Origin: Muricauda sp. SCSIO 64092
GTDB taxonomy: Bacteria > Bacteroidota > Bacteroidia > Flavobacteriales > Flavobacteriaceae
DNA length: 64,000 nucleotides
Assembly: GCF_023016285.1 (NCBI RefSeq)
Contig: NZ_CP095413.1
Span: forward strand, 3,861,001 to 3,925,000
Direction: 5' to 3'
A program made the translations under genes and the position numbers. Numbering within the stretch: the stretch's first letter is position 1; the number at the start of each line of letters is the position of its first letter. Below are positions 1 to 64,000 of this stretch, piece after piece. The notes under the pieces are model-generated. The model searched no databases. It saw nothing but the letters and a program-made list of their open reading frames with translations, and had not been told where the DNA came from.

Positions 1-375
1 ATCCCCCAATAGATTACCGCCGTTTTGCATGTCGAAAAGTGTGGATGCGGGATATGGTCCGTGGTGTTTTCAATAGCCTATAAACAGGGTTGGGCCTGGC
101 CATCAAAATTCGCTTCAATCGGTCCATTTCCACCTTTGTTACATGAACCATTCGGGTTCCAAAAAATCCTATGCTTGCATTATATTTTTGTGATTTAAGG
201 ATTTTTTATGACTTTACTTTTAGGAGAATTACCTATATTGGCTCGCAATGTTAAATGTATTCTTTTTAACCTTAAACAAAGTTGAGGTTGTAATAGCAAT
301 GCCTTACAGATGACCCATAAGCCTAGAACATTTTTTATTGCTTTTGGAATTTATTGATTAGAAATTATTAATGAA
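1..375. other. Left-edge non-coding stretch
   Basis: No gene could be supported here. A 45-codon minus-strand frame (14-151) is open, but it has no recognisable motif, no signal sequence and no neighbour to couple to. The region from about 180 to 375 is AT-rich and probably carries the promoter of the small gene that starts at 376. Confidence 0.5.
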
Positions 376-603
376 ATGACTGCAGATTTATTGGAAAAGG
401 CCACTGAATTTGAAAATAGGACCCTGAGTCACATGTCGACAAGTGATCGGGTTGCTGCTTCAAGAGAGGCCAAACAACTTATTTTAGCGATTAACGAAAT
501 ATATAAAAAGACAAAGGATGCCAGTTTAATGGATACCATGAAACGGCTGACGGAAAAGAAACGAAAGATAGAGAAACGCCTTAAGGGCAATCCCCTAGCT
601 TAA
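376..603 (+). CDS. Small charged hypothetical protein (75 aa)
   Basis: Not recognised. The 75-residue product is soluble, has no signal peptide or membrane segment, and has a strongly basic C-terminal half (a KRLTEKKRKIEKRLKG-type helix) that could form an amphipathic helix or bind nucleic acid. It starts with ATG, is preceded by an AT-rich leader, and its stop codon is followed immediately by a strong intrinsic terminator, which supports it as a real single-gene transcription unit. Function unknown. The terminator placement and its coding-like composition are the main reasons for believing it. Confidence 0.65.
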   Translation: MTADLLEKATEFENRTLSHMSTSDRVAASREAKQLILAINEIYKKTKDASLMDTMKRLTEKKRKIEKRLKGNPLA

Positions 604-606
604 ATG

Positions 607-638
607 AAAGGCCCATCAATAGCGATGGGCCTTTTTTT
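607..638 (+). terminator. Intrinsic terminator after the 75-aa gene
   Basis: An 11-bp perfect stem (AAAGGCCCATC / GATGGGCCTTT) with a 6-nt loop, running into a T tract. It lies 4 nt after the stop codon. Confidence 0.9.
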
Positions 639-716
639 CTTGGAAATACCTGTTCTTACTTCCAATTTTCTTACCTTTTTAGGAACTGAACGAATCAAGG
701 ATATAATATCAATACA

Positions 717-1568
717 ATGATCAAAAAATTTTTATGTATAGGCCTATTGGGCCTTTTTGTTACACTCAACGCACAGGAAAGGCTAGGGGGATTGGCACTT
801 TACACCGTAAGGTATGATATGGGCAAAGATGCTATGGGGACCTTGGAAAAAGTGGCCGAAATAGGCTATGCAACCATCGAGGCGGCCGGCTATGACGGCG
901 GAAAGTATTATGGTATGAAGCCCCAACAATTTAAGGAGGCCCTTAAGGATTTAAAATTGCATCCTTTGAGTACCCATCAGAGTTCCATTACCCTAAAAAA
1001 TGCTGATAAGCAGTTTTCTGCTGCCAAGGAGGCTGGGTTTACCTACTTTGTGATTCCCATACCGCCCATGGGAATGTTCACTTTTGATCAGGCCACAAAG
1101 ACCATGGGGATGAAAGGGTCTGTTAAGGACCTGGCAAAGATTCTCGATGAACTTGGAGAGAAAGCCGCAAAGTACGGTCTTCAATTGTTGTACCATAACC
1201 ATGATTTTGAATTTAAGCCCAATGACGATGGGGTAATACCCATTGATTATCTATTGGAAAATGTCAATCCGGAATACGTTAATTTTGAAATGGACCTGTT
1301 TTGGGTAACCAAGGCAGAAGCCGATCCCGTTGCTTATTTTGAAAAATATCCTGGACGATTCAAATTGTGGCATGTTAAGGATATGGGGGACAACGGATTA
1401 TTTGCTCCTGTGGGTGAAGGCAATATAGACTTCAAGAGAATTCTCGACAAAAAGGAACTGTCAGGTATGGAGGGCTATTTTGTGGAACAGGACATGACTT
1501 TTGATAAAAAACCGTTGGAAGCAATAAAAATAAGCCATAACGGGCTAAAGGAAATAGGGTTCAAGTAA
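717..1568 (+). CDS. Secreted sugar phosphate isomerase/epimerase-like TIM barrel protein
   Basis: A 283-aa member of the xylose-isomerase-like TIM barrel superfamily (AP endonuclease 2 fold; IolE/IolI-type sugar isomerases and epimerases). Residues 1-20 form a Sec signal peptide ending near NAQ, so the enzyme is probably periplasmic. Metal-site landmarks are visible: LLYHNHDFEF with His/Asp in the middle, FEMDLFWV with a conserved Glu/Asp, LWHVKDM with a conserved His, and a late FVEQD with Glu. Family members with signal peptides are common in marine Bacteroidota, often near DUF1080 and dehydrogenase genes, where they act in degradation of unusual sugars. The substrate cannot be read from sequence. 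It is a single gene closed by a terminator. Confidence 0.85.
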   Translation: MIKKFLCIGLLGLFVTLNAQERLGGLALYTVRYDMGKDAMGTLEKVAEIGYATIEAAGYDGGKYYGMKPQQFKEALKDLKLHPLSTHQSSITLKNADKQFSAAKEAGFTYFVIPIPPMGMFTFDQATKTMGMKGSVKDLAKILDELGEKAAKYGLQLLYHNHDFEFKPNDDGVIPIDYLLENVNPEYVNFEMDLFWVTKAEADPVAYFEKYPGRFKLWHVKDMGDNGLFAPVGEGNIDFKRILDKKELSGMEGYFVEQDMTFDKKPLEAIKISHNGLKEIGFK

Positions 1569-1588
1569 CACAGCAAGACATATCCAGA

Positions 1589-1616
1589 GGAAAGCCCGCA
1601 TTTGCGGGCTTTTCCT
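1589..1616. terminator. Bidirectional terminator between convergent genes
   Basis: A perfect stem AAAGCCCGCA / TGCGGGCTTT with a 2-nt loop, T-rich on the + side and A-rich before it. It can serve the isomerase-like gene (+) and possibly the beta-helix gene (-). Confidence 0.85.
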
Positions 1617-1700
1617 TTAATGGTAAACCGTGTTTTGGACCTTTCAAGGGGGTACTTCACCTCGCAAGTGCGTCCAATTGCTATATTGGGAACAGGGAAT

Positions 1701-2735
1701 TCAGTCTTCCATAAAAATACCTGCCCTTAGTTTTTTCGAATTGGAATCATCCGTTAGGTGCAGGTGTTTCTTGGGCAGTACTACGGTCTTGTTTTCAATG
1801 AGCGCTACTTTCCCTTTTCTCTTGATGGAGGAGTCATTGATATTTGGTTTTGAAATGGGTACAATATGCTGATTTTCCCTGGACCAATATCCAACATAAC
1901 CATCGTTGTCCACAATAATACTGTTTTGTAATGGGGAGGAATATTTCAAATCCTCGGAACGACCGACGATAAAATTGTTATTGTCCACAATGACATTGTT
2001 GGTAAAAGTAAATGGCATGTCATCCGGCCCAAGCCAAAATGCACTTTCGTAACTCTTGGTAATAATAGTGTTCCTAACCGTGAATCCATCAACATTATTG
2101 AATAACAATATGCCATTTCTACATTCATGGAAAATACAATGCGATACCGTGGTATTGGGTCCGTGAAGGTAAAGCCCGGCCTGGATTGCGGCTCCTTCCT
2201 TATTCCCTATAAAATAGCACTGTACAATCTCTAGATCCCCTAAATCCTTGTCTTCTTTTGCAATTGGATAGTAGTATGGCGTTGCTGGGTTTCCATTTCC
2301 CAAAAACTTTAGCCCACGGAAAGTAACATGTGGGGAGGCCACCAAAAATCCCAGGCTGTGCGGAAAAATGGTTTCTGAGTTGTTTCCAGAAACCGATTGG
2401 ATTTTTGGCATTTTTTCCTGTGTCCAATCCACAGCATCGGGCAGGTGTACCGCTTCAATGATGAATCGTGTTGTGTCCGTCATGACCCGAACAGGATTGA
2501 TATCTATTCTATCTTCCAAGGTATAGATTCCCGGAAATAGTTTAATGGAAATAGTGCCCGTTCCTGTCAAGCTATTTGCGCGGGCAACCGCTTTTTTGAT
2601 CGTTTGTAGAGGAAAATCCTTTGTTGCCGGGTTATGGTCATTTCCGTTTTCAGGGTCAACGTAAAGGTCCTGTGAAATGAGTTGATGGGAAAAGCTTAAA
2701 AAAAGGATTGAAAGAATGCAAAAGATTTTTTTCAT
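1701..2735 (-). CDS. Secreted right-handed beta-helix protein
   Basis: The ATG at 2735 is chosen because it opens directly onto a Sec signal peptide (MKKIFCILSILFLSF, cleavage near LISQ), giving 344 aa; an upstream in-frame start at 2795 would bury the signal. The mature protein starts with YVDPENGNDHNPAT, the usual opening of pectate-lyase-like repeats, followed by DFPLQTIKKAVARA (the DUF1565 / beta-helix N-cap). Later repeats such as NTTVSHCIFHECRNGILLFNN and GFTVRNTIITKSYESAF show the asparagine-ladder pattern of parallel beta-helices. Such proteins bind or cleave polysaccharides outside the cell. No catalytic triad could be assigned. No T9SS sorting domain is seen at the C-terminus. Confidence 0.8.
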   Translation of the reverse strand: MKKIFCILSILFLSFSHQLISQDLYVDPENGNDHNPATKDFPLQTIKKAVARANSLTGTGTISIKLFPGIYTLEDRIDINPVRVMTDTTRFIIEAVHLPDAVDWTQEKMPKIQSVSGNNSETIFPHSLGFLVASPHVTFRGLKFLGNGNPATPYYYPIAKEDKDLGDLEIVQCYFIGNKEGAAIQAGLYLHGPNTTVSHCIFHECRNGILLFNNVDGFTVRNTIITKSYESAFWLGPDDMPFTFTNNVIVDNNNFIVGRSEDLKYSSPLQNSIIVDNDGYVGYWSRENQHIVPISKPNINDSSIKRKGKVALIENKTVVLPKKHLHLTDDSNSKKLRAGIFMED

Positions 2736-2883
2736 GATAATTATTCTATTTTTGACCGTTGCCAAAGGCTTTGTGGAACCGTATTTCAATACCAATCTAC
2801 ACCAACCTTTGGGGTATGTACAAAGAAGTTCCGTTCACGTTTGTTCATCTTCATTCATAAAGTATAATTCATTGTAGGTCAGA

Positions 2884-4161
2884 ATGCTATCTTTTGAAAA
2901 ATCAATTGCTATTTGTTTAAAAACCGTGGAGGAACGGTTTGATAAAGGAGGCAGTGAACAATGGTCCACCCAAGATTTTGTACAACTGGCCGAAGCGATA
3001 CATGCCAAAACCGGGACCTTGTTGAGCGTATCGACATTAAAGCGGCTTTGGGGGAAGGTAAAGCACAACACAAAACCCAATCGTTCTACTTTGGATGCCT
3101 TGGCCCAGTATATAACATATGGGGACTGGGTGGATTTTATGAAATCATTGGAGAAAAAAGAACCTCGGATTTTCCCTGCCGGGAACGTTGAAAAGCGGAA
3201 ATCAAAAAAGGTACTATGGACCGTTTTTGGTCTTGGGATACTATTGGCGATTTTGGTGTATGCTTTTCGGGGAGGATTGGATGCTGAACCAGCAAGGTTT
3301 TTTGGGGATTTTTCCTTTACAAGCAAGGTAATAAGTGATGATATTCCTAATTCCGTGGTCTTTACCTTTAATCCGGTCAACGTTCCGAAGGGTGCAAAAG
3401 TGGAAATCCAACAGAGTTGGGACGCTCGGAAGCGGACACCTATCGATAACCTGGATAGTGTTGCAACCAGTATCTACATGAGACCTGGCTATTTCAAAGC
3501 AAAGCTGGTCGTGGATGATTCCATTGTGGCTGAAGATGATGTGTACATTCCAACGGATGGTTGGTTGGGGCTTATTGAACGCGATCCAAAACCAATATAC
3601 CTTGAGAGCGATGAGATACACGTTGACCAGAACCTGGCCATAACCCCTGAGGTACTACGTCCCTATGGAATAGATCCTTTAAAAGAAGAGACCTGGGTAA
3701 GTTTTTATAATGTCCGCGATTTTGGAGAGTTGTATACTGATGGTTTCACGATGGAAACCAGCGTAAAAAACACCTGGGACCAAGGGATGGGCAAATGCCA
3801 GAATGTTCGAATAGCAATTTTGTACGATGGTGGGGCCATCATAATTCCGCTTTCCGCAAAAGGTTGCTCCTCCAATCTGGGAATCATGGCCTTTAACGAC
3901 CAAATTATTGATGGAAAGAAAAATGACCTCTCTGGGTTTGGCGTCGATTTTAACGAGTTTCAGAACCTCAAATGTGCCTTCAAAAACGAACAATTGGAAT
4001 TTTATGTCAATGGGGTGGAGGTGTTTTCGATGGATACTGCCAAACTCCATAAAAGAATAGTCGGAATCGTTTACCATTTTGAAGGCTCCGGAGCAATCAA
4101 GGAGTTGCTATTTAGCAATGCCGAAGGGATTGTTTATCAGGAAGCGTTTACTTCACCTTGA
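2884..4161 (+). CDS. Membrane protein with HTH-like N-terminal and LamG-like C-terminal domains
   Basis: A 425-aa protein of a type I recognise only by layout. Residues 1-90 are soluble and look like the small helical, helix-turn-helix-like domain found at the start of many uncharacterised flavobacterial proteins (STLKRLWGKVK near 50-60, TLDALAQYITYGDWVDF near 69-85). Residues 110-128 form a single transmembrane helix. The rest (130-425) would be periplasmic, with an Ig-like part and then a LamG/concanavalin-like sandwich ending in a FKNEQLEFYVNGVEVF motif. An HTH-like cytoplasmic part joined through the membrane to a ligand-binding fold suggests a one-component sensor; this is inference. The start lies on the outer side of the divergent beta-helix gene. 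Confidence 0.75.
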   Translation: MLSFEKSIAICLKTVEERFDKGGSEQWSTQDFVQLAEAIHAKTGTLLSVSTLKRLWGKVKHNTKPNRSTLDALAQYITYGDWVDFMKSLEKKEPRIFPAGNVEKRKSKKVLWTVFGLGILLAILVYAFRGGLDAEPARFFGDFSFTSKVISDDIPNSVVFTFNPVNVPKGAKVEIQQSWDARKRTPIDNLDSVATSIYMRPGYFKAKLVVDDSIVAEDDVYIPTDGWLGLIERDPKPIYLESDEIHVDQNLAITPEVLRPYGIDPLKEETWVSFYNVRDFGELYTDGFTMETSVKNTWDQGMGKCQNVRIAILYDGGAIIIPLSAKGCSSNLGIMAFNDQIIDGKKNDLSGFGVDFNEFQNLKCAFKNEQLEFYVNGVEVFSMDTAKLHKRIVGIVYHFEGSGAIKELLFSNAEGIVYQEAFTSP

Positions 4162-4360
4162 ATTTTTTGATGGGCATAGGGACAACATCAAAGCACCTAT
4201 CCAAGAGAAAGGACAAATCCCTGGATTCAGATATCGGTGATGCCAGTATTTCAACAATGCTATGTCGTCTGGGCAATACGACCCCATTTTCTGGATTGAT
4301 AATTCAGAAGTCGACGGAATTGCCTTGCTGTATGGATTAATGGAAAATTTGATTTCCTCA

Positions 4361-4407
4361 ATATTTTCCATTAGTTTTGGAAAATATCTAAGTCAAAATA
4401 TTTTCCA
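4361..4407 (+). promoter_or_regulatory. Candidate TetR operator: three ATATTTTCCA copies
   Basis: ATATTTTCCA at 4361-4370 and its exact inverse TGGAAAATAT at 4378-4387 form a perfect 10-bp inverted repeat with a 7-bp spacer. A third copy in the first orientation (4398-4407) runs into the ATG of the TetR gene. This is a natural place for autorepression of the TetR/GH20 operon. Confidence 0.65.
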
Positions 4408-5045
4408 TGCCAGTTACGGAAATCACCGATAAGGAAATTGCCGATATCGCCTTACATCAATTTTTAAAGGACGGTATTCAAGAGTTTACCATTAAAAAAT
4501 TAACGGCACTAACGGGCATTTCAACCAAAACGGTGTATAAAATCTTTGGTGACAAGACCAACCTGCTCCGAGTATGCCTTACCACTCACTATTCCCGGCT
4601 TTTTAAAATTCTTCGGGAAAAGAATTCCGAAGCAAGTAATCCCGTAGTTTCGTTTTTAGAGATCTTATATTTCATTGCAGAGCTCGAGTTTAAGGTGAAT
4701 CCAAAGTTCTATGCCGATCTCAACAAGTACTATCCAACACTTCAGGATGAAATCATAACAACAAATCAAGACGCAGAATTCCTTTTTGCACATGCAATTG
4801 ATCAAGGCATACGTCAAGGTTTTTTTGAAAGCGAAATCGACCCCAAAATTGTGCTGATAAGTTTGCGGCAGCTGTATGCCAGTATTACCAGGGACCGGCT
4901 TTTTGAAGGGTTCGATTATCCGGTCAAAACGCTTTTGGACAATACCGTTTACCTCTTTATTAAGGGGATGTGTACGCCTTTAGGGCTGCAAAAACTCCAT
5001 GAATTTACAAAACAAGGAATACATAATTCACAACGATCATCATGA
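4407..5045 (+). CDS. TetR/AcrR family transcriptional regulator
   Basis: A 212-aa regulator. Residues 1-55 form the TetR HTH (DGIQEFTIKKLTALTGISTKTVYKIFGDKTNLL): the recognition helix is followed by the usual Y-x-x-F-x-x-K-x-x-L tail. The remainder is the helical ligand-binding and dimerisation domain. It shares a 4-bp ATGA overlap with the GH20 gene, so the two are translated together and the regulator probably controls the hydrolase. A triple inverted/direct repeat at 4361-4407 is a plausible operator. The inducer is unknown but may be an amino sugar, a lipid or a drug-like molecule. Confidence 0.9.
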   Translation: MPVTEITDKEIADIALHQFLKDGIQEFTIKKLTALTGISTKTVYKIFGDKTNLLRVCLTTHYSRLFKILREKNSEASNPVVSFLEILYFIAELEFKVNPKFYADLNKYYPTLQDEIITTNQDAEFLFAHAIDQGIRQGFFESEIDPKIVLISLRQLYASITRDRLFEGFDYPVKTLLDNTVYLFIKGMCTPLGLQKLHEFTKQGIHNSQRSS

Positions 5046-7240
5046 AAAAGGCACTTAAAATTTTAGGATATTTACTTTTGGGCGTACTCCTTTTTGTTAT
5101 AGGCGCTGTCATCTTTTTTACCTCCAAATACGATAAGGCATCAGAAGTTATCAACGAACGGGAAAAGGTATTTGCGGAAACTGATGTTTCTTTTTACCGT
5201 TTTGAGATGGAAAGTGATTCTATAAACGAATGGATGCTATTGCCCGTTCCAAAAAGAATCATACCCAGAGCGGGAAATTTTGCTTGGCCTGCCCAATGGG
5301 AAATCGTTTCGGATATACCAAAATCCAAGGATTGGGTCGAGCGTCTTCTTGAGATTGATACCGATATGGGGGACAGCACAGCTTCAATTCGATTTTTAGA
5401 GCGTAAGGATTTGGATCCCGAAAGCTATGAATTCACTATTGGTCCCAAGGGCATTGAAATCCACTATTCCGATGAGGCAGGGGCCTATTATGCCGTGGTT
5501 AGCCTGTGCCATCTAAAAAAACAGTTTCCCGATACCGTTGAATCCGTTCAGGTGTTGGACCAACCGGACTTGTCCATTAGGGGGTTTATGTTGGATATCA
5601 GCAGGGATAAGGTGCCCCAGCTACACACCTTAAAAAATCTTGTGGACAAGCTTTCCTTATTGAAATACAACCATCTGCAATTATATGTTGAAGGTTTTTC
5701 ATTTGGTTATCCCAGCTTTAAAGGGCTGTGGGAGGGGAAAGAGACTCCCTTGACGCCAGAAGAGATTAAAGCGTTGGATAGCTATTGCAGTGAACGATTT
5801 ATTGAATTGGTCCCCAACCAAAACTCATTGGGCCATATGCAACCCTGGTTGGAGACATCGGAATATGCCCATTTGGCCGAATGTCCCGATGGTTATGAGA
5901 TCATGCCGATGCAAAAGGTGAAAACCACTTTGGACGTCAGTAATGAGGAAAGTATTGCGCTAATTGAGCAAATGATGGACGATATGTTGCCCAATTTCAG
6001 TTCGGGCAAATTCAACGCCAACTTGGATGAACCTTTTGAACTGGGGCATTGCAACAACTCGGATTTGGCCGAAGAAGTAGGGGTGGGCCAACTTTATCTT
6101 GATTTTGTGGTAAAGGTATACGAGTTGGCCCAAGATCGGGGGAAGGAATTTTGGATGTGGGGGGATATCATCGGAAAACATCCTGAGCTATTGGATAGTC
6201 TGCCCAGTGACATTACGGTTTTGGAATGGGGCTATGAAGCGGAACATCCATTTGCAAACAATACGGAACGCATTAAGCAAGCTGGTTTTAATTTTTTGGT
6301 CTGCCCTGGTACCAGTAGTTGGATGACACTCACCGGTAGAACCGATAATATGCTGGGAAACATTGAAAACGCTGTGCTTAACGGTATGAAGAATGGGGCA
6401 AGGGGAATGTTGCTTACGGATTGGGGGGACCTGGGACATTGGCAGTATTTGCCCATTAGCTACCCAGGTATTGCCTATGCCGGTGCCATTAGTTGGAATG
6501 GCAATACGTCCAGAAACCTGTCCTTGGAGAGGTATTTGGACAACTACATATTTGAGGAAAAGCATCGGAATCTGGGTGAAATCGTTATGGATATGGGACA
6601 GTCCTATCATTACGAGGAGTTTCATATGCCCAATTCAAGTCTTAACTTCTGGGCCTATCAATTTGGGATTTCCAATCCGGTCTTACAGGAATCCATATAT
6701 GGTGCTATAGAAAAGAAGATTCCTGAATTGATCGGGGATAGTCTTGCCGATATCCTTGTTCAAAGTCGCTTTCAAAACCGAAAACGGTTTGAGGTGGAAG
6801 CGTTACATCAGCACCTGGACAAGATAGAGTCGGATTTGAATTATTTTGTTGATGAAAAGAGTCTTTCGGGAAATTCCATGGGGGATGGGGGGGAAAGTCA
6901 AACGGAAAACCAACTTAGAAATGGAATTCAAATGGTCCGTTTGGGAGCGGAAATGAGGAAGTATAGTGCAGAAAAGGAGGATTGGACAAGTGAAGAACGA
7001 TTGGCCCATTTGACAACAATGAAGAATCGGTTGAATTCCATACAGGAAGAACACCGTCGCTTATGGCTTATCCATAACAAAGAAGGTGGACTGGACAGAA
7101 GTATGAAGTCCTTTCGGAAGTTGGATACGGAATTGGAACGGCTTATAAAAGTAGAGAATGGCAGTGCTTTTGGAAAGAAAATGGAACGTTTGAAAGAGAA
7201 GGTTATAGGAGGTGCGGTCAACTGGTTTTTGGAGGAATAG
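5042..7240 (+). CDS. Membrane-anchored glycoside hydrolase family 20-like protein (beta-N-acetylhexosaminidase type)
   Basis: A 732-aa protein with an N-terminal uncleaved signal or anchor helix (about residues 5-28). Residues 70-175 resemble the GH20b non-catalytic domain. A GH20 TIM barrel follows: RGFMLDISRDKVP near 180, the HLQLYVEGFSF strand, LVPNQNSLGHMQPWL, and NLDEPFELG near 327-335. The Asp-Glu pair in NLDEPFELG is the likely equivalent of the GH20 catalytic D-E, although the usual GGDE context is changed. A helical C-terminal extension (about 560-732) is not typical of the family. GH20 enzymes release terminal GlcNAc or GalNAc by substrate-assisted catalysis. It overlaps the upstream TetR gene by 4 bp. 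Confidence 0.8.
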   Translation: MKKALKILGYLLLGVLLFVIGAVIFFTSKYDKASEVINEREKVFAETDVSFYRFEMESDSINEWMLLPVPKRIIPRAGNFAWPAQWEIVSDIPKSKDWVERLLEIDTDMGDSTASIRFLERKDLDPESYEFTIGPKGIEIHYSDEAGAYYAVVSLCHLKKQFPDTVESVQVLDQPDLSIRGFMLDISRDKVPQLHTLKNLVDKLSLLKYNHLQLYVEGFSFGYPSFKGLWEGKETPLTPEEIKALDSYCSERFIELVPNQNSLGHMQPWLETSEYAHLAECPDGYEIMPMQKVKTTLDVSNEESIALIEQMMDDMLPNFSSGKFNANLDEPFELGHCNNSDLAEEVGVGQLYLDFVVKVYELAQDRGKEFWMWGDIIGKHPELLDSLPSDITVLEWGYEAEHPFANNTERIKQAGFNFLVCPGTSSWMTLTGRTDNMLGNIENAVLNGMKNGARGMLLTDWGDLGHWQYLPISYPGIAYAGAISWNGNTSRNLSLERYLDNYIFEEKHRNLGEIVMDMGQSYHYEEFHMPNSSLNFWAYQFGISNPVLQESIYGAIEKKIPELIGDSLADILVQSRFQNRKRFEVEALHQHLDKIESDLNYFVDEKSLSGNSMGDGGESQTENQLRNGIQMVRLGAEMRKYSAEKEDWTSEERLAHLTTMKNRLNSIQEEHRRLWLIHNKEGGLDRSMKSFRKLDTELERLIKVENGSAFGKKMERLKEKVIGGAVNWFLEE

Positions 7241-7400
7241 GGAATTCCGCGGTTTGGGGAAATGTAGGGATCTCATGTCTACTGCAAACCTAAGGGCGCG
7301 GACCAAAAAAAGGAATGCCAAAGGTAGAATTTAAAGATTGAGTTCCATAAAACGTTTATTTGCCGAACCGGAAAGAAATGGTCGCCCCTACAACCTAAAA

Positions 7401-7982
7401 TCAACGGTATATATTGGAAATCTTCACCTTTTTGGGTTCTAAGACGTTCTTCCCATACGCTGTAAAATAGCTGTGATCTTGTAAAAACTTGTTATTATTC
7501 GCTATCCATTCTTCATCGGAATACGTCAATCCAAGTTCCATTTCCCATTCGGAGCGCAACATTTCCCGGTATATTGGATAGCTCTCAAAAGATAAATGGA
7601 TAAGGTCTGCGTCACATACCACTTGCTCCAAAATATGTTTTGGACTTTGGGGTATTTTTGTTGCACCGATACAACCCAGAACAATAGTGGTTTTATCTTC
7701 GGGATATTGGTGTTCCGATAACCATTTGCGTGCGAAGCGCATACTTACTTCTTCATGGCCGTTATAACATTTTATATGCCCCAAATCATGGAAGACCGCT
7801 GCAAGCAAAACCATTTCCAATTCATCTTCCGTTAAATTCTCCGCCCTGCCAATCCTTCCGGCACCCTCCAACACCGTTAAGGTATGGTGTAGATTGTGGA
7901 ACACCCGATTTTTGGGCTGTTCGGCAATAATTAACTGCGCTGCAAAGACGGCTGCACGAAGTACGATATTTTGATTTTCCAT
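7401..7982 (-). CDS. HD-domain phosphohydrolase
   Basis: A 193-aa cytosolic protein of the HD superfamily of metal-dependent phosphohydrolases. The metal ligands are visible in order: His in FHNLHHTL (about residue 30), the HD doublet in LLAAVFHDLGHIK (about 66-70), further His residues in NGHEEVSM, and a late Asp in VVCDADLIH. Nucleotides and cyclic nucleotides are the usual substrates. It is too short for an HD-GYP or a RelA/SpoT enzyme. It stands alone between the GH20 gene (convergent) and the envelope gene run. Confidence 0.85.
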   Translation of the reverse strand: MENQNIVLRAAVFAAQLIIAEQPKNRVFHNLHHTLTVLEGAGRIGRAENLTEDELEMVLLAAVFHDLGHIKCYNGHEEVSMRFARKWLSEHQYPEDKTTIVLGCIGATKIPQSPKHILEQVVCDADLIHLSFESYPIYREMLRSEWEMELGLTYSDEEWIANNNKFLQDHSYFTAYGKNVLEPKKVKISNIYR

Positions 7983-8096
7983 TTTGCGAATTTTTTAGTT
8001 TATCAAATTTTTTGGCATGTTTTCCGATTAATACCTCCATCAGTTCCCTTTATAGGGAAAACAGTTGTACCGATCGGTTTAACTCCTTGAATGGGA

Positions 8097-9107
8097 TTAC
8101 CATTCCCAACCAATACCAGTTCTTACAATATAATCCGTTTCACTTGCGTTTTGGGCTGGCCTGTTATCATAGTTAAGTGAGACACCAAGCCGGATAAAGA
8201 GGTCCAAAGGGAGTTCATACTTTGTATCAAAAGTGATGTCCGCCCTATACCGCCCTGTTTCGGTCAGGCCGGAGTATCCCATAAAAACCAATGCCAGTTC
8301 CAAATTCCCCGTATCATATAAATTCAATTCACTGCCCAAATATCCTTCCCAGGTGTTGCGATTTGTCGTTTCATTGGTAAATCGCTCCAGGTTGTTGTTA
8401 AAGCCGGCTTTTACGCCCCAGTAGGCCCTGTTGGAACTAACAATGAATTTGCCAATCCCCAGCTGTGAATTGGCGCGTAAGTCAAGGAGTTGTTCTGTGT
8501 TTGAAAGCGTGGCAACGGTACCGATCAAATACCAGTTTTTGAGCAAAATACGACGGTAATTCAATAGGCCATCGCTACGATTGACAGGTTCAACGTTGTC
8601 CTGACTTGATCTTAGGATATTATAGGCAATATCGGCTGTCCACTTATCGGTTTTATAGCTCATGGAACTGCGTAACGAAAATTGACGCAGGTCCTGGGCC
8701 TTGGTCAAATTAAAACCTACTTCTATGGCCGCATTGAAGCGATTCGCAAACCCTTCTTTGAACGGGTTCAAATAGACGATATCCTGGAGGGCACATGTGG
8801 TATAAATGGAGTCATTGTCAAAAACCTTTATCCTTTGATCGGCAATGGAGGCTATTCTGCCTTGATATAATTTGTCCTCAATACTCACCACAAATTTTGA
8901 TTCCGTATGGATTTCCTTGATGCTTAACCACTTCACTTTAAAATTTTCATCCCCATAGGGAACATCAATTTCCAGCACCCCTTTTTCCATTTTCTTTATT
9001 TCACCTATCACTTGATTTCCGGAATCAAAAACAAGGGTGTCCGATTGACCCCAGGTCTTTTGACCATAAAGAAAAACTAGTAACAGCGCTAAATAACTTC
9101 TTGGCAA
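8097..9107 (-). CDS. DUF481-family outer membrane beta-barrel protein
   Basis: A 336-aa protein with a TTG start at 9107; a same-frame stop lies just upstream, and no ATG can supply the signal peptide (LALLLVFLYGQKTWGQ). Residues 25-110 are a small beta domain with repeated GEIKKMEKG and KWLSIKEI strands. The rest is an even beta-barrel ending in aromatic Trp (GIGWEW), typical of outer membrane insertion. It resembles DUF481/YdiY-like proteins. It is the last gene of a close-packed leftward run and lies 24 bp after the META lipoprotein. Function unknown. Confidence 0.75.
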   Translation of the reverse strand: MPRSYLALLLVFLYGQKTWGQSDTLVFDSGNQVIGEIKKMEKGVLEIDVPYGDENFKVKWLSIKEIHTESKFVVSIEDKLYQGRIASIADQRIKVFDNDSIYTTCALQDIVYLNPFKEGFANRFNAAIEVGFNLTKAQDLRQFSLRSSMSYKTDKWTADIAYNILRSSQDNVEPVNRSDGLLNYRRILLKNWYLIGTVATLSNTEQLLDLRANSQLGIGKFIVSSNRAYWGVKAGFNNNLERFTNETTNRNTWEGYLGSELNLYDTGNLELALVFMGYSGLTETGRYRADITFDTKYELPLDLFIRLGVSLNYDNRPAQNASETDYIVRTGIGWEW

Positions 9108-9131
9108 CTCTATTTTCTGGACTTTTTTAAG

Positions 9132-10157
9132 TTAATCTGTTTTCATAAAGGTCAAAATTTCTTCACCTTCTTCATCACTAAAGATCAAAGCCTGCCCATC
9201 AAAACGGAAGGTCCGGGTTTTTAATAGGGCGGCATCATAGCGTTTTGGCACCTCCATCTGTGGACACATTTTTCGTGTAGACCCTATCTTCCCAAAAGAT
9301 ATGCTGTTTTCGGTAAGATCGGTTAATGTTCCAAAGTAGTCGTTACAACCATTGTTACCATAAATCTTCATCTCAGTTGTATTGATTTCCAGACGTGGGA
9401 CGGGGACCATGCTGTTTATTGGGGATCCTTCTATCCTGACAGCTGACCAAATATCATGAATCTTCGTTCTATTATCGGTTTTTCTGCGACTCACAAATGA
9501 CACAATTACGTTTTTTTGCCCGTCGTATAGATTCAGAATGGAGTCATTGACTTCATAAGAGGAAATCTTATCCAGGGAGGCGAGATATTGATTTTCCACA
9601 TTGGCTTCGGTACAAATGCTGAGGGTGTTAAACACGTTACCAAATACTATTGATTTGATTCCCAGCTGTTTTATGGTTCCGTTATACCTGTTACACCCTC
9701 CATTTCCATGGATTTTCATTTCATCCAAATTAAAATCCAAAGTTGGAGGAGGTATTTTTTTATCTAAAAGAGTTCCGTGAATCCCTTTAAGCCGCCAATG
9801 TGCTACCAATAAAGGCCTATGGTCTTGCCTTTTCTCCAATTCCTTAACCAGTACATATTTACTAATTGATTTATCCATTGGAGCAAGCTCATTATCATTG
9901 GGCTTTTGCTCCAAAATTTCAACCTTCTTTAGATAACCTTCCTGAAATTCAAAACCCTCTATATTCGAATAAAATAGCTCCCATTCATCATTCGTCAGTT
10001 CATCGCTTTTATTTATAAGTAAGCAATTGGATACTCCTGCACCTGATTCACATGTCGTTTTAAAACCGCTTATCCATATAACGGATGTATTAGCATTCTT
10101 TTTGGAACAAGAAACCAAGATTACCAGGGCAAACCCTATAGTGGATGCAAGTTTCAT
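9132..10157 (-). CDS. Lipoprotein with DUF4377-like segment and two META (HslJ-like) domains
   Basis: A 341-aa lipoprotein: signal peptide and lipobox around LVILVSCSKK. Residues 30-110 resemble the short DUF4377 segment. Two META domains follow, each with the family signature of a conserved Asn-Gly-Gly-Cys-Asn: KIHGNGGCNRYNGTI near 150 and KIYGNNGCNDYFGTL near 265, each followed by a late Cys-containing LSICTE or RKMCPQ. META proteins are associated with heat, redox or antibiotic tolerance (HslJ in E. coli). The duplicated domain is less usual. It lies 6 bp downstream of the coiled-coil lipoprotein gene, so the two are probably co-transcribed. Confidence 0.8.
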   Translation of the reverse strand: MKLASTIGFALVILVSCSKKNANTSVIWISGFKTTCESGAGVSNCLLINKSDELTNDEWELFYSNIEGFEFQEGYLKKVEILEQKPNDNELAPMDKSISKYVLVKELEKRQDHRPLLVAHWRLKGIHGTLLDKKIPPPTLDFNLDEMKIHGNGGCNRYNGTIKQLGIKSIVFGNVFNTLSICTEANVENQYLASLDKISSYEVNDSILNLYDGQKNVIVSFVSRRKTDNRTKIHDIWSAVRIEGSPINSMVPVPRLEINTTEMKIYGNNGCNDYFGTLTDLTENSISFGKIGSTRKMCPQMEVPKRYDAALLKTRTFRFDGQALIFSDEEGEEILTFMKTD

Positions 10158-10163
10158 ATTGAA

Positions 10164-11309
10164 TCAAGATTTTAGTTTACGTTTTCCGATAATGTAGCCT
10201 AGATAAAACGGTAATCCAAGCACAACGATGAACAGTATTATAAAATAAACAATCAAGCTACGTAATGTCTTTCCTAAACCCTCAAAGGCGTTTTCTATCC
10301 CGGTTTCCACTAGGGTGTCTGCTTTGGTTGTTAGGGCAGACCGTTCCCTTTTGATAATGGAATCCAAGGCAACCCGCTCGCGTTGCAACATGCTGTTTAC
10401 GGATTGCACATCTGAAGACAGGCTCTGCATTGCAGAACCTATTTCATAGTTGAGATTTCTAAACAGTGGACCAATGTTATTTCTAAACTCCTTGATGGCA
10501 TTTTCTATAGTTTCTGGGGAGTTCTCTGCCACTTGAATCAGTCGATCGAATTGCCTGTCTATTTCAGCAATTTTGGCCTCAATATCCATGGAGTCAATTC
10601 CCCTTTGACGCAAAATCATTTCAGTCTTCCAATTAAGCCTTTTACCGGAGGCTTCGGAGTAATACCCAAAACGGTTTGTAGCGTCCGCAACCACCTCAGA
10701 TAAGGTGCCTACCGTTTGTACCGCAATACTATCTGGAATTCGTTTAAACTCTAAATAAGATTCCCTAATGGATTTATGTTTAAACTCTTTTTGTAGTAAT
10801 AAGGGTGTATTGTTGGCATATTCTTCTACAAAATCCTTGATTGTTCCGTATTCACTTTTAGGTAATACACTGGCAGCAATTCGTTGTATATCTTCAATGT
10901 TTTGATCAACAGCCTCCAAAGCAATGATCTTATATTCTCCAAAGGCACCATCCAATTGTGGACTTTCAAGTGAATTTTTCACTTCCAAAAAATAGGCCCA
11001 TGTATCCATTAACGCTATTTTGGGTTCTGTTTGGAAGCTGATCTTGCCCAATTCTTCCGATGTTTGAATTTTCCAATGTAAAGTGTTGATTGGAATCGTC
11101 TCATGGTCATTGGCCAGTTTAGTGATACTATCTGCTGCCATTTCCACCCTATCCATGGCACCACGGGCGAAATTCTGGGTCAATAGCCTTGTATTCAATT
11201 CTCTAACACCTAGGGGCTTTTGCTCACTTTCTATTTTTACTAAAGAGCACGATGCCATTGATAGAAATACGATTAAAGATGGAAGGCAAATTGAAGCCCT
11301 CTTTCCCAT
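10164..11309 (-). CDS. Coiled-coil lipoprotein with C-terminal membrane helix, unknown function
   Basis: The ATG at 11309 is preferred over 11339 because it places a lipoprotein signal (SLIVFLSMASCSLVK) at the N-terminus; the product is 381 aa. The middle is almost entirely helical with heptad-like patterns (for example RERVALDSIIKRERSALTTKAD). A transmembrane helix near the end (LIVYFIILFIVVLGLPFYLGYII) is followed by a basic tail. A protein with both a lipid anchor and a C-terminal inner-membrane helix could bridge envelope layers, but no family is recognised. Confidence 0.65.
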   Translation of the reverse strand: MGKRASICLPSLIVFLSMASCSLVKIESEQKPLGVRELNTRLLTQNFARGAMDRVEMAADSITKLANDHETIPINTLHWKIQTSEELGKISFQTEPKIALMDTWAYFLEVKNSLESPQLDGAFGEYKIIALEAVDQNIEDIQRIAASVLPKSEYGTIKDFVEEYANNTPLLLQKEFKHKSIRESYLEFKRIPDSIAVQTVGTLSEVVADATNRFGYYSEASGKRLNWKTEMILRQRGIDSMDIEAKIAEIDRQFDRLIQVAENSPETIENAIKEFRNNIGPLFRNLNYEIGSAMQSLSSDVQSVNSMLQRERVALDSIIKRERSALTTKADTLVETGIENAFEGLGKTLRSLIVYFIILFIVVLGLPFYLGYIIGKRKLKS

Positions 11310-11402
11310 AACGATGCTTTTATTTATACTACAAATCATATTTAAGGTATTCTAAGCCCTGGACTTTTTTAATGTTCGTATAAGATTGGTTTTCAAATGG
11401 AA

Positions 11403-12491
11403 TCAGTATAAAAATTCAAAATTATTGACCCATAGCTCACTTCCGATGGCACCTGTAAAAAAATCTCCCAGGGCGCTGGAAGAAAACACTACCGTAACAT
11501 GGGTAGGTGTATCGGTGGCATCACCCCAGGACTCCCCTTCGCGAATATTGGCGTACGCAAATTCTGGTTCGGAAGGTGACAACTCCCCATATTTTAGCTC
11601 AATTTCAAGACTACTCCAGTCCATCACTTCCGTTCCACTTCTGAACCACGCTGTCCCTATTCGATATATGTCATCCCCATCCCTTTTTTCCAATAGCACA
11701 TAGATATCACATTGGTCCCCACCAGGAAGTACATTGCCATCGGCATCCTCGTAGGACGGTCCAGGAAGATACCTAAAATCAACTTGAAATGCCCTGGGTC
11801 GCCCATTAAACGGTGTGCCAAAATCTATATTTGACCTGGGGTCCGTTGGACTGGGAAATCCTTCTGTGAAGGTACCGGTAAAAAGGGTGGCTGCTGCCAT
11901 TCGAACCAATAGGGGCGCTGCAACACTGGTCAGACGTGCTGCCAAATCCCCGCCACCGAGGTCCTCCGGATTGGTGTTGGCATCCCCGGCTATGGCTACG
12001 GCCCTGTTAGCTGTCCCCCAGACCGTACTTTCCGCATTTTCACCAGGTTGCTGATAATCGCTCACATTGTACCAAACGTCAAAATTACTGTTTGGAAGCT
12101 GTGGATTGGGCAAAGCCGGAACGGCATTCACGGACCAAACAGCTGTTGACCCATCCTCGGCAGTTACGGTATATAGTACTGTATCCTGGAAATCCTGGGC
12201 TTCCCCACTTGAAGGGGAAATCGCAGCCAAATTGGATATTTGGACGGTCGAGGGAACCAGACCGATGAGGTCGGCACCTTCGCTCATAGGAATTACTATA
12301 CTCCGCGCCTCTTGGTCTATAGTGGTTACACCCGCTTGACCCGGTAATTGGAAAACCTTGATTTCCTTAAAAGATGAAAGACCAAATCTATCTTCCTGTA
12401 TGCATGATTCCAGCCCGATTACGCACAATGCGGAAATGATAAGTAGTGTCCTATTCCTCTTTGCGCTTTGGGGGTCAAAATTCTTTTTCAT
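11403..12491 (-). CDS. PCMD-domain lipoprotein (putative carbohydrate metabolism domain)
   Basis: The ATG at 12491 gives 362 aa with a lipobox around LCVIGLESCIQ. Residues 30-120 form a DUF5018-like beta domain (SFKEIKVFQLPGQ...AEDGSTAVWSVNA). Residues 125-362 match the pattern of the PCMD domain: NSNFDVWYNV, then ESTVWGTANRA, then the Asp/Gly-rich GDANTNPEDLGGGDLAARLTS, and a C-terminal sandwich ending in ELWVNNFEF. PCMD proteins are exported by Bacteroidota and are thought to bind glycans, though no activity is established. It is adjacent to an outer-membrane barrel gene (28-bp gap). Confidence 0.8.
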   Translation of the reverse strand: MKKNFDPQSAKRNRTLLIISALCVIGLESCIQEDRFGLSSFKEIKVFQLPGQAGVTTIDQEARSIVIPMSEGADLIGLVPSTVQISNLAAISPSSGEAQDFQDTVLYTVTAEDGSTAVWSVNAVPALPNPQLPNSNFDVWYNVSDYQQPGENAESTVWGTANRAVAIAGDANTNPEDLGGGDLAARLTSVAAPLLVRMAAATLFTGTFTEGFPSPTDPRSNIDFGTPFNGRPRAFQVDFRYLPGPSYEDADGNVLPGGDQCDIYVLLEKRDGDDIYRIGTAWFRSGTEVMDWSSLEIELKYGELSPSEPEFAYANIREGESWGDATDTPTHVTVVFSSSALGDFFTGAIGSELWVNNFEFLY

Positions 12492-12527
12492 CGAAATCAT
12501 GATAGTGGACTTTAAAAATTAACGGCT

Positions 12528-13247
12528 TCAGAAATAATAGGCCAAACCCAGATTAAGCTGGAGAAGGTTGATTCTCAAATCTATGGCTGATTCCACAACC
12601 CTTTGACGGTTCTCTTCGTCATCATTTACCACCTCTTCTTCTATGCGTGTGGAAAAACCTGCAATATCAACCGTGGTTTCAAATGCCCAATGTCGGTCGA
12701 AGAACAAAACTAGTCCAGGGCTTACCCCAATTTCAATATCAATGAATTCTCCTTCAATTTTGTTTATTTCATTTTCAAGGAATTCCCTTTGTAAGGACTC
12801 ACCTATGGTCACTCCCAACTCTGTTTGGATCAATATTTGCAATTGTCCCTTTCCTATTGGAATATAATTACGCATATTAGGTGCAATTGATAAACCTTGT
12901 TCCACACTCTTGGAAGTGACATTTGCTCCGTTCTCATCCAGAAAGGTTATTTCTTCCTGCTCCCTACCATAGGCTGCGGACAGACCTAAGGTCATATTGT
13001 CTTTAATCGCATATCCTGCGTTCCCTATTATCCTATAGTTATATCTATCCTGGTCCTGAACCTGTCTAAAGAGTTGGTCTTCGTTTTCTGCATTGCGTGA
13101 ATTTAATGAGAACGTCAGCGAACTGTAATACCTGCCTTTGGTTATTCTAAATGTAGGCTCATCGGCCATGAATGTGTCTTGGGAATATCCCAATGAAGCA
13201 TACAGGAACGCTACCAAGGTCACGGACAGTATTTTATATCTTTTCAT
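12528..13247 (-). CDS. Outer membrane beta-barrel protein (OmpW/OprF-like size)
   Basis: A 239-aa protein with a Sec signal (ILSVTLVAFLYASLGYSQ) and a barrel of eight or so amphipathic strands ending with a terminal aromatic residue (LGLAYYF). It resembles the 'outer membrane beta-barrel' proteins common in flavobacteria. The gap to the following PCMD gene is 36 bp and to the preceding serine hydrolase gene 12 bp, suggesting an operon. The specific function cannot be read. Confidence 0.75.
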   Translation of the reverse strand: MKRYKILSVTLVAFLYASLGYSQDTFMADEPTFRITKGRYYSSLTFSLNSRNAENEDQLFRQVQDQDRYNYRIIGNAGYAIKDNMTLGLSAAYGREQEEITFLDENGANVTSKSVEQGLSIAPNMRNYIPIGKGQLQILIQTELGVTIGESLQREFLENEINKIEGEFIDIEIGVSPGLVLFFDRHWAFETTVDIAGFSTRIEEEVVNDDEENRQRVVESAIDLRINLLQLNLGLAYYF

Positions 13248-13259
13248 CAGCTCAGGAGA

Positions 13260-14564
13260 TTATTTGGACATTAGATATTTGGCTATGGCATGATAGGCCG
13301 GTAATGAAGTTGGGTCGATCTTGGCGTTTTTTGCCTCCGGATATGAGGCAAACCTCACCAGTACCATTTCAGCCAAGGGATCAATATAAATGGTTTGTCC
13401 ATGTACGCCCCTTGCAGCGAAGGCACCATGCTCGTTATGGGTGATCCACCACATGTTCCTGTAGCTCCAACTCTTTAACGATTTGCCATAAACGGACTGG
13501 TCGAATGCATCCTTGTTTCCTCCATTCCTAATGTCCTCTACAAGACTTGAAGGGAGTATTTGGTTTTTATTGAATTTCCCGTTCTTGCGGATCATTTCGC
13601 CAAACAGGGCCATATCCCTCATGTTTGCACTGAACCCACCACCCGCAAAGGCAATTCCTGCACCATCAACCTGGAAGTAACCATCCACATGGGTGCCGAG
13701 GGGTCTCCAAATACGTTCGGACAATAGCTCTGGAAGGTGCTTTCCCGTTACCCGGGAAATGATCCAACCCATTACATCCGTATTGATCGTTTTGTAGCCA
13801 AAGACCTCCCCATGCCCACCTTCTTTTTGAACCGTTACCAAATAGTCGTAGTAATTGTTTGGGCCATTATAGGAGGGGGGCTTTGGAAATGGATTACCTG
13901 CAGCTGAAAATGCCCAGATTTCGGCATTGGGATTGGAATAGTCCTCACTGTATTTTAAACCTGTGGTCATATCCAGGATTTGTCTTATTGTCGCATCCCC
14001 AAATGCGGAATCACTTAATTCAGGAACATAATCCGATCCGGTTTTGTTTTCATCCAACAAGCCTTCTTGGACAAGCAAGGCACCCAAAGTTCCGATAAAG
14101 GTTTTGCTTACGGACATTGCAGCATGGACACCATTTGATTTTAAAGCACCAAAATATTTTTCATAAACGATCTTACCCTTATGTAAAATCAGGATGCCAT
14201 CAGTATAATTCCTTAGGAGGGATTCCTTCCAGGTCATTGGCTCGGTACTATTCCACGGGAGGAAGGTTACTGCATCAATATTTGGGTCGGGCTTTACTTT
14301 AAGCTCGTACCGATTGGTGGCTGCGGCTTTGACCTCAGTGGTTGGCATGAATTGTCGCATGTGACAAACACTATAACGTAGGGCCGGGAACTGGAAGAAA
14401 CTTCCATCAATAGCCGATACTATTTTTTCCTTTGGTGGTGGAAATCCTTGCATCCAACCTAATTTGGAAGGATCGGATTGCTCCGCCGTCAATGTTTCCT
14501 GGGTATTGGCCCTAACACAAAAGAACATTGCGAGCACCAATCCAATACTAATTTTCCTATTCAT
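13260..14564 (-). CDS. Secreted serine hydrolase of the beta-lactamase/class C family
   Basis: A 434-aa protein with a signal peptide (residues 1-21). Motif order fits the class C beta-lactamase/esterase superfamily: AMSVSKTF supplies the S-x-x-K nucleophile and base, a Tyr-containing LKYSEDYSN follows, and GVHGQTIYIDP stands where KTG/HxG is found. The best match in style is the 6-aminohexanoate-dimer hydrolase-like esterase group rather than true antibiotic beta-lactamases. It is the first gene of the leftward run that continues through the beta-barrel and PCMD genes. The substrate is unknown. Confidence 0.85.
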   Translation of the reverse strand: MNRKISIGLVLAMFFCVRANTQETLTAEQSDPSKLGWMQGFPPPKEKIVSAIDGSFFQFPALRYSVCHMRQFMPTTEVKAAATNRYELKVKPDPNIDAVTFLPWNSTEPMTWKESLLRNYTDGILILHKGKIVYEKYFGALKSNGVHAAMSVSKTFIGTLGALLVQEGLLDENKTGSDYVPELSDSAFGDATIRQILDMTTGLKYSEDYSNPNAEIWAFSAAGNPFPKPPSYNGPNNYYDYLVTVQKEGGHGEVFGYKTINTDVMGWIISRVTGKHLPELLSERIWRPLGTHVDGYFQVDGAGIAFAGGGFSANMRDMALFGEMIRKNGKFNKNQILPSSLVEDIRNGGNKDAFDQSVYGKSLKSWSYRNMWWITHNEHGAFAARGVHGQTIYIDPLAEMVLVRFASYPEAKNAKIDPTSLPAYHAIAKYLMSK

Positions 14565-14612
14565 CCCTTCATTTTTTTTTGATTATAAATGTGGCATGTT
14601 CATCAATTATTG

Positions 14613-15389
14613 TTAGTCTAAAGTTTGAATACCACCACCATTTACAAATAGTACCTGTCCGCTTACCCATTCCGAAATCGGAGCGGCAAAATAGAGCACT
14701 GCACCCGCAATATCCTCCACTTTGCCCAATCTTTTAATGGGTGTGCCCGATAACATTTTGGCTTCGATTTCCGGGGTCAATACTTTGGACAGGGCTGCTG
14801 TTTTGGTAGCTCCCGGTCCAACAGCATTTACCCGGATACCATGGGGACCGTAGTCGAAAGCCAGATTCGCGGTCATATGGTTCAAGGCCGCCTTGGCACT
14901 GGCATAGGCACTGATGTTGGGACTTTTGTTGATGGAACCCATGGAGGTAATGTTTACCATGGAGCCGTATCCCTTTTTCTCCATTTCCGGGGCACATAAT
15001 TGTGATAGCCGCCAGGCACTGAATACATTGAGTTGAAAAACCCAGGCAAACTCCTTAACTGATATCGCATAAGGGCTTTCCCTACCAGCGCCACCTCCTC
15101 CGGCATTGTTGATCAAAATCTCAATCCCACCAAAAACATCAACGGACGATTTGACCAGATTGACCAAATCATCATCTTTTAATACATTACAACTTATGGC
15201 AATGGCATTTCCACCGTCCTTCCTTATTTCGTGGGCAACGGCTTCTGCGGCTTCCTTCCTCAAATCGGAAACAACCACATTAGCACCATGGGCGGCTAGC
15301 ATCTTACAGCATGCTTTCCCAATTCCATTTCCTCCGCCCGTTACTATTGTGGTTTTGTTGCTGCAATCAAAAAGATTGGAGTGGTTCAT
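14613..15389 (-). CDS. Short-chain dehydrogenase/reductase (SDR)
   Basis: The start at 15389 (MNHSNLFDCSNK) gives a normal 258-aa classical SDR; the longer frame to 15449 adds a hydrophobic tail not seen in the family. The Rossmann TGGGNGIG motif lies near residue 16, NNAGGG near 95, the catalytic Ser in NITSMGS and the YASAK Tyr/Lys pair near 160. The sequence style is close to glucose-1-dehydrogenase / 7-alpha-hydroxysteroid dehydrogenase-like enzymes; specificity is unknown. It is co-oriented with the serine hydrolase 48 bp downstream. Confidence 0.9.
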   Translation of the reverse strand: MNHSNLFDCSNKTTIVTGGGNGIGKACCKMLAAHGANVVVSDLRKEAAEAVAHEIRKDGGNAIAISCNVLKDDDLVNLVKSSVDVFGGIEILINNAGGGGAGRESPYAISVKEFAWVFQLNVFSAWRLSQLCAPEMEKKGYGSMVNITSMGSINKSPNISAYASAKAALNHMTANLAFDYGPHGIRVNAVGPGATKTAALSKVLTPEIEAKMLSGTPIKRLGKVEDIAGAVLYFAAPISEWVSGQVLFVNGGGIQTLD

Positions 15390-15586
15390 CAGATAGTCAT
15401 TTTTGACTATTAAAAGATAAGAAAAATCATACAGAATACCATTATACATGTACTAACCTTGGACCTTTCCCCAAATTGAAAAAGGCAACCTATACATTGG
15501 GACAAAAACAAGATTCGGGAACCATGTAAATGCCATTTTCCCAAAGAAAACAAGCAATATTGATGCTGCGTAGGACCATACTGTGG

Positions 15587-16615
15587 TTATTTCCCCTTTA
15601 GCAAATTATAATGTAAACCAAAAGCCAGATTATTGAAGCCTTGAAAAGTGTAATCCAAGTTGATTTTAAATCGATTTAACCGGACACTTGTGCCCAAACT
15701 TCCCCTTAAGCCGGAAATACTTGCCTGTACATCAAATGGATTTTCAAACTGAATGGTCCCTTCTTGTGTACTGATAATGTACGTACCTTCCATAATATAA
15801 TTGGATCTGCCCGTGACATACCCCAATCCACCATAGATGTTCCAAATGGGAAACTTTGTTGAGGTCAGGATCTCGAAAAGCCAGGAATTCAATGAGGCGT
15901 TAATGGACTGTGACTCACCGGTCACAAAACCATCCGTTTGAAAATCATAATCTGCATCCAATCTGCTAAAAGCTACAAATACCGAAATGGCCAATGGTAG
16001 TTCCCCAAGACTTTTAAAGCTTTGGGTCAATTCATTTTTTAATCCAAATCCAATAACCCCGATGGAGGCTTCCTCAATGGAAAGCTTTGGAAAGAAGCGC
16101 AGGCTAAATTCTGAATTCATAGGCAATCCTAAACTTGCCTGTATAAAGGCATTGGGAAGTAAATTGGTGGAAACGAGGCCTATACCCGTGGGTGCATCAA
16201 AAATGAACTCCTCGCCATTTCGGGTTGCCACAAAAGTCACTTCGGATTCCTTACTACCCAGTATGGTTGGAATCCTAACCAAGTTGCCCCCACCTAAAAC
16301 TTCCAAATTATCAATAGCGCTGATATCGATTTCACGGGATAATTTCTCATTGGGCACAAAGGAGCCATTCGCAACCAAACCAATATCCATTTCCCATTTT
16401 TGTTTTATCCGTGCCGTATTGTTCCAAGCGCCCGTAAGTCCATACAACAAACCTTCGCTCAATGGCTCCAAGTAGATTGAGGCCAGCTCTTCCGCTGCTT
16501 CCACGCCCAAAACCAAATAACTTTTAATATCAAAGTCATCCTGGGCACTAAGTTTCAGTGATAGGAGCAAAAAAAGGAGGAAGGCTATTTTCTTTAAAGC
16601 GTACAATGCGCACAA
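15587..16615 (-). CDS. DUF6588-like outer membrane protein
   Basis: A 342-aa protein. No ATG is available: a stop lies three codons upstream, so translation starts at the TTG at 16615 or the one at 16606, just before the signal peptide (IAFLLFLLLSLKLSAQ). The pattern LVLGVEAAEELASIYLEPLSEGLLYGL followed by a long beta-rich barrel with Gly/aromatic strands fits the DUF6588 family of flavobacterial outer membrane proteins. The transport or structural role is unknown. It follows the nitrate reductase operon in the same orientation, but nothing links it to that pathway. Confidence 0.7.
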   Translation of the reverse strand: MCALYALKKIAFLLFLLLSLKLSAQDDFDIKSYLVLGVEAAEELASIYLEPLSEGLLYGLTGAWNNTARIKQKWEMDIGLVANGSFVPNEKLSREIDISAIDNLEVLGGGNLVRIPTILGSKESEVTFVATRNGEEFIFDAPTGIGLVSTNLLPNAFIQASLGLPMNSEFSLRFFPKLSIEEASIGVIGFGLKNELTQSFKSLGELPLAISVFVAFSRLDADYDFQTDGFVTGESQSINASLNSWLFEILTSTKFPIWNIYGGLGYVTGRSNYIMEGTYIISTQEGTIQFENPFDVQASISGLRGSLGTSVRLNRFKINLDYTFQGFNNLAFGLHYNLLKGK

Positions 16616-16638
16616 ATGATATTAAACTATGGTTTGAA

Positions 16639-17004
16639 TTACATCATTTTTGGATTGGGATAATTGTCCGACTGATCTTCTGCCGTTTTATCCATACAGA
16701 CAAAATCTTTTTCCAAAGTTAACATTAACCCACTTCCGTTATCAAGTCTCTGGGTATGGTAAAAACCAACTTTTTCGTTTGTGTTCCAGTTATTTAAGGA
16801 AATGATTGGAATATAAAGGACAATGGCACCATCCAAAAAAGAGGCGTGTAAATTATCATGTTTTTTAGAAGCTTTGACCGCATAGGAGAAGAATGACCCA
16901 TCAAATTCCGTTTTTTCTTCAACAGTACCTGTCCCACACAACCTTTGCACTTCTGATTTGGTCAATCTAAACCGTACAGAATTTCCTCTAATTCTAATTT
17001 TCAT
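16639..17004 (-). CDS. Small conserved protein at the end of the nap operon (DUF7009-like)
   Basis: The ATG at 17004 gives a 121-aa protein beginning MKIRIRGNSVRFRLTKSEV; the longer frame would overlap the nrfD-like gene. The start lies 14 bp after the stop of the membrane subunit, so it is almost surely co-transcribed. The protein is soluble and beta-rich, with no cofactor motifs. I recall this type of opening from a small family near molybdo-enzyme operons in Bacteroidota (DUF7009), but that name is tentative. It may be an assembly or regulatory factor. Confidence 0.6.
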   Translation of the reverse strand: MKIRIRGNSVRFRLTKSEVQRLCGTGTVEEKTEFDGSFFSYAVKASKKHDNLHASFLDGAIVLYIPIISLNNWNTNEKVGFYHTQRLDNGSGLMLTLEKDFVCMDKTAEDQSDNYPNPKMM

Positions 17005-17017
17005 TCTTCGTTTGCGT

Positions 17018-18262
17018 TTATGCCTTTTCTGATTCCAAAACTTCCTTTTTCTTGTATCTAAGCTTCCCCAACTCGATACCAATGGCAGTCTTTACAAGCA
17101 TCGTGAAGAGGAAGGCTCCTAGGGCCCAAATACCTAAAGTTACCCATATCTCAACCCAAGTTGGTGTATATTCAGCTATTTTTCCATAAGGTCCTGGAAT
17201 AAATCCGGGGACTATCAGTCCAAACCCTTTTTCAATCCAAATTCCTATAAACAGCATGAAACAGGAAAGATAAAGCATCCTAAAATTGTTACGCAGTTTA
17301 TGGATTGTCAACAATACCGTGGCCAAAACATTAAGGGAGATAGCCGTCCATATCCAGGGCATTAAGGCATTTTTACCTTCCAGCCCAAAGTAAAGATAGT
17401 ATGCACTTTCACTATGGTGGGTAGGGGCATAAAACTCCTTGAACAACTCAGAAATTAACATAATTAGATTGATTTGAGCGGCCACAGTAACGATCAGGGC
17501 AATTTTTTGAATGGTTTTGTCCGCAATTTGAAACTCGGAAAACTTCCGAATTGCCGCCAATACCATAATAATAAGTGCAGGTCCAGCAGCAAACGCAGAT
17601 GCTAGAAAACGAGGTCCCAGCAAAGCATTGTTCCAAAAAGGCCTCGCTTGAAGGCCCTGATATAGAAATGCCGTAACCAGATGTATACCTACGGCCCATA
17701 AGACTGAAAGAATAGCGCCAGGAATATAGACTTTACGTTTTGCTTCTTTGCCTTGATAATGGCGAAATAATATGTACAGAGGTATTGAAATGTTTATAAA
17801 GAGATAACCATTTAATACAATAACGTCCCATGCCAACATCGAATTCGGAAAATTAAATACCCCTATTCCCGGTATGAGATGCCATGCTACCGCCGGACCT
17901 CCCAAATCTGCAATGATAAAAGCTAGGCACATAATAAGTGCGGCCACCGCCAATCCTTCACCAATTAATACGGCTTGTTTGAAATCAATATCATGTAAAA
18001 CGTACGTTGGCATGACCAACATAACCGCTGCCGCCGCCACGCCCACCAAAAAGGTAAAATTGGAAATGTAGAGCCCCCAACTAACCCTATCCGTCATTCC
18101 AGTGGCACTCAAACCCAAATCCAGTTGAATGGAATAGGCATACATGCCCAAGAGCATTACCACAGTAAGTAAAAACATCCATAGATGATATACTTTTGAA
18201 CCATGGGTTATATAACCCAGGCTGTCCCTTACCATATTCCTAAATGCCCTAAATGTTTCCAT
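17018..18262 (-). CDS. nrfD: NrfD/PsrC-family quinol-oxidising membrane subunit
   Basis: A 414-aa polytopic membrane protein with about nine or ten transmembrane helices. It matches the NrfD/PsrC (polysulfide reductase membrane subunit) family: FLVGVAAAAVMLVMPTYVLHDIDFKQAV, a conserved SWGLYISNFTF opening and late ARPFWNNALLGPRFLASAFAAG. These subunits bind quinol and pass electrons to a periplasmic Fe-S partner. The partner is the gene just upstream (28 bp gap). Together they replace NapC as quinol oxidase for the Nap enzyme encoded in the same operon; the replacement is inferred from gene order. Confidence 0.9.
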   Translation of the reverse strand: METFRAFRNMVRDSLGYITHGSKVYHLWMFLLTVVMLLGMYAYSIQLDLGLSATGMTDRVSWGLYISNFTFLVGVAAAAVMLVMPTYVLHDIDFKQAVLIGEGLAVAALIMCLAFIIADLGGPAVAWHLIPGIGVFNFPNSMLAWDVIVLNGYLFINISIPLYILFRHYQGKEAKRKVYIPGAILSVLWAVGIHLVTAFLYQGLQARPFWNNALLGPRFLASAFAAGPALIIMVLAAIRKFSEFQIADKTIQKIALIVTVAAQINLIMLISELFKEFYAPTHHSESAYYLYFGLEGKNALMPWIWTAISLNVLATVLLTIHKLRNNFRMLYLSCFMLFIGIWIEKGFGLIVPGFIPGPYGKIAEYTPTWVEIWVTLGIWALGAFLFTMLVKTAIGIELGKLRYKKKEVLESEKA

Positions 18263-18290
18263 TTTTCCTTTTTCTACTAATGAATGACCG

Positions 18291-19448
18291 TTAATCCATA
18301 AAATACCAGAACTTAGGTTCTGTACCCAAATCTTCCTTTAATCGAAATACCTGCTTATTTTCCAATACCCATCTGATAGTGCTATCCGGATCCAATAAAT
18401 TTCCAAATATCCTTGCTCCCGTTGGACATGCTTCCACGCAAGCGGGATCTCTACCTGCCCTGGAACGCTGTACACAAAAGGTGCATTTTTCCATGACCCC
18501 CTTTTTCCGCATGCGGTTGCCTAGATAGTGTTGGTTTTTATTCACTTCATCTTCAGGTACTTCGGGTTTGCTCCAATTAAAGCGTCTACCATCATATGGG
18601 CAAGCTGCCATACAATATCTGCAACCTATGCACCAATCGTAATCTATGACCACCAAGCCATCTTCTTCACGCCATGTAGCTTCAACTGGGCATACATTAA
18701 CGCAAGGGGGGTTGTCACAATGAAAACATTGGGTACCCATATAAAAATGTCCCTCCGCCGGAACTTCATGATAGTAATTGTCATCAGCTTCATTGAATTT
18801 AAATCCTTTGCCATCCTTCATTTCATGGATGCGGATATATTGCATTTGGGAATTCCTATCTTGATTGTTTTCCTCTACACATGCACTTACGCAGTTCATA
18901 TAGCCTTGACACTTGGAAATGTTAAATGCATAGCCAAAAAGGACATCTTTGGAGGCATCTGTAGCTGTCATTTTAATGTTCTTCTTTTTCCGCAATTGGT
19001 ACGAGCGCACCAATCGATCTACTGTGGCTTGCTTTTCTTCTTGCGTCATCAACTTATAGTTGCCTTTAAATTGTTCTTCCCAGTCGATTTGTGCTTTTTC
19101 TTTTGACTCTTCGCTTGAAGTGAAACTACAGGAAGTATGTACGGCACCCGCACCAGCAAGTAAACTTGCCGTAAGTTTCCGGAAGGCCGTCCTTCGGTCC
19201 ATTTTTACATCGAAAACCTGTTGAAAACCATCTTTTTGTGTCCGTTCAACAGCAGAGGTCTCGACCATAAGTTCTTTTTCTACGGCCGCATCAAACGCTT
19301 CGGCAGTTATGGAATATTCGCTTTTTCCGGAATGGGTCTTTTGGGAACCACATCCCCCATTTGGATTATCGCATCCGCACACGTGGGCAGTGGCTTGTTT
19401 TTTGCCAAGGCCCAGATCCAATTGAAACCATTTCTTTTTTTCTTCCAT
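18291..19448 (-). CDS. Four-cluster ferredoxin-like Fe-S subunit (NrfC/PsrB/TtrB type)
   Basis: A 385-aa protein with four [4Fe-4S]-binding Cys groups: KCQGYMNCVSACVEEN, QCFHCDNPPCVNVCP, WCIGCRYCMAACP and KCTFCVQRS...CVEACP. The layout is that of NrfC/PsrB-type electron-transfer subunits. An internal Tat-like signal (MDRRTAFRKLTASLLAGAG, from residue 83) is preceded by 82 residues that contain a Cys-rich HVCGCDNPNGGCGS patch. Either translation really starts at M83 (19202), or this is an Fe-S protein with an odd N-terminal extension. The next gene is the NrfD partner. It probably carries electrons from quinol to the multihaem proteins and NapB. Confidence 0.9.
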   Translation of the reverse strand: MEEKKKWFQLDLGLGKKQATAHVCGCDNPNGGCGSQKTHSGKSEYSITAEAFDAAVEKELMVETSAVERTQKDGFQQVFDVKMDRRTAFRKLTASLLAGAGAVHTSCSFTSSEESKEKAQIDWEEQFKGNYKLMTQEEKQATVDRLVRSYQLRKKKNIKMTATDASKDVLFGYAFNISKCQGYMNCVSACVEENNQDRNSQMQYIRIHEMKDGKGFKFNEADDNYYHEVPAEGHFYMGTQCFHCDNPPCVNVCPVEATWREEDGLVVIDYDWCIGCRYCMAACPYDGRRFNWSKPEVPEDEVNKNQHYLGNRMRKKGVMEKCTFCVQRSRAGRDPACVEACPTGARIFGNLLDPDSTIRWVLENKQVFRLKEDLGTEPKFWYFMD

Positions 19449-19463
19449 AGGAATCTTCTTTAG

Positions 19464-20081
19464 CTATTTTCTTTCTTCTTCCATTTGGGAATTGAATCTT
19501 ACTGGCCATTTGGACGCAATTTGTGGCTCATGTGGATTGTGGCAATTTACACAGGTCATCGCTGTTCTAGGTTTGGCCCAACCGCCGAGGTTCTTTCCAT
19601 GGGCACCGCCTTTCCAATCCTTGAACTGGGAACTATGGCACTGGGCACACATCAGGTAACTTTGATTAAAGTCGATGCTATGGCCCGTTAAACTATTTAG
19701 CTCATTCATGTTTTGCCCGTTATGACAGGTTGCACAGTTCATTGCATTTTCATTGGCATGGGAGATTTTGATGTCCCAATGTGCTTGTTGGACCTCAGCT
19801 CCCCTTTGCATTTGATTCAATGGTTTGGAGTGACATTCTGTACAGGCAAAGGACTTTATCTGGCTTTTTCGTTCGGGTATTAGAAATGTATGATTTCCCT
19901 CCGTAATTTCTATGGTATGGAAATCACCAATAAAGTCTACCGATGAAATGCCTGGGTCATGATACGTTTTACTTTCTTCCTCGATTTTTTCTTCTAGGCT
20001 ATGATACTCTGTTTCCTTGTGTTTACATGAAACAAAACAGCAAACCAAAATAAATACAAGAAATCTTCTTTGCACCTTCAT
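19464..20081 (-). CDS. Tetrahaem cytochrome c lipoprotein
   Basis: A 205-aa lipoprotein (lipobox in ILVCCFVSCK) with four CxxCH haem-binding motifs at about 80-84, 116-120, 145-149 and 177-181, and several extra His residues as distal ligands. It resembles small multihaem cytochromes of the cytochrome c3/NapC-NirT-like class, but it is a lipid-anchored periplasmic protein without the NapC membrane helix. Its start overlaps the end of napB by 4 bp (ATGA), so translation is coupled. It probably relays electrons between the Fe-S/NrfD module and NapAB. Confidence 0.85.
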   Translation of the reverse strand: MKVQRRFLVFILVCCFVSCKHKETEYHSLEEKIEEESKTYHDPGISSVDFIGDFHTIEITEGNHTFLIPERKSQIKSFACTECHSKPLNQMQRGAEVQQAHWDIKISHANENAMNCATCHNGQNMNELNSLTGHSIDFNQSYLMCAQCHSSQFKDWKGGAHGKNLGGWAKPRTAMTCVNCHNPHEPQIASKWPVRFNSQMEEERK

Positions 20082-20773
20082 TTGATATTGGTATTTGCTT
20101 TAACAAACAGTTCAACATTATGGATTTCCTGTTCTATGGGTACATGGCACTGCCGGCAGTTCACCCGCTCTGGATGGTCTACCCATAGTTCTTTTACCGC
20201 TGCTGGTCCAGCATGGCATGCAAGGCAATTTTCACGCATCTGCAATTGATGTGGCATTACTGGTGGACTTCCCGGCATAGCATTGTTTACGCCCACCTTA
20301 GGTGCTGGTTTCTTATAAAAATCAGTGGTCATAAAATCCAAATCGGTCAACTGTTCAACATGACATTGTTTGCAATTGATCATTTCTGGGTGTGGTGTAA
20401 CCGGAGCATAGGCATTGAATTTCTGAACAAACCCCCCATTTTGATGGCACTGTAAACAAACGTTGCCCCCCATGCCCAACTTTTCCTTTACGGAATGTGG
20501 TATGCTTGGCGGGGCTCCGGGATAAGCCCTGTTACTATAGTATGTTGCCAATGTTCTTTGATGGTTTTCATCTTGGGGCATATTCAAGTAGTCCAACGCA
20601 TATTCCGATCTCTCGAAAACCTTTTTTTCAGATGGAATAATGGGAAGCGGCCCAGTATCATGAATTGGTATATAGGCCTCTTCCAGTCCTTTGTAATAGC
20701 TGTATGTCCAATTGGCCAAAAAACCAATGAATAAAAGGGCAAAAATCAGTAAGATTCCCAATCTTTTTTTCAT
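20078..20773 (-). CDS. napB: Periplasmic nitrate reductase cytochrome subunit, four-haem form
   Basis: A 231-aa protein with an N-terminal membrane anchor (about residues 6-24) and NapB landmarks: APPSIPH before the first haem motif and SPPVMPH before the third. It has four CxxCH motifs (106-110, 134-138, 183-187, 206-210), whereas classical NapB has two. Family assignment rests on position directly after napA, on the PPxxPH motifs and on the final CRQCHVP. NapB passes electrons to NapA. The two extra haems suggest an in-built relay that shortens the path from the quinol oxidase. Confidence 0.85.
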   Translation of the reverse strand: MKKRLGILLIFALLFIGFLANWTYSYYKGLEEAYIPIHDTGPLPIIPSEKKVFERSEYALDYLNMPQDENHQRTLATYYSNRAYPGAPPSIPHSVKEKLGMGGNVCLQCHQNGGFVQKFNAYAPVTPHPEMINCKQCHVEQLTDLDFMTTDFYKKPAPKVGVNNAMPGSPPVMPHQLQMRENCLACHAGPAAVKELWVDHPERVNCRQCHVPIEQEIHNVELFVKANTNIK

Positions 20774-20774
20774 G

Positions 20775-23105
20775 TTATACTTTTTCGACCCTTACGGCAC
20801 ATTTTTTATAATCCGGTTCTTTGGATATAGGACAGAATGAATCCAATGTGATGTCATTAATAAGCATACGCTCATCAAAAAAGGGGACAAAAACTTGCAT
20901 AGGGGCCGGAACGCCTCGTTCATTGACCGAAGCTGGAAGTATAATTTCGCCCCTTCTCGTAGTCAATCTAACCCTGTCACCCGTTTTGATTTGCATTCTA
21001 TCGGCATCTTTTGGGTGCAACTCAACATAGGCATGTGGCATGGCCTGGTGCAATACGGGAATCCTTCGTGTCATGGACCCAGTATGCCAATGTTCCACGA
21101 CCCGTCCCGTTCCCAACCAAAATGGATATTCTTTGTCCGGTTCTTCTGCTGCAGGTTCGTATGGGCGCTGCCATATGACCGCTTTTCCATCTTTCTTTCC
21201 ATAAAAGTGGAAATCTTTCCCGTTGGAACAAGCGGGATCATATGTTGCATTATATCGCCATTTGGTTTCCTTGCCATCTACATAGGGCCAAATAGCTCCA
21301 GATTGCGATTTTAGCACCTCAAGGGGAGCCAAATTGTGTTTTTTGCCTTCATGGTGCCGACGGTATTCGTTATAGATTTCGGCTATGTGGGTTTCGTCCT
21401 TATAATAAAACTGTTTTTCAAAGCCCATACGTTTTGCTACCTCAAGCAACTGTTTTGTGTCACTCATTGCTTCACCCGGCGGTTCCAACATTTGTTCAAA
21501 ATATTGGGTGCGACGTTCCGAATTTCCATACATCCCCTCTCTTTCGACCCACATGGCAGAAGGTAGGATTACATCTGCAATATCAGTCGTGGGAGTTGGG
21601 TACACATCAGAAACCACAATAAATCGGCCTTCCTTTTTTGCGCCATCCCTATAGCGTTTGAGTTTGGGCATGGTGACCATTGGATTGGTAACCTGAATCC
21701 ACATAAAGCGTATATCCCCTCGATCTAAGGCGCGAAACATTTCAACGGTATGGTAGGTAGGTTTTGGGTCAATGTTCTCCGCAGGTACCCCCCAAATTTT
21801 TGCGGCGAATTCACGATCTTTTGTATTGGACACGGTACCGTGGGGCAATTTATGGGTCAAGGTGCCCACTTCCCTGACCGTTCCACATGCACTGGGTTGT
21901 CCTGTAAGTGAAAACGGACTGTTGCCGGGACTTGAAATTTTTCCTGTAAGCAAATGGATATTGTAAACCAAATTATTGATCCAGGTTCCTCTGGAATGTT
22001 GGTTCATTCCCATACACCAAAGCGACATCACTTTTTTATTGGGATCACCAAAATGTGAGGCGAGATATTTAATGTCTTTTACGGAAACCCCTGATAACTT
22101 GGAAACTTTTTCTGGAGTATACTCCGTAAGGAAGGTCTTGTATTCTTCAAAGGTAATGGCTTGCGGTTTATCCGTGAACGTGTAGTTGTCTTCCAATCCA
22201 TATCCCATGTTGGTAAGTCCTTTGCTAAAATTGCAATGCTCGTCCACAAAGGCCTTGTTCATCCATCCGTTGTTGATAATCTCATGGCAAATGGCATTCG
22301 CCACTGCCAAATCGGTTTGGGGATTAAAGATGATGGATTTGTCAGCCGCCATACTTGTTCTAGTCGTTCGAGTGGCAAAATCGATGATTTTCACACCGCG
22401 TTTCAGACGTTGGTCCAACAATCTGGAAAACAATACCGGATGCATTTCCGCCATATTGTTCCCCCAAAGCACAAAAGTGTCCGCATGGTCAATGTCTTCA
22501 TAGCAACCCATGGGTTCATCCAATCCAAAGGAAGAAAGGAACCCAGTAACAGCGGTTGCCATGCACAAACGGGCATTGGCCTCCACATTGTTGGTGCCAA
22601 TACAACCTTTGAAAAATTTTGAAGCAACATAACCATCTTGTATGGTCCATTGACCCGATCCATAAATGGAAACTGCGTCCTTGCCGTAATCCTTGATTGT
22701 TTCCTGCATTTTTGCGGCCACCAGGTCAAGGGCTTCTTTCATTGTGGTCTTTTCGTATCTCCCGTTCCTCTTAACCAAGGGTTGGGTCAATCTATCCGAG
22801 CCGTACATTGCCATGATGGAATGATAACCTTTAACGCAGCACAATCCTTTGTTCACGGGCGATTTAGGATCTCCTTTTACCGCTATCGCCCTCCCATTTT
22901 CGGTTCCGATAAGTACGCCACAGCCAACCCCACAAAATCGGCATGGTGCCCTTTTCCAATCCAAATTGGCGTTGGCGGGAATCCCCTTTTCCTGTTCTTC
23001 GGCGAACACGATACCGGGAAACATGCTTGCCGCCGCTGTCATGGCCGACAGTACGGCCATTTTCTTTATGAACTCCCTCCTATTGGTAGGTGCAGATCTA
23101 TACAT
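20775..23105 (-). CDS. napA: Periplasmic nitrate reductase catalytic subunit
   Basis: A 776-aa molybdopterin oxidoreductase. The Tat signal is near the N-terminus (NRREFIKKMAVLSAM). The [4Fe-4S] cluster is bound by CRFCGVGC (C55, C58, C62) and a fourth Cys near 89-90. The Mo-ligand Cys is C181 in NARLCMATAV, as in Nap rather than Nar enzymes. Late motifs (HWHTGSMTRR, a cofactor-binding C-terminal domain) complete the family. It reduces nitrate to nitrite in the periplasm. The upstream napD-like gene lies 2 bp away and napB starts 2 bp downstream, so this is a tight operon. Confidence 0.95.
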   Translation of the reverse strand: MYRSAPTNRREFIKKMAVLSAMTAAASMFPGIVFAEEQEKGIPANANLDWKRAPCRFCGVGCGVLIGTENGRAIAVKGDPKSPVNKGLCCVKGYHSIMAMYGSDRLTQPLVKRNGRYEKTTMKEALDLVAAKMQETIKDYGKDAVSIYGSGQWTIQDGYVASKFFKGCIGTNNVEANARLCMATAVTGFLSSFGLDEPMGCYEDIDHADTFVLWGNNMAEMHPVLFSRLLDQRLKRGVKIIDFATRTTRTSMAADKSIIFNPQTDLAVANAICHEIINNGWMNKAFVDEHCNFSKGLTNMGYGLEDNYTFTDKPQAITFEEYKTFLTEYTPEKVSKLSGVSVKDIKYLASHFGDPNKKVMSLWCMGMNQHSRGTWINNLVYNIHLLTGKISSPGNSPFSLTGQPSACGTVREVGTLTHKLPHGTVSNTKDREFAAKIWGVPAENIDPKPTYHTVEMFRALDRGDIRFMWIQVTNPMVTMPKLKRYRDGAKKEGRFIVVSDVYPTPTTDIADVILPSAMWVEREGMYGNSERRTQYFEQMLEPPGEAMSDTKQLLEVAKRMGFEKQFYYKDETHIAEIYNEYRRHHEGKKHNLAPLEVLKSQSGAIWPYVDGKETKWRYNATYDPACSNGKDFHFYGKKDGKAVIWQRPYEPAAEEPDKEYPFWLGTGRVVEHWHTGSMTRRIPVLHQAMPHAYVELHPKDADRMQIKTGDRVRLTTRRGEIILPASVNERGVPAPMQVFVPFFDERMLINDITLDSFCPISKEPDYKKCAVRVEKV

Positions 23106-23107
23106 AA

Positions 23108-23347
23108 CTATTCTGTTTTTGGGGTATCAAAACCGGAAACCATGGCCATAAGCTTGATTTCTTTTATCCGTTCCAGTTTTTCCTTTAATCGTTCTTCTTC
23201 TGTTTTGGTGTCAGTTTCCGTTACCAAAATCAGTAATTCTTCATTTTCGGCAGCAACCACCTCGCAGTGTTCCATTTCTGAAAGCATGCTCGACAATTTC
23301 GTTTTTCTTCCTTCCCGTGGATGTACCAGATAACTTTTGATTGGCAT
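23108..23347 (-). CDS. napD: NapD-like Tat-signal-binding chaperone
   Basis: A 79-aa ferredoxin-fold small protein: PIKSYLVHPREGRKTKLSSMLSE has the usual NapD beta-alpha start and EELLILVTETD the second strand. NapD binds the NapA twin-arginine signal and delays its export until the molybdenum cofactor is loaded. It ends 2 bp before napA. The identification rests on size, fold pattern and position, because the sequence is diverged from enterobacterial NapD. Confidence 0.75.
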   Translation of the reverse strand: MPIKSYLVHPREGRKTKLSSMLSEMEHCEVVAAENEELLILVTETDTKTEEERLKEKLERIKEIKLMAMVSGFDTPKTE

Positions 23348-23352
23348 AATTC

Positions 23353-23529
23353 TCAGTTTAATTCTGTTTGAAACAGGGTCGGTTTAATGGTAATCATGGC
23401 CCAACCCCAGTAATTGGAAGTGTCATTGGAGTTGTTTTTAACAAATTCCAAACCCTTGGACTCTAGCTGTGCAAAAAGTAAAGTCCAAGAAAGCAAAATG
23501 AAAAGTATCCCAAAATAAATTGTTTTCAT
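23353..23529 (-). CDS. 58-aa secreted peptide at the head of the nap operon
   Basis: A 58-codon frame (ATG 23529, TGA 23353-23355), ending 5 bp before napD. The product has a clear signal peptide (MKTIYFGILFILLSWTLLFA) followed by about 36 polar residues ending FQTELN. The signal peptide, tight spacing and lack of any other start for this transcript support it. It occupies the place where napE or napF stands in other nap operons but is not clearly related to either. It could be the remains of a longer gene, a small Nap accessory protein, or a leader peptide. Confidence 0.55.
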   Translation of the reverse strand: MKTIYFGILFILLSWTLLFAQLESKGLEFVKNNSNDTSNYWGWAMITIKPTLFQTELN

Positions 23530-23553
23530 TTAGCAAGTAGATTAGTTCTGCTT

Positions 23554-23578
23554 TAAGATAAATCATATCAATATCTTA
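23554..23578 (-). promoter_or_regulatory. Candidate operator upstream of the nap operon
   Basis: A 25-bp palindrome with perfect 7-bp arms (TAAGATA / TATCTTA) 25 bp upstream of the 58-aa gene. It contains a TTGATATGAT core that loosely resembles an FNR/CRP-type half-site. This would suit oxygen or nitrate control of the operon, but the match is not strict. Confidence 0.4.
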
Positions 23579-23786
23579 ACAAAATTTAAGGCTTTGTTGA
23601 GAGTTAAAAAAACCGTATTTAAACTGATTCAAAATAAAATTGGGGAAAATCTTAAAATGCCCTAGGAAGCAATATTTGATGTTATTCTGTTCTTGCCAAA
23701 CTTTTACCTATGGATTTAAATAGTTAGGGAGTTGCTATATGAAGTCCTGAATTCTTGGAATAGCTGGAATCGGTTGGAGTGGTATA

Positions 23787-24230
23787 TTAATGCGTCGAAT
23801 TCCCGCGTATTACAATTTTAAACATTTCGGAATTTTTGGTTTTGCGTTCGGTAAACCCATATTTTTTGTACAGTTCCCTTGTTTCCCTTGTGGCCAATAC
23901 TCCAATATAAGCATGCCGTGATGCTCCTGTTTCGAAAAAGTTTTCGATATGGTCCATGATCAGCCTGCCCACAGTTTTGTTATTATAGTTTGGATGGACC
24001 ATCAAGTCCTGAATAGTAAAATAGATGGCCCCATCACCAACTACCCTTCCCATTCCTATCACATTGGGACCATCCAAAACCACAACACAATGAACTTCTT
24101 TTCCGAAAGCGGCTTTTTCAAATTGATTCCCAACGGTATACCAATCGGATTGACCCCTTAAAGACCGATACTCTTCCTGGCTCGGGGAACGCTTTTCCAC
24201 GTGTAATTTTAGACCTTCTTCAATTATCAT
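23787..24230 (-). CDS. GNAT-family N-acetyltransferase
   Basis: A 147-aa protein with GNAT motifs: VVLDGPNVIGMGRVVGDG (motif D region), DLMVHPNYNNKTVGRLIMDHIE (motif A, acetyl-CoA pyrophosphate loop with K-T-V-G-R) and LYKKYGFTERKT (motif B). The acceptor is unknown. It lies between the nap operon and the export operon and has no obvious link to either. Confidence 0.85.
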   Translation of the reverse strand: MIIEEGLKLHVEKRSPSQEEYRSLRGQSDWYTVGNQFEKAAFGKEVHCVVVLDGPNVIGMGRVVGDGAIYFTIQDLMVHPNYNNKTVGRLIMDHIENFFETGASRHAYIGVLATRETRELYKKYGFTERKTKNSEMFKIVIRGNSTH

Positions 24231-24294
24231 TTCAATTGCCCATTTTTTTTGGAGTTTTTTTAAAGAAAAAAATCACTCTTGTCCTTTTTAATGA

Positions 24295-24325
24295 CCAGGG
24301 GGGATTTTTAAAATCGGACCCCTGG
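24295..24325. terminator. Strong hairpin downstream of the export operon
   Basis: CCAGGGG at 24295-24301 pairs with CCCCTGG at 24319-24325, with an inner GATTTT/AAAATC stem. There is no clean T run on either side, so it may be a weak terminator or an RNA-stability element at the 3' end of the porin-like gene transcript. Confidence 0.4.
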
Positions 24326-24401
24326 CCATTGCTCAACCCAACACAAATCCATCTCTTTGGCACAGCATTGATCAGTGCATTTTGGGTTTGTTTTCACTTT
24401 T

Positions 24402-25577
24402 TTAAAAGCTATATCTGAATCTCAGGAATATGCTGTTTCCCAGATTTTTAAATTCATCCTCCTGTTTCCCATAGAAAATTTGACCCGTAACATCAAAGTC
24501 CCAGTTTTGGGAAATGTTATAGGTGAATTGTGGCGTAAGGAAAACGGAGTTCAGATCCACGGCATAGATAGAGGCCATCGACCCCGTAATGGCAGGCGTA
24601 AAGGTCTTGGAAAACTGACCAAATAAGGACCATTTGTTTGGCATTAGGTTTTTGGCATCAATCGTAGCATTGTTCATCAGGGAATCCCCAAAAAAGTCAA
24701 CATCGCCCGCTCCATCGCTATTATAAAGTGTTGAGATATTGATGGACATGTCATTGGCGAAGTAATAATCAAATGAAATGGATCCAACAAGGGCATTGTC
24801 CCCCTCAGAACGGTCATTCGGCATAAAATAGCTTAGCTCCCCTTTAAAACCTACGTCCTTAATAACTCCTTCCCATCCTATTCCCAGCGTAAGGTCGTTC
24901 AAAAACTTGGCTGCTATGAGTTGAAAGTCGTACTGGTGTTTATTGAAGTTGTATTTAAGGGCCACCGTGTTTTCCCTCCATACCTTTGCATAACTGATGG
25001 CAAATTCAAAACTGGAATCCCCTGAGGTAAAATACTTTGCCCTTAACGCATCTGCTCCCGGGCGTTCTTCATAATCAAAATCCAAAAAATTATAGGCATT
25101 GAAAAGATCGTTGGGGTTCCAAACCAAATTCTTTCCCCAATTTATACGTTGACGCCCCACGACCAACTGCCATTTTTCTTTGTGATAATCCACGTATAGG
25201 CGATCTATTGTCGAAAGCATAAGTATTGCCGGTTCATGAATCAACAGGGCATCAAGGTTGATATCCTGGTTGGGATTCTTCACGGATTGGACAAAGTTTG
25301 GAAAGGACCTGACCGAAGTACCCCAAAATACCCTGTTGCGCAATTCGAGGCCCAAGGTCAGATCATCATTGGCATACAACCTAATATTCGTCCGGTTATG
25401 GATGAGGTTATCGTTGGCAATGCTATCCAACGAAATGAAACTGGAGGTGTTCAAAAATTTAACATAACCGGATACATTCAAGTGGTCAGAAACCCAGTTT
25501 TGTGTGTCCTGCGCCGCCAAGTTGATGACCAATGCAAAACCTAGAATATGGGATACTATGTGCTTTTTTGGTCTCAA
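24402..25577 (-). CDS. Outer membrane beta-barrel protein (porin-like), last gene of the export operon
   Basis: A 391-aa protein starting with TTG at 25577, which overlaps the stop of the ATPase gene by 4 bp (TTGA), so the unusual start is well supported. A signal peptide (HILGFALVINLAAQ) is followed by many alternating amphipathic strands and a terminal aromatic residue (FLRFRYSF). VVGRQRINWGKNLVWNPNDLFNAYN resembles DUF1302-like outer membrane proteins that partner with lipid or sterol export systems. It would supply the outer membrane part of the ABC system encoded upstream. Confidence 0.75.
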   Translation of the reverse strand: MRPKKHIVSHILGFALVINLAAQDTQNWVSDHLNVSGYVKFLNTSSFISLDSIANDNLIHNRTNIRLYANDDLTLGLELRNRVFWGTSVRSFPNFVQSVKNPNQDINLDALLIHEPAILMLSTIDRLYVDYHKEKWQLVVGRQRINWGKNLVWNPNDLFNAYNFLDFDYEERPGADALRAKYFTSGDSSFEFAISYAKVWRENTVALKYNFNKHQYDFQLIAAKFLNDLTLGIGWEGVIKDVGFKGELSYFMPNDRSEGDNALVGSISFDYYFANDMSINISTLYNSDGAGDVDFFGDSLMNNATIDAKNLMPNKWSLFGQFSKTFTPAITGSMASIYAVDLNSVFLTPQFTYNISQNWDFDVTGQIFYGKQEDEFKNLGNSIFLRFRYSF

Positions 25578-26266
25578 TTTGATTGTAAGATGTCTGCTAT
25601 GATTTTACCGTCTTCCAGGGTAACCACTCGACGGGCCCGGTCAATGACCCTTTGATCATGTGTGGAGAAAATGAAGGTGATCCCCTCTTTTTCGTTGAGC
25701 TGTTCCATAATGTCCAAAAGGTCCGATGTGGATTTTGAATCCAAATTGGCCGTTGGTTCATCTGCCAGAACGAATTTGGGTCGGGATGCCAATGCCCTGG
25801 CCACGGCTATTCGCTGTTGCTGGCCCCCGCTCATTTCAGCGGGGCGTTTTAAGGCCTGATTTTCCAAGCCCACCGATTTAAGTAACTCAGCGACGCGTTT
25901 ATCGATCGCTTCTTGTGGTTCATGTTGCAAAAGCATAATAAAGCCGATATTCTCTTTTGCGTTGAGCACAGGAATTAAATTGTAGGCCTGAAACACAAAA
26001 CCTATATGCTGTAATCTAAAATTAATCCGTTCATTTTCTTTCAACCCAATGATGTCAACTTCATTTACGAGTACATTTCCTGAATGGGGCTGGTCCAAAC
26101 CACCGATAATATTGAGCAACGTACTTTTTCCGGAGCCAGAAGGGCCGACAATGGCGGTAAATTCGCCTTTGGCAATGGTCAGGGACAAACCATTCAATGC
26201 CCGTACTTCATTTCCCTTACCTTCATTGTAGACCTTTGTCAGATTTTCTGTTTGTATAACGTTCAT
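25574..26266 (-). CDS. ABC transporter ATP-binding protein (LolD/MacB type)
   Basis: A 230-aa ATPase with Walker A GPSGSGKST, Q-loop in GFVFQAYNLIPVL, signature MSGGQQQR, Walker B FVLADEPTANLD and H-loop FSTHD. The class is that of LolD/MacB/FtsE mechanotransmission transporters, which pair with FtsX-like permeases. Both permeases are encoded just upstream. Confidence 0.95.
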   Translation of the reverse strand: MNVIQTENLTKVYNEGKGNEVRALNGLSLTIAKGEFTAIVGPSGSGKSTLLNIIGGLDQPHSGNVLVNEVDIIGLKENERINFRLQHIGFVFQAYNLIPVLNAKENIGFIMLLQHEPQEAIDKRVAELLKSVGLENQALKRPAEMSGGQQQRIAVARALASRPKFVLADEPTANLDSKSTSDLLDIMEQLNEKEGITFIFSTHDQRVIDRARRVVTLEDGKIIADILQSN

Positions 26267-26306
26267 TTTGTTCGTCTTTAAATAATAATTCAGATATATC
26301 TCTTTT

Positions 26307-27518
26307 TTAAATCGCTTTCACGGCTTCCGCTGGATTTAGTTTCACCGCCCTTCTTGCCGGAACCACGGCTGCTATCAATGTCACGGCAAGGGTCATTAAA
26401 GTGATGTTCAAATACAGCACGGATGGTAGTTTTGTGTGTACCCTGGAACCCATCCCAAAGCTTTCCAATCCCTTGCCCACGGCAGAAAGATCAATACCGT
26501 GCGTACCAAAATACGCTATGGTCCAAAGGGACAATATAACCCCCAGGGGTGCTGCTATGAGCGCGAGAAAGAGCGTTTCCAGAATGATCATGGCAAATAC
26601 TTTTCGCCTGTCCATACCAACGGAAAGCAACATCCCTATTTCCCTTTTTCGTTCCAAAACCGCCATGAGCATGGTATTGACAATTCCAAATGTCAGGGCC
26701 AGCAAAATGATACCCATAAAGATGTAGATGAAGTTGCTCATGGTCTTTTGGGCATAACCCAGTTCCGGGGCCAGCTCGTCCCAACTTTCTACCAAATTAT
26801 TTGTGGTGATTTGATTTTTGACCGGTACGGTCTCGTTGATATTATCGCACAGAATGGCAATTTCATGGTAGTTGCCACTTAAACCGACCAAAGGGGCCAG
26901 GTCCTCATATTTTACAAATACGTTTCCCTCGTCAAATGAGCTATTTACCGTTTTAAAGATGCCTTCTATCCTAAAACTGGTGGCTATGGTATTGTTACTG
27001 GAATCCTGAAAGTTGAGCACAACTTTTGAGTTGACTTTTGCCCCTAACTTACTGGCCAGTTTTTCGCCGATTACAATTGGATTTCTCTTTAGTTGGTGCA
27101 AGTAGGTCCCCTGTACCAATCTTTTGGAAATATCCGTGACGTTTTTTTCTTCTTGTGGAAATACCCCCATGATTTTCACGCCATAATTACCATGGGCCGT
27201 AGATGCCATTCCTTGTAATACCAAACGCTTTGAATATGCGGTTACCTGCGCCATGGTATCCATTTGCCGAAATAAGGTCTTACTGCCCGCAATGGTATCC
27301 TTTTTATCAAAATTCTCGAGAAAACCGGCATTGTGTATTTGGATATGGGAAAGAAAGGTATCGATGGAACTCTTTAAACGTTGTTCGTTCAATCCTGCTG
27401 TCATGGCCATGATAAATAGTCCGGACCAGATGCCTAAAACTATGGAAACTATGACAATACCGCTTCGGAGTTTATTTCTCCAAACGTTCCTCCATGCTAT
27501 TCGTAGTAATGTTTTCAT
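26307..27518 (-). CDS. FtsX/MacB-type ABC permease (second copy)
   Basis: A 403-aa permease with an N-terminal helix after the conserved IAWRNVWRNKLRS opening, a periplasmic MacB-PCD domain, and three C-terminal helices with a VLERKREIGMLLSVGM coupling loop. Paralogous to the gene just upstream; 12 bp separate them. With the ATPase it would form a heterodimeric mechanotransmission transporter. The likely cargo is a lipid or lipoprotein, given the LolA-like protein in the operon. Confidence 0.9.
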   Translation of the reverse strand: MKTLLRIAWRNVWRNKLRSGIVIVSIVLGIWSGLFIMAMTAGLNEQRLKSSIDTFLSHIQIHNAGFLENFDKKDTIAGSKTLFRQMDTMAQVTAYSKRLVLQGMASTAHGNYGVKIMGVFPQEEKNVTDISKRLVQGTYLHQLKRNPIVIGEKLASKLGAKVNSKVVLNFQDSSNNTIATSFRIEGIFKTVNSSFDEGNVFVKYEDLAPLVGLSGNYHEIAILCDNINETVPVKNQITTNNLVESWDELAPELGYAQKTMSNFIYIFMGIILLALTFGIVNTMLMAVLERKREIGMLLSVGMDRRKVFAMIILETLFLALIAAPLGVILSLWTIAYFGTHGIDLSAVGKGLESFGMGSRVHTKLPSVLYLNITLMTLAVTLIAAVVPARRAVKLNPAEAVKAI

Positions 27519-27530
27519 TATTGTACAGGT

Positions 27531-28742
27531 TTAGCCCCTCATGGCTTCAAGTGGTCTCAGTTTTTTGATGATCGTAATAGGGTAAAGGGATACGAGCAGG
27601 GCAATGGAAAAAATAAGGGATGCATGGACCAATGGAAGATCGGGCTGTATGTAAAAAGGGATTTCAGCACTAAAACCAAAGGTTTCCATCATTTCGGCTT
27701 CCGTGCCCGGTAATACCAGGGGATCGTAATGTTTCCATAACATGATGGGATAGGCGAAAAGCACGCCGGCCAGTACACCCAATAGGGACAAAATGATGGT
27801 CTCCATAAATACCATGAGCATGAGTTTCCCTTTTTTCATACCTATGGAGACCAACACGCCAAATTCATATTTTCGCTCTTGGGTCATCATGAGCACCGTA
27901 CCAAAAATTCCGAAAATGAGAATCATGTAAAGGATGCCCACCATCAACAATCCACCTATACTATCGGCCAAAATGGTTTGTTGCAGTTCGGGCATCATTT
28001 CTTGCCAGTTCATGATTTCAAAGTTGTCGTCCAACTTACCTGAGATAGCCTCTTGTACGGACCTTAGACGGGCATTGTTTTTCTTATCGATGACAAGGCT
28101 GGTGGCTATTCCATTGGCACTAAAAAGATCCTGGGCATCTTGCAGGGACAGTAATGCCGTGGCCTTGTTCAATGTTGGATTTTTAAGGTCTATGATACCT
28201 GAAACACGAAATTTATCCGCAGCCAACATACCGTGGTAGCCTTGTCCCATGAACACAACGGTGTCATTTATACCTGCTTTAAAATAGGACGCCACCCCTT
28301 TCCCCAAAATGATATCCTTTGAATTTTGGGGAAGTGTGCCCATTACCAGCTTTGCCTCAATATCCTGTAGCTTTTGCTCTTGTTCAAAATTCAATCCGCT
28401 TAATCCTATGACCTTAGTGAGATCCCCTACGGATAGCAATCCATAATTTTCCAATCGGGGCAACAAGGCCTCTACACCTTTTGTGTTCAACACTTTAGTG
28501 ATCAAACTATCGGTCATGACTATGGCCTTATCGATGGAACGTTTGTCCCAGTACCCATTTTCATGTATTTGGATATATCCTGTATAAGAACCTACTACAT
28601 TGTCTATCATGCTTTTATAAGTTCCCAATTGTACAGAACGCATCATTAGGGAAAGGAATACGGCAATTAAGATGGAAGCAGTCGTAATGACACTTCTTTT
28701 TTTATTTCGCCAAATATTTCGCCAGGCAATTTTTAGAATCAC
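27531..28742 (-). CDS. FtsX/MacB-type ABC permease (first copy)
   Basis: A 403-aa permease of the same layout (KIAWRNIWRNKKRSVITT start, large periplasmic domain, late MMTQERKYEFGVLVSIGM coupling loop). It starts at GTG 28742, 18 bp after the LolA-like gene. The two permeases are diverged paralogues, consistent with a heteromeric transporter. Confidence 0.9.
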   Translation of the reverse strand: MILKIAWRNIWRNKKRSVITTASILIAVFLSLMMRSVQLGTYKSMIDNVVGSYTGYIQIHENGYWDKRSIDKAIVMTDSLITKVLNTKGVEALLPRLENYGLLSVGDLTKVIGLSGLNFEQEQKLQDIEAKLVMGTLPQNSKDIILGKGVASYFKAGINDTVVFMGQGYHGMLAADKFRVSGIIDLKNPTLNKATALLSLQDAQDLFSANGIATSLVIDKKNNARLRSVQEAISGKLDDNFEIMNWQEMMPELQQTILADSIGGLLMVGILYMILIFGIFGTVLMMTQERKYEFGVLVSIGMKKGKLMLMVFMETIILSLLGVLAGVLFAYPIMLWKHYDPLVLPGTEAEMMETFGFSAEIPFYIQPDLPLVHASLIFSIALLVSLYPITIIKKLRPLEAMRG

Positions 28743-28760
28743 TGGTTTACCATTTAAGGA

Positions 28761-29501
28761 TTAGTGGATACGCTTCATGTAATTTGTGGTGAAGTATTCA
28801 TCAGGGATGTCCATATCAAACTTCCACTGGTTATATGTAATCACGGTAGATTGCCCCGGTTTGTCCACGGGCTTAACGGTCAGTTTTGAAGGGAGTAGCT
28901 TACCATCAAACGTCTTGACCTGGGATCCTACCATTTGGTTCACTAAAAAAAGATCCTCGTCATAATAATCCGTTTGCATCTGCATGTACTCTTTTTTGTC
29001 GATCCAGATGATAATCTTTCCCCAAACAACGGCGGCATTGGGTTTTGGGGTCAGTTCAATTTTCCAAGAGGGGTAACCTTCCTTCACTTCTTCACCAATG
29101 ATTTTTTTGGTGTAATCGGTTACCAAGGAAGATTGTTTGATCAAATCATCATTGGTCAGGTCCGTTCCCATCCAATTTTGCAGCATCATGGAGGGCGGAA
29201 ACTTTATGGTCCTTTCCAGGGTAAGAAGATAATTCCAAACCTCCTTTTCCCGCATTAGAAATACGGTACCCTTTTCCTTTGCTGGACTTGTTATAACGGA
29301 AACGGAATGGTCCGAGCCCCTGGTCCATCCCTTCATTTTCATCTCTTTGGACCATTTTGGCCGAATGATATCAATGGTCAGTTCCGTATAGGAAGACGTT
29401 CCCCTTAATTTGTCATCGGATGTTTTGACAATTTCATCAGCACTTTGACCGAATGAAATGGATGTCATCACCATAAAAACGACTACTATCTTTAATTTCA
29501 T
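28761..29501 (-). CDS. Outer membrane lipoprotein-sorting (LolA-like) protein
   Basis: A 246-aa periplasmic protein with a signal peptide (residues 1-19) and the LolA/LppX-type fold described for 'outer membrane lipoprotein-sorting protein' entries: ELTIDIIRPKWSKEMKMKGW, VWNYLLTLERTIKFPPSMMLQNWMG, and EGYPSWKIELTPKP. Members carry a hydrophobic ligand in a half-barrel. Position between a TetR regulator (4-bp overlap) and two FtsX permeases suggests it receives the substrate from the ABC transporter for delivery to the outer membrane barrel. Confidence 0.85.
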   Translation of the reverse strand: MKLKIVVVFMVMTSISFGQSADEIVKTSDDKLRGTSSYTELTIDIIRPKWSKEMKMKGWTRGSDHSVSVITSPAKEKGTVFLMREKEVWNYLLTLERTIKFPPSMMLQNWMGTDLTNDDLIKQSSLVTDYTKKIIGEEVKEGYPSWKIELTPKPNAAVVWGKIIIWIDKKEYMQMQTDYYDEDLFLVNQMVGSQVKTFDGKLLPSKLTVKPVDKPGQSTVITYNQWKFDMDIPDEYFTTNYMKRIH

Positions 29502-30100
29502 TGCTCTTCACTTTTTTGGTTCATATAACCATTAATAATGTTTTCCTTGATTTTTTTCAGGGGATAACTGTCACCAAAAACCATGTATTGAATGCCTATC
29601 CCATCAATCAATGCCCCAAGTTTGAAAGCTTCATTTTCCGGATCCGGATGACCCATCGCAATGAAAAGTTCCTGTAGTTGCTGGGCCAGATCTTTGTAGA
29701 TAGTGGAAATGGTTTGATGAACGGACGGAATGGATGCCACATGTATGGCCAGGGAAACGATTAGGCCCCACAATTCCTTCTTTTCTTCCAGCACGGTAAA
29801 GAATCCCTCAATCACTTCCCTGATAATTTCTTCAGGATTAAGGTCTTTTAATCGATCTTCGGATAAGTTGAGATCCGTGGCCTCTTTCAAGACAAAGTCA
29901 ATGGCTGCGTTCAGTAATTCCTCCTTGTTTTCAAAATAGCTGTAAAGAAGGCCTTTAGACATCTTTACTTCCTTGGCAATATCACTTATTGAGGTATTGA
30001 AATAACCTCTTGTGGCAAATAAGTTCAATGCTTCGGAAACAATATGTTCCCGCTTTGCCTTTCTATGTGCAGCTAATTGCTCTTCTGTTCGTGGACTCAT
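29498..30100 (-). CDS. TetR/AcrR regulator of the export operon
   Basis: A 200-aa regulator. HTH at about 20-65: IVSEALNLFATRGYFNTSISDIAKEVKMS with KGLLYSYFENKEELL. It is the first gene of the operon and overlaps the LolA-like gene by ATGA. A TetR-type palindrome overlapping a -7 box lies 10 bp before its start codon, so autoregulation of the whole operon is likely. Confidence 0.95.
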   Translation of the reverse strand: MSPRTEEQLAAHRKAKREHIVSEALNLFATRGYFNTSISDIAKEVKMSKGLLYSYFENKEELLNAAIDFVLKEATDLNLSEDRLKDLNPEEIIREVIEGFFTVLEEKKELWGLIVSLAIHVASIPSVHQTISTIYKDLAQQLQELFIAMGHPDPENEAFKLGALIDGIGIQYMVFGDSYPLKKIKENIINGYMNQKSEEQ

Positions 30101-30109
30101 TTTTTAAAA

Positions 30110-30130
30110 TTGAACGATCGGTCAAAATTA
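30110..30130 (-). promoter_or_regulatory. TetR operator overlapping a TAnnTTTG -7 box
   Basis: TTGAACGATCGGTCAA (30110-30125) is a near-perfect palindrome around CGATCG, typical of TetR/AcrR operators. On the minus strand a Bacteroidota -7 box TAATTTTG lies at 30123-30130, so repressor binding would block the promoter. No clear -33 TTTG was found at the expected spacing. Confidence 0.6.
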
Positions 30131-30429
30131 AAAAATAATTGTAAGTCAGAATAGCTTTGTGAATTATTTAACAAAAATAAAATGGTCCAATACGTCCGAT
30201 GATTGCCGTTGGATAAAGAAAGGAACTGGCTTTTGAAGGCATAGCAATACTGATGCCAGTGCTCGTGCCATATGTTGGTCAACGTGCGGATTTCAATAGC
30301 CATCCAACCGGCAACCTAGGTTAGGGGGTAGTACTGGGATTCTTGGCTTTGGACCTTATTCCGACTGGTTTTATCAACCACTTAGTTCCTCCAATGCGAT
30401 AGATCTATTCATTGGGACTTGCAGCTACC
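30131..30429. other. Non-coding gap
   Basis: About 300 bp between the TetR promoter and the end of the alpha/beta hydrolase gene. No gene is seen. The AT-rich part nearest 30131 probably holds the remaining promoter elements of the export operon. Confidence 0.5.
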
Positions 30430-31263
30430 TTATCCGTCAATAAATTTTATCGTCTTTGCAATGGATTCCTCGGAATCGACTCCGATCCAGAACAGATGCC
30501 CCCATGTATTTTTAAGGATTTCAAGTCTTGAATCGGCAATCATTTCATGTGCGTGTTCGGCATGGGATAAAGGGACGGAATTGTCATTTTCACTATGGAT
30601 CACAAGTGTGGGGCATTTGACTTTGGCGATTACGTTAGCGTTAAGGTTATGGCGGATATCATTTAAAAAGCCCTGTCCAGAATTGTAATGGCTTAGGGCA
30701 AAAATCAATTCTTGAATAGCTTGTTTTTCGAATCTTCCAATGGGATTTTTGGAAAACTGGGGGTAAAAGCTTCTGGCCATCGCCCTGGGAAATAGCTTTG
30801 AAAAGAGCCGTACCATCCCCCAGGTCAATTTTTCAATTTTGGGGTGAAATATAACGTGTGCCGTTTTATACGTCCTCTCATTTTTTTCAAGCCATTTTTT
30901 TGAAACCGCGGAAGCCAAAACCAATTTACGTACCCTGCTGGGGTAGTTGGCGGCCAACGCAATTGCGGTAGGTCCGCCTGCGGAAATACCATAAACAACT
31001 ATCGGTTCAACCGACAAAAAATCCAGTAATTCTGCAATCAGCTCTGCGGATTTCCGTGGGGTTCCATTACCAATTAGTGGAGTTCTTCCGTATCCAGGAC
31101 GGGATGGGACAATCAATTGAAACTTTTCCAAATCGAAACCTTTATGGCAAAGCGCCTCCTTACAGTTTGAATGTCCTCCGTGTACAAATACCACTGGGAT
31201 TCCCCTTCCGATTGAGCGGTATTCAATGTCCCCGAGTCCTGTGGTTATGACTTTACTGTCCAT
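30430..31263 (-). CDS. Alpha/beta-fold hydrolase
   Basis: A 277-aa cytosolic alpha/beta hydrolase. The oxyanion region is VFVHGGHS, the nucleophile elbow is GISAGG (G-x-S-x-G), the acid is in HSENDNSVP and the catalytic His in TWGHLFW. The class includes esterases, haloperoxidases and lactonases; the substrate cannot be told. Single gene. Confidence 0.85.
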   Translation of the reverse strand: MDSKVITTGLGDIEYRSIGRGIPVVFVHGGHSNCKEALCHKGFDLEKFQLIVPSRPGYGRTPLIGNGTPRKSAELIAELLDFLSVEPIVVYGISAGGPTAIALAANYPSRVRKLVLASAVSKKWLEKNERTYKTAHVIFHPKIEKLTWGMVRLFSKLFPRAMARSFYPQFSKNPIGRFEKQAIQELIFALSHYNSGQGFLNDIRHNLNANVIAKVKCPTLVIHSENDNSVPLSHAEHAHEMIADSRLEILKNTWGHLFWIGVDSEESIAKTIKFIDG

Positions 31264-32366
31264 TTTCGTTTACCATGCATTTCGGGTACAAGTAACTACA
31301 ATAATTATGATTTTTCCCGGCATGTGGAATGGAATTAAGTAAGCAAACGTGTTCATTTTCCATAAAAAGGTTGAACATTTTTGTTCTTTACCCATTCTTG
31401 GTCTTTTTAAGAGGTGTGGAGCCTTTTGATGTTTGGGTAAAATCAAAAACAGAAACAAAAAATATTAAAATAATGTAAATTTAATGTAAATAAATTGTAA
31501 ATTTATATCATGGTTATTCGGATACATATCAAAATTCCATATACCCGTATTCATTTTTGGTATTCTAAACTTAGCGTTTGGGGCAAGCTTTATGCAAAAA
31601 AATACCGACAGTTTTTCTATTTTGCCCTGTTTTCATAAAACTATGGAACACCAGTTGAAGGCGCCCCCCAATCCATACAAAAAGCCATCTTTCAAAAATC
31701 TTTGGATAAATCTGTATTTCGGTTTTGTAATGGCAACAGAAATTTGATGTTGTCAATCTCCTTGAATACGGACTGTCAACCAAAATCCATTTGATGGTTT
31801 TGCTTCTTTGCAGCTGTTCGGGAAGCTGCAGTACGGGGCAAAAGATAAGATTTACCCTGATTTGGTCTTTCGTCCTATAAGGGAAATCCAAGCGAATCTA
31901 TAGCGAGGTCCCAATTTGGATTGTATTAGGACGAATTCGTTCCTCCATACGGGGTTTACCCTTTAAATGACTTCGGCAGGATTTGGTCCTAGTTTCTGAA
32001 GTGCTATATTTTAAAGGATTTTTTAACCTAACAAAAATATGTTGACCAATTTGTTGAAGGTCTATTTAATTGTAATTGAAGTCATTTGACTTTCATTTCC
32101 AAAGTAAGAGTCCTAAATTTTAAAACAAAACCTATTTTGGAATGAATAAAGCTACTGCTTCGGTGAAAAAACCTACAAAAACTCTTTTTTGAAAGCAACC
32201 TAAGCATGGAAATGGCATCTTTTGTGTTACAGAAATTTCCATAAATATTAACGATTTGAACAAAATAAATACCTTTTGAAATTGTTTGAATAAAACCTAC
32301 GTAAAGTATGTGTTTGAAATAATTTCAAAAGTTCCAAAGTCTTATGGCAACCTAACCTACTTGACC
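31264..32366. other. Long AT-rich non-coding region with a tRNA-tail-like relic
   Basis: No convincing gene in 1.1 kb. It contains a run of near-repeats of AATGTAAATTT around 31470-31505. At 31968-31985 there is TGACTTCGGCAGGATTTG, which matches the 3' end of the tRNA-Arg at 40.7 kb except for one base and its copy at 37.95 kb. The last 150 bp should hold the promoter of the large secreted protein. A minus-strand frame at 31571-31891 has no protein-like features. Confidence 0.5.
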
Positions 32367-35300
32367 ATGAAATACAGCTACTTTCCTAAAGGTATCGTGT
32401 TCCTCCTTTCGCTATTGTGTACCATGCATAATTTTGGCCAGGTGCTGTCCGTAAACCCCCAGGATTCCTTGGTGGTCCTGGAATTCCACAATCGGCTCCG
32501 GGCTGAGGGATGGCCAAGCCAATGGGACGATACCACACCTGCACGACAATGGAACGGAATTTTTTGGGAACCTTTAGCCAATGGCAGGGTAACGGGAGTC
32601 TCGTTAATGGGCAACGGTTCCTTTACGGCTGAAAGTATGCCCATGGCAATTACCGTGCTCAAAGATTTGGATGAACTGGAAGAACTGTATATAAACAGTT
32701 TTGGACTTGAACGGGTCACTTCGGAAATTGGAGAACTCACACAGCTCAAGGTCCTACATCTGTCTGATAACGAACTGTCGGTTTTACCACCGGAAATCAA
32801 CAACCTTGGGAACCTTGAATTGCTGTTCATGGACAGGAACCGTTTTACATCGCTTCCCAACTTGTCCGGTCTCACAAATCTAAATACCCTCTCGTTGACC
32901 CAAAACTATGACCTGGAAGAAGTAGCACTGGACAATCTGGTAAGCCTTGAGATCTTAAGACTGGATTTCTGCCCCATTACTGAACTGCCCGAAACCATTG
33001 GCCAATTGACCAATCTGCGTATCTTGAACGTGGACCAATGCAAGCTTTCGTCCTTGCCCGATGCCATGGCCGATTTGGTCTCTCTCCAGGAACTGCGCAT
33101 GCTGCGCAATGAATTCAATACCCTACCGCCCGTGGTCGGAAGCATTCGTTCATTGCTCCTATTGGATGTCGCCTTCAACAAATTGACTGAACTGCCCACC
33201 GAATTGGGTCAGTTGGAAAATCTGGTGGACATTCGTTTCAACCATAACCTATTTACCGTTTTTCCATCCTCTATCCTGGATCTGCCCGCATTACGGGGCA
33301 TCAATGGCAGCAATAACCAAATAACGGGAAACATCCCTTCCCAGTTGTTCACCGTTACCAGCACATTGATCGATTTGTCCGATAACGATCTGTCGGGAGA
33401 AATCTTGTTGGGCCCAGGGGGCCAGGTGCCCCAACGGCTGCATATACCGGGGAACCGGTTCGAGCTGAAGGACATCCATACCCTCTATCCGGCCTTGGCT
33501 TTGGCCGGTACCGATTTGGAATTCAATCCCCAACAGTTGATAGGTTCCAACACTATCATGATACCGGAGGCAGGCACGGACATTGTCATAACGGTAGACG
33601 ACTACACCCCTCTGGCCGGGGCTCAAGTGAATTGGTACAGGTCCAACTCGGTCAACGGAAAACTTTCTGCAGATTTTTTGGGCCAGGGCAATTCCTGGAC
33701 ATTGAACGACTTTGACCCAAGCACTGACGGGGGCGTGTTCTTTTGCAAGGTCACCCATTCCGATCTGCTGGGCCTTGAACTGGAAAGTGAGGAAATCCGA
33801 GTCATCGGTACCAATGGTGCACCCCTATTGTTCGCTGAGAATCTAAAATTCAGAAAGGACAACATCCCTTTTTTTACCTTCAATGCTACCGATGATTATA
33901 CCAATGGACAGGACCTGGTATGGGATATTTCAGGTTCCACCCGATTTTCCTTTTTGGAACTTCCCTTCATCGGGATAGAGCGCAGGGAGATCATACTCAC
34001 AGACCCGGATTGGTCCGGAAGCGAGCTGGTGGAACTGCGGGTAACGGACGAACAGGGGAACACTACAACGGAAACGGTCACGATTACCGTATTGGAAGAG
34101 ACCAATGCTCCACCCGAAATTGGAACAGTGCCCCCAATCTATTTGAATTTTGATTTCTCGTTGCCCAATATAGGGGCGACAACCTGTCCGGAGACGTTCT
34201 ATTTCAGTGCCATCGCACTCTTGAACCCCTTCGTTTCTGACGATTTCGACGATATGGAGGACCTTACAATACGTATCCATCCCAACAACCCCGATGAACT
34301 TTTGACCCATGAATTAAGCGTCAACATTGGTGATGGGGGCCCTAGAAAGGATATCAATGCCTTATCTACATCCTGTGGAAATACCTTTTTTAGCGTGACC
34401 TTTACTCTGGAAGTCGAGGACAGGGAAGGAGGCAGTAGCAGCCGGGAAGTTGTTATCATCAACGATCCCGCCAATACATCACCACAAGTTTTGCCCATAC
34501 CGGAACAGGTCATCGTAAAGGGCAGTACAGACTTCCCCCTGTTGGACCTTACACCTTATGTGAGCGATGACAACCTACAGTTGGACCAATTGGAATTCTC
34601 TGTAATCAGTCAATCGGACATCGCTGTTGAATTCGAGAAGGAGGATGGAACGGTGATAGTCAATGCCTCGCCGATCAATTTGGACAGCAGTTATACCGAT
34701 ACGGTGCGTATACTGGTCCATGAGTCTACAAATCCTCAGTTCAATACGGAATTTACCATCACCTATCGTATACTGGAGAATGGGATTTTGGTATCCGGGA
34801 CTATATTGAAAGAAGATGCAACGCCAATTGCAGGGGTGGAACTCACAGGTTTCGAACGACCTGTTTCCACTGATAATCAAGGATTCTATACCATGGAAGT
34901 TACCCCAGGATGGACGGGAACCGTTGTGCCCGTATTGACAGGGTATACCTTTTCTCCTGAGAACACGGCGCTCTCCAATCTACAAAACGTTGTAGATGGA
35001 ATCGATTTTATCGGTACCCCTTTGATCGAACGCTATACCATTTCGGGAAGAATCGTCGATGAAACTGGGAACCCTTTACCCAATGTCCTATTAGGGGGAT
35101 TTACCGATACCATTTCCACGGATGCCAACGGTGTCTTTGTCGCAAGTGAGGAAGCAGGATGGACTGGAACGGTGATACCGAAGCTACAGGGCCATACCTT
35201 CTCCCCGGAAAGTATAATGATTACTGACCTGCAGGCGGACAGGGCCTCGATAGACTTTACGGCAGTAGCGAATCCCATGGAATTTTCCATATCCGGACGG

Positions 35301-36272
35301 GTGCTGGATGTAATGGGCAATCCTGTTCCGAACGTTGTCATAAACGGTTTTAGCAGTATTGTCAGTACGCACAGTGACGGAACCTACACTGTTACCCAGA
35401 CCATTGGCTGGTCGGGCAGCATTTCACCGGAACTGGACGGATACACCTTCTCCCCGGAAAATGTAATGATTGCTGACCTAAAGACAGACTTGGCCTCGGT
35501 AGACTTTATGGCAGTAGTGAATCCCATGGAGTTTTCCATATCCGGAACGGTAATGGACATCATGGGCAATCCCGTTCCGAACGTTGTCATAAACGGTTTT
35601 AGTGGTATGGTCAGTACCGATGGCAATGGAAACTATCGTACCAATGAAACCGCTGGATGGTCAAGCACCCTCTTCCCAGAATTACAGGGATATATTTTTG
35701 TCCCTGAACGTATAGTGATACCGGACCTTGCTTCGGATCGAACGGACGCCGATTTTACCGCTATCGCCATTCCAATTGAGTTTGCCATCTCAGGTACCGT
35801 AACCGATCAAGAGGGGAACCCTATGGAAAGTGTCCTTTTAAAAGGTTTTACCAAGGATGTAATCTCCGATATGGACGGTCATTTTGGGACAACGGAAAGT
35901 ATGGGATGGTCCGGTCTTATCGTCCCGGAACTGGAAGGCCATCGTTTTGAACCTGAAACGTTTGGGATTGTCGCTCTGGACAGGGACCGCATCGTCGATT
36001 TTGAGGCAATTTCAGATTCCACCAATAAGATCGTTAAAATGCGGATCTATCCCAACCCAGGGGAGGATGGGGAGTTCACCATTGTGCTCCCACAGCCTGA
36101 ACCGATAAGATCCATTCGCATTTTTGGAAGCTCGGGAAGGCTTGTCCACGAATCACAGGTCGAAGGAACGTTCGATTCCTATACCGTGGAACATGCCCTG
36201 CCCACTGGTCTGTATACCCTTGAGGTTAGAACCGGGAAAGATAGGATGGCGCAAAAGCTGCTGGTTCGATGA
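32367..36272 (+). CDS. Large secreted leucine-rich-repeat adhesin with five tandem repeats and T9SS sorting domain
   Basis: The ATG at 32367 is chosen because it opens on the signal peptide (FPKGIVFLLSLLCTMHNFGQ); the frame is also open upstream from a TTG at 32286. The product is about 1,302 aa. Leucine-rich repeats of the SDS22/disease-resistance style cover about 75-370 (L..L..N.L..LP). Ig/cadherin-like domains follow. Five tandem repeats of ~83 residues (bases about 34785-36020) share ISG-V-D--GNP-PNV---GF and GW-G---PEL-GY-FSPE. The last ~75 residues start MRIYPNPG and end in basic MAQKLLVR, a type A T9SS sorting domain. The protein is therefore expected on the cell surface or secreted, probably for adhesion or glycan contact. 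Confidence 0.9.
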   Translation: MKYSYFPKGIVFLLSLLCTMHNFGQVLSVNPQDSLVVLEFHNRLRAEGWPSQWDDTTPARQWNGIFWEPLANGRVTGVSLMGNGSFTAESMPMAITVLKDLDELEELYINSFGLERVTSEIGELTQLKVLHLSDNELSVLPPEINNLGNLELLFMDRNRFTSLPNLSGLTNLNTLSLTQNYDLEEVALDNLVSLEILRLDFCPITELPETIGQLTNLRILNVDQCKLSSLPDAMADLVSLQELRMLRNEFNTLPPVVGSIRSLLLLDVAFNKLTELPTELGQLENLVDIRFNHNLFTVFPSSILDLPALRGINGSNNQITGNIPSQLFTVTSTLIDLSDNDLSGEILLGPGGQVPQRLHIPGNRFELKDIHTLYPALALAGTDLEFNPQQLIGSNTIMIPEAGTDIVITVDDYTPLAGAQVNWYRSNSVNGKLSADFLGQGNSWTLNDFDPSTDGGVFFCKVTHSDLLGLELESEEIRVIGTNGAPLLFAENLKFRKDNIPFFTFNATDDYTNGQDLVWDISGSTRFSFLELPFIGIERREIILTDPDWSGSELVELRVTDEQGNTTTETVTITVLEETNAPPEIGTVPPIYLNFDFSLPNIGATTCPETFYFSAIALLNPFVSDDFDDMEDLTIRIHPNNPDELLTHELSVNIGDGGPRKDINALSTSCGNTFFSVTFTLEVEDREGGSSSREVVIINDPANTSPQVLPIPEQVIVKGSTDFPLLDLTPYVSDDNLQLDQLEFSVISQSDIAVEFEKEDGTVIVNASPINLDSSYTDTVRILVHESTNPQFNTEFTITYRILENGILVSGTILKEDATPIAGVELTGFERPVSTDNQGFYTMEVTPGWTGTVVPVLTGYTFSPENTALSNLQNVVDGIDFIGTPLIERYTISGRIVDETGNPLPNVLLGGFTDTISTDANGVFVASEEAGWTGTVIPKLQGHTFSPESIMITDLQADRASIDFTAVANPMEFSISGRVLDVMGNPVPNVVINGFSSIVSTHSDGTYTVTQTIGWSGSISPELDGYTFSPENVMIADLKTDLASVDFMAVVNPMEFSISGTVMDIMGNPVPNVVINGFSGMVSTDGNGNYRTNETAGWSSTLFPELQGYIFVPERIVIPDLASDRTDADFTAIAIPIEFAISGTVTDQEGNPMESVLLKGFTKDVISDMDGHFGTTESMGWSGLIVPELEGHRFEPETFGIVALDRDRIVDFEAISDSTNKIVKMRIYPNPGEDGEFTIVLPQPEPIRSIRIFGSSGRLVHESQVEGTFDSYTVEHALPTGLYTLEVRTGKDRMAQKLLVR
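34785..36020 (+). repeat. Five in-frame ~249-bp tandem repeats
   Basis: Repeat units begin near 34785, 35037, 35283, 35532 and 35781. Units 3 and 4 are nearly identical over GGCAATCC-GTTCCGAACG and the following bases, showing recent duplication or homogenisation. Each unit encodes one beta-sandwich-like (carboxypeptidase-regulatory-like) domain. Confidence 0.85.
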
Positions 36273-36293
36273 TTTAGGTGGTTTGTCAATACG

Positions 36294-36557
36294 ATGATAA
36301 ACTTGGATGACCGTATCCGGAGTTTTAAAAATCTGCGCGGACTGATCAATAGTCGGAAACTGTTGGGCTATAAATTGAACCAGCTGGCCAAGTTCAACTA
36401 CGAGCGTGAAGGCTCCAGCGCATTCAACTTAAGAGATTACCATGGTTTCGAGTTCAAGACCACCAACACCAATTTTATTCACCTGTTGACGTTTGAAACC
36501 AAATCAATTCAGATTAAATGGTGGTCCGAAAACAACGAAACCTTGCAAAATCTATGA
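36294..36557 (+). CDS. Hypothetical 87-aa protein
   Basis: Not recognised. A soluble 87-residue protein, basic in the N-terminal third, aromatic toward the end (FEFKTTNTNFIHLLTFE, IQIKWWSE). It begins 21 bp after the adhesin gene and its last codons lie inside a perfect 12-bp-stem hairpin that acts as terminator. It may be a real small gene or the remains of a larger one truncated by the mobile region to its right. Confidence 0.4.
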   Translation: MINLDDRIRSFKNLRGLINSRKLLGYKLNQLAKFNYEREGSSAFNLRDYHGFEFKTTNTNFIHLLTFETKSIQIKWWSENNETLQNL

Positions 36558-36569
36558 TTGCAAGGTTTC
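36537..36569. terminator. Palindromic terminator of tail module 7
   Basis: A perfect 12-bp stem (GAAACCTTGCAA / TTGCAAGGTTTC) with a 9-nt loop. It ends the adhesin/87-aa transcript and, read leftward, follows a degenerate tRNA-tail copy at 36594-36611. Confidence 0.75.
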
Positions 36570-36593
36570 TTATTAGTTTGGAGCTTCTTCCCA

Positions 36594-36611
36594 GTGACCT
36601 CCACAGGATTT
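36594..36611 (-). repeat. Degenerate tRNA-Arg 3'-tail copy (module 7)
   Basis: GTGACCTCCACAGGATTT differs by only two bases from the GTGACCTCGGCAGGATTT of the copy at 37.95 kb. The similarity continues to GCAC about 26 bp in. Confidence 0.55.
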
Positions 36612-36854
36612 TCTACGCACTGCTTTAACATCCTGACAAACCTGCCTGCCGGCTCTTAGGTTTGTATTATTAAATCGAAGTATCTTAAAAAAGAAAAGGA
36701 TGGGTGAACTTTCTTGCCGGCTAGATAAGATCCATTGCCTGTATTAGTCCCATCCTTAACTTTTAGACTGCCCGGAACCAGTTGGAATTTTAGATATCAA
36801 GGTCTATTAAGAGTCTTAGTCCCCTGGCAATCATTAACCTAATTCAAATGTACA
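36612..36854 (+). ncRNA. Possible IS110 bridge-RNA region upstream of the recombinase
   Basis: This 243-bp non-coding segment precedes an IS110-family recombinase. AAGGATGGG (36696-36704) and CCCATCCTT (36749-36757) form a perfect 9-bp stem enclosing 44 nt that hold shorter pairings. IS110 elements are known to encode a structured bridge RNA in the non-coding end next to the recombinase. The exact RNA ends and the guide loops were not worked out. Confidence 0.4.
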
Positions 36855-37841
36855 ATGAAAAAAGAATTTATCGGTATTGACGTTTCAAAAAGTACCCTCG
36901 ATGTATACCTCTATCATGGCAAAGCGCACAAAGTATTTGATAATACCCTCACTGGGTTCTCTAAATTATTAGCCTGGGCGAAAAGACAATTGAAAGAAAC
37001 TGAACCTGTATTTTGTTTTGAGCACACGGGTATCTATAGCTTAAAACTTTGTGAATTTATGCAACAAAATCAGTTTACCTATTTTGTGATCTCTGGGTTG
37101 GAACTCAAGCGGTCTCTGGGTATTAAACGTGGAAAGAATGACAAGGTCGATGCACAAGCTATTGCGCGTTATGCCTTTTTGTTCGAAAAGGAGTTGACCC
37201 CCTATCAACTTCCGGCCACATCATTATTAAAGCTGAAGAACTTATTAACTTACCGTGCTAAACTTGTACGGCAAAGAACAGCCCACCTCAACCAAATCAC
37301 CGAGCAAAAAAAAGTGCTGCAGGTATCCCCGGATGATCCCATACTTGTTTCTGCGCAACAGATCATACAATTTTTGACCAAGGAAATCCTTCAGATCGAA
37401 AAACTTATAAGAACTCAGATCCAACAAAATCAAGAAATCACTCGAACCTTTAAGCATATCACCTCTATCAAGGGAGTCGGTTTAATCCTGGCGGTAACAC
37501 TAATCACCGCAACCGATAACTTTAAAGCGTTTAAAACCTGGAGACAATTTGCTTGTTATGCCGGAATTGCGCCTTTTGAGCATCAATCAGGAACGAGTAT
37601 AAAAGGCAAAACCAGGATAAGTACCTTGGGAAACCGAACAATAAAAACCTTGCTATCACAAGCAGCAGCTACCGCATTACAGCATGATCCAGAGATAAAA
37701 ATGTATTACCAGCGGAGGTTGAAAGCCGGTAAATCCAAAATGTCAACAATCAATGTGATACGTAATAAAATAGTAAGCCGAACTTTTGCCGTGGTCAAGC
37801 GGGACAAGCCATATGTAAATTTAGCAAAATATGCAGCTTGA
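36855..37841 (+). CDS. IS110-family DEDD recombinase (transposase)
   Basis: A complete 328-aa IS110-family transposase. The N-terminal RuvC-like DEDD domain shows D9 in FIGIDVSKS, E56 in FCFEHTG, and D96/D99 in KNDKVDAQAIA. The C-terminal Tnp_20 domain contains ITSIKGVGLILAVTLI and CYAGIAPFEHQSGTSIKG, with the conserved catalytic Ser. It is intact and ends in a TAQ-free simple stop. IS110 elements insert at specific short targets without terminal inverted repeats, so the element ends are not marked. It lies inside the tRNA-tail array. Confidence 0.95.
   Translation: MKKEFIGIDVSKSTLDVYLYHGKAHKVFDNTLTGFSKLLAWAKRQLKETEPVFCFEHTGIYSLKLCEFMQQNQFTYFVISGLELKRSLGIKRGKNDKVDAQAIARYAFLFEKELTPYQLPATSLLKLKNLLTYRAKLVRQRTAHLNQITEQKKVLQVSPDDPILVSAQQIIQFLTKEILQIEKLIRTQIQQNQEITRTFKHITSIKGVGLILAVTLITATDNFKAFKTWRQFACYAGIAPFEHQSGTSIKGKTRISTLGNRTIKTLLSQAAATALQHDPEIKMYYQRRLKAGKSKMSTINVIRNKIVSRTFAVVKRDKPYVNLAKYAA
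36855..37841 (+). mobile_element. IS110-family insertion sequence (core only; ends undetermined)
   Basis: The gene is the only defined part. The left end should lie between 36612 and 36696 and the right end between 37842 and about 37900, but no boundary is visible, as is usual for this family. Confidence 0.7.
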
Positions 37842-37897
37842 AAATTTGGATAAACCTTAGAATACAGGCAGGGCTCCGCCTTGAGAATCAAAACCTC

Positions 37898-37937
37898 GCT
37901 AAAACAAAAAAGCAAACTATTTGTTTTAGCTTGCTTT
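37898..37937. terminator. Terminator of tail module 6 with two competing hairpins
   Basis: Two mutually exclusive stems: GCTAAAACAAA (37898-37908) with TTTGTTTTAGC (37920-37930), and AAAGCAA (37909-37915) with TTGCTTT (37931-37937). It lies 10 bp before (plus-strand sense) the tail copy at 37948. Confidence 0.5.
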
Positions 37938-37943
37938 CGATCC

Positions 37944-38123
37944 ATTCGTGACCTCGGCAGGATTTGTTGGCGCACTTCCTTTGTGTTCTCGCCTGAAAAT
38001 AGAAAATCCAATTGCCATGCAATTGATTTTATTTTTACTCCGAACTTTAGAATCTTTGATTCAAGTTCTCCATAAAAACAAAAATCCATCACTACAGTGA
38101 TGGATTTTCTGTTATAAGTGACC
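37944..38123 (-). repeat. 180-bp direct repeat, copy A
   Basis: It matches 40539-40718 at 178 of 180 positions (differences: GTT/GCT near 37966 and G/A in ATTGATT/ATTAATT). It opens with the tRNA 3'-tail sequence (37948-37966) and ends with a terminator (38081-38108) plus the first bases of another tail (GTGACC). Copy A has lost the tRNA body. A third tail-like start (38118-) continues as unrelated sequence. Confidence 0.9.
38081..38108. terminator. Palindromic terminator inside repeat copy A (module 5)
   Basis: A 13-bp stem AAAATCCATCACT / AGTGATGGATTTT with a 2-nt loop, identical to the terminator next to the tRNA-Arg gene. Confidence 0.8.
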
Positions 38124-38218
38124 CTAAACATTCAAGGTTCAAACTTTTTGGTTCAGGATTTAAAATCAATTGGAGAGCTTTCAAAAGATATCCCTGCTTT
38201 ATTAATTGCTTGTTAGCT

Positions 38219-39136
38219 TTATTTTTCTCCTATATCAATTTTTAAAATCCTTTTAGGGTATAGACCTAGTTGTTTATCATAGTATTCTTCAGATATAATA
38301 GGTGCATTTTTAATGACAATATTATTATCATAATTATTGGGACTCATAAATATTGAGTCTTCAGATATTGTTCTGTAAGCTATTCCTAATGTATATTCTT
38401 TATCTCTTTTTTTCATTTCTTCTTCTTCATCTCTATCAATTAATAACTCAGTATTTTTAAAGAAAGGAGGTAACGATTTATGGTAACCAACAACATCTTC
38501 TCCTTTTTCCTTACATGAATTAAGTAAATTCTCAACATTTTTAGAATGCATCAAATATCGTATTGGAAAAGTGTTTTTATGGCAATGTATGCTTTCAAAC
38601 TTTTTATTTCCTCTTACTTTAGAATCCAACAGCTTCAAAATATTCTCAATAGGACTACATGTCCAACCAAATTGTTCTATCTGATACTCTTCTTTTTTTT
38701 GATGCCAAAAGGAGTGCAAATCGTCGTTATTTCTTACTCTTACGTAATTGTAAAAAGAATATAAAGGAATTGCATTATTTTTTTCGGCATACCTTTTTAA
38801 AATATCTACTTGTCTTTTTTGATTTGGTTTTTGACCAGATTTATAGTTTAAAGACTTGTAATTAAGGGTCTTAGGGTCTATTTTTTTAGCTTGAACAGCA
38901 TAACGCAGCCACCCCATCTTTTCATTTCCTATCCACCATTCCCAATCAGTTCCTTTTTCCGGTTCTTTAATTTTTGGAGTTTGTATCACTATTATATTCC
39001 TATTTCCAGAACGTAGTATTTCCAATAAGATAATATCAGTTATGGTTTCTTCTCCCTGCCTAATACTCGCTCTACTTGTGTCCCTTAGTCGAAACCATAC
39101 ATCCTGCGATATTTGTTCAAATAATTTGTAAATCAT
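38219..39136 (-). CDS. DUF6615-like protein with a nuclease-like motif pattern
   Basis: The ATG at 39136 is chosen; the frame is open to 39310 but that part crosses a palindromic terminator. The product is 305 aa. ISQDVWFRLRDTSRAS, then RQGEETITDIILLEIL and KGTDWEWWIG...RYAVQAKKID resemble the DUF6615 family. The D-W-E ... Q-A-K spacing looks like the D-(n)-[E/Q]-x-K core of PD-(D/E)XK nucleases; this is inference. The gene is markedly AT-rich relative to its surroundings, sits between two tail modules and points the same way as the tRNA, as a cassette gene would. A defence or competition role is possible. Confidence 0.6.
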   Translation of the reverse strand: MIYKLFEQISQDVWFRLRDTSRASIRQGEETITDIILLEILRSGNRNIIVIQTPKIKEPEKGTDWEWWIGNEKMGWLRYAVQAKKIDPKTLNYKSLNYKSGQKPNQKRQVDILKRYAEKNNAIPLYSFYNYVRVRNNDDLHSFWHQKKEEYQIEQFGWTCSPIENILKLLDSKVRGNKKFESIHCHKNTFPIRYLMHSKNVENLLNSCKEKGEDVVGYHKSLPPFFKNTELLIDRDEEEEMKKRDKEYTLGIAYRTISEDSIFMSPNNYDNNIVIKNAPIISEEYYDKQLGLYPKRILKIDIGEK

Positions 39137-39184
39137 AGATAATTGTTTCTTAATAAAAAAATTAGATAAATGAAAATAAATAAA

Positions 39185-39202
39185 CCAGACAAATTTGTCT
39201 GG
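39185..39202. terminator. Palindromic terminator of tail module 4
   Basis: An 18-bp perfect palindrome (CCAGACAAATTTGTCTGG), AAA before and CTTT after, followed by a second small hairpin GGACAA/TTGTCC at 39209-39222. Confidence 0.7.
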
Positions 39203-39247
39203 CTTTATGGACAATTTTGTCCAACTCATGACCTCCACATGTTTGCC

Positions 39248-39261
39248 TTCCAGAGCAAAGT
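39248..39261 (-). repeat. Degenerate tRNA-tail copy (module 4)
   Basis: ATGACCTCCACATG resembles the GTGACCTCxxCAGG tail. The 60 bp after it are about three-quarters identical to the sequence after the module 3 tail (both contain AGGATTACTC-TTTCACTC-TGA). Confidence 0.45.
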
Positions 39262-39409
39262 CTTGCTTAGCGAAGGGAGGATTACTCATTTCACTCATGA
39301 CCCCGAGCATCCGGAGTTCGAATTTTTCTACTGATTCTTTAGATAATATTAACAGGTATTTTGAAGATCAAAACATCTTGAAAATTGCTTGTTGAAGTTC
39401 TCTTATGTT

Positions 39410-40225
39410 TTATTTTTTGGATTCGAGTAGTTTTTCGATTTCTGCTAATCTTTTTTCAAGTGATCTCAATCTTTCAATTTCTTTTTGTTGTTGGATTGTA
39501 TAAAGTGTAAGTTCTTCTATTTTTTGAAGTAATTGTATCTGAAAATCTCCTATATTCACTCCATTTTTTTCCATTTCTTTTGCAGAAGCAATGTTAGGTA
39601 AATGTTTTTTCTCTTTAATATAGTTTTCAATGAATTCAAGAGTAGGCAAATTATAATCACTTTCAAATACAAAATCAGCGGTTGGAGTAAGGGTTACTTT
39701 TATTTCTTTTGATTCCAACTTACCATATATGGCAACATTTCCACTTTGTTTAAAAATAACTGATGGGCTGCCTCCTTTAGGCCTAAATTCTAAATAATCA
39801 TTATTCCCATATTGTGCTATATCCCAAAAATTCATTTCAGGCCCTTTTAGCCTTATAAATGCCCATTCACTTGAGTTTGTATTTTCAATACTTAATTCGG
39901 CTCTATTACTTTTTATATGTAAATTGCTAGATGGGTCAGATGTTCCAATTCCAATTTTACCACTATTACGTTTAATAACAAATGTGTTTGAATTCCAGCT
40001 ATCGTTATATCTTCTATCAATATAAAAATCATCCAAATTATTGATCCCCATTGTTATTTTAAAACTTTCATTTCTTGACCAACCTAGCCAAGAGTAATCA
40101 GAATCTGTACTATTAAGATGTAATAAATTATTTTGAGAACTTTTAATATGTATTGGGTTAGATTGACCTTTCATATTGAAAGAAAAAGCTATTAGAGTTA
40201 GAGTAAAAATAGTTTTTTGTATCAA
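39410..40225 (-). CDS. Secreted tail-fibre-like protein with C-terminal coiled coil
   Basis: TTG start at 40225, followed directly by a signal peptide (IFTLTLIAFSFNMKGQ); 271 aa. Residues 70-140 show the motif FVIKRNSGKIGIGTSDPSSNLHIKSN, found in flavobacterial proteins related to phage tail fibres. The C-terminus carries FVFESDYNLPTLEFIENYIKEKKHLPNIAS, typical of the S74/intramolecular chaperone-like end, then a coiled coil (IQQQKEIERLRSLEKRLAEIE). AT-rich and flanked by tail modules 3 and 4, it has the look of an imported single-gene cassette. It has no T9SS sorting domain. Confidence 0.7.
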   Translation of the reverse strand: MIQKTIFTLTLIAFSFNMKGQSNPIHIKSSQNNLLHLNSTDSDYSWLGWSRNESFKITMGINNLDDFYIDRRYNDSWNSNTFVIKRNSGKIGIGTSDPSSNLHIKSNRAELSIENTNSSEWAFIRLKGPEMNFWDIAQYGNNDYLEFRPKGGSPSVIFKQSGNVAIYGKLESKEIKVTLTPTADFVFESDYNLPTLEFIENYIKEKKHLPNIASAKEMEKNGVNIGDFQIQLLQKIEELTLYTIQQQKEIERLRSLEKRLAEIEKLLESKK

Positions 40226-40338
40226 TTTCTTCTTATATAAGTGATTTTATTATAAAAATTCAAATAATTGCTTACAACAATTGTATAAACCCAATAGGGT
40301 ATGTTTATTAAACATAAAAGTAAGAATAACCAACAAAA

Positions 40339-40364
40339 AAAGCGAGACAATATTGTCTCGCTTT
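40339..40364. terminator. Perfect 26-bp palindrome, terminator of tail module 3
   Basis: AAAGCGAGACAAT is followed directly by its reverse complement (AT overlap centre), with T/A tracts on both sides. A bidirectional terminator. Confidence 0.8.
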
Positions 40365-40383
40365 GGTAAATTTTGTCTTAAAA

Positions 40384-40397
40384 GTGACTTCTACAGG
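40384..40397 (-). repeat. Degenerate tRNA-tail copy (module 3)
   Basis: GTGACTTCTACAGG, compared with GTGACCTCGGCAGG of the tRNA. It lies 19 bp from its terminator, the same arrangement as at the real tRNA gene. Confidence 0.5.
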
Positions 40398-40492
40398 CTC
40401 GTCTGCCATAGCTAAGCTTTGTTTAGCGATGTCAGGATTACTCGTTTCACTCGTGATTCTGACAAAGCTCCGCTTTGAAAATAATTCAAACA

Positions 40493-40523
40493 AAAAAACG
40501 CTCAAGCTAGCTTGGCGTTTTTT
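40493..40523. terminator. Palindromic terminator of tail module 2
   Basis: AAAAAACGC (40493-40501) pairs with GCGTTTTTT (40515-40523), and AAGCTAGCTT forms the inner stem. It is 20 bp from the tail copy at 40543. Confidence 0.8.
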
Positions 40524-40538
40524 CTTATTGAACTATTT

Positions 40539-40718
40539 ATTCGTGACCTCGGCAGGATTTGCTGGCGCACTTCCTTTGTGTTCTCGCCTGAAAATAGAAA
40601 ATCCAATTGCCATGCAATTAATTTTATTTTTACTCCGAACTTTAGAATCTTTGATTCAAGTTCTCCATAAAAACAAAAATCCATCACTACAGTGATGGAT
40701 TTTCTGTTATAAGTGACC
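40539..40718 (-). repeat. 180-bp direct repeat, copy B, abutting the tRNA
   Basis: It matches 37944-38123 at 178 of 180 positions. Its inner end includes a perfect tail copy (GTGACCTCGGCAGGATT, from 40543), then about 130 bp of unassigned sequence, the tRNA terminator, and the last five bases of tRNA-Arg. Confidence 0.9.
40676..40703 (-). terminator. tRNA-Arg terminator
   Basis: A 13-bp stem with a 2-nt loop, 11 bp past the 3' end of the tRNA gene, with a T tract on the minus strand. Confidence 0.85.
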
Positions 40719-40787
40719 TCGGCAGGATTCAAACCTGCAACCTTCTGAGCCGTAATCAGATGCGCTATTCAGTTGCGCCACGAGGCC
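40714..40787 (-). tRNA. tRNA-Arg (anticodon ACG)
   Basis: A full 74-nt cloverleaf was folded by hand on the minus strand: acceptor GGCCTCG / CGAGGTC (one G-U pair) with discriminator A, D stem GCGC/GCGC, anticodon stem TCTGA/TCAGA with loop TTACGGC (anticodon ACG), T stem GCAGG/CCTGC with loop TTTGAAT. The CCA is not encoded. ACG (read as ICG) decodes CGU, CGC and CGA. Confidence 0.97.
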
Positions 40788-40803
40788 GTTATAATTAGGG
40801 GTG

Positions 40804-40834
40804 CAAATATATTTCTTTTTAAATTTATGGCAAA
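40804..40834 (-). promoter_or_regulatory. Bacteroidota promoter of tRNA-Arg
   Basis: On the minus strand, TTTG (40831-40834) is followed after 19 bp by TATATTTG (40804-40811), exactly the TTTG-N19-TAnnTTTG form, 16 bp before the tRNA 5' end. Confidence 0.8.
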
Positions 40835-40852
40835 ACCCATCAATTAAAAGCA

Positions 40853-41365
40853 ATGGATTTTGATTCGTATATACGTGATGTAAAAGACTTTCCGAAACCT
40901 GGAATCCTTTTTAAGGATATTACCCCTTTGCTACAGGATGCAACGGCAATTAAAAGAGCCTCGGAAACACTCTATGATTTTGTGGGAAATCATGAGGTGG
41001 ACAAGGTTGTGGGGGTAGATAGTAGGGGTTTTATTTTTGCCCCTTTATTGGCGTATAAATTGGACGCCGGCTTTGTGCCCATAAGGAAAAAGGGGAAGCT
41101 TCCTGCGGATAAGCTTTCAGAATCCTATGACTTGGAATATGGTACGGACACCTTGGAAATTCATTTGGATGCCATAAAGCCGGGGGAAAAGGTGTTGGTC
41201 CATGATGATGTTTTGGCCACGGGAGGTACCGCAGAGGCGGTATGTAGGTTGGTGGAGAATCTAGGAGGGCTTGTGGTACAATGTAATTTTATTATCCATT
41301 TAAGCTTTTTGCAAGGAGAACAGAAACTGAATGGCTATCCCATCAAATCCTTGTTGACCTATTGA
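40853..41365 (+). CDS. apt: Adenine phosphoribosyltransferase
   Basis: A 170-aa enzyme that salvages adenine to AMP using PRPP. The PRPP-binding motif VLVHDDVLATGGTAEA lies at about 115-130, with DSRGFIFAPLLAYKL and FVPIRKKGKLP as further family motifs, and the IRDVKDFPKPGILFKDITPLL opening is typical. Start ATG is only 66 bp from the divergent tRNA gene. Its 3' end overlaps the convergent small gene by 7 bp. Confidence 0.97.
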   Translation: MDFDSYIRDVKDFPKPGILFKDITPLLQDATAIKRASETLYDFVGNHEVDKVVGVDSRGFIFAPLLAYKLDAGFVPIRKKGKLPADKLSESYDLEYGTDTLEIHLDAIKPGEKVLVHDDVLATGGTAEAVCRLVENLGGLVVQCNFIIHLSFLQGEQKLNGYPIKSLLTY

Positions 41366-41511
41366 TCCAGTGCATTTTTAGTGACGTAATAACGCCATCC
41401 AATAACAGCCAACTGCCATTTTTTTGCCTTGGCCAAATCCAATTGTTGTTTGGTGAAGGAAGGAAGTAGTGCTTTGTTGAGTTTGGCCAGGAACTTAAAG
41501 AGTGATTTCAT
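41359..41511 (-). CDS. Conserved small flavobacterial protein (50 aa)
   Basis: A 50-residue basic protein starting MKSLFKFLAKLNKALLP and ending YYVTKNALDQ. I recognise the pattern (K-F-L-x-x-L-N-K, then Q-L-D-L-x-K-A-x-K-x-Q-L-A, then W-R-Y-Y-V-T) as a small protein conserved across Flavobacteriia, often mislabelled 'SsrA-binding protein'. It is far too short to be SmpB. Function unknown. It converges on apt with a 7-bp overlap of stop regions. Confidence 0.7.
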   Translation of the reverse strand: MKSLFKFLAKLNKALLPSFTKQQLDLAKAKKWQLAVIGWRYYVTKNALDQ

Positions 41512-41540
41512 TTTGCTGTATTGTGGATTGCAATCTACTA

Positions 41541-41570
41541 AAAAAGCCCTGACTATCACATCAGGGCCTT
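41541..41570 (-). terminator. Terminator of the SPFH gene
   Basis: A GCCCTGA/TCAGGGC stem followed on the minus strand by a T tract, about 15 bp after the SPFH stop codon. Confidence 0.8.
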
Positions 41571-41586
41571 TGGTTTAAGGGCAATT

Positions 41587-42921
41587 TCACTTTTGATCGC
41601 TTTCTATCATCTTTTTGGCCAATTCCGCCCCAATCAGGGATTCCAATAAGTTACCCTCGTTGGTTTTGCCCCCATTTCCATCAATATAGATTTCAGGTAG
41701 GTTTAGGCTTTTCAGCTGTCCGGCTACACCCACTGCCGTCTTGTACTCCCACTCGGCACGTTCCTGGGGAGTTAAACCGGCATTGACCAATTTGGCATTT
41801 TGATAGGCCTCGGCATCCGCCGCGACCTTTTTGCTCTGTGCCTTGAATTTTTCTACTTCAAATTGCTTTTTCTCCTTGACCAGGTTGAATTCGGCAACCT
41901 TTGCTTCGGTTTCCGCAGCAATCGTTTTCTGGATTTGTTCCTTTTCCAATCGGGCGCGTTCTGCAGCCTTTTCTGCCTCGCCACGGGCCTTTTCCTTTTG
42001 TGCGCGGTAGAACTCCCGCTCAGCCTGTTGCTTTTCGAGCTGTGTCTGCGCCACTTCTTCCTTTTGCAATTGTAGGCGCTTATCAAAGGTTTGTTCCCAG
42101 TCAATTTCGGTAACCACGGCCTGTACAACGGTCAATCCATAGGCTTTAAGGGAGTTGCCCCGCTCACGCACGGGGAGGCCATCCTTAAATTTTATTCGAA
42201 AACGTTTCTGTTTGCTCTCTTTGTTCACAACGGTCCGTACTGTTGCGGAGTCTCCAATGATTTCCTGGGGTTCACTGGCCACATACTCTTCCAATACATA
42301 CATTCCGTTTTCCAGTTGGTCCTTAAAATAGCGATCAAAGTCGGAGGCCTGCCCCGAAATATAGTCCTGGGCATCCATTAGTTTGCAGGTATTTTTAATA
42401 CTCTGGTCAATATTGGGAATGATCCGTGAACGAATCAGGTTTTTCTCCGTTTTGTTCCTGTCCGCAACGGATAGGAATTGTATCTCATCTTCGGTATTGA
42501 TACTGATGACCACAGAAGTGGCAATCCGTGCTTTTACCGCATCACTGAAAGCCCAATATTTGGCTTTATCGACATTGGCATATTCGCTCTGCTCTCCCAA
42601 TTCCCCTTCACCATTTGGAATCACGTATTTAATGGGAAGTTCAAACTGAATAGGGATAAGCCTGCCCCACATTTTGGTATGGATTCCCTGTCGGAAAACC
42701 GCTTTTTGACCACCCCACGGGTATTGCACGGCATAGGCGGTACCTGGTTCCGCATAGAAAAAAGTGCCGGTTACAACGCTCAACACAATACCTACCAAAA
42801 CAATTTGCAGGCTTTTTCGGGTATTGAACCATTTGAGCAAGTTCGAATTTTTAAAAATGGGTTTAAGGACAAGCGTGCTTAAACCAATGACAATAACAAG
42901 TACTCCTAAGAAAGTTAACAT
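41587..42921 (-). CDS. SPFH/Band 7 domain membrane protein
   Basis: The ATG at 42921 (MLTFLGVLVIVIGLST) is preferred over a TTG at 42948; 444 aa. An N-terminal helix (residues 1-20) and a second one (about 40-58) precede the SPFH domain (about 60-300: AVQYPWGGQKAVFRQGIHTKMWG, AYGLTVVQAVVTEIDWEQTFDK). A very long charged coiled coil rich in K, E and A follows (about 260-360). SPFH proteins (stomatin, prohibitin, flotillin-like) form large membrane rings or microdomains. It is a single gene with its own terminator. Confidence 0.9.
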   Translation of the reverse strand: MLTFLGVLVIVIGLSTLVLKPIFKNSNLLKWFNTRKSLQIVLVGIVLSVVTGTFFYAEPGTAYAVQYPWGGQKAVFRQGIHTKMWGRLIPIQFELPIKYVIPNGEGELGEQSEYANVDKAKYWAFSDAVKARIATSVVISINTEDEIQFLSVADRNKTEKNLIRSRIIPNIDQSIKNTCKLMDAQDYISGQASDFDRYFKDQLENGMYVLEEYVASEPQEIIGDSATVRTVVNKESKQKRFRIKFKDGLPVRERGNSLKAYGLTVVQAVVTEIDWEQTFDKRLQLQKEEVAQTQLEKQQAEREFYRAQKEKARGEAEKAAERARLEKEQIQKTIAAETEAKVAEFNLVKEKKQFEVEKFKAQSKKVAADAEAYQNAKLVNAGLTPQERAEWEYKTAVGVAGQLKSLNLPEIYIDGNGGKTNEGNLLESLIGAELAKKMIESDQK

Positions 42922-42973
42922 AGGTCTAAAATTTAAAAGGTTGGACAATAATTTTTGATTTCACTTGGAAATC

Positions 42974-43008
42974 CTTGGCGGGGAGTTGCTCACAAAAGCA
43001 CCGCCAAG
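42974..43008. other. Hairpin in the leader of the SPFH gene
   Basis: A perfect 8-bp stem (CTTGGCGG / CCGCCAAG) with a 19-nt loop lies about 55 bp upstream of the SPFH start codon, overlapping the end of a 20-codon frame. It has no T tract, so a leader-control element is as likely as a terminator. Confidence 0.4.
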
Positions 43009-43052
43009 ATGGAAAGGATAAATGTGAGCAACAATTTAGCTAAGGTTATCAT
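42990..43052 (-). CDS. Possible 20-aa hydrophobic peptide (SPFH leader)
   Basis: ATG (43052) to TGA encodes MITLAKLLLTFILSILAVLL, a single transmembrane-like helix, just before the SPFH gene and overlapping the hairpin at 42974-43008. It may be a microprotein or an uncoded coincidence in AT-rich leader DNA. Confidence 0.25.
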   Translation of the reverse strand: MITLAKLLLTFILSILAVLL

Positions 43053-43391
43053 GATCGATTGTTTTTTGATACTGAGTTATTCTGATCCTCAGTTTTGATT
43101 GATTTAAACTCCGTTTTTGATTTGTTTTTTCAATATATCATGATAATTATCATACTTACAAATATTTTGATGCTAAATATTGAAATTGAATATAAATATG
43201 TAAGTAAAAAAATGAAATTTGTTACAATATTTTACACTACTCCTTGATTAAAGTTTATAAATGTAAATACAGAATAAGGTTTTCACTCCAAACTGTAGGT
43301 TTTGTAGGGGGTTTTTAAGGGATTTTTCAAAAACCAAGGGGCATTTCGTTTAAAAAATGGTGTTTTTTTGCGTTTTCGTTTTTTGATCAAC
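43053..43391. other. AT-rich intergenic region
   Basis: Nothing coding is visible. The stretch is strongly AT-rich and presumably carries the SPFH promoter at its left side; the right side is the downstream region of the M56 gene. Confidence 0.5.
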
Positions 43392-43422
43392 AAAAAAAGC
43401 CAACCGTTTTAGGGTGGCTTTC
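43392..43422 (-). terminator. Terminator of the M56/BlaI operon
   Basis: AAAGCCAACC / GGGTGGCTTT stem (one mismatch) with flanking T tract on the minus strand, about 25 bp past the M56 stop. Confidence 0.7.
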
Positions 43423-43447
43423 TGAGTGGAAATGGAATGTTTTTTGG

Positions 43448-45163
43448 CTAGTTTTTCGCCTTGGTGGTAAACTCGACCACTCCGTTCTTAGCTTTTCTAC
43501 CATATTTTTTTGTGGCCGCTTTCCCCTTAAGGACATTTACGCTTTCAACTTCATCCGGTGACAGTTGTTTTACCTCTTTTTTGGAGGATTCCTTTCCATT
43601 AATTACGTACAGCGGTTCTTTTCCATCGGTATCAACATAGAAGAAACCGTTGTCCCCACTAAGTACTTCAATATCGGAATCATCGTCCGAGTCCTTTACA
43701 ACCATTACCTGTTTCCCATTTTTGGCTTTGTGTTTGCTGATTTTATATGGTTTTTTTGCGTTTTCGTCCGCATCTACGGAAATATACATGTGTACACTTT
43801 CATCATGGTCCTCGTCCACATGAACCTGTATATCGTGCTCTTGTAGCTCACTTTCGTCAACCTCCTCACCATTGATGAAGACTTTGCTTACGCCATCCTC
43901 TTTTTTGATCACTACTTCTTTAGGTTTATCATCCCCAGTACTCACCCAAACCCTGTTTTTATTTGTAAACACATTTGTGGTTTGCGATTTGTATGCCCCT
44001 TTGGAGCCGATGGAAACCAAATTGTTTTCAACATCGACCAATATGAACAATGGGGAAATCCCATTTTTGGTATCCGATGTATTGTGGGAGTTATTAAAAG
44101 CAGCACCGTTTTTGCCAATACCGGATACATGCAGGGAAATATCAATGATTTCCCGGTTATCATTGCGAACGGTGGTGTAACTAAAGTCAACATCATCTTC
44201 GGCCAGGGTTTTCTTCATTTCCCTAAGCTCATCGTCAGAGGTGTCCTTATTGATGATGAGTTCGACCTTTTTGTAGGGTTCAACCCCATTTGGACTGTTT
44301 TCATTTGGAAACTGATAGACCGTTTCCGTGTTAAAACCTACTAAGAATACGACTAAAAAGGGCAATACAATGAGGGATTTCAAGGCCTTCATTTGTTTTG
44401 ATTGATTTTTGTTCAACATGACTATTCGTTTTTTGATTAATGAATTATAGAAAGAATTTGTGATTGAAAATTGATACCCTGTTGCTTGATTGACCATCAA
44501 ATATTGATAGGATTTTCTATTGAACGTATGAATGGCTTTCGCGTCGGCCAAAAACTCCAGGTTCTGTTGTACCTTCTTTTGGTAGATCCAAATCAAGGGA
44601 TTGAACCATAGCAATACCTTTAATAGTTCTGCCAATAGCACATCTACGCTATGCCAATCCCTGGCGTGTACTTTTTCATGGGCCAGAATGGCCTCCAGTT
44701 CGTTTTTATGAAATTGATTGGGATTGTAAAAAAGACTTTTAAAAAAAGAAAAGGGCGCTATTTTTTCCCGGGTCTCTACGTGCAACAAATCGTCTTCCTG
44801 CCACGTACGCCCATTTTTGTAGAGTCTTTTCATGGATTTCAATTGTATAAGAAAACGTATGAGGAAAAAGAAGCATCCCAGAATATATATAAAGAGTAAT
44901 AGGAACACCCAAGTGGGGAGGGTAGGATCCAAGGGAAGTACATTTGTAATGGATTCCCCATTGTCCTGGGTAGGGACCAATTGAAGGGATACCGTACGCT
45001 TTAATTTAAGGAATGGAAGTAATGCGGCGGTCAAAATACCCAATATTAGGAATAGCCTATTTTCACTAAAAGTAGTTTCCCGTTGCAGGAACAAGCAATA
45101 GGTACACCAAAATAAAAGTAGGATTCCGGACGACTTTAAAAGATAAATAGCAAATTCCACCAT
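43448..45163 (-). CDS. M56-family (BlaR1-like) membrane metallopeptidase with TonB-plug-like C-terminus
   Basis: A 571-aa protein. Four transmembrane helices cover about 5-105 and 265-290. The zinc motif HEKVH is at 162-166. After the last helix comes a large periplasmic part, and the C-terminal 50 residues (YVINGKESSKKEVKQLSPDEVESVNVLKG) copy the plug motif of TonB-dependent receptors. It follows the BlaI-like gene with a 1-bp TAATG overlap. In BlaR1/MecR1 systems the peptidase cleaves the BlaI repressor on sensing a signal. The plug-like tail suggests a signal or partner at the outer membrane instead of a beta-lactam. Confidence 0.9.
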   Translation of the reverse strand: MVEFAIYLLKSSGILLLFWCTYCLFLQRETTFSENRLFLILGILTAALLPFLKLKRTVSLQLVPTQDNGESITNVLPLDPTLPTWVFLLLFIYILGCFFFLIRFLIQLKSMKRLYKNGRTWQEDDLLHVETREKIAPFSFFKSLFYNPNQFHKNELEAILAHEKVHARDWHSVDVLLAELLKVLLWFNPLIWIYQKKVQQNLEFLADAKAIHTFNRKSYQYLMVNQATGYQFSITNSFYNSLIKKRIVMLNKNQSKQMKALKSLIVLPFLVVFLVGFNTETVYQFPNENSPNGVEPYKKVELIINKDTSDDELREMKKTLAEDDVDFSYTTVRNDNREIIDISLHVSGIGKNGAAFNNSHNTSDTKNGISPLFILVDVENNLVSIGSKGAYKSQTTNVFTNKNRVWVSTGDDKPKEVVIKKEDGVSKVFINGEEVDESELQEHDIQVHVDEDHDESVHMYISVDADENAKKPYKISKHKAKNGKQVMVVKDSDDDSDIEVLSGDNGFFYVDTDGKEPLYVINGKESSKKEVKQLSPDEVESVNVLKGKAATKKYGRKAKNGVVEFTTKAKN

Positions 45164-45522
45164 TAGTTGTTTTTTTCGATGAGCTTAATGATTTCCTTGA
45201 GTTCTTCAATCGATATTTTTTCTTCCTTGGCAAAGTGTGAGACCAAACTCTTGTACGAATTATCATAAAAATCCACTATGGACGTATTTACATAGACCTT
45301 TCTGTAATGCTCTTTGGAAATTGTGGGGTAGTATCGATGTGTATTTCCAAAGGCTTCATGATCAACATATCCCTTTTCCTGAAGGTTTCGGACAATGGTT
45401 GATAAGGTATTGTAGTGGGGTTTGTCCCCCTTTATTTCCTGAAGGATTTCCTTGACAAAGGCTTTTTCAAGCTTCCAGAGGATTTTCATGATTTCCTCCT
45501 CTTTATTGGTCAATTTTTGCAT
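45163..45522 (-). CDS. BlaI/MecI/CopY-family repressor
   Basis: A 119-aa repressor with a winged HTH: LTNKEEEIMKILWKLEKAFVKEILQEI and HYNTLSTIVRNLQEKGYVDHEAFGNTHRYYP are classic for the family. Its C-terminal helix is the dimer and cleavage region. It controls itself and the M56 gene. Operator candidates lie just upstream. Confidence 0.95.
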   Translation of the reverse strand: MQKLTNKEEEIMKILWKLEKAFVKEILQEIKGDKPHYNTLSTIVRNLQEKGYVDHEAFGNTHRYYPTISKEHYRKVYVNTSIVDFYDNSYKSLVSHFAKEEKISIEELKEIIKLIEKNN

Positions 45523-45557
45523 GGGTCACATTTTGATCTGGTAAACGTAAAAAGAAT

Positions 45558-45593
45558 TTTATAGTTATTCAACTATATTTATAGTTATTTAAC
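45558..45593. promoter_or_regulatory. Candidate BlaI operator
   Basis: TTTATAGTTATTYAAC is repeated at 45558-45573 and 45578-45593 (20 bp apart). The first copy includes a perfect inverted repeat ATAGTT-ATTC-AACTAT (45561-45576). The element lies between the BlaI gene and the divergent antiporter gene, so it could affect both. Confidence 0.6.
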
Positions 45594-45674
45594 GAAAATT
45601 TTAGTTTTTTATGGGAAAGCTTTTTGATGAAAGCCATTTCTTCTTGCCATATATTTGTCGCAAATACACTATCC

Positions 45675-46613
45675 ATGCTCGATGTGCTTTTTGTTATTGG
45701 GGGATTGACCTTCCTGATTGTAGGTGGTAATTGGCTTTTAAAAGCCGCGGTGGCCCTTTCGCTAAAACTTTCCATTCCAAAAATTGTTATTGGGATGACC
45801 GTGGTTTCCTTCGCCACTTCGGCACCGGAATTAATTGTAAGTATAAAGGCGGCGTTGGATGGTTCACCGGATTTAGCTTTGGGTAATGTAGTAGGTTCCA
45901 ACATTGCCAATCTCGGGTTGGTCCTTGGGGTGACCGTGATATTGGGGAGTATAGATGTGAAAAAAAGTTTTTACACCACGGACTGGCCCGTTATGATGGT
46001 GGCCTCATTGCTCTTTGTGGCATTTATTTATTTTGATGGACAGTTACAACAGTATGAGGGGATTATTATGGTCATCTTTCTCTTTTTGTTTCTGGTCTAT
46101 TTGTTGCGTTTCCAAAAAACGGCCGTCGTGGATGAAGTTCCGGAAGACGATGTCCCCATGCCATTGTATAAGACGGTTTTACTTCTTGGACTTGGTGGCG
46201 TGGCCCTTTGGGGCGGCTCGGAGCTGCTCATTCAGGGGGCCAAAAATTTAGCGACCTCCCTGGGGGTTACGGAAAGGGTCATTGGGGTAACGGTGGTTTC
46301 GGTAGGGACCAGTATCCCCGAACTGGCCGCGTCCATTATTGCCGTATTAAAAAAGGAAAAGGCCATTTCCGTAGGAAACCTGATTGGCTCAAATATTTTC
46401 AATTTACTGGCCGTATTGGGTATTACATCCACTATAACCCCAATACGTGTTATGGACGACGGATTATTGACCAATGATATCTTTTGGATGTTGGGGATTT
46501 CATTTCTGGTGCTTCCCCTGGTCTTTTTTCCCAAAGGATTACGATTGGGATGGCGCGATGGTTTGATCCTCCTTGCTTCCTATAGCACATTTGTATATTT
46601 CACTTTGGCCTAG
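45675..46613 (+). CDS. Calcium/sodium antiporter (CaCA family, YrbG-like)
   Basis: The start at 45675 (MLDVLFVIGG) gives 312 aa with about ten transmembrane helices; the longer frame to 45624 adds a polar tail foreign to the family. The two inverted alpha repeats are visible: SFATSAPELIVSI with GNVVGSNIANLGLVLG, and SVGTSIPELAASI with GNLIGSNIFNLLAVLG. These hold the acidic ion ligands. It exchanges Na+ or K+ for Ca2+ across the inner membrane. It is divergent from the BlaI operon. Confidence 0.95.
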   Translation: MLDVLFVIGGLTFLIVGGNWLLKAAVALSLKLSIPKIVIGMTVVSFATSAPELIVSIKAALDGSPDLALGNVVGSNIANLGLVLGVTVILGSIDVKKSFYTTDWPVMMVASLLFVAFIYFDGQLQQYEGIIMVIFLFLFLVYLLRFQKTAVVDEVPEDDVPMPLYKTVLLLGLGGVALWGGSELLIQGAKNLATSLGVTERVIGVTVVSVGTSIPELAASIIAVLKKEKAISVGNLIGSNIFNLLAVLGITSTITPIRVMDDGLLTNDIFWMLGISFLVLPLVFFPKGLRLGWRDGLILLASYSTFVYFTLA

Positions 46614-46765
46614 GACCAGTGGTCAAACTCAGGGCTAAAGGATAGTTCCTATTCGCACTTCTCCCATTTCCCCACGTATTCGTTTATGGATTATGGACGA
46701 TTTTTTCCCAGAGGTTTTATGGAATACCCAAACAAATGAACCCGCATTTCGCAGCAATGAAAGCA

Positions 46766-46805
46766 TAAAAAAACCGCCCAATTGACTTTCATTTGGGCGG
46801 TTCTT
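46766..46805. terminator. Bidirectional terminator downstream of glnA (GSII)
   Basis: AACCGCCCAA (46772-46781) pairs with TTGGGCGGTT (46793-46802), A/T tracts outside. Serves the minus-strand glutamine synthetase. Confidence 0.9.
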
Positions 46806-46831
46806 ACACTATACAACAACTAATTTATTCA

Positions 46832-47842
46832 CTAAACATCTGCAGACTTCACGGTCTTGATGATTCGGGCAGCTACTTTGTACGGGTCTGCATTGGAAGC
46901 AGGTCTTCTATCTTCCAACCATCCTTTCCAGCCACTTTCAACGGTAGCAATTGGAATACGGATGGAGGCACCACGATCGGAAACCCCATAACTGAACTCG
47001 TCAATGGATTGTGTTTCATGAAGACCGGTCAAACGCTGGTCATTAAACTCACCATAAACTTCAATATGCTCTTTTGTAACAGGTCTGAAGGCCTCACAAA
47101 TTTTATCATAGGTATCCTTATTGCCCGCCGTTCTCAATATGGAATTGGAAAAATTGGCGTGCATACCGGAACCGTTCCAGTCCCCTTTAATAGGTTTTGG
47201 GTGGTAATCAATATAATAATCATATTCCTCGGTCAAGCGGTCCAACATATAACGGGCAACCCAGATTTGGTCACCGGCACTTTTGGCGCCCTTGGCAAAG
47301 ATTTGAAATTCCCATTGTCCGCAGGCCACTTCCTGATTGATTCCTTCAAAGTTCAAACCGGCTTCAAGACAATAGTCGGCATGTCGTTCCACAATTTCAC
47401 GTCCATGGGTGTTCTTTCCTCCTACGGAGCAGTAGTACAACCCTTGTGGCCCTGGATAACCACCTACGGGAAAGCCCAAGGGAAGCTGGGTATGTGTATC
47501 CATTATAAAATACTCTTGCTCAAAACCAAACCAAAAATCATCATTTTCATCATCTATGGTAGCACGGGAGTTGGATACGTGGGGAGTTCCATCGGGGTTT
47601 AATACTTCTGCCATGACCAAATACCCATTTGCCCTTGCAGGATCGGGATAGATGGCAACAGGTTTCAACAAACAGTCAGATGAACCTCCTTCTGCCTGCT
47701 GGGTGGAACTACCATCAAAAGACCAAATAGGGCAGTCTTCCAACTTACCGCTAAAGTCTTTTTCAATTTTAGTTTTACTTCTCATGTTGGCCGTAGGAGT
47801 GTACCCGTCCAACCAGATGTACTCTAATTTTGCCTTGCTCAT
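46832..47842 (-). CDS. glnA: Glutamine synthetase, type II (eukaryote-like)
   Basis: A 336-aa GSII: SKAKLEYIWLDGYTPTANMRSK, WSFDGSSTQQAEGGSSDC (beta-grasp), GFEQEYFIMD, WNGSGMHANFSNSIL and RLTGLHETQSIDEFSYGVSDRGASIRIP are all GSII-like. It joins ammonia to glutamate using ATP. It lies back to back with a type III enzyme. A -7 box TATTTTTG (47879-47886, minus) is found 36 bp upstream. Confidence 0.95.
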   Translation of the reverse strand: MSKAKLEYIWLDGYTPTANMRSKTKIEKDFSGKLEDCPIWSFDGSSTQQAEGGSSDCLLKPVAIYPDPARANGYLVMAEVLNPDGTPHVSNSRATIDDENDDFWFGFEQEYFIMDTHTQLPLGFPVGGYPGPQGLYYCSVGGKNTHGREIVERHADYCLEAGLNFEGINQEVACGQWEFQIFAKGAKSAGDQIWVARYMLDRLTEEYDYYIDYHPKPIKGDWNGSGMHANFSNSILRTAGNKDTYDKICEAFRPVTKEHIEVYGEFNDQRLTGLHETQSIDEFSYGVSDRGASIRIPIATVESGWKGWLEDRRPASNADPYKVAARIIKTVKSADV

Positions 47843-47878
47843 AACTATGGTTGTTACTTAAAAAAATTTCTTAAGCGC

Positions 47879-47886
47879 CAAAAATA
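47879..47886 (-). promoter_or_regulatory. -7 box of glnA
   Basis: TATTTTTG on the minus strand fits TAnnTTTG; no clear -33 TTTG. Confidence 0.5.
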
Positions 47887-47950
47887 ATTTTTTTTGCTCT
47901 TATCATGAATATTTAGGGGTTTAAATAGTCAAAAGTTATTAAAAATGAGT

Positions 47951-47974
47951 TTACCCCCATTTTTTTGAGGGTAA
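47951..47974. promoter_or_regulatory. Palindrome between divergent glutamine synthetase genes
   Basis: TTACCC / GGGTAA with a 12-bp spacer in the 208-bp intergenic region. A possible operator shared by both genes. Confidence 0.35.
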
Positions 47975-48017
47975 TTTGAGAAAAAAGCATTTTTTTTCAT
48001 TCATATTATTAAATTGT

Positions 48018-48025
48018 TAATTTTG
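48018..48025 (+). promoter_or_regulatory. -7 box of the type III glutamine synthetase gene
   Basis: TAATTTTG fits TAnnTTTG, 26 bp before the ATG. Confidence 0.5.
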
Positions 48026-48050
48026 ACCTCCATTGAAAAAGGGATTTAGC

Positions 48051-50234
48051 ATGAAGATGAGATTTGAAGCACTTGCAGAAAGCGATAAACGTCAGATAAT
48101 GGCAATTTCGGAAGATAAAAAACGGTCGGAATTGTTTGCGCAAAATGTTTTTAATGACCGCAAAATGCAGCAGTTTTTAACTGAGGAGGCCTATGGTAAA
48201 GTGCAATCCGCAATATTTTCCGGAAGTAAAATAGATCGAAAAATTGCAAATCAGGTCGCTGAGGGGATGAAGGCCTGGGCGTTGTCCCTGGGAGCAACCC
48301 ACTATACCCATTGGTTTCAGCCATTGACCGGGGCTACGGCTGAGAAGCACGATGCCTTTTTTGATTTGAAATCGGATGGCAGTGCTTTGGAAAAATTCGG
48401 CGGGAACCAACTGGTACAACAAGAGCCGGATGCCTCCAGTTTTCCAAGTGGAGGAATCCGAAACACCTTTGAGGCCAGGGGATATACGGCATGGGATCCT
48501 ACCTCGCCCGCTTTTATCTACAAGACCACGCTCTGCATCCCTACTGTTTTTGTAGCCTATACGGGAGAGGCATTGGATAACAAAGCCCCCTTGCTGCGGG
48601 CCCTACATGCCGTGGATGAGGCAGCCACCTCGGTGGCCCAATATTTTGATAAAAACGTCAAAAAGGTGTATGCCACTTTGGGTTGGGAGCAGGAATACTT
48701 CTTGGTCGATAAGGCTCTGGCACAGTCCCGACCGGATATTTTGATGACCGGACGTACCCTGGTTGGAAACCATGCCGCAAAAGGCCAACAGTTGGACGAT
48801 CACTATTTTGGGGTCATTCCCAGTCGTGCATTGAGCTTTATGAGCGATTTGGAAAAACAATGTATGGTTTTGGGTATTCCAGTAAAGACCAGACATAATG
48901 AAGTAGCTCCAAATCAATTTGAGCTTGCTCCGGTCTTTGAAGAAGCCAATCTTTCCGTGGACCATAATTTGTTGTTGATGGACGTTATGGAAAACATTGC
49001 AAATCGACATGGATTTAAGGTATTGTTCCATGAAAAACCCTTTGCAGGGATCAATGGCTCTGGAAAGCACAACAACTGGTCCCTGGCAACGGATACCGGG
49101 GTCAATCTTTTGAGCCCGGGAAGTACGCCCATGAAAAACCTACAGTTTCTAACGTTTTTTGTAAATACCATAAAAGCGGTGGATAATTACGAGGAACTTT
49201 TGCGTTCCTCAATTGCTTCGGCAAGTAATGACCATCGTCTGGGTGCCAATGAGGCACCACCATCCATTATTTCTATTTTCATTGGAAAGCAATTGGCCGG
49301 TGTTTTGGATGAATTGGAAGGGGTTTCCCAGGGTAAACTTTCGCCTCAGGAAAAAACCGAACTTAAACTGAATGTGGTTGGGAAGATTCCGGAGATCCTC
49401 CTGGACAATACAGATCGGAATCGAACTTCCCCTTTTGCCTTTACGGGCAATAAGTTTGAGATGCGCGGGGTAGGTGCAAAGATGAATTGTGCCAAACCCA
49501 TGACCGTTCTCAATACCATTGTTGCCAAACAGCTAACGGATTTTAAAAAAGAGGTGGATGCGTTGATCGATAAGAAAAACCTTAAAAAGGATGAGGCTGT
49601 CTTTAATGTGCTCCGCGAATACATCAAAACTTCCAAACGTATTCGGTTTGATGGGGACGGATACAGTTTTGATTGGCAGGAAGAGGCCCGAAAACGAAAA
49701 TTGAGCAACAATAAGAATACCCCGGAAGCACTGCAAATATTGACTTCCAAGCAAAGTTTGGAACTTTTCCAGGCCACTGGGGTCATGAATGAGGTGGAAC
49801 TTAAGGCCCACCAAGAGGTGGAGCTTGAAAACTATGTCTTTCATCTACAGATCGAGGGCAGGATTTTAAATGAATTGGTCTACAACCATGTGATGCCCGC
49901 AGCCCTTCGATACCAAAACCTATTACTGGAAAATGTGGCAGGTCTTAAAGAAGTTTATGGAGCGGCACACAAGAACATAACTCAACCACAATTAAACATC
50001 CTGGAACAAATAGGGGAACATCTCACCGATGCCAAGAAATTGACGGATGCCATGATGGATGCCAAGAAGAGGACCGATAATATGGGAAGTATTGCCAAGA
50101 AGGCCAAGACCTATTGTGACACGGTAAAACCTTATTTTGATAAGGTTAGGGAACATGTGGATGCGTTGGAACGGTTGATTTCGGATGATCTTTGGCCCCT
50201 CACCAAGTATAGGGAACTGCTTTTTGTGAAATAG
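48051..50234 (+). CDS. glnN: Glutamine synthetase, type III
   Basis: The ATG at 48051 (MKMRFEALAESDKR) is preferred over a TTG at 48033; 727 aa, the usual GSIII length. The GSIII N-terminal domain (HYTHWFQPLTGATAEKHDAFFD) is followed by the catalytic motifs LGWEQEYFLVD, NEVAPNQFELAPVFEEAN and NGSGKHNNWS, and by the long C-terminal GSIII extension. GSIII is the main assimilatory enzyme in many Bacteroidota. It is divergent from GSII. Confidence 0.97.
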   Translation: MKMRFEALAESDKRQIMAISEDKKRSELFAQNVFNDRKMQQFLTEEAYGKVQSAIFSGSKIDRKIANQVAEGMKAWALSLGATHYTHWFQPLTGATAEKHDAFFDLKSDGSALEKFGGNQLVQQEPDASSFPSGGIRNTFEARGYTAWDPTSPAFIYKTTLCIPTVFVAYTGEALDNKAPLLRALHAVDEAATSVAQYFDKNVKKVYATLGWEQEYFLVDKALAQSRPDILMTGRTLVGNHAAKGQQLDDHYFGVIPSRALSFMSDLEKQCMVLGIPVKTRHNEVAPNQFELAPVFEEANLSVDHNLLLMDVMENIANRHGFKVLFHEKPFAGINGSGKHNNWSLATDTGVNLLSPGSTPMKNLQFLTFFVNTIKAVDNYEELLRSSIASASNDHRLGANEAPPSIISIFIGKQLAGVLDELEGVSQGKLSPQEKTELKLNVVGKIPEILLDNTDRNRTSPFAFTGNKFEMRGVGAKMNCAKPMTVLNTIVAKQLTDFKKEVDALIDKKNLKKDEAVFNVLREYIKTSKRIRFDGDGYSFDWQEEARKRKLSNNKNTPEALQILTSKQSLELFQATGVMNEVELKAHQEVELENYVFHLQIEGRILNELVYNHVMPAALRYQNLLLENVAGLKEVYGAAHKNITQPQLNILEQIGEHLTDAKKLTDAMMDAKKRTDNMGSIAKKAKTYCDTVKPYFDKVREHVDALERLISDDLWPLTKYRELLFVK

Positions 50235-50282
50235 GGGAAGCCGTGCGGTTACCACAAAATTGGGAATCCATATTTTTGATTT

Positions 50283-51272
50283 ATGGAATTACTGTTAAAG
50301 GATATTCAAGCGGCCAAAAAGCGAATCGACCCGTACATCAACAAAACCCCAATCCTTTCTTCGTCCCTGTTGAACACTTGGTTGGGCCACGACATTTTTT
50401 TTAAATGTGAAAACTTCCAAAAGATTGGGGCCTTTAAGGCCAGGGGAGGTTTGAATACCGTGGCTTGGCTTATGGAAACCGGTCAAAAACCGAGGCGTAT
50501 TGTGGCCAATAGCTCTGGAAACCATGCACAGGCGGTGGCCTATGCTGCCCAACAATTTGGAATCCCTGCAACTATTTTTATGCCGGAGTATTCGTCCCAG
50601 GTCAAAATTCAAGCCACGCAATCGTACGGCGCCAAAGTGGTTTTAAGTAAAACGAGGGACCTTACGGACCAGTTGGTAAAGGAAGCGGCCAAAGAGGAAG
50701 GCACCTATTGGATACCACCATTTAACCATGGGCAGGTTATCTGCGGGCAGGGTACGGCCGCATTGGAGGCCTTGACCGAATTGGATGCCATTGATGCGGT
50801 TTTTACCCCCTGTGGCGGTGGTGGATTGACCTCGGGAACCTTGATAGCTACCCGGGCACTTTCCCCAAAGGCCCAAATGTTTGGAGTTGAGCCCCTAAAT
50901 GCCAATGATGCCGCAGAGTCCCTACGTATGGGAAGTATCCAAAGGCTAAAGGCCATTCCCGATACCTTGGCGGACGGGGCCATGACCATGGCCGTGGGTG
51001 ACCTCACTTTTAAATACCTCAAACAGTTGGACGGCTTCTATGAAGTGGAAGAGGATGACATCGTGTACTGGACACAATGGTTGACCCATCTGCTCAAGTG
51101 CCGTTTGGAACCCACCTGTGCCATGCCCATGCAGGCGGTGGTGGAATGGTTACGGCACCAAAAAACAAAGAAACGTGTCCTGGTCATTGTTTCGGGTGGA
51201 AATATGGACCAACCGGCTACACAAAAAATTTGGGAGACCGATTGTTTAACATCGGTACCCGCCATCCCATGA
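50283..51272 (+). CDS. PLP-dependent serine/threonine dehydratase or serine racemase
   Basis: A 329-aa fold type II PLP enzyme. K52 in GAFKARGG binds PLP, NSSGNHAQAVAYAAQ holds the substrate, and CGGGGLTSG (about 178-186) binds the phosphate. The absence of a C-terminal ACT-like domain separates it from biosynthetic IlvA and points to catabolic threonine dehydratase or serine racemase. It lies 48 bp after the type III glutamine synthetase, co-oriented. Confidence 0.85.
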   Translation: MELLLKDIQAAKKRIDPYINKTPILSSSLLNTWLGHDIFFKCENFQKIGAFKARGGLNTVAWLMETGQKPRRIVANSSGNHAQAVAYAAQQFGIPATIFMPEYSSQVKIQATQSYGAKVVLSKTRDLTDQLVKEAAKEEGTYWIPPFNHGQVICGQGTAALEALTELDAIDAVFTPCGGGGLTSGTLIATRALSPKAQMFGVEPLNANDAAESLRMGSIQRLKAIPDTLADGAMTMAVGDLTFKYLKQLDGFYEVEEDDIVYWTQWLTHLLKCRLEPTCAMPMQAVVEWLRHQKTKKRVLVIVSGGNMDQPATQKIWETDCLTSVPAIP

Positions 51273-51332
51273 GAAAAAGATAGGCCTATACGGTCATTTA
51301 TACTGCTTTTAAATTGAGCACAATAGTTAATC

Positions 51333-52058
51333 ATGAATGATCAATACGTTGAAAACCATAGTATTGGTGATATCAACGCAGGGGTAAAAACAAGGAAAAT
51401 GAAAGACGCATCCATCATAAAAGTCCAACAGGAATACATCAATAAAATTAAAGGGACAAAGGAAAAATATTACATAGTCCATCAAGATATGGAAATGGTA
51501 ATCTTACCCAAAGTGTTTCCTCCCTATGTAGATAGTCATCTAATGATTGCTTCCATTGATATTCCTGATAATAGTGTAGTCCTGGACGCATGCTCCGGAT
51601 CGGGGATTATCGCACTTCACGCCAGTAGGAAGGCAAAAATTGTATACGCTACCGATATCAATCGTCATGCAATTGAAAATATAAATGAAAATATTGCCCT
51701 TCATGGATTACATGATAAGGTAAAAGCATTTGAAGCAAATATTTTTCCACCTCATTCAGGTTTAAAATTTGATATCATAACCATAAATCCTCCGTATACC
51801 GATCACAAAGCACTTGATATCGTTGAAAAGTCAGTGTGGGATGAAGACCATAAATCATTAAAACATTTCTTTGGCAAGGTGTCAAGATACTTGACTAAGA
51901 ATGGGAAAATCTATTTGGGTTGGGCAGATTTTGCCGATGTAAAAGTGATATCGAGCCTTTGCCAACAGCATCATTTAAAAGAAAGGATTGTTGGGGAAAC
52001 AAATGACGATAAAAGTCTGTTTGTTGTTTTCGAAATCTCCAAAATGGACAATTTGTAA
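51333..52058 (+). CDS. SAM-dependent methyltransferase (NPPY type)
   Basis: A 241-aa class I methyltransferase: SAM-binding VLDACSGSGIIALHAS near 83-98, an acidic ATDINRHA at motif II, and NPPY at 152-155, the motif of amino-methyltransferases acting on a planar nitrogen (HemK/PrmC, RsmC, adenine-N6 enzymes). It is shorter and lacks the N-terminal domain of PrmC. The target is uncertain: protein glutamine, RNA or DNA. Confidence 0.8.
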   Translation: MNDQYVENHSIGDINAGVKTRKMKDASIIKVQQEYINKIKGTKEKYYIVHQDMEMVILPKVFPPYVDSHLMIASIDIPDNSVVLDACSGSGIIALHASRKAKIVYATDINRHAIENINENIALHGLHDKVKAFEANIFPPHSGLKFDIITINPPYTDHKALDIVEKSVWDEDHKSLKHFFGKVSRYLTKNGKIYLGWADFADVKVISSLCQQHHLKERIVGETNDDKSLFVVFEISKMDNL

Positions 52059-52245
52059 TAGGGTCATAGGGTTGTTGGGATGCTACAAAAAAGGAGTGGG
52101 ATTCTACTTGTCTGAATTTAAGGCAAGGGCACTATGGAGTTTAATTTACACGGGTAATTGGCGGGCAAGTAACAGCAATTGGCTATTTTTAAATCGATAA
52201 ATCCCCGACCATTGGCAACAAACGGAAAAAATAACGTAACCAAAA

Positions 52246-52677
52246 ATGAATAAAGAAGAAAAATCAAAAAAGGGAAAAGTAATCGGAGCAATTGTTGGAA
52301 CAATTGCTTTTGCACTGTCTTACTATGGAGTGCAACAACTTTTTAAGAAAGATTTGGAATCTGAACTGAAAAATGCGGCGTTGGAATTAAATAAGCAGAC
52401 ACCAATGCAAATTGATCAATTCTCTAGATTGGATAGTGCCTCAACCAAGGGAAAAACCAATTTCATTTATCATTATACACTTTTTGACCTGGAAAAATCT
52501 GAAGTGAATTTGGACACTGTGAATAAATACATCAGACCAAACCTGATTGAAAACATAAAAAATAGTCCTGAGTTGAAAGTTTACAGGGATAATAATATCA
52601 CTATGGACTATGAATATTATGATAAAAATGGAGCCTTTGTCACAAAGATTTCCGTGACACCAGAATTGTATAAATGA
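52246..52677 (+). CDS. Hypothetical membrane-anchored protein (cassette-like gene 1)
   Basis: A 143-aa protein with an N-terminal positive stretch (MNKEEKSKKGKV), a transmembrane helix (about 13-28: IGAIVGTIAFALSYYGVQ) and a soluble domain. Not recognised. A TTGGCAACA motif lies 30 bp before it and TTGCCAACA lies 12 bp after it. Confidence 0.6.
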   Translation: MNKEEKSKKGKVIGAIVGTIAFALSYYGVQQLFKKDLESELKNAALELNKQTPMQIDQFSRLDSASTKGKTNFIYHYTLFDLEKSEVNLDTVNKYIRPNLIENIKNSPELKVYRDNNITMDYEYYDKNGAFVTKISVTPELYK

Positions 52678-52864
52678 TAAAAGTCCGTTGCCAACAAAGG
52701 TAATTGTAAGTAATTGTGTTCTTATCTAATTCTTAAGATCATCGTTGGGAAAGCTGAGGGATAAGTGGAATTTTAGCCTGGTGTATATTTGCAAAACTAT
52801 GGGTTTACCTAAATTGCTATTCTTAACCGAGACTGTTATTCATAATTTGAGGGACTAACTCCAA

Positions 52865-53386
52865 TTGAAAACGTTTTTTTTACTTTTTCATCTTTTGATT
52901 TTGACCGTATCCATTGGTCAAGAAAAGGAATATGTAGTTACCAAGGGAGGCGATACGCTATATGGGATAGTTAGTAGGGCAACTAAATTTCTGAATCCTT
53001 CCAAAGTTATATTTAAAATCAAAATTTTAGAAGGAGATAAAAAATTATTGGACCCCAGCGAAATAAAAACAATAAGGTCCTTCAAAGGTGTTGACGGGGA
53101 TTGCACCATAAAAACAGCTTATGACAAGTGGTTTGTTAAAATGATAATTGATGGTAGGATAAAAGTCTATCAACTAATTGATGGGGTGATTTTTTTCACT
53201 TCAAAAGATAATTCTGAAATCGTATTAACCGATTTTGGAGGGTTCAACTCCAGAAAGGAATCACAAACCAGAATAAAATCATTAGTGCAAGATAATGCGA
53301 AGATTTTGAAGGAGTTTGATACACTGAAAGGAACACAAAAAGAGATTCTCTATATAATAGAAAAATATAACAATCTCGAAAAATAA
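52865..53386 (+). CDS. Hypothetical secreted protein (cassette-like gene 2)
   Basis: A 173-aa protein with a TTG start at 52865 that opens directly on a signal peptide (MKTFFLLFHLLILTVSIGQ). The mature part is charged and ends in a helical segment (QKEILYIIEKYNNLEK). Its first domain (VVTKGGDTLYGIVSR) resembles the small beta domain of many flavobacterial secreted proteins. Not recognised. TTGCCAACA follows 7 bp after the stop. Confidence 0.6.
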   Translation: MKTFFLLFHLLILTVSIGQEKEYVVTKGGDTLYGIVSRATKFLNPSKVIFKIKILEGDKKLLDPSEIKTIRSFKGVDGDCTIKTAYDKWFVKMIIDGRIKVYQLIDGVIFFTSKDNSEIVLTDFGGFNSRKESQTRIKSLVQDNAKILKEFDTLKGTQKEILYIIEKYNNLEK

Positions 53387-53389
53387 AAC

Positions 53390-53489
53390 TATTGCCAACA
53401 CGGTAAACGATCAACTGCAGGGAGATTTCCATGCTTTGACAAGGCCGATACAGGTCGCTCAGCGTATGCCGGCCCTTACGTTGGTACTA
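53390..53489. repeat. attC-like imperfect palindrome
   Basis: TTGCCAACACGGTAA (53391-53405) and TTACGTTGGTA (53477-53487) are near inverse of each other and enclose about 70 bp with further pairing. This has the general shape of an integron attC site. Confidence 0.35.
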
Positions 53490-53763
53490 AAAAAAACACT
53501 AAATTAACGTGAGTTCAATATCATTTTTTATCAACCAAAATCCGCCAAATTGAGTGGTTTTTCGTAATGAAATGAAGAAAAATGGTATAGAACAGGATTT
53601 TGCAAGAAAATTACTTGTTTTTCGATACATTTTTGCTGTTGCAAAAACACTCAAAATGACGTAATTTTCTTATATCGAACTTACGTGAAATTGAATTCGT
53701 AATGGAGGGTTGTAAAAGACCATTGCAATCCATCAATCCCACTTGTAGATTATCCTATTGGAC
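53490..53763. other. Non-coding leader of the AraC gene
   Basis: About 270 bp with no gene. It is AT-rich and presumably contains the regulator's promoter. Confidence 0.5.
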
Positions 53764-54615
53764 ATGATAAAGCTTGAAGAAATAACTTCAATTCCCACTT
53801 TTTCCAGTCAGTTGGAAAATAAGATATTGTATTCCGATCATGCCAATCCTATTTCGGTATCCTACCAATCTACGTATACCCTTAAATATGTTATTGATGG
53901 CGTAAAAAAGTACAACTACAATAACCAGGATATAACGGTCTCAAAAAATCAATATTTGCTTCTCAATAATGATAGCCATATTACGACCGAGGTAAAAAAG
54001 GGAACAAAAGGCCTTTCACTCTTTCTATCCCCGGAACTGATCAATGAAATATCCCATTTTTACACTGGTGGTAACCATACTTTTAACTTTCTGGAAGTAA
54101 CTCAGGGAGAATCGACTTTTCAGGTAAGCCACTTATTGAATACAATGGCCTATCTCTATGAAAACAACAAAATCCTTTTAAAGGAGCAAATGGAGGATTT
54201 GTTTATTAAGGTATCCGAACTGATCGTTCAAGAGCAAGTTTCGATCAATGATAATTTTGTAAAATTAAGGATAGTAAAACAGGATACTAAAAGAGAGTTG
54301 TATAAACGCATTGTTGCGACCAAGGAATATTTGAATGACAATCTTCAAAAAAAGATTTCGCTGGATGCCATGAGCAGGGATATTGGGATCAGTAAATATT
54401 ATCTACACCGACTTTTCTCTGAATTCAATGGAAAGACACCGAATGGTTATTTGACAAAAATCCGTTTGGAGCGTGCAAAAAATAAACTTCGAACTTCAAA
54501 AGACCCCATTTCTGAAATTGCAATGGCCTGCGGTTTTGATCATACGGCTTACTTTTCAAACCTATTTAAGAAACACACAGGTCTTTCGCCGAGTCAATTC
54601 AGAAAATCATTGTAA
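53764..54615 (+). CDS. AraC-family transcriptional regulator
   Basis: The start at the ATG 53764 (MIKLEEITSIP) is preferred over a TTG two codons earlier; 283 aa. An N-terminal cupin-like ligand domain (residues 20-120) is followed by two HTH motifs at the C-terminus: ISLDAMSRDIGISKYYLHRLFSEF and ISEIAMACGFDHTAYFSNLFKKHTGLSPSQFR. The latter is the classic AraC signature. The ligand is unknown. Confidence 0.95.
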   Translation: MIKLEEITSIPTFSSQLENKILYSDHANPISVSYQSTYTLKYVIDGVKKYNYNNQDITVSKNQYLLLNNDSHITTEVKKGTKGLSLFLSPELINEISHFYTGGNHTFNFLEVTQGESTFQVSHLLNTMAYLYENNKILLKEQMEDLFIKVSELIVQEQVSINDNFVKLRIVKQDTKRELYKRIVATKEYLNDNLQKKISLDAMSRDIGISKYYLHRLFSEFNGKTPNGYLTKIRLERAKNKLRTSKDPISEIAMACGFDHTAYFSNLFKKHTGLSPSQFRKSL

Positions 54616-54684
54616 AATCAGCAAGATTTTATAATTCCACATTACACCACCATACTATTTTTGGTGCTGGGAAATCCAATCGAA

Positions 54685-55407
54685 ATGATTGAAAGAATAG
54701 CGCATATTACAGATTTACATTTGGACGAGGAATTTCCTTTTAACGACCAAGTATCGGCAAGAAAACGATTGGATGCCATTTTAAGGGATATCAAAGGAGA
54801 AAACATAGATTATATTATATGCACGGGCGATATTGGGGAAAACGAAGGGATTCCCTATTTCTTTGAGCAAGTAAAAAGCAATACGCTAAGTATTACCTTG
54901 GGTAATCACGACAAATTTGATGCGATATCCAAATACCATGATGTAGGAGCAGACCATACCTCAAAAAAAATTTACAGGAGCACGCTCAAAGCGTATTATA
55001 AATTTATTTTTTTGGATTCTTCCTCTGGAACTATCGATGGTCAGCAACTCGATTGGTTAAAAAAAGAGCTCATATCAACTAAACCTATTGTCATTTTCAT
55101 GCACCATCCAATAATTGGGCTCAATGTAAAAGTTGATGAAATTGGAAAACTTAAAAACAGAAATGAGCTTACCGATATACTAACGGGGACAACCAACGTG
55201 ATTCACATTTATTGTGGTCATTATCATATGGAAGATACCTTGGTCCATAAAAACATCATACAGTACATAACACCTGCCGTTGCTTTTCAAATTAAGAAGA
55301 GTTCTGATTCCATAACGTTGGACACGTCCATCTCCGGTTATAGGATCATTCAAATCGAAAAATCCGAAATTTCTTCAAAAGTCAAGCTTTTAAGCAATGC
55401 AGACTAA
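54685..55407 (+). CDS. Calcineurin-like metallophosphoesterase
   Basis: The ATG at 54685 (MIERIAHITDLHLDEE) is preferred over the TTG at 54661; 240 aa. All family motifs are visible: ITDLHLD, ICTGDIGENEG, TLGNHDKFD, FMHHP and YCGHYHMED, which provide the two-metal site. Similar in size to the CpdA/3',5'-cAMP phosphodiesterase and to DNA-repair-type enzymes; the substrate is unknown. It overlaps the next gene by 11 bp. Confidence 0.9.
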   Translation: MIERIAHITDLHLDEEFPFNDQVSARKRLDAILRDIKGENIDYIICTGDIGENEGIPYFFEQVKSNTLSITLGNHDKFDAISKYHDVGADHTSKKIYRSTLKAYYKFIFLDSSSGTIDGQQLDWLKKELISTKPIVIFMHHPIIGLNVKVDEIGKLKNRNELTDILTGTTNVIHIYCGHYHMEDTLVHKNIIQYITPAVAFQIKKSSDSITLDTSISGYRIIQIEKSEISSKVKLLSNAD

Positions 55408-55615
55408 AAAGCAATCCTTCATTGAAAGTTTATTGAATGTAACCGTGGGCTTTTTGCTCACAATAATTTCATTGCACCTTCTATTCCCACTTTTAGGAAT
55501 AGAAAATCATTCTGGAAAAAATATATTGATCACACTGTATTTAACCATTTTGAGCATTTTAAGGAATTATATTTTAAGGCGGTACTTTAATAAGAAAGCA
55601 ACTTCAAGATCGTAA
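55397..55615 (+). CDS. Small phage-type membrane protein (DUF7220-like)
   Basis: A 72-aa protein with two transmembrane helices: SFIESLLNVTVGFLLTIISL (about 8-27) and ILITLYLTILSILRNYILRR (about 43-62). The pattern S-x-x-E-S-x-x-N-V-x-V-G-F ... FPLLGI ... R-N/S-Y-x-L-R-R matches the small membrane proteins common in phage genomes as DUF7220. Here it follows a metallophosphoesterase gene with an 11-bp overlap. There is no other phage gene nearby. Confidence 0.7.
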   Translation: MQTKKQSFIESLLNVTVGFLLTIISLHLLFPLLGIENHSGKNILITLYLTILSILRNYILRRYFNKKATSRS

Positions 55616-55627
55616 TCCATAAATCTT

Positions 55628-55745
55628 ATAAAATTAACTGCGGTAACAGGGCCGCTCAAGAACGTCAGCGGGGATTTTCCATTAGACTTGTATTTGCTAA
55701 TTTTAGGGTTAGCCCATCCGCAGCGACCTGCGTTTGGCAATTCGG
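55628..55745. repeat. Possible cassette-boundary sequence downstream of the DUF7220-like gene
   Basis: AACTGCGGTAACA (55636-) ... TTGTATTTGCTAATTTTAG ... CCGCAGCGACCTGCGTTTGGC (to about 55738) pairs loosely with itself and has the style of the inverted, variable sites that separate single-gene cassettes in Bacteroidota genomes. Low certainty. Confidence 0.3.
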
Positions 55746-55800
55746 GCTCAACAGATTTGGTACACGACCATTGACCTTATTTGAAAACCCCAAAAAGACT

Positions 55801-56016
55801 ATGAACAAACAGAATAGTCTATTTTTCCAACTGTCCAAAACTTCAAGAAAAAATACGGCAAAAAGAATTGAAAAAAGTTCATCAAATAGTGACATTTTAC
55901 AATACGAATTGCCTACCTTAATCCAAGAAGAATACAACTCCATATCATATAGTAATACCCATAAAAACAACAGGCTTAAGGGCGTTGACCACAAATGGAC
56001 GAATTTCCAAAAATAG
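55801..56016 (+). CDS. Possible small hypothetical protein
   Basis: A 71-codon frame with ATG at 55801, K/N/S-rich, no motif, overlapping the following GNAT gene by 22 bp. It may be the remains of a degraded gene. Included only because no other gene explains this 250-bp stretch. Confidence 0.2.
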   Translation: MNKQNSLFFQLSKTSRKNTAKRIEKSSSNSDILQYELPTLIQEEYNSISYSNTHKNNRLKGVDHKWTNFQK

Positions 56017-56549
56017 AAACCGAAAGGTTGGTTTTAGGCAAATTAAAAGCAGCGGACATTCCGGCTATTGTAAAGCACGCATCAAATAAAAGCATATCGG
56101 ATTTTACCCTTAACCTGCCTTTTCCCTATAGCGAGAAAGATGCAATTTATTGGATCAATTTGGCAAACCAGGGTTTTAAGGATGGAACAAATATCATATT
56201 TGGGATCAAACGTAAAAGCGATAATCAATTTATAGGTGGAATTGGACTGACCATAGCGCGAAGATTCAATAGGGCGGAAATTGGCTATTGGATTGCAGAA
56301 CCCTTTTGGCGGAAAGGTTATGCCACCGAAGCCACAAAATCCATCATAAAATATGGATTTGAGCATCTTGATCTGAATAAATTTACATCATCCTATTTGG
56401 CAAAAAATCCTGCTTCAGGAAAAGTGATGGAAAAGAGCGGGATGACAAAGGAAGGTGAGCTAAAGGAACACATACGTAAAGCATCGGAATACCATGATTT
56501 AATCGTATTTGGACTGACGAAAGAACAATTTGAAAAAACCAATGGATAA
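55995..56549 (+). CDS. GNAT acetyltransferase (RimJ/RimL type)
   Basis: A 184-aa protein of the RimJ/RimL class: TERLVLGKLKAADIPAIV opening, FIGGIGLTIARRFNRAEIGYWI and a late GYATEATKSIIKYGFEHLDLNKF acetyl-CoA loop, then KVMEKSGMTKEGEL. It acetylates protein N-termini or antibiotics; the acceptor is unknown. Start ATG 55995. Confidence 0.9.
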   Translation: MDEFPKIETERLVLGKLKAADIPAIVKHASNKSISDFTLNLPFPYSEKDAIYWINLANQGFKDGTNIIFGIKRKSDNQFIGGIGLTIARRFNRAEIGYWIAEPFWRKGYATEATKSIIKYGFEHLDLNKFTSSYLAKNPASGKVMEKSGMTKEGELKEHIRKASEYHDLIVFGLTKEQFEKTNG

Positions 56550-56597
56550 AAACCCGAACAAACCGTTTGAATCCGTTTGCCCTAATTTATAGATCCA

Positions 56598-57419
56598 ATG
56601 ATTGAATTGGTACATAAACTTCCCGAGTTGGACGTTAAACTGATCGAGCTTCTTGAAAGCTTGGATAAAAGCGATTGGAACCAACAGACCGTTGCGAAAC
56701 TTTGGACCGTTAAAGATGTTGTGGCCCACCTATTGGATGGGAACATCCGCGTATTATCAGGGCTTAGGGACGACCATAAGTTTGATAGCCCCAAAATTGG
56801 TTCCTACCAAGACCTGTTGGACTTTCTCAATCAATTAAACGCAGATTGGGTCCTCGCCATGAAAAGGGTGAGTCCTGAAATGCTGATAGATTTGCTTAAA
56901 CACACTGGAAAGCCCTTTTGTGACTATTATGCCTCGTTGGACCCATTTGACAAAGCCGTATTTCCGGTTGCTTGGGCAGGGGAAAGTGAAAGCAAAAACT
57001 GGATGCACATAGCCAGGGAATACACGGAAAAGTTTTTGCACCAACAACAAATCAGGGATGCGGTCGGAGTGCAGGGTATTATGACCAATGAGTTTTACCT
57101 CCCTTTTCTGGATGTTTGTATGTATGCATTGCCACATACGCTTAGGGAGGTTAAAGCGGATAAAGGAAGTATAGTTCAAATGAACATAACCGGAGCTGTC
57201 CATGGAGATTGGTCCGTGCGATTTAATGGAAAGAACTGGGAACAAATCGAGTTGATTTCAGGGTCTACGGTCGAGGTAGAAGTTTCAATAGATTCCTATG
57301 CGGCCTGGAAGCTCTTTTCAAAAAGCCTTCGCCCTCATGATCTAGCGGATAAAATTAGCATTCAAGGAAATCTGGAATTGGGGAAGGTAGCTACCGAAAT
57401 GGTCTCATTTATGGCCTAG
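56598..57419 (+). CDS. Maleylpyruvate isomerase/DinB-like family protein
   Basis: A 273-aa protein with the DinB/YfiT-like four-helix N-terminal domain (LIELLESLDKSDWNQQTVAKLWTVKDVVAHLLDGNI, with the metal-site His, and a second His in WMHIAREYTEKFLHQQQIRDA). The C-terminal part (about 180-273) is the SCP2-like sterol-carrier fold seen in mycothiol-dependent maleylpyruvate isomerases. This group does not make mycothiol, so the true thiol partner is unclear. Confidence 0.8.
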   Translation: MIELVHKLPELDVKLIELLESLDKSDWNQQTVAKLWTVKDVVAHLLDGNIRVLSGLRDDHKFDSPKIGSYQDLLDFLNQLNADWVLAMKRVSPEMLIDLLKHTGKPFCDYYASLDPFDKAVFPVAWAGESESKNWMHIAREYTEKFLHQQQIRDAVGVQGIMTNEFYLPFLDVCMYALPHTLREVKADKGSIVQMNITGAVHGDWSVRFNGKNWEQIELISGSTVEVEVSIDSYAAWKLFSKSLRPHDLADKISIQGNLELGKVATEMVSFMA

Positions 57420-57611
57420 TACGGTGAATTTTTTGACCTTCTACTGAGTAAGAAAGGCCTGATTTGACTAAGTTGATAATTAATCCCCACATTATTCCTA
57501 AGTTTAGGGCGTAGCTGGAAATCCTGGCCATTTCCAATGTTATAATTGTTATGGTGTTATGCTATCCAAGTACCCCAGGCAAAACGATACGGAGCATTAT
57601 TTAATCCAAAA

Positions 57612-58493
57612 ATGAACAATCATAGTACAGGCTGGTTTCGAAAACCATACCCACTTGTTGAATCGGCCAAGGAAAAGCTAGGTATTGCTCTGGGTTCGGG
57701 GATAATTGTTGTTTTCATTTTAATCATAATCAGACCATTTGGAATTGAATCCAGCAAAGAAATGTTTCCCTTTTTGTTGGGTTTTGGTCTTATCGATTTT
57801 ATGGTAACGGCGATGCATCTCTTTTTGTTTCCGATGCTCTTGCCCACGATCATTAAAAGTCCGAACTGGACTACCGGAAAAAATGTGCTGAGCATCCTTT
57901 GGATTCTTTTCATTATTGCCATTGTAAACTACTTTTATGGCCAACACCTGGGAAAGGAAGCTTATGTGGCCGGCCTCGAATCCATGGATAATATTGCAAT
58001 GGTATCCTGGATTGTGATCACCTTTTCGGTGGGGGCAATTCCGGTCGTTTTTATACTCTATGTTCTCGAAAAGCATCTTTTCCAAAGAAATTGGAATCGA
58101 GCGGCATCCCTTAGCAAGGGAATAAAAAAACAACGTGCCTTACAGGTCGATAAACCGATTGAATTGAAATCAAGTAAGGAGACCATCCTGACCATTAGTG
58201 CTTCCGATTTGGTCTGTGTTAAGGCCGAAGGGGGTAATTATGCAACGGTATTTTGGCATGAGGGGTCTATAGTTAAAAAGGAAATGATACGGCTTACCTT
58301 GATTGGTTTTCTTGAAAAAACGAGCGGTATCCCTACGATCGTTAGATGCCATAAATCCTATATCATTAACCGGAACAAAGTGGTGTCCTTTCAGGGAAAT
58401 GCACGTTCCGTTATGATTGTCCTTGATGGTCTGGATTTTAAAGTTCCTGCTTCCCGGTCGTTTCCAAAGGAAAAGCTGGCCAAACAAGGCTGA
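57612..58493 (+). CDS. LytTR-family membrane-bound DNA-binding regulator
   Basis: The ATG at 57612 (MNNHSTGWFRKPYP) is chosen, 293 aa. Four transmembrane helices (about 22-165) are followed by a cytoplasmic LytTR domain (about 190-293): ILTISASDLVCVKAEGGNYATVFW, KKEMIRLTLIGFLEK and RCHKSYIINRNKVVSFQGNA. This is the standard architecture of flavobacterial one-component LytTR proteins, which sense at the membrane and bind DNA directly. The next gene is an acyltransferase and could be a target. Confidence 0.9.
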   Translation: MNNHSTGWFRKPYPLVESAKEKLGIALGSGIIVVFILIIIRPFGIESSKEMFPFLLGFGLIDFMVTAMHLFLFPMLLPTIIKSPNWTTGKNVLSILWILFIIAIVNYFYGQHLGKEAYVAGLESMDNIAMVSWIVITFSVGAIPVVFILYVLEKHLFQRNWNRAASLSKGIKKQRALQVDKPIELKSSKETILTISASDLVCVKAEGGNYATVFWHEGSIVKKEMIRLTLIGFLEKTSGIPTIVRCHKSYIINRNKVVSFQGNARSVMIVLDGLDFKVPASRSFPKEKLAKQG

Positions 58494-58627
58494 TCTGCCT
58501 TCCCATTTATCCCCATTGCTTTCCCATTGGGATGTCAATGTGTCCCGTACAGCACACAACAGGCCCGTTCATCACGGATTTTCTACTCGCCTTGATGCTT
58601 TGGCTAGTATTGCCAAAAGAAATAAAC

Positions 58628-59770
58628 ATGGGCGAGAGAAGATACGATATGGATTGGATACGTGTAATTGTCTTCGATGTGCTGATTTTTTGGCATGTTG
58701 GATTGTTTTTTGTGGAGTGGGAAGGTCTTGTGCCATGGGATTTGCCCTTAAAAAACAATGTGCAGGTAAGTTGGTTACTATGGCCCATGCTGTTTGTACG
58801 CCAATGGAGGCTGCCCATACTTTTTGTGATTTCGGGGATTGGCACGCATTTTTTGCTGTCTTCAAAATCAGGGGGAACATTCCTGAGGCAACGTTTCATC
58901 CGTTTGTTCATACCCTTATTGGTTGGGACACTCGTTGTGGTTCCACCCCAAGTATATCTTGAACGCCTTGCTCACGGGACCATTGATGTTTCATATTTTG
59001 ACTACTATCCGTCAAACTTTGACGGTACTTATCCTAAAGGTAATTTTAGTTGGGGACACCTATGGTTCTTGGCCTATCTATTGATCATGTCAGTAATGGC
59101 ACTTCCGCTATTTCTGCTTTTAAGAAACTACGGGGCTCCTCTTTTTAGAACTTTTAAACGGATGATTGAGCGCTTGCCGCACGCGCTATTTCTATTTACC
59201 ATTCCATTGATCATTATAGAAATAACCTTAGAGAAGCGGTTTCCCTTAACCATGGCCCTAAAGGATGATTGGTATGCCTTTAACTATTATTACATCTGTT
59301 TTTTTGCCGGTTTCTTCTTGGCCAATCTTGGTGACCCGCTCTGGAAAGCCTTTGTGAAGATCAGGTATCCTTCGCTGATAATGGGATTGTTGGCGTCCGT
59401 TTTGGTGGTTTACATGCTGGCAAAGGGACAAACCCCTTTATGGGTCCAAGTTTTAAAACCTTTGAACGTTTGGTGTTGGATCCTTGCCATTTTTGGTTTT
59501 AGTTCTAGGTATTTAAACAGGAAAAGCAAGGTGCTGGCCTATAGAAATGTCGCCGTTTATCCTTTTTATATACTTCATTTTACCATTACCATTTTTCTTG
59601 GATACCAACTGAGGGATCTGCCACTGCATTATGTGCTGAAAATGATACTCATGATTATTGGCACTTTTGGGTTTTCGTGGCTTCTTTATGAATATGTGAT
59701 TAGAAGGATTACATTGCTAAGGCCACTTTTTGGATTAAAAACAAATAAGGTATCGGTCATAAAAAAGTAG
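58628..59770 (+). CDS. Acyltransferase-3 family membrane protein (OpgC-like)
   Basis: The ATG at 58628 (MGERRYDMDWIRVIVF) is chosen because family members start with R-x-x-x-x-D-W-x-R; 380 aa. About ten transmembrane helices. FWHVGLFF holds the conserved His, and ISGIGTHFLLS...FLRQRFIRLFIPLLVG is the R-x-x-R-L-x-x-P acyltransferase-3 motif. It transfers acyl groups to a sugar or lipid at the inner membrane. It follows the LytTR gene by 135 bp. Confidence 0.9.
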   Translation: MGERRYDMDWIRVIVFDVLIFWHVGLFFVEWEGLVPWDLPLKNNVQVSWLLWPMLFVRQWRLPILFVISGIGTHFLLSSKSGGTFLRQRFIRLFIPLLVGTLVVVPPQVYLERLAHGTIDVSYFDYYPSNFDGTYPKGNFSWGHLWFLAYLLIMSVMALPLFLLLRNYGAPLFRTFKRMIERLPHALFLFTIPLIIIEITLEKRFPLTMALKDDWYAFNYYYICFFAGFFLANLGDPLWKAFVKIRYPSLIMGLLASVLVVYMLAKGQTPLWVQVLKPLNVWCWILAIFGFSSRYLNRKSKVLAYRNVAVYPFYILHFTITIFLGYQLRDLPLHYVLKMILMIIGTFGFSWLLYEYVIRRITLLRPLFGLKTNKVSVIKK

Positions 59771-59913
59771 TACGGTGGTATGTGTAGGTATTGGACTGGA
59801 TTATTGAAAAATGGGCTTCTTAATCGGCACACGATCATAAGGATAAATGAAAATAAGGAGATCGATAAAAAATGCAGGAGACTTTTAAATACTAAATTTC
59901 CCTAAGAAGAATA

Positions 59914-60687
59914 TCAAAGTTCCCTGATTTTCATATTCCTGAACCAAGCTTCAAAGTACCAGTTTTGAAGGGCTATCCTGCCTTTGGAAGCTTTGCCAAA
60001 ATCAGGATTGTCGGCAAAATTACTTTGGGCCACTTTCTGTTTCCAAGCGGGGGAATTGAATTCTTCGGATGCCGTTAGTTTGCCATTAAGGTAAAACTCA
60101 ACCTTTCCGTTTTGCTGAACTATCCGGGAGGTATTCCATTGTCCGTTGGGTTTGGCCGCTACCTCATTTAGCTGTGGCGATACCCCCCAAAGGCAGCCTG
60201 GGCGTTTTTTTGGCGTTTTGGTGTCCATATGTGCCGGTTCCAAAAGCTGGTATTCCGGACCGGTAACATAAGTGGCCGCAAATTCTGGGGATTCCTGCAC
60301 GTTTATAAAGACACCGCCATTGCCCCTAACGGCCATTTGCCAATCAAAAACCAGTTCATAGTTTTCGAACTCCCTATCCGTTATCAAATCCCCAAAAACT
60401 TTTGTTTCATCAGTGGCATTACAGTAAATCATACCATCTTTTACTTCCCAGGCCGATAAGTGGGTGGAGTCCGGTTTGTTGTACAAGTGCCATCCGCCCA
60501 GTGTTTTACCATCAAAAAGCAAAGACCAGCCTTGTTCCTTTTCTATCTCGTGCAATTGATTGTGCACTGCATTTTCCATGGCAGATTTTTTGGTACGCCA
60601 TGTTTGGGTTTCCGTATTCTTTTCGGTTTTGCAGGAGGCAATAAACAGTACCACTACAAAAGAAAGACAAAGAGGGTTGCGGCTCAT
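59914..60687 (-). CDS. DUF1080 (3-keto-disaccharide hydrolase) lipoprotein
   Basis: A 257-aa lipoprotein (lipobox FVVVLFIASCKTE). The mature part is the DUF1080 concanavalin-like sandwich: WSLLFDGKTLGGWHLYNKP, NYELVFDWQMAVRGNGGVFINV, WNTSRIVQQNGKVEFYLNGKL and IALQNWYFEAWFRNMKI. DUF1080 proteins include 3-keto-glycoside hydrolases, often working with isomerase-like TIM barrels. A gene of that kind exists at 717-1568 in this window, though far away. Confidence 0.9.
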   Translation of the reverse strand: MSRNPLCLSFVVVLFIASCKTEKNTETQTWRTKKSAMENAVHNQLHEIEKEQGWSLLFDGKTLGGWHLYNKPDSTHLSAWEVKDGMIYCNATDETKVFGDLITDREFENYELVFDWQMAVRGNGGVFINVQESPEFAATYVTGPEYQLLEPAHMDTKTPKKRPGCLWGVSPQLNEVAAKPNGQWNTSRIVQQNGKVEFYLNGKLTASEEFNSPAWKQKVAQSNFADNPDFGKASKGRIALQNWYFEAWFRNMKIREL

Positions 60688-60775
60688 GGTTGTTTAATTT
60701 TTTTAAAAATAAGAATTCCAACTATGTCATTCGTCCCACCCACTTCGTTTTTCTATTTTTGCCCAAACTTTGGTT

Positions 60776-61957
60776 ATGTCCCTAGATACCAGCAAACGAT
60801 ATGCCCAACGCGGGGTTTCTGCTTCTAAAGAAGATGTCCATAACGCCATTAAGAATGTTGATAAGGGACTTTTTCCAAAAGCCTTTTGTAAAATCGTACC
60901 GGATTATCTCACGGGCAGTGAAGACCATTGCCTGGTAATGCATGCCGATGGGGCAGGGACCAAATCCTCACTGGCCTATATGTATTGGAAGGAAACTGGC
61001 GATTTGAAGGTTTGGAAGGGAATAGCCCAGGATGCCCTTATCATGAATGTTGATGACCTTATCTGTGTGGGCGCAACGGATAATATTATGTTATCCTCCA
61101 CCATTGGTCGGAATAAGAACTTAGTGCCTGGAGCGGTGATTTCTGCATTGATCAATGGTACCGAAGAATTGATTTCCGATCTGGCAAGCCATGGCATTAC
61201 CATTCATTCCACCGGAGGGGAAACGGCAGACGTGGGGGATTTGGTCCGCACCATCATTGTGGATTCCACGGTTACTGCCCGAATGAAACGTTCGGATGTC
61301 ATTGACAATGCCAATATAAGGACCGGTGACGTCATTGTTGGTTTGGCGTCATACGGACAGGCAACCTATGAAACCGGATACAATGGGGGGATGGGAAGTA
61401 ACGGCTTGACTTCCGCGCGCCATGACGTATTTTCCAAATACCTTGCGAAAAAGTATCCGGAGAGTTTTGATGCATCCGTTCCTCCGGAACTGGTGTATTC
61501 CGGAAGCAAAAAACTAACAGATCCTATTGAGGATACCCCCTTGGATGCCGGAAAGTTGGTGCTTTCCCCAACACGGACCTATGCGCCGATCGTTAAAAAA
61601 ATCCTGGAGAAATATAACTCGGAACACATCCACGGTATGGTGCATTGCAGTGGAGGGGCACAGACCAAAATATTGCATTTCTTGGACCAGGGCCATGTCA
61701 TTAAGGACAAGCTTTTTGAGGTTCCGCCTTTGTTCAGGTTAATACAGGAACAGTCGGGTACGGATTGGAAGGAAATGTATCAGGTTTTCAACTGTGGCCA
61801 CCGCTTGGAACTGTATGTGGATGCTTCCATAGCGGACGATCTTATTTCCATTTCCAGGTCATTCCATGTGGATGCGCAGATAGTGGGCAGGGTGGAAGCA
61901 TCGGATAAAAAAAGATTGACCATACACAGTGAATTCGGAAACTTCCAGTATCCCTAA
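60776..61957 (+). CDS. purM: Phosphoribosylformylglycinamidine cyclo-ligase (AIR synthase)
   Basis: A PurM-fold enzyme of 393 aa from the ATG at 60776 (MSLDTSKRYAQRGVSAS). Motifs: CLVMHADGAGTKSSLAYMYW, MNVDDLICVGATDN, GAVISALINGTEELI, HSTGGETADVGD, and GLASYGQATYETGYNGG. It closes the imidazole ring in purine synthesis. The variant, slightly longer than E. coli PurM, is common in Bacteroidota. It lies next to the divergent DUF1080 gene and is followed by a Rieske gene after 52 bp. Confidence 0.95.
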   Translation: MSLDTSKRYAQRGVSASKEDVHNAIKNVDKGLFPKAFCKIVPDYLTGSEDHCLVMHADGAGTKSSLAYMYWKETGDLKVWKGIAQDALIMNVDDLICVGATDNIMLSSTIGRNKNLVPGAVISALINGTEELISDLASHGITIHSTGGETADVGDLVRTIIVDSTVTARMKRSDVIDNANIRTGDVIVGLASYGQATYETGYNGGMGSNGLTSARHDVFSKYLAKKYPESFDASVPPELVYSGSKKLTDPIEDTPLDAGKLVLSPTRTYAPIVKKILEKYNSEHIHGMVHCSGGAQTKILHFLDQGHVIKDKLFEVPPLFRLIQEQSGTDWKEMYQVFNCGHRLELYVDASIADDLISISRSFHVDAQIVGRVEASDKKRLTIHSEFGNFQYP

Positions 61958-62009
61958 TACGAATACCCTTGGAATTGCGTTCTTTTTATAACCCCAAAAA
62001 AGAATTGCT

Positions 62010-62441
62010 ATGGAAAGAAAAGAATTTTTGCGCTCCCTGGGAGCAAGTGCCGCTTTTGCCGTTGTATTTCCCTGTTTAGGAGGATGCTCCTCGGATGGTG
62101 AGGATTTGGAAACCTTTCCAGTTCCGGAAGGAGTGGATTTCACCATTGATTTAACATCGGCCGAGGCCGCACCCTTGGCTACAAATGGGGGTTTTATAAG
62201 ACAGAACTTTGTGGTGGTTGCCCGTAATCTGGAAGGGGAATTGGTCGCTGCCAGTCAGATTTGTAGTCACCAACAGACAGAGGAGGTCCGTTTTATTACA
62301 GAGAATGGTGGAATTTTTTTCTGCTCTACCCACGGCTCGCGTTTTGATCAGGACGGAACTCCATTGAATACCATCACGAACAATCCCTTAAAAGTATTCA
62401 ACACCGAACTGAACGGGGATATCTTGCGTATTTTTGAATAA
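62010..62441 (+). CDS. Rieske [2Fe-2S] lipoprotein
   Basis: A 143-aa protein. N-terminal signal with RKEFLRSLGASAAF followed by GGCSS (lipobox-like), so probably periplasmic and lipid-anchored, perhaps Tat-exported. The cluster motifs are CSHQ (C-x-H) and CSTHGSRFD (C-x-x-H). No catalytic partner is encoded beside it. It may act as an electron carrier or a small ferredoxin-like partner for an unknown oxidoreductase. Confidence 0.9.
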   Translation: MERKEFLRSLGASAAFAVVFPCLGGCSSDGEDLETFPVPEGVDFTIDLTSAEAAPLATNGGFIRQNFVVVARNLEGELVAASQICSHQQTEEVRFITENGGIFFCSTHGSRFDQDGTPLNTITNNPLKVFNTELNGDILRIFE

Positions 62442-62459
62442 GCTTTAAGTCTTCACCAA

Positions 62460-62894
62460 ATGAAATGTTGGCTTTGTACTTCGGTTTTGCTACTTCCTTT
62501 ATTGGGGATTTCCCAAAATTGGCAACCTGACTTTGATACCGCATTGTCCAAGTCTTCCGAAGAAAATAAGCCGGTCATTTTGGTCTTTTCGGGGTCGGAT
62601 TGGTGTGCACCGTGCATAAAACTGGAAAAAAGCATTTGGCAGTCCGAAGCTTTCAAAGAACACGCTTCAAAAAACTATGTCCTTTACAAGGCCGATTTTC
62701 CAAAAAAGAAGAAAAACGAGCTACCCCAGGAATTGTTGGATAGTCATAAGGAATTGGCACAGCAATTTAATCCAAAGGGGTACTTTCCCTTGGTTTTGGT
62801 TTTGGATAAGGATGCCAATGTTTTGGGAACAACTGGATATCAGGGATTTGGCCCCAAAAAGTATATTAAACTCCTAGATTCCTTCCTTCAATGA
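62460..62894 (+). CDS. Secreted thioredoxin-fold protein
   Basis: A 144-aa protein with a signal peptide (MKCWLCTSVLLLPLLGISQ) and a thioredoxin domain with active site WCAPC near residue 57-61 (SDWCAPCIKLEKSIW). The cis-Pro region is YFPLVLV. It starts 18 bp after the Rieske gene, and its end overlaps apbE by 4 bp (ATGA). Such proteins are fixed partners of the apbE/DUF4266/DUF3570 cluster. A role in redox or flavin-cofactor maturation at the envelope is likely. Confidence 0.85.
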   Translation: MKCWLCTSVLLLPLLGISQNWQPDFDTALSKSSEENKPVILVFSGSDWCAPCIKLEKSIWQSEAFKEHASKNYVLYKADFPKKKKNELPQELLDSHKELAQQFNPKGYFPLVLVLDKDANVLGTTGYQGFGPKKYIKLLDSFLQ

Positions 62895-63898
62895 AATGGT
62901 ATGCCCTCCTAGTTGTTTTAATGGTTGGCTTGGGATTGCAAGCCCAGGAGGAAAAGGATATTGTGGTAAAAAGGACATTGCACCTTATGGGGTCTACTTT
63001 TGAGATCAGTGTTGTGGCCCCAACGGAAGAAATAGGCTATATCAATATTGACGAGGCCGTATCCGAAATTAAACGTATTGAGGCCTTGATCTCCTCTTGG
63101 GATGAGAACTCCGAAACTTCTAAAATCAACAGAAATGCTGGAATACAACCAGTTAAGGTGAGCAGGGAGTTGTTTCTATTGATTGAGCGTTCCAAAAAAA
63201 TATCGGAAATTACCGATGGCGCCTTTGATATTTCCTATGCATCAATGGACAATATCTGGAAGTATGATGGGACCATGGATAAAATGCCCACAGCGTCCGA
63301 TGTAAAGGCCTCAATAGAAAAAATAGGGCATCAAAAGATAATTCTTGACCCGGATGAACAAACGGTTTTTTTACAAAAGGAAGGAATGCGAATTGGTTTT
63401 GGCGCCATAGGGAAAGGCTATGCGGCCGATATGGCGAAAGAGCTTTTAATTTCAAAGGGGGTTAAAGGGGGAATTGTGAACGCCTCTGGGGATTTGACTA
63501 CATGGGGAACACGTGAGACCGGTGAAAAATGGATGGTTGGAATTACCAATCCCGTTGAAAAGAATAAGATATATTCATGGTTGCCTGTTGTGGAATCTTC
63601 CGTGGCCACTTCGGGCAATTATGAAAAATACATTGTCTTTAAGGGCGAAAAGTATTCTCATATCATTGACCCAAGAACAGGTTACCCCACAAAAGGAGTA
63701 ACCAGCGTTTCCATTTTTTCCAAAAGGGCTGAGCTTTGTGATGCCCTGGCAACCGCCGTTTTCATTATGGGGAGGGACAGTGGAATACATTTAATAAATC
63801 AGTTGGATGGGGTGGAAGTGGTCCTTGTGGATGGGGATAACAAAATCCATAAAAGCGCGGGAATCGTTTTTGATACGAACCAATATGTAGAAAAATGA
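62891..63898 (+). CDS. apbE: FAD:protein FMN transferase
   Basis: A 335-aa ApbE with a signal peptide (residues 1-18). Motifs: MGSTFEISVVAP, ISSWDENSETSKINRNAG, IGFGAIGKGYAADMAKELL and GIVNASGDLTTWGTR, then VVESSVATSGNYEKY and HIIDPRTGYP (the Mg/FAD site). It attaches FMN covalently to flavoproteins such as RnfG/NqrC. Translationally coupled to both neighbours (4-bp overlaps). Confidence 0.95.
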   Translation: MKWYALLVVLMVGLGLQAQEEKDIVVKRTLHLMGSTFEISVVAPTEEIGYINIDEAVSEIKRIEALISSWDENSETSKINRNAGIQPVKVSRELFLLIERSKKISEITDGAFDISYASMDNIWKYDGTMDKMPTASDVKASIEKIGHQKIILDPDEQTVFLQKEGMRIGFGAIGKGYAADMAKELLISKGVKGGIVNASGDLTTWGTRETGEKWMVGITNPVEKNKIYSWLPVVESSVATSGNYEKYIVFKGEKYSHIIDPRTGYPTKGVTSVSIFSKRAELCDALATAVFIMGRDSGIHLINQLDGVEVVLVDGDNKIHKSAGIVFDTNQYVEK

Positions 63899-64000
63899 AG
63901 GGAGTTTTAGTTTGTTTGGTACTGCTTTCCATGACCACCTCATGCGTGGCGGTCAAAGAGTATGAGAAGATTTATCTGAACGATGAAGAGATGCAGCTTG
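63895..64000 (+). CDS. DUF4266 lipoprotein (partial, cut by the window end)
   Basis: A gene starting at ATG 63895 and overlapping apbE by 4 bp. The first 35 residues read as a lipoprotein signal (LVLLSMTTSCVAVKE) followed by YEKIYLNDEEMQL, the DUF4266 signature. DUF4266 is a short lipoprotein that in many Gammaproteobacteria and Bacteroidota follows apbE and precedes a DUF3570 barrel gene. The rest lies outside the window. Confidence 0.85.
   Translation, partial: MKGVLVCLVLLSMTTSCVAVKEYEKIYLNDEEMQL

Follow-up and report, generated by a model that had tools for sequence, protein, structure and literature searches.

The window (the whole 64,000-nucleotide stretch of Muricauda sp. SCSIO 64092 that was analysed) contains a tRNA-Arg(ACG) gene on the minus strand (40713..40787; ARAGORN; Rfam tRNA, 59.6 bits), downstream of which lie seven blocks, reaching position 31967, that are delimited by the 3′ end of the tRNA or by sequences copied from it. 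The repeated tail is the last 17 nt of the tRNA (40713-40729; AATCCTGCCGAGGTCAC in the minus-strand reading). Unit 1 (block B, copy B1; 40543..40712, minus strand) is a 170-nt gamma unit with a tail copy at 40543-40559 and a structured body (40586-40712) whose first base is the one directly after the tRNA (offset 0); it scores 124.5 bits with model R1, of whose training set this copy is part. Unit 2 (D; 40384..40542, minus), an alpha/beta unit, comprises a body at 40457-40542 and a degenerate tail at 40384-40400 (102.4 bits with model R2, again as part of the training set). The next two units carry genes: unit 3 (E; 39228..40383, minus) has a hairpin and T run, then a tail-fibre-like ORF (39410-40225, minus) that has no Pfam family in the Pfam scan and has genes of the same family at other places in its own genome, with a degenerate tail at 39228-39244; unit 4 (F; 38118..39227, minus) has a hairpin and a DUF6615 gene (38219-39139, minus; PF20320), for which a search of 149 genomes at E ≤ 1e-10 found a match in its own genome and in none of the 148 relatives. 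Unit 5 (B2; 37948..38117, minus; body 37991-38117, tail 37948-37964; 126.8 bits) is a second copy of unit 1, 2595 nt away and 99% identical. Unit 6 (A; 36594..37947, minus) is of alpha/beta type (body 37863-37947, tail 36594-36610; 79.7 bits with R2) and is split by an IS110-family transposase gene (36855..37841, plus; PF02371 and PF01548). Block 7 (C; 31967..36593, no strand assigned; outer tail 31967-31983) holds an 87-aa ORF (36294-36557, plus) and a protein with LRR, CarboxypepD_reg and Por_Secre_tail Pfam domains (32286-36272, plus).

Single genes thus occupy two of the seven blocks (E and F) and two ORFs a third (C), the remainder being non-coding and structured: three blocks are members of two covarying structured families (gamma and alpha/beta), a fourth is a unit of this kind interrupted by IS110, and most units measure 113-171 nt. 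A sequence-only reading of this DNA had described tail-plus-terminator modules at 36537..40787, separated by single-gene elements and an IS110 recombinase. The modules are real, each site named there showing, by eye, a hairpin with a T run that comes after the tail in the tRNA direction, and the array continues outward to the tail at 31967. Single-gene elements are not the rule, the non-coding units belonging to families found at many other tRNAs, and IS110 was ruled out as a module of its own, because it lies inside unit A, which is unbroken in the close relative GF1.

The tails range from identical to degenerate, as had been proposed: two are exact (40543 and 37948), two carry 2 mismatches (36594 and 31967), two carry 5 (40384 and 39228, the latter previously placed at 39248), and GTGACC alone is left at 38118. 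Across the whole window, 13 forward matches with at most 5 mismatches were found (the tRNA itself counted), against 4, 4 and 5 in three control versions, so that neither of the tails with 5 mismatches is significant by itself. Chance was ruled out as the source of the tails by 41 tRNA-Arg loci (our own and 40 taken from 75 matching genomes, covering ~18 kb downstream where the contig permitted), in which searches with each locus's own tail (≤3 mismatches) returned 24 forward matches in 14 loci and 0, 0 and 0 in three controls. The same test on 57 tRNA-Arg-bearing loci (of 80 loci named as apt, with GF1 counted again) gave 10 forward matches in 7 loci, 2 reverse-complement matches and 0 reversed. 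Within the genome itself, a 16-mer at ≤2 mismatches had 8 forward matches and 1 reverse match, whereas the reversed pattern had 2 and 0; the array locus accounts for 5 of the 9, the tRNA itself among them.

The gamma body (~125 nt) shows two-sided changes in 25 of 39 pairs, and its observed covariation was reached by 0 of 500 shuffles in four of five measures and by 29 of 500 in the fifth. The covarying structure extends past the terminator, and it may have a role beyond termination. Counts of G-T versus A-C cells (222 versus 80 in 97 rows, on a model-fitted alignment that leans the same way) suggest that the tRNA-sense strand may be the folding strand; on unfitted alignments the counts were 28 versus 18 and 6 versus 7. 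In relatives, 92 of the 98 examined gamma matches come after the 3′ end of a tRNA or tmRNA or after a tail copy (the tail part of this placement test was also passed by 22 of 1000 random stretches), and the 57 directly adjacent cases span 15 tRNA species plus tmRNA. A copy of the local tRNA's tail occurs at 53 of the 98 matches, against 1 of 98 for reversed tails, with 45 of the 98 having no copy at ≤1 mismatch; at ≤2 mismatches, the count is 59 of 98 versus a swapped-tail mean of 9.95 (highest, 15), a contrast that is exaggerated because other genomes contribute tails of the same isotype. The repeat is 12-17 nt long in 46 of the 53, most commonly 17 nt (from the T-loop to position 74; 18 of 53), and the distance between body end and right tail is 20-49 nt in 52 of the 53 (28-33 nt in 29) and 64 nt in one. 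Tail sequence tracks the neighbouring tRNA instead of the body family: identities of up to 77-78% occur between gamma bodies located at different tRNA species although their tails remain local, which simple cassette exchange does not predict. The alpha/beta family has a covarying structured body of ~86 nt, and 23 of its 30 matches begin at a tRNA 3′ end; most of the 30, judged by eye, have no tail copy within 60 nt. Rfam yielded no gathering-score match other than tRNA in the window stretch and ten loci, and known Rfam RNAs were ruled out, with MicX, L10 leader and snoZ267 falling below their own gathering scores.

Comparison with GF1 revealed both flanks to be collinear at 93-94% (block C being shared collinearly), with breaks at 36610 and 40713, tail to tail, and a further alignment break at the IS110 gene. 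Between the two outer breaks, GF1 has A-B (274 nt) where the window has B-D-E-F-B-A (4.1 kb); the two blocks common to both are swapped in order, so unit order has changed between close relatives with breaks at tails. Block B differs by 6-7% between the window and GF1, as do the flanks, and by 1% between its two window copies.

Among the unit ends listed in a comparison of closing palindromes with tails, the T-stem-like arms are mostly some 10-25 nt apart, a spacing wider than the usual duplex core site. In this comparison, which used 42 of 54 ends, the closing palindrome matches its own tail at a mean of 6.21 of 8, compared with 5.09 for swapped tails, none of 200 swaps exceeding 6.0. Our favoured explanation, to which we give about even chances, is that the locus is an array of units stacked on the tRNA-Arg(ACG) 3′ end and grown by recombination at the T-arm/acceptor end, with the enzyme acting in trans. 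A unit starts at the base after the tRNA or a tail copy, with a terminator-like hairpin near its start. Its content is a non-coding structured body of the gamma or alpha/beta family in some units and one or two genes in others, and a complete unit finishes in an imperfect palindrome that mimics the T-arm and acceptor end of the tRNA, a tail copy being its last part. New units would join on the tRNA-proximal side through recombination at the T-arm/acceptor end, each addition rebuilding the tRNA so that older tails shift outward, and units may also be lost or moved; the recombinase would most likely come from elsewhere, for example from integrase-bearing elements using the same tRNA end. Insertion at the tRNA end with rebuilding and outward displacement had already been proposed by the sequence-only reading, and gains support from the GF1 breaks and changed order, the 24 matches against none in controls, and the Euzebyella start described below. 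Neither conservation of module content and order across distant genera nor tails as common as in random intergenic DNA, which that reading had listed as counting against it, was found. Weighed against the favoured explanation were that no recombinase was found in the window, the differing lengths of the attachment repeats (46 versus 12-17 nt), the wide arm spacing, the missing tails (45 of 98 gamma matches and most alpha/beta matches), the similar gamma bodies with local tails at different tRNA species, and the short reach of the Euzebyella likeness.

None of the genome's 16 PF00589 places lies inside the window, as anticipated, and the array elements contain no integrase by PF00589 places and Pfam scan. 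Integrase-bearing elements (profile-backed) occupy this tRNA in three relatives, Euzebyella marina (L270), G007 and G004. In Euzebyella, a block-C-like start lies directly 3′ of the tRNA (79% in 121 nt, 17 of them the tail) and is followed by a tyrosine integrase (PF00589); the likeness is limited to the tRNA-proximal ~100 nt of block C and could reflect the separate arrival of a related element. The far end of the G004 element is a 46-nt tRNA copy, whereas 46 of 53 units have repeats of 12-17 nt, so this enzyme need not act on the units (one integrase element compared). No integron integrase exceeded the curated cut-off (265 bits) in any of 60 genomes, and such an enzyme is thus not supported for the units; 16 loci around recombinases matching PF00589 or TIGR02249 contained nothing that the gamma model matched at E ≤ 0.1.

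Among other explanations, tyrosine-recombinase islands of the ordinary kind could have integrated one after another and then decayed, in which case the units would be stumps, each a tRNA-proximal terminator plus a far attachment site. The integrases in elements at the same tRNA, the resemblance of block C's proximal end to that of the Euzebyella element, and, in G028, a 5.3-kb and a 9-kb block that lie between tails and have no integrase among their ten main ORFs (Pfam scan), all speak for such decay, which nevertheless leaves unexplained both the two covarying, set-size body families at 15 tRNA species plus tmRNA and the 28-33-nt placement of the tail in 29 of 53; we consider it unlikely. Transposition of small non-autonomous elements into tRNA 3′ ends, with the tails as target-site duplications, would account for tails that track the local tRNA and for the likeness of the gamma outer stem to terminal inverted repeats, yet the inverted repeat starts ~7 nt from the left tail and stops at least some 30 nt short of the right one, and tRNA anatomy fixes the left edge of the direct repeat (from the T-loop to position 74 in the commonest length, 17 nt; 18 of 53). 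We know of no transposase that sets its repeat edge in this way, and find transposition distinctly improbable.

Copying might also be purely local, the tRNA and its trailer terminator being repeated by slippage or unequal crossing-over and the gamma and alpha/beta structures being merely conserved tRNA terminators. Slippage is favoured by short repeats around hairpins, and near-identical tandem neighbours do occur (G021, G083 and G088; 96-99%). However, neighbours can differ greatly in sequence, as do two G028 units, one intervening unit holds a gene absent from 148 relatives, the covarying structure runs past the terminator and the order change has its breaks at tails, all of which leave us with little confidence in local copying.

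Integron gene cassettes recombine at attI/attC sites, and the present units resemble them in being discrete, in changing order, in the single-gene cargo of two units, in the imperfect palindrome at unit ends and in having a fixed neighbour gene on the entry side; they differ in that no integron integrase passed the cut-off in the 60 genomes, a tRNA gene would serve as the primary site and most units are gene-free. Like MITEs, they are short and non-coding with inverted repeats and direct-repeat flanks, whereas their target anatomy is fixed and the inverted repeat does not adjoin both direct repeats, given the distances of the right tail noted above. The closest known system is tRNA/tmRNA island accretion (CIME-like): the elements are bounded by tRNA 3′-end copies (two degenerate, one reduced to six bases) and lack integrases in the window, and integrase elements share the site in the three relatives, although the one compared, that of G004, has a different attachment repeat. 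In Dehalococcoides, the tmRNA (ssrA) islands are arranged in tandem downstream of a single tRNA-type gene, and 20-bp repeats of the 3′ end of that gene, with the left edge in the T-loop, mark their limits; they carry genes, many with a serine recombinase, and several, discussed as possibly cis-mobilizable, have no integration module (PMC3146451). The array shares with these accounts the tandem arrangement, the T-loop left edge and the members without an integration module, and departs from the Dehalococcoides islands as described there in that its units are mostly structured non-coding stretches of 113-171 nt, in families found at 15 tRNA species plus tmRNA and in many genera. No description of such tRNA-end units was found in open-licence papers, where the name 'toRNAdo' also led to nothing fitting.

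A broader proposal, which we advance tentatively as possible though not probable, is that flavobacteria have a cassette system in which the 3′ ends of many tRNA genes and tmRNA serve as entry sites, recognized by T-arm/acceptor shape and not by sequence, with short structured units, some bearing a gene, as cassettes. tRNA genes are landing sites of islands, and such an element is usually kilobases long with its own enzyme; here, two families of gene-free structured units of set size are found at the 3′ end of tmRNA and of 15 tRNA species, and the local tail frequently closes the unit. If the units are not mobile, they would represent a class of tRNA trailer structures for which we found no description in the open-licence literature. 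If they are mobile, they would be among the smallest site-directed elements known to us, and one would have to ask how a single machinery manages to act on many different tRNA sequences.

Outward of the tRNA-Arg(ACG) gene (40713-40787, minus strand, by tRNA prediction), seven blocks are bounded by copies of its last 17 nt ('tails'), in the order B1, D, E, F, B2, A and C. The tails are exact at 40543 and 37948, carry 2 mismatches of 17 at 36594 and 31967 and 5 mismatches at 40384 and 39228, and persist as the remnant GTGACC alone at 38118. Over 180 nt, B1 and B2 share 99% identity. The ORF in E (39410-40225) is tail-fibre-like and has no Pfam family, and Pfam scans placed a DUF6615 gene in F and an IS110 element in A, with C encoding a long LRR protein as well as an ORF of 87 aa. 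The DUF6615 gene was matched in its own genome alone (1 of 149 genomes, E up to 1e-10), and the gene family of unit E had 12 matches in this genome, itself counted (one at G000:C1:5257650-5258222). As a set, the tails exceeded the chance rate, in line with the sequence-only reading: across 41 tRNA-Arg loci (this one and 40 relatives fetched from 75 matching genomes, 99 having been searched) there were 24 forward matches and none in three control versions. Over the whole window, 13 forward matches (the tRNA counted) compared with 4, 4 and 5 in controls; the two 5-mismatch tails, taken alone, are not significant.

The earlier proposal that units insert at the tRNA 3' end and rebuild the tRNA is well supported, in part by comparison with a close relative (GF1; WNKP01000015.1, L259). 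Collinearity between GF1 and the window extends over 27008-36610 (93.4%) and 40713-51414 (94.1%), which puts the break points at the two tails; between these flanks GF1 has 274 nt (A then B, counted from the tRNA) and the window 4.1 kb (B, D, E, F, B, A), the order of A and B thus differing. B diverges from GF1 by 6-7%, as do the flanks, whereas the window's two copies are ~1% apart, indicating that one of them arose as a copy after the split. The IS110 element, previously read as a gene between modules, instead lies within unit A; in GF1 this unit is uninterrupted. By eye, the IS110 also sits in a CCTGCC...GGCAGG-type palindrome; likewise, such a palindrome interrupts some tail copies at about the same place, the tRNA itself being intact (L058, L067, L054 and L061 in tRNA-Arg arrays; L103 and L112 in tmRNA-type tails). 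In Euzebyella marina (L270), a block-C-like start lies directly after the tRNA (79% over 121 nt, tail included), as would fit if the window tail at 36594 once formed the end of the tRNA; however, the match is limited to the first ~100 nt of C before the stretch runs into a tyrosine integrase, and a related element may have arrived separately there.

The bodies of the B units (gamma) and of D and A (alpha/beta) appear structured. Gamma is drawn as an outer stem that carries three hairpins, and the first of these is terminator-like. Both structures were drawn by the analyst from the very sequences tested, so slid controls lean in their favour. For gamma (13 sequences, 12 genomes), 85.3% of cells paired versus 72.2% in shuffles, two-sided changes occurred in 25 of 39 pairs, and the observed value was reached by 0 of 500 shuffles in four measures and by 29 of 500 in a fifth (further pair types), and for alpha/beta (9 sequences) 7 of 19 pairs showed two-sided changes, a count that none of 500 shuffles reached. 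Neither family had an Rfam match at gathering scores; of the flavobacterial RNA motifs in Rfam, which include 6S-flavo and Flavo-1 (PMC2864571, as excerpted), these two did not turn up in scans of the window stretch and ten loci.

Both families sit predominantly at tRNA or tmRNA ends. The gamma model matched 66 of 149 genomes (E up to 0.01); from 148 matches, weaker, antisense and duplicate ones were dropped, leaving 98 sense-strand matches of at least 37.4 bits within fetched loci (some genome-scan matches lie outside these). Fifty-seven started within 12 nt of a predicted 3' end (Ala, three Arg, Asp, Leu, Lys, Met, Phe, Pro, two Ser, Trp, two Val and tmRNA), and 35 more followed a tail at most 2 mismatches from a known one, giving 92 of 98; the tail part was passed by 22 of 1,000 random stretches. 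The failures were window unit 5 (B2), which has a degenerate left tail, a pair of tandem G088 units with a variant tail, two after tRNA-Asp tails judged by eye, and L179, with nothing tRNA-like nearby. A copy of the preceding tail (at most 1 mismatch in 12) stood after the body in 53 of 98 cases, whereas the reversed tail gave 1 of 98, and no such copy followed the other 45; the repeat was 12-17 nt in 46 of the 53, most commonly 17. Alpha/beta matched 27 of 99 genomes, and of the 30 places obtained as loci, 23 begin at a tRNA 3' end and seven follow a tail, by eye. Among 53 loci named as apt, 19 gamma and 7 alpha/beta matches (E up to 0.05) were found, some antisense or away from a tRNA. Behind tRNA-Asp-type ends (L148, L172, L174, L178), the gamma model also caught a related form with a long second palindrome, whose start (AAACCCTTCA...) is shifted downstream.

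Unit ends often carry a segment complementary to the T-stem strand just ahead of the tail copy and, further out beyond an unpaired spacer, a short stretch able to pair with the tail's last bases. Across the 42 of 54 unit ends used, the mean fit to the own tail was 6.21 of 8, versus 5.09 for tails swapped between isotypes (highest of 200 swaps, 6.0), and at least 7 in 17 of 42. The integron attC is a folded site, to which the unit end may be similar, but no integron integrase scored above cut-off in 60 genomes. Separately, an IntI-like tyrosine recombinase (G000:C1:1401233-1402051; L210:6234-7052; copies in L208 and L209) has a PF00589 match and ~112 bits to TIGR02249 (cut-off 265), and adjoins single tail-fibre-like genes, after which come AACA...CGTTAG/CGTTAT-type palindromes; the locus has the appearance of a small flavobacterial chromosomal integron. 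One unit-E-family gene lies near the integron-like locus in L209.

In agreement with the sequence-only reading, no integrase was found in the window (0 of the genome's 16 PF00589 places, E up to 0.001). A unit would insert at the tRNA 3' end, rebuilding the tRNA, and a site-specific recombinase acting in trans, our best reading though one we give only an even chance, may perform the insertion. Integrases occur at the same tRNA in relatives G007 and G004, but the sole integrase element compared, the 8.4 kb element of G004, ends in a longer repeat, a 46-nt tRNA copy. Also against such a recombinase, bodies up to 77-78% alike occur at different tRNA species while their tails fit the local tRNA, which favours target duplication, under which the tails would be duplicated target. 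Local copying as the source of units accounts for some tandem twins but leaves gene-bearing units unexplained. Larger integrase-less blocks between tails also occur, as in G028, where two such blocks measure 5.3 and 9 kb and a Pfam scan of their ten main ORFs found no integrase. The G004 element also encodes a reverse transcriptase (PF00078, 574 aa; L057:1353-3077), and behind tRNA-Arg in G117 lies a run of several GIxT..P-type secreted proteins (L085, 819-6654 from the tRNA).

Searches of a library of open-licence papers brought up no prior description of gamma or alpha/beta units. The nearest described system found is the Dehalococcoides ssrA island array, for which an excerpt of PMC3146451 gives 20-bp repeats of the gene's 3' end, beginning in the T-loop, and tandem islands, some of which lack integration genes and were considered possibly cis-mobilizable; compared with the islands as excerpted, the present units are small, gene-free and structured and occupy many tRNA species. 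A survey cited in PMC2647930 (seen as an excerpt) reports that attachment place within the tRNA gene follows integrase subfamily. Local-tail matches (up to 3 mismatches) occurred in 14 of the 41 tRNA-Arg loci, and the same test on another set, the 57 of 80 loci named as apt for which a tRNA-Arg(ACG) was predicted, gave 10 forward matches in 7 loci, one of them GF1 (the same genome as G003), against 2 in reverse complement and none reversed. A tail copy is therefore absent from most of these tRNA loci, and the units come and go between species.
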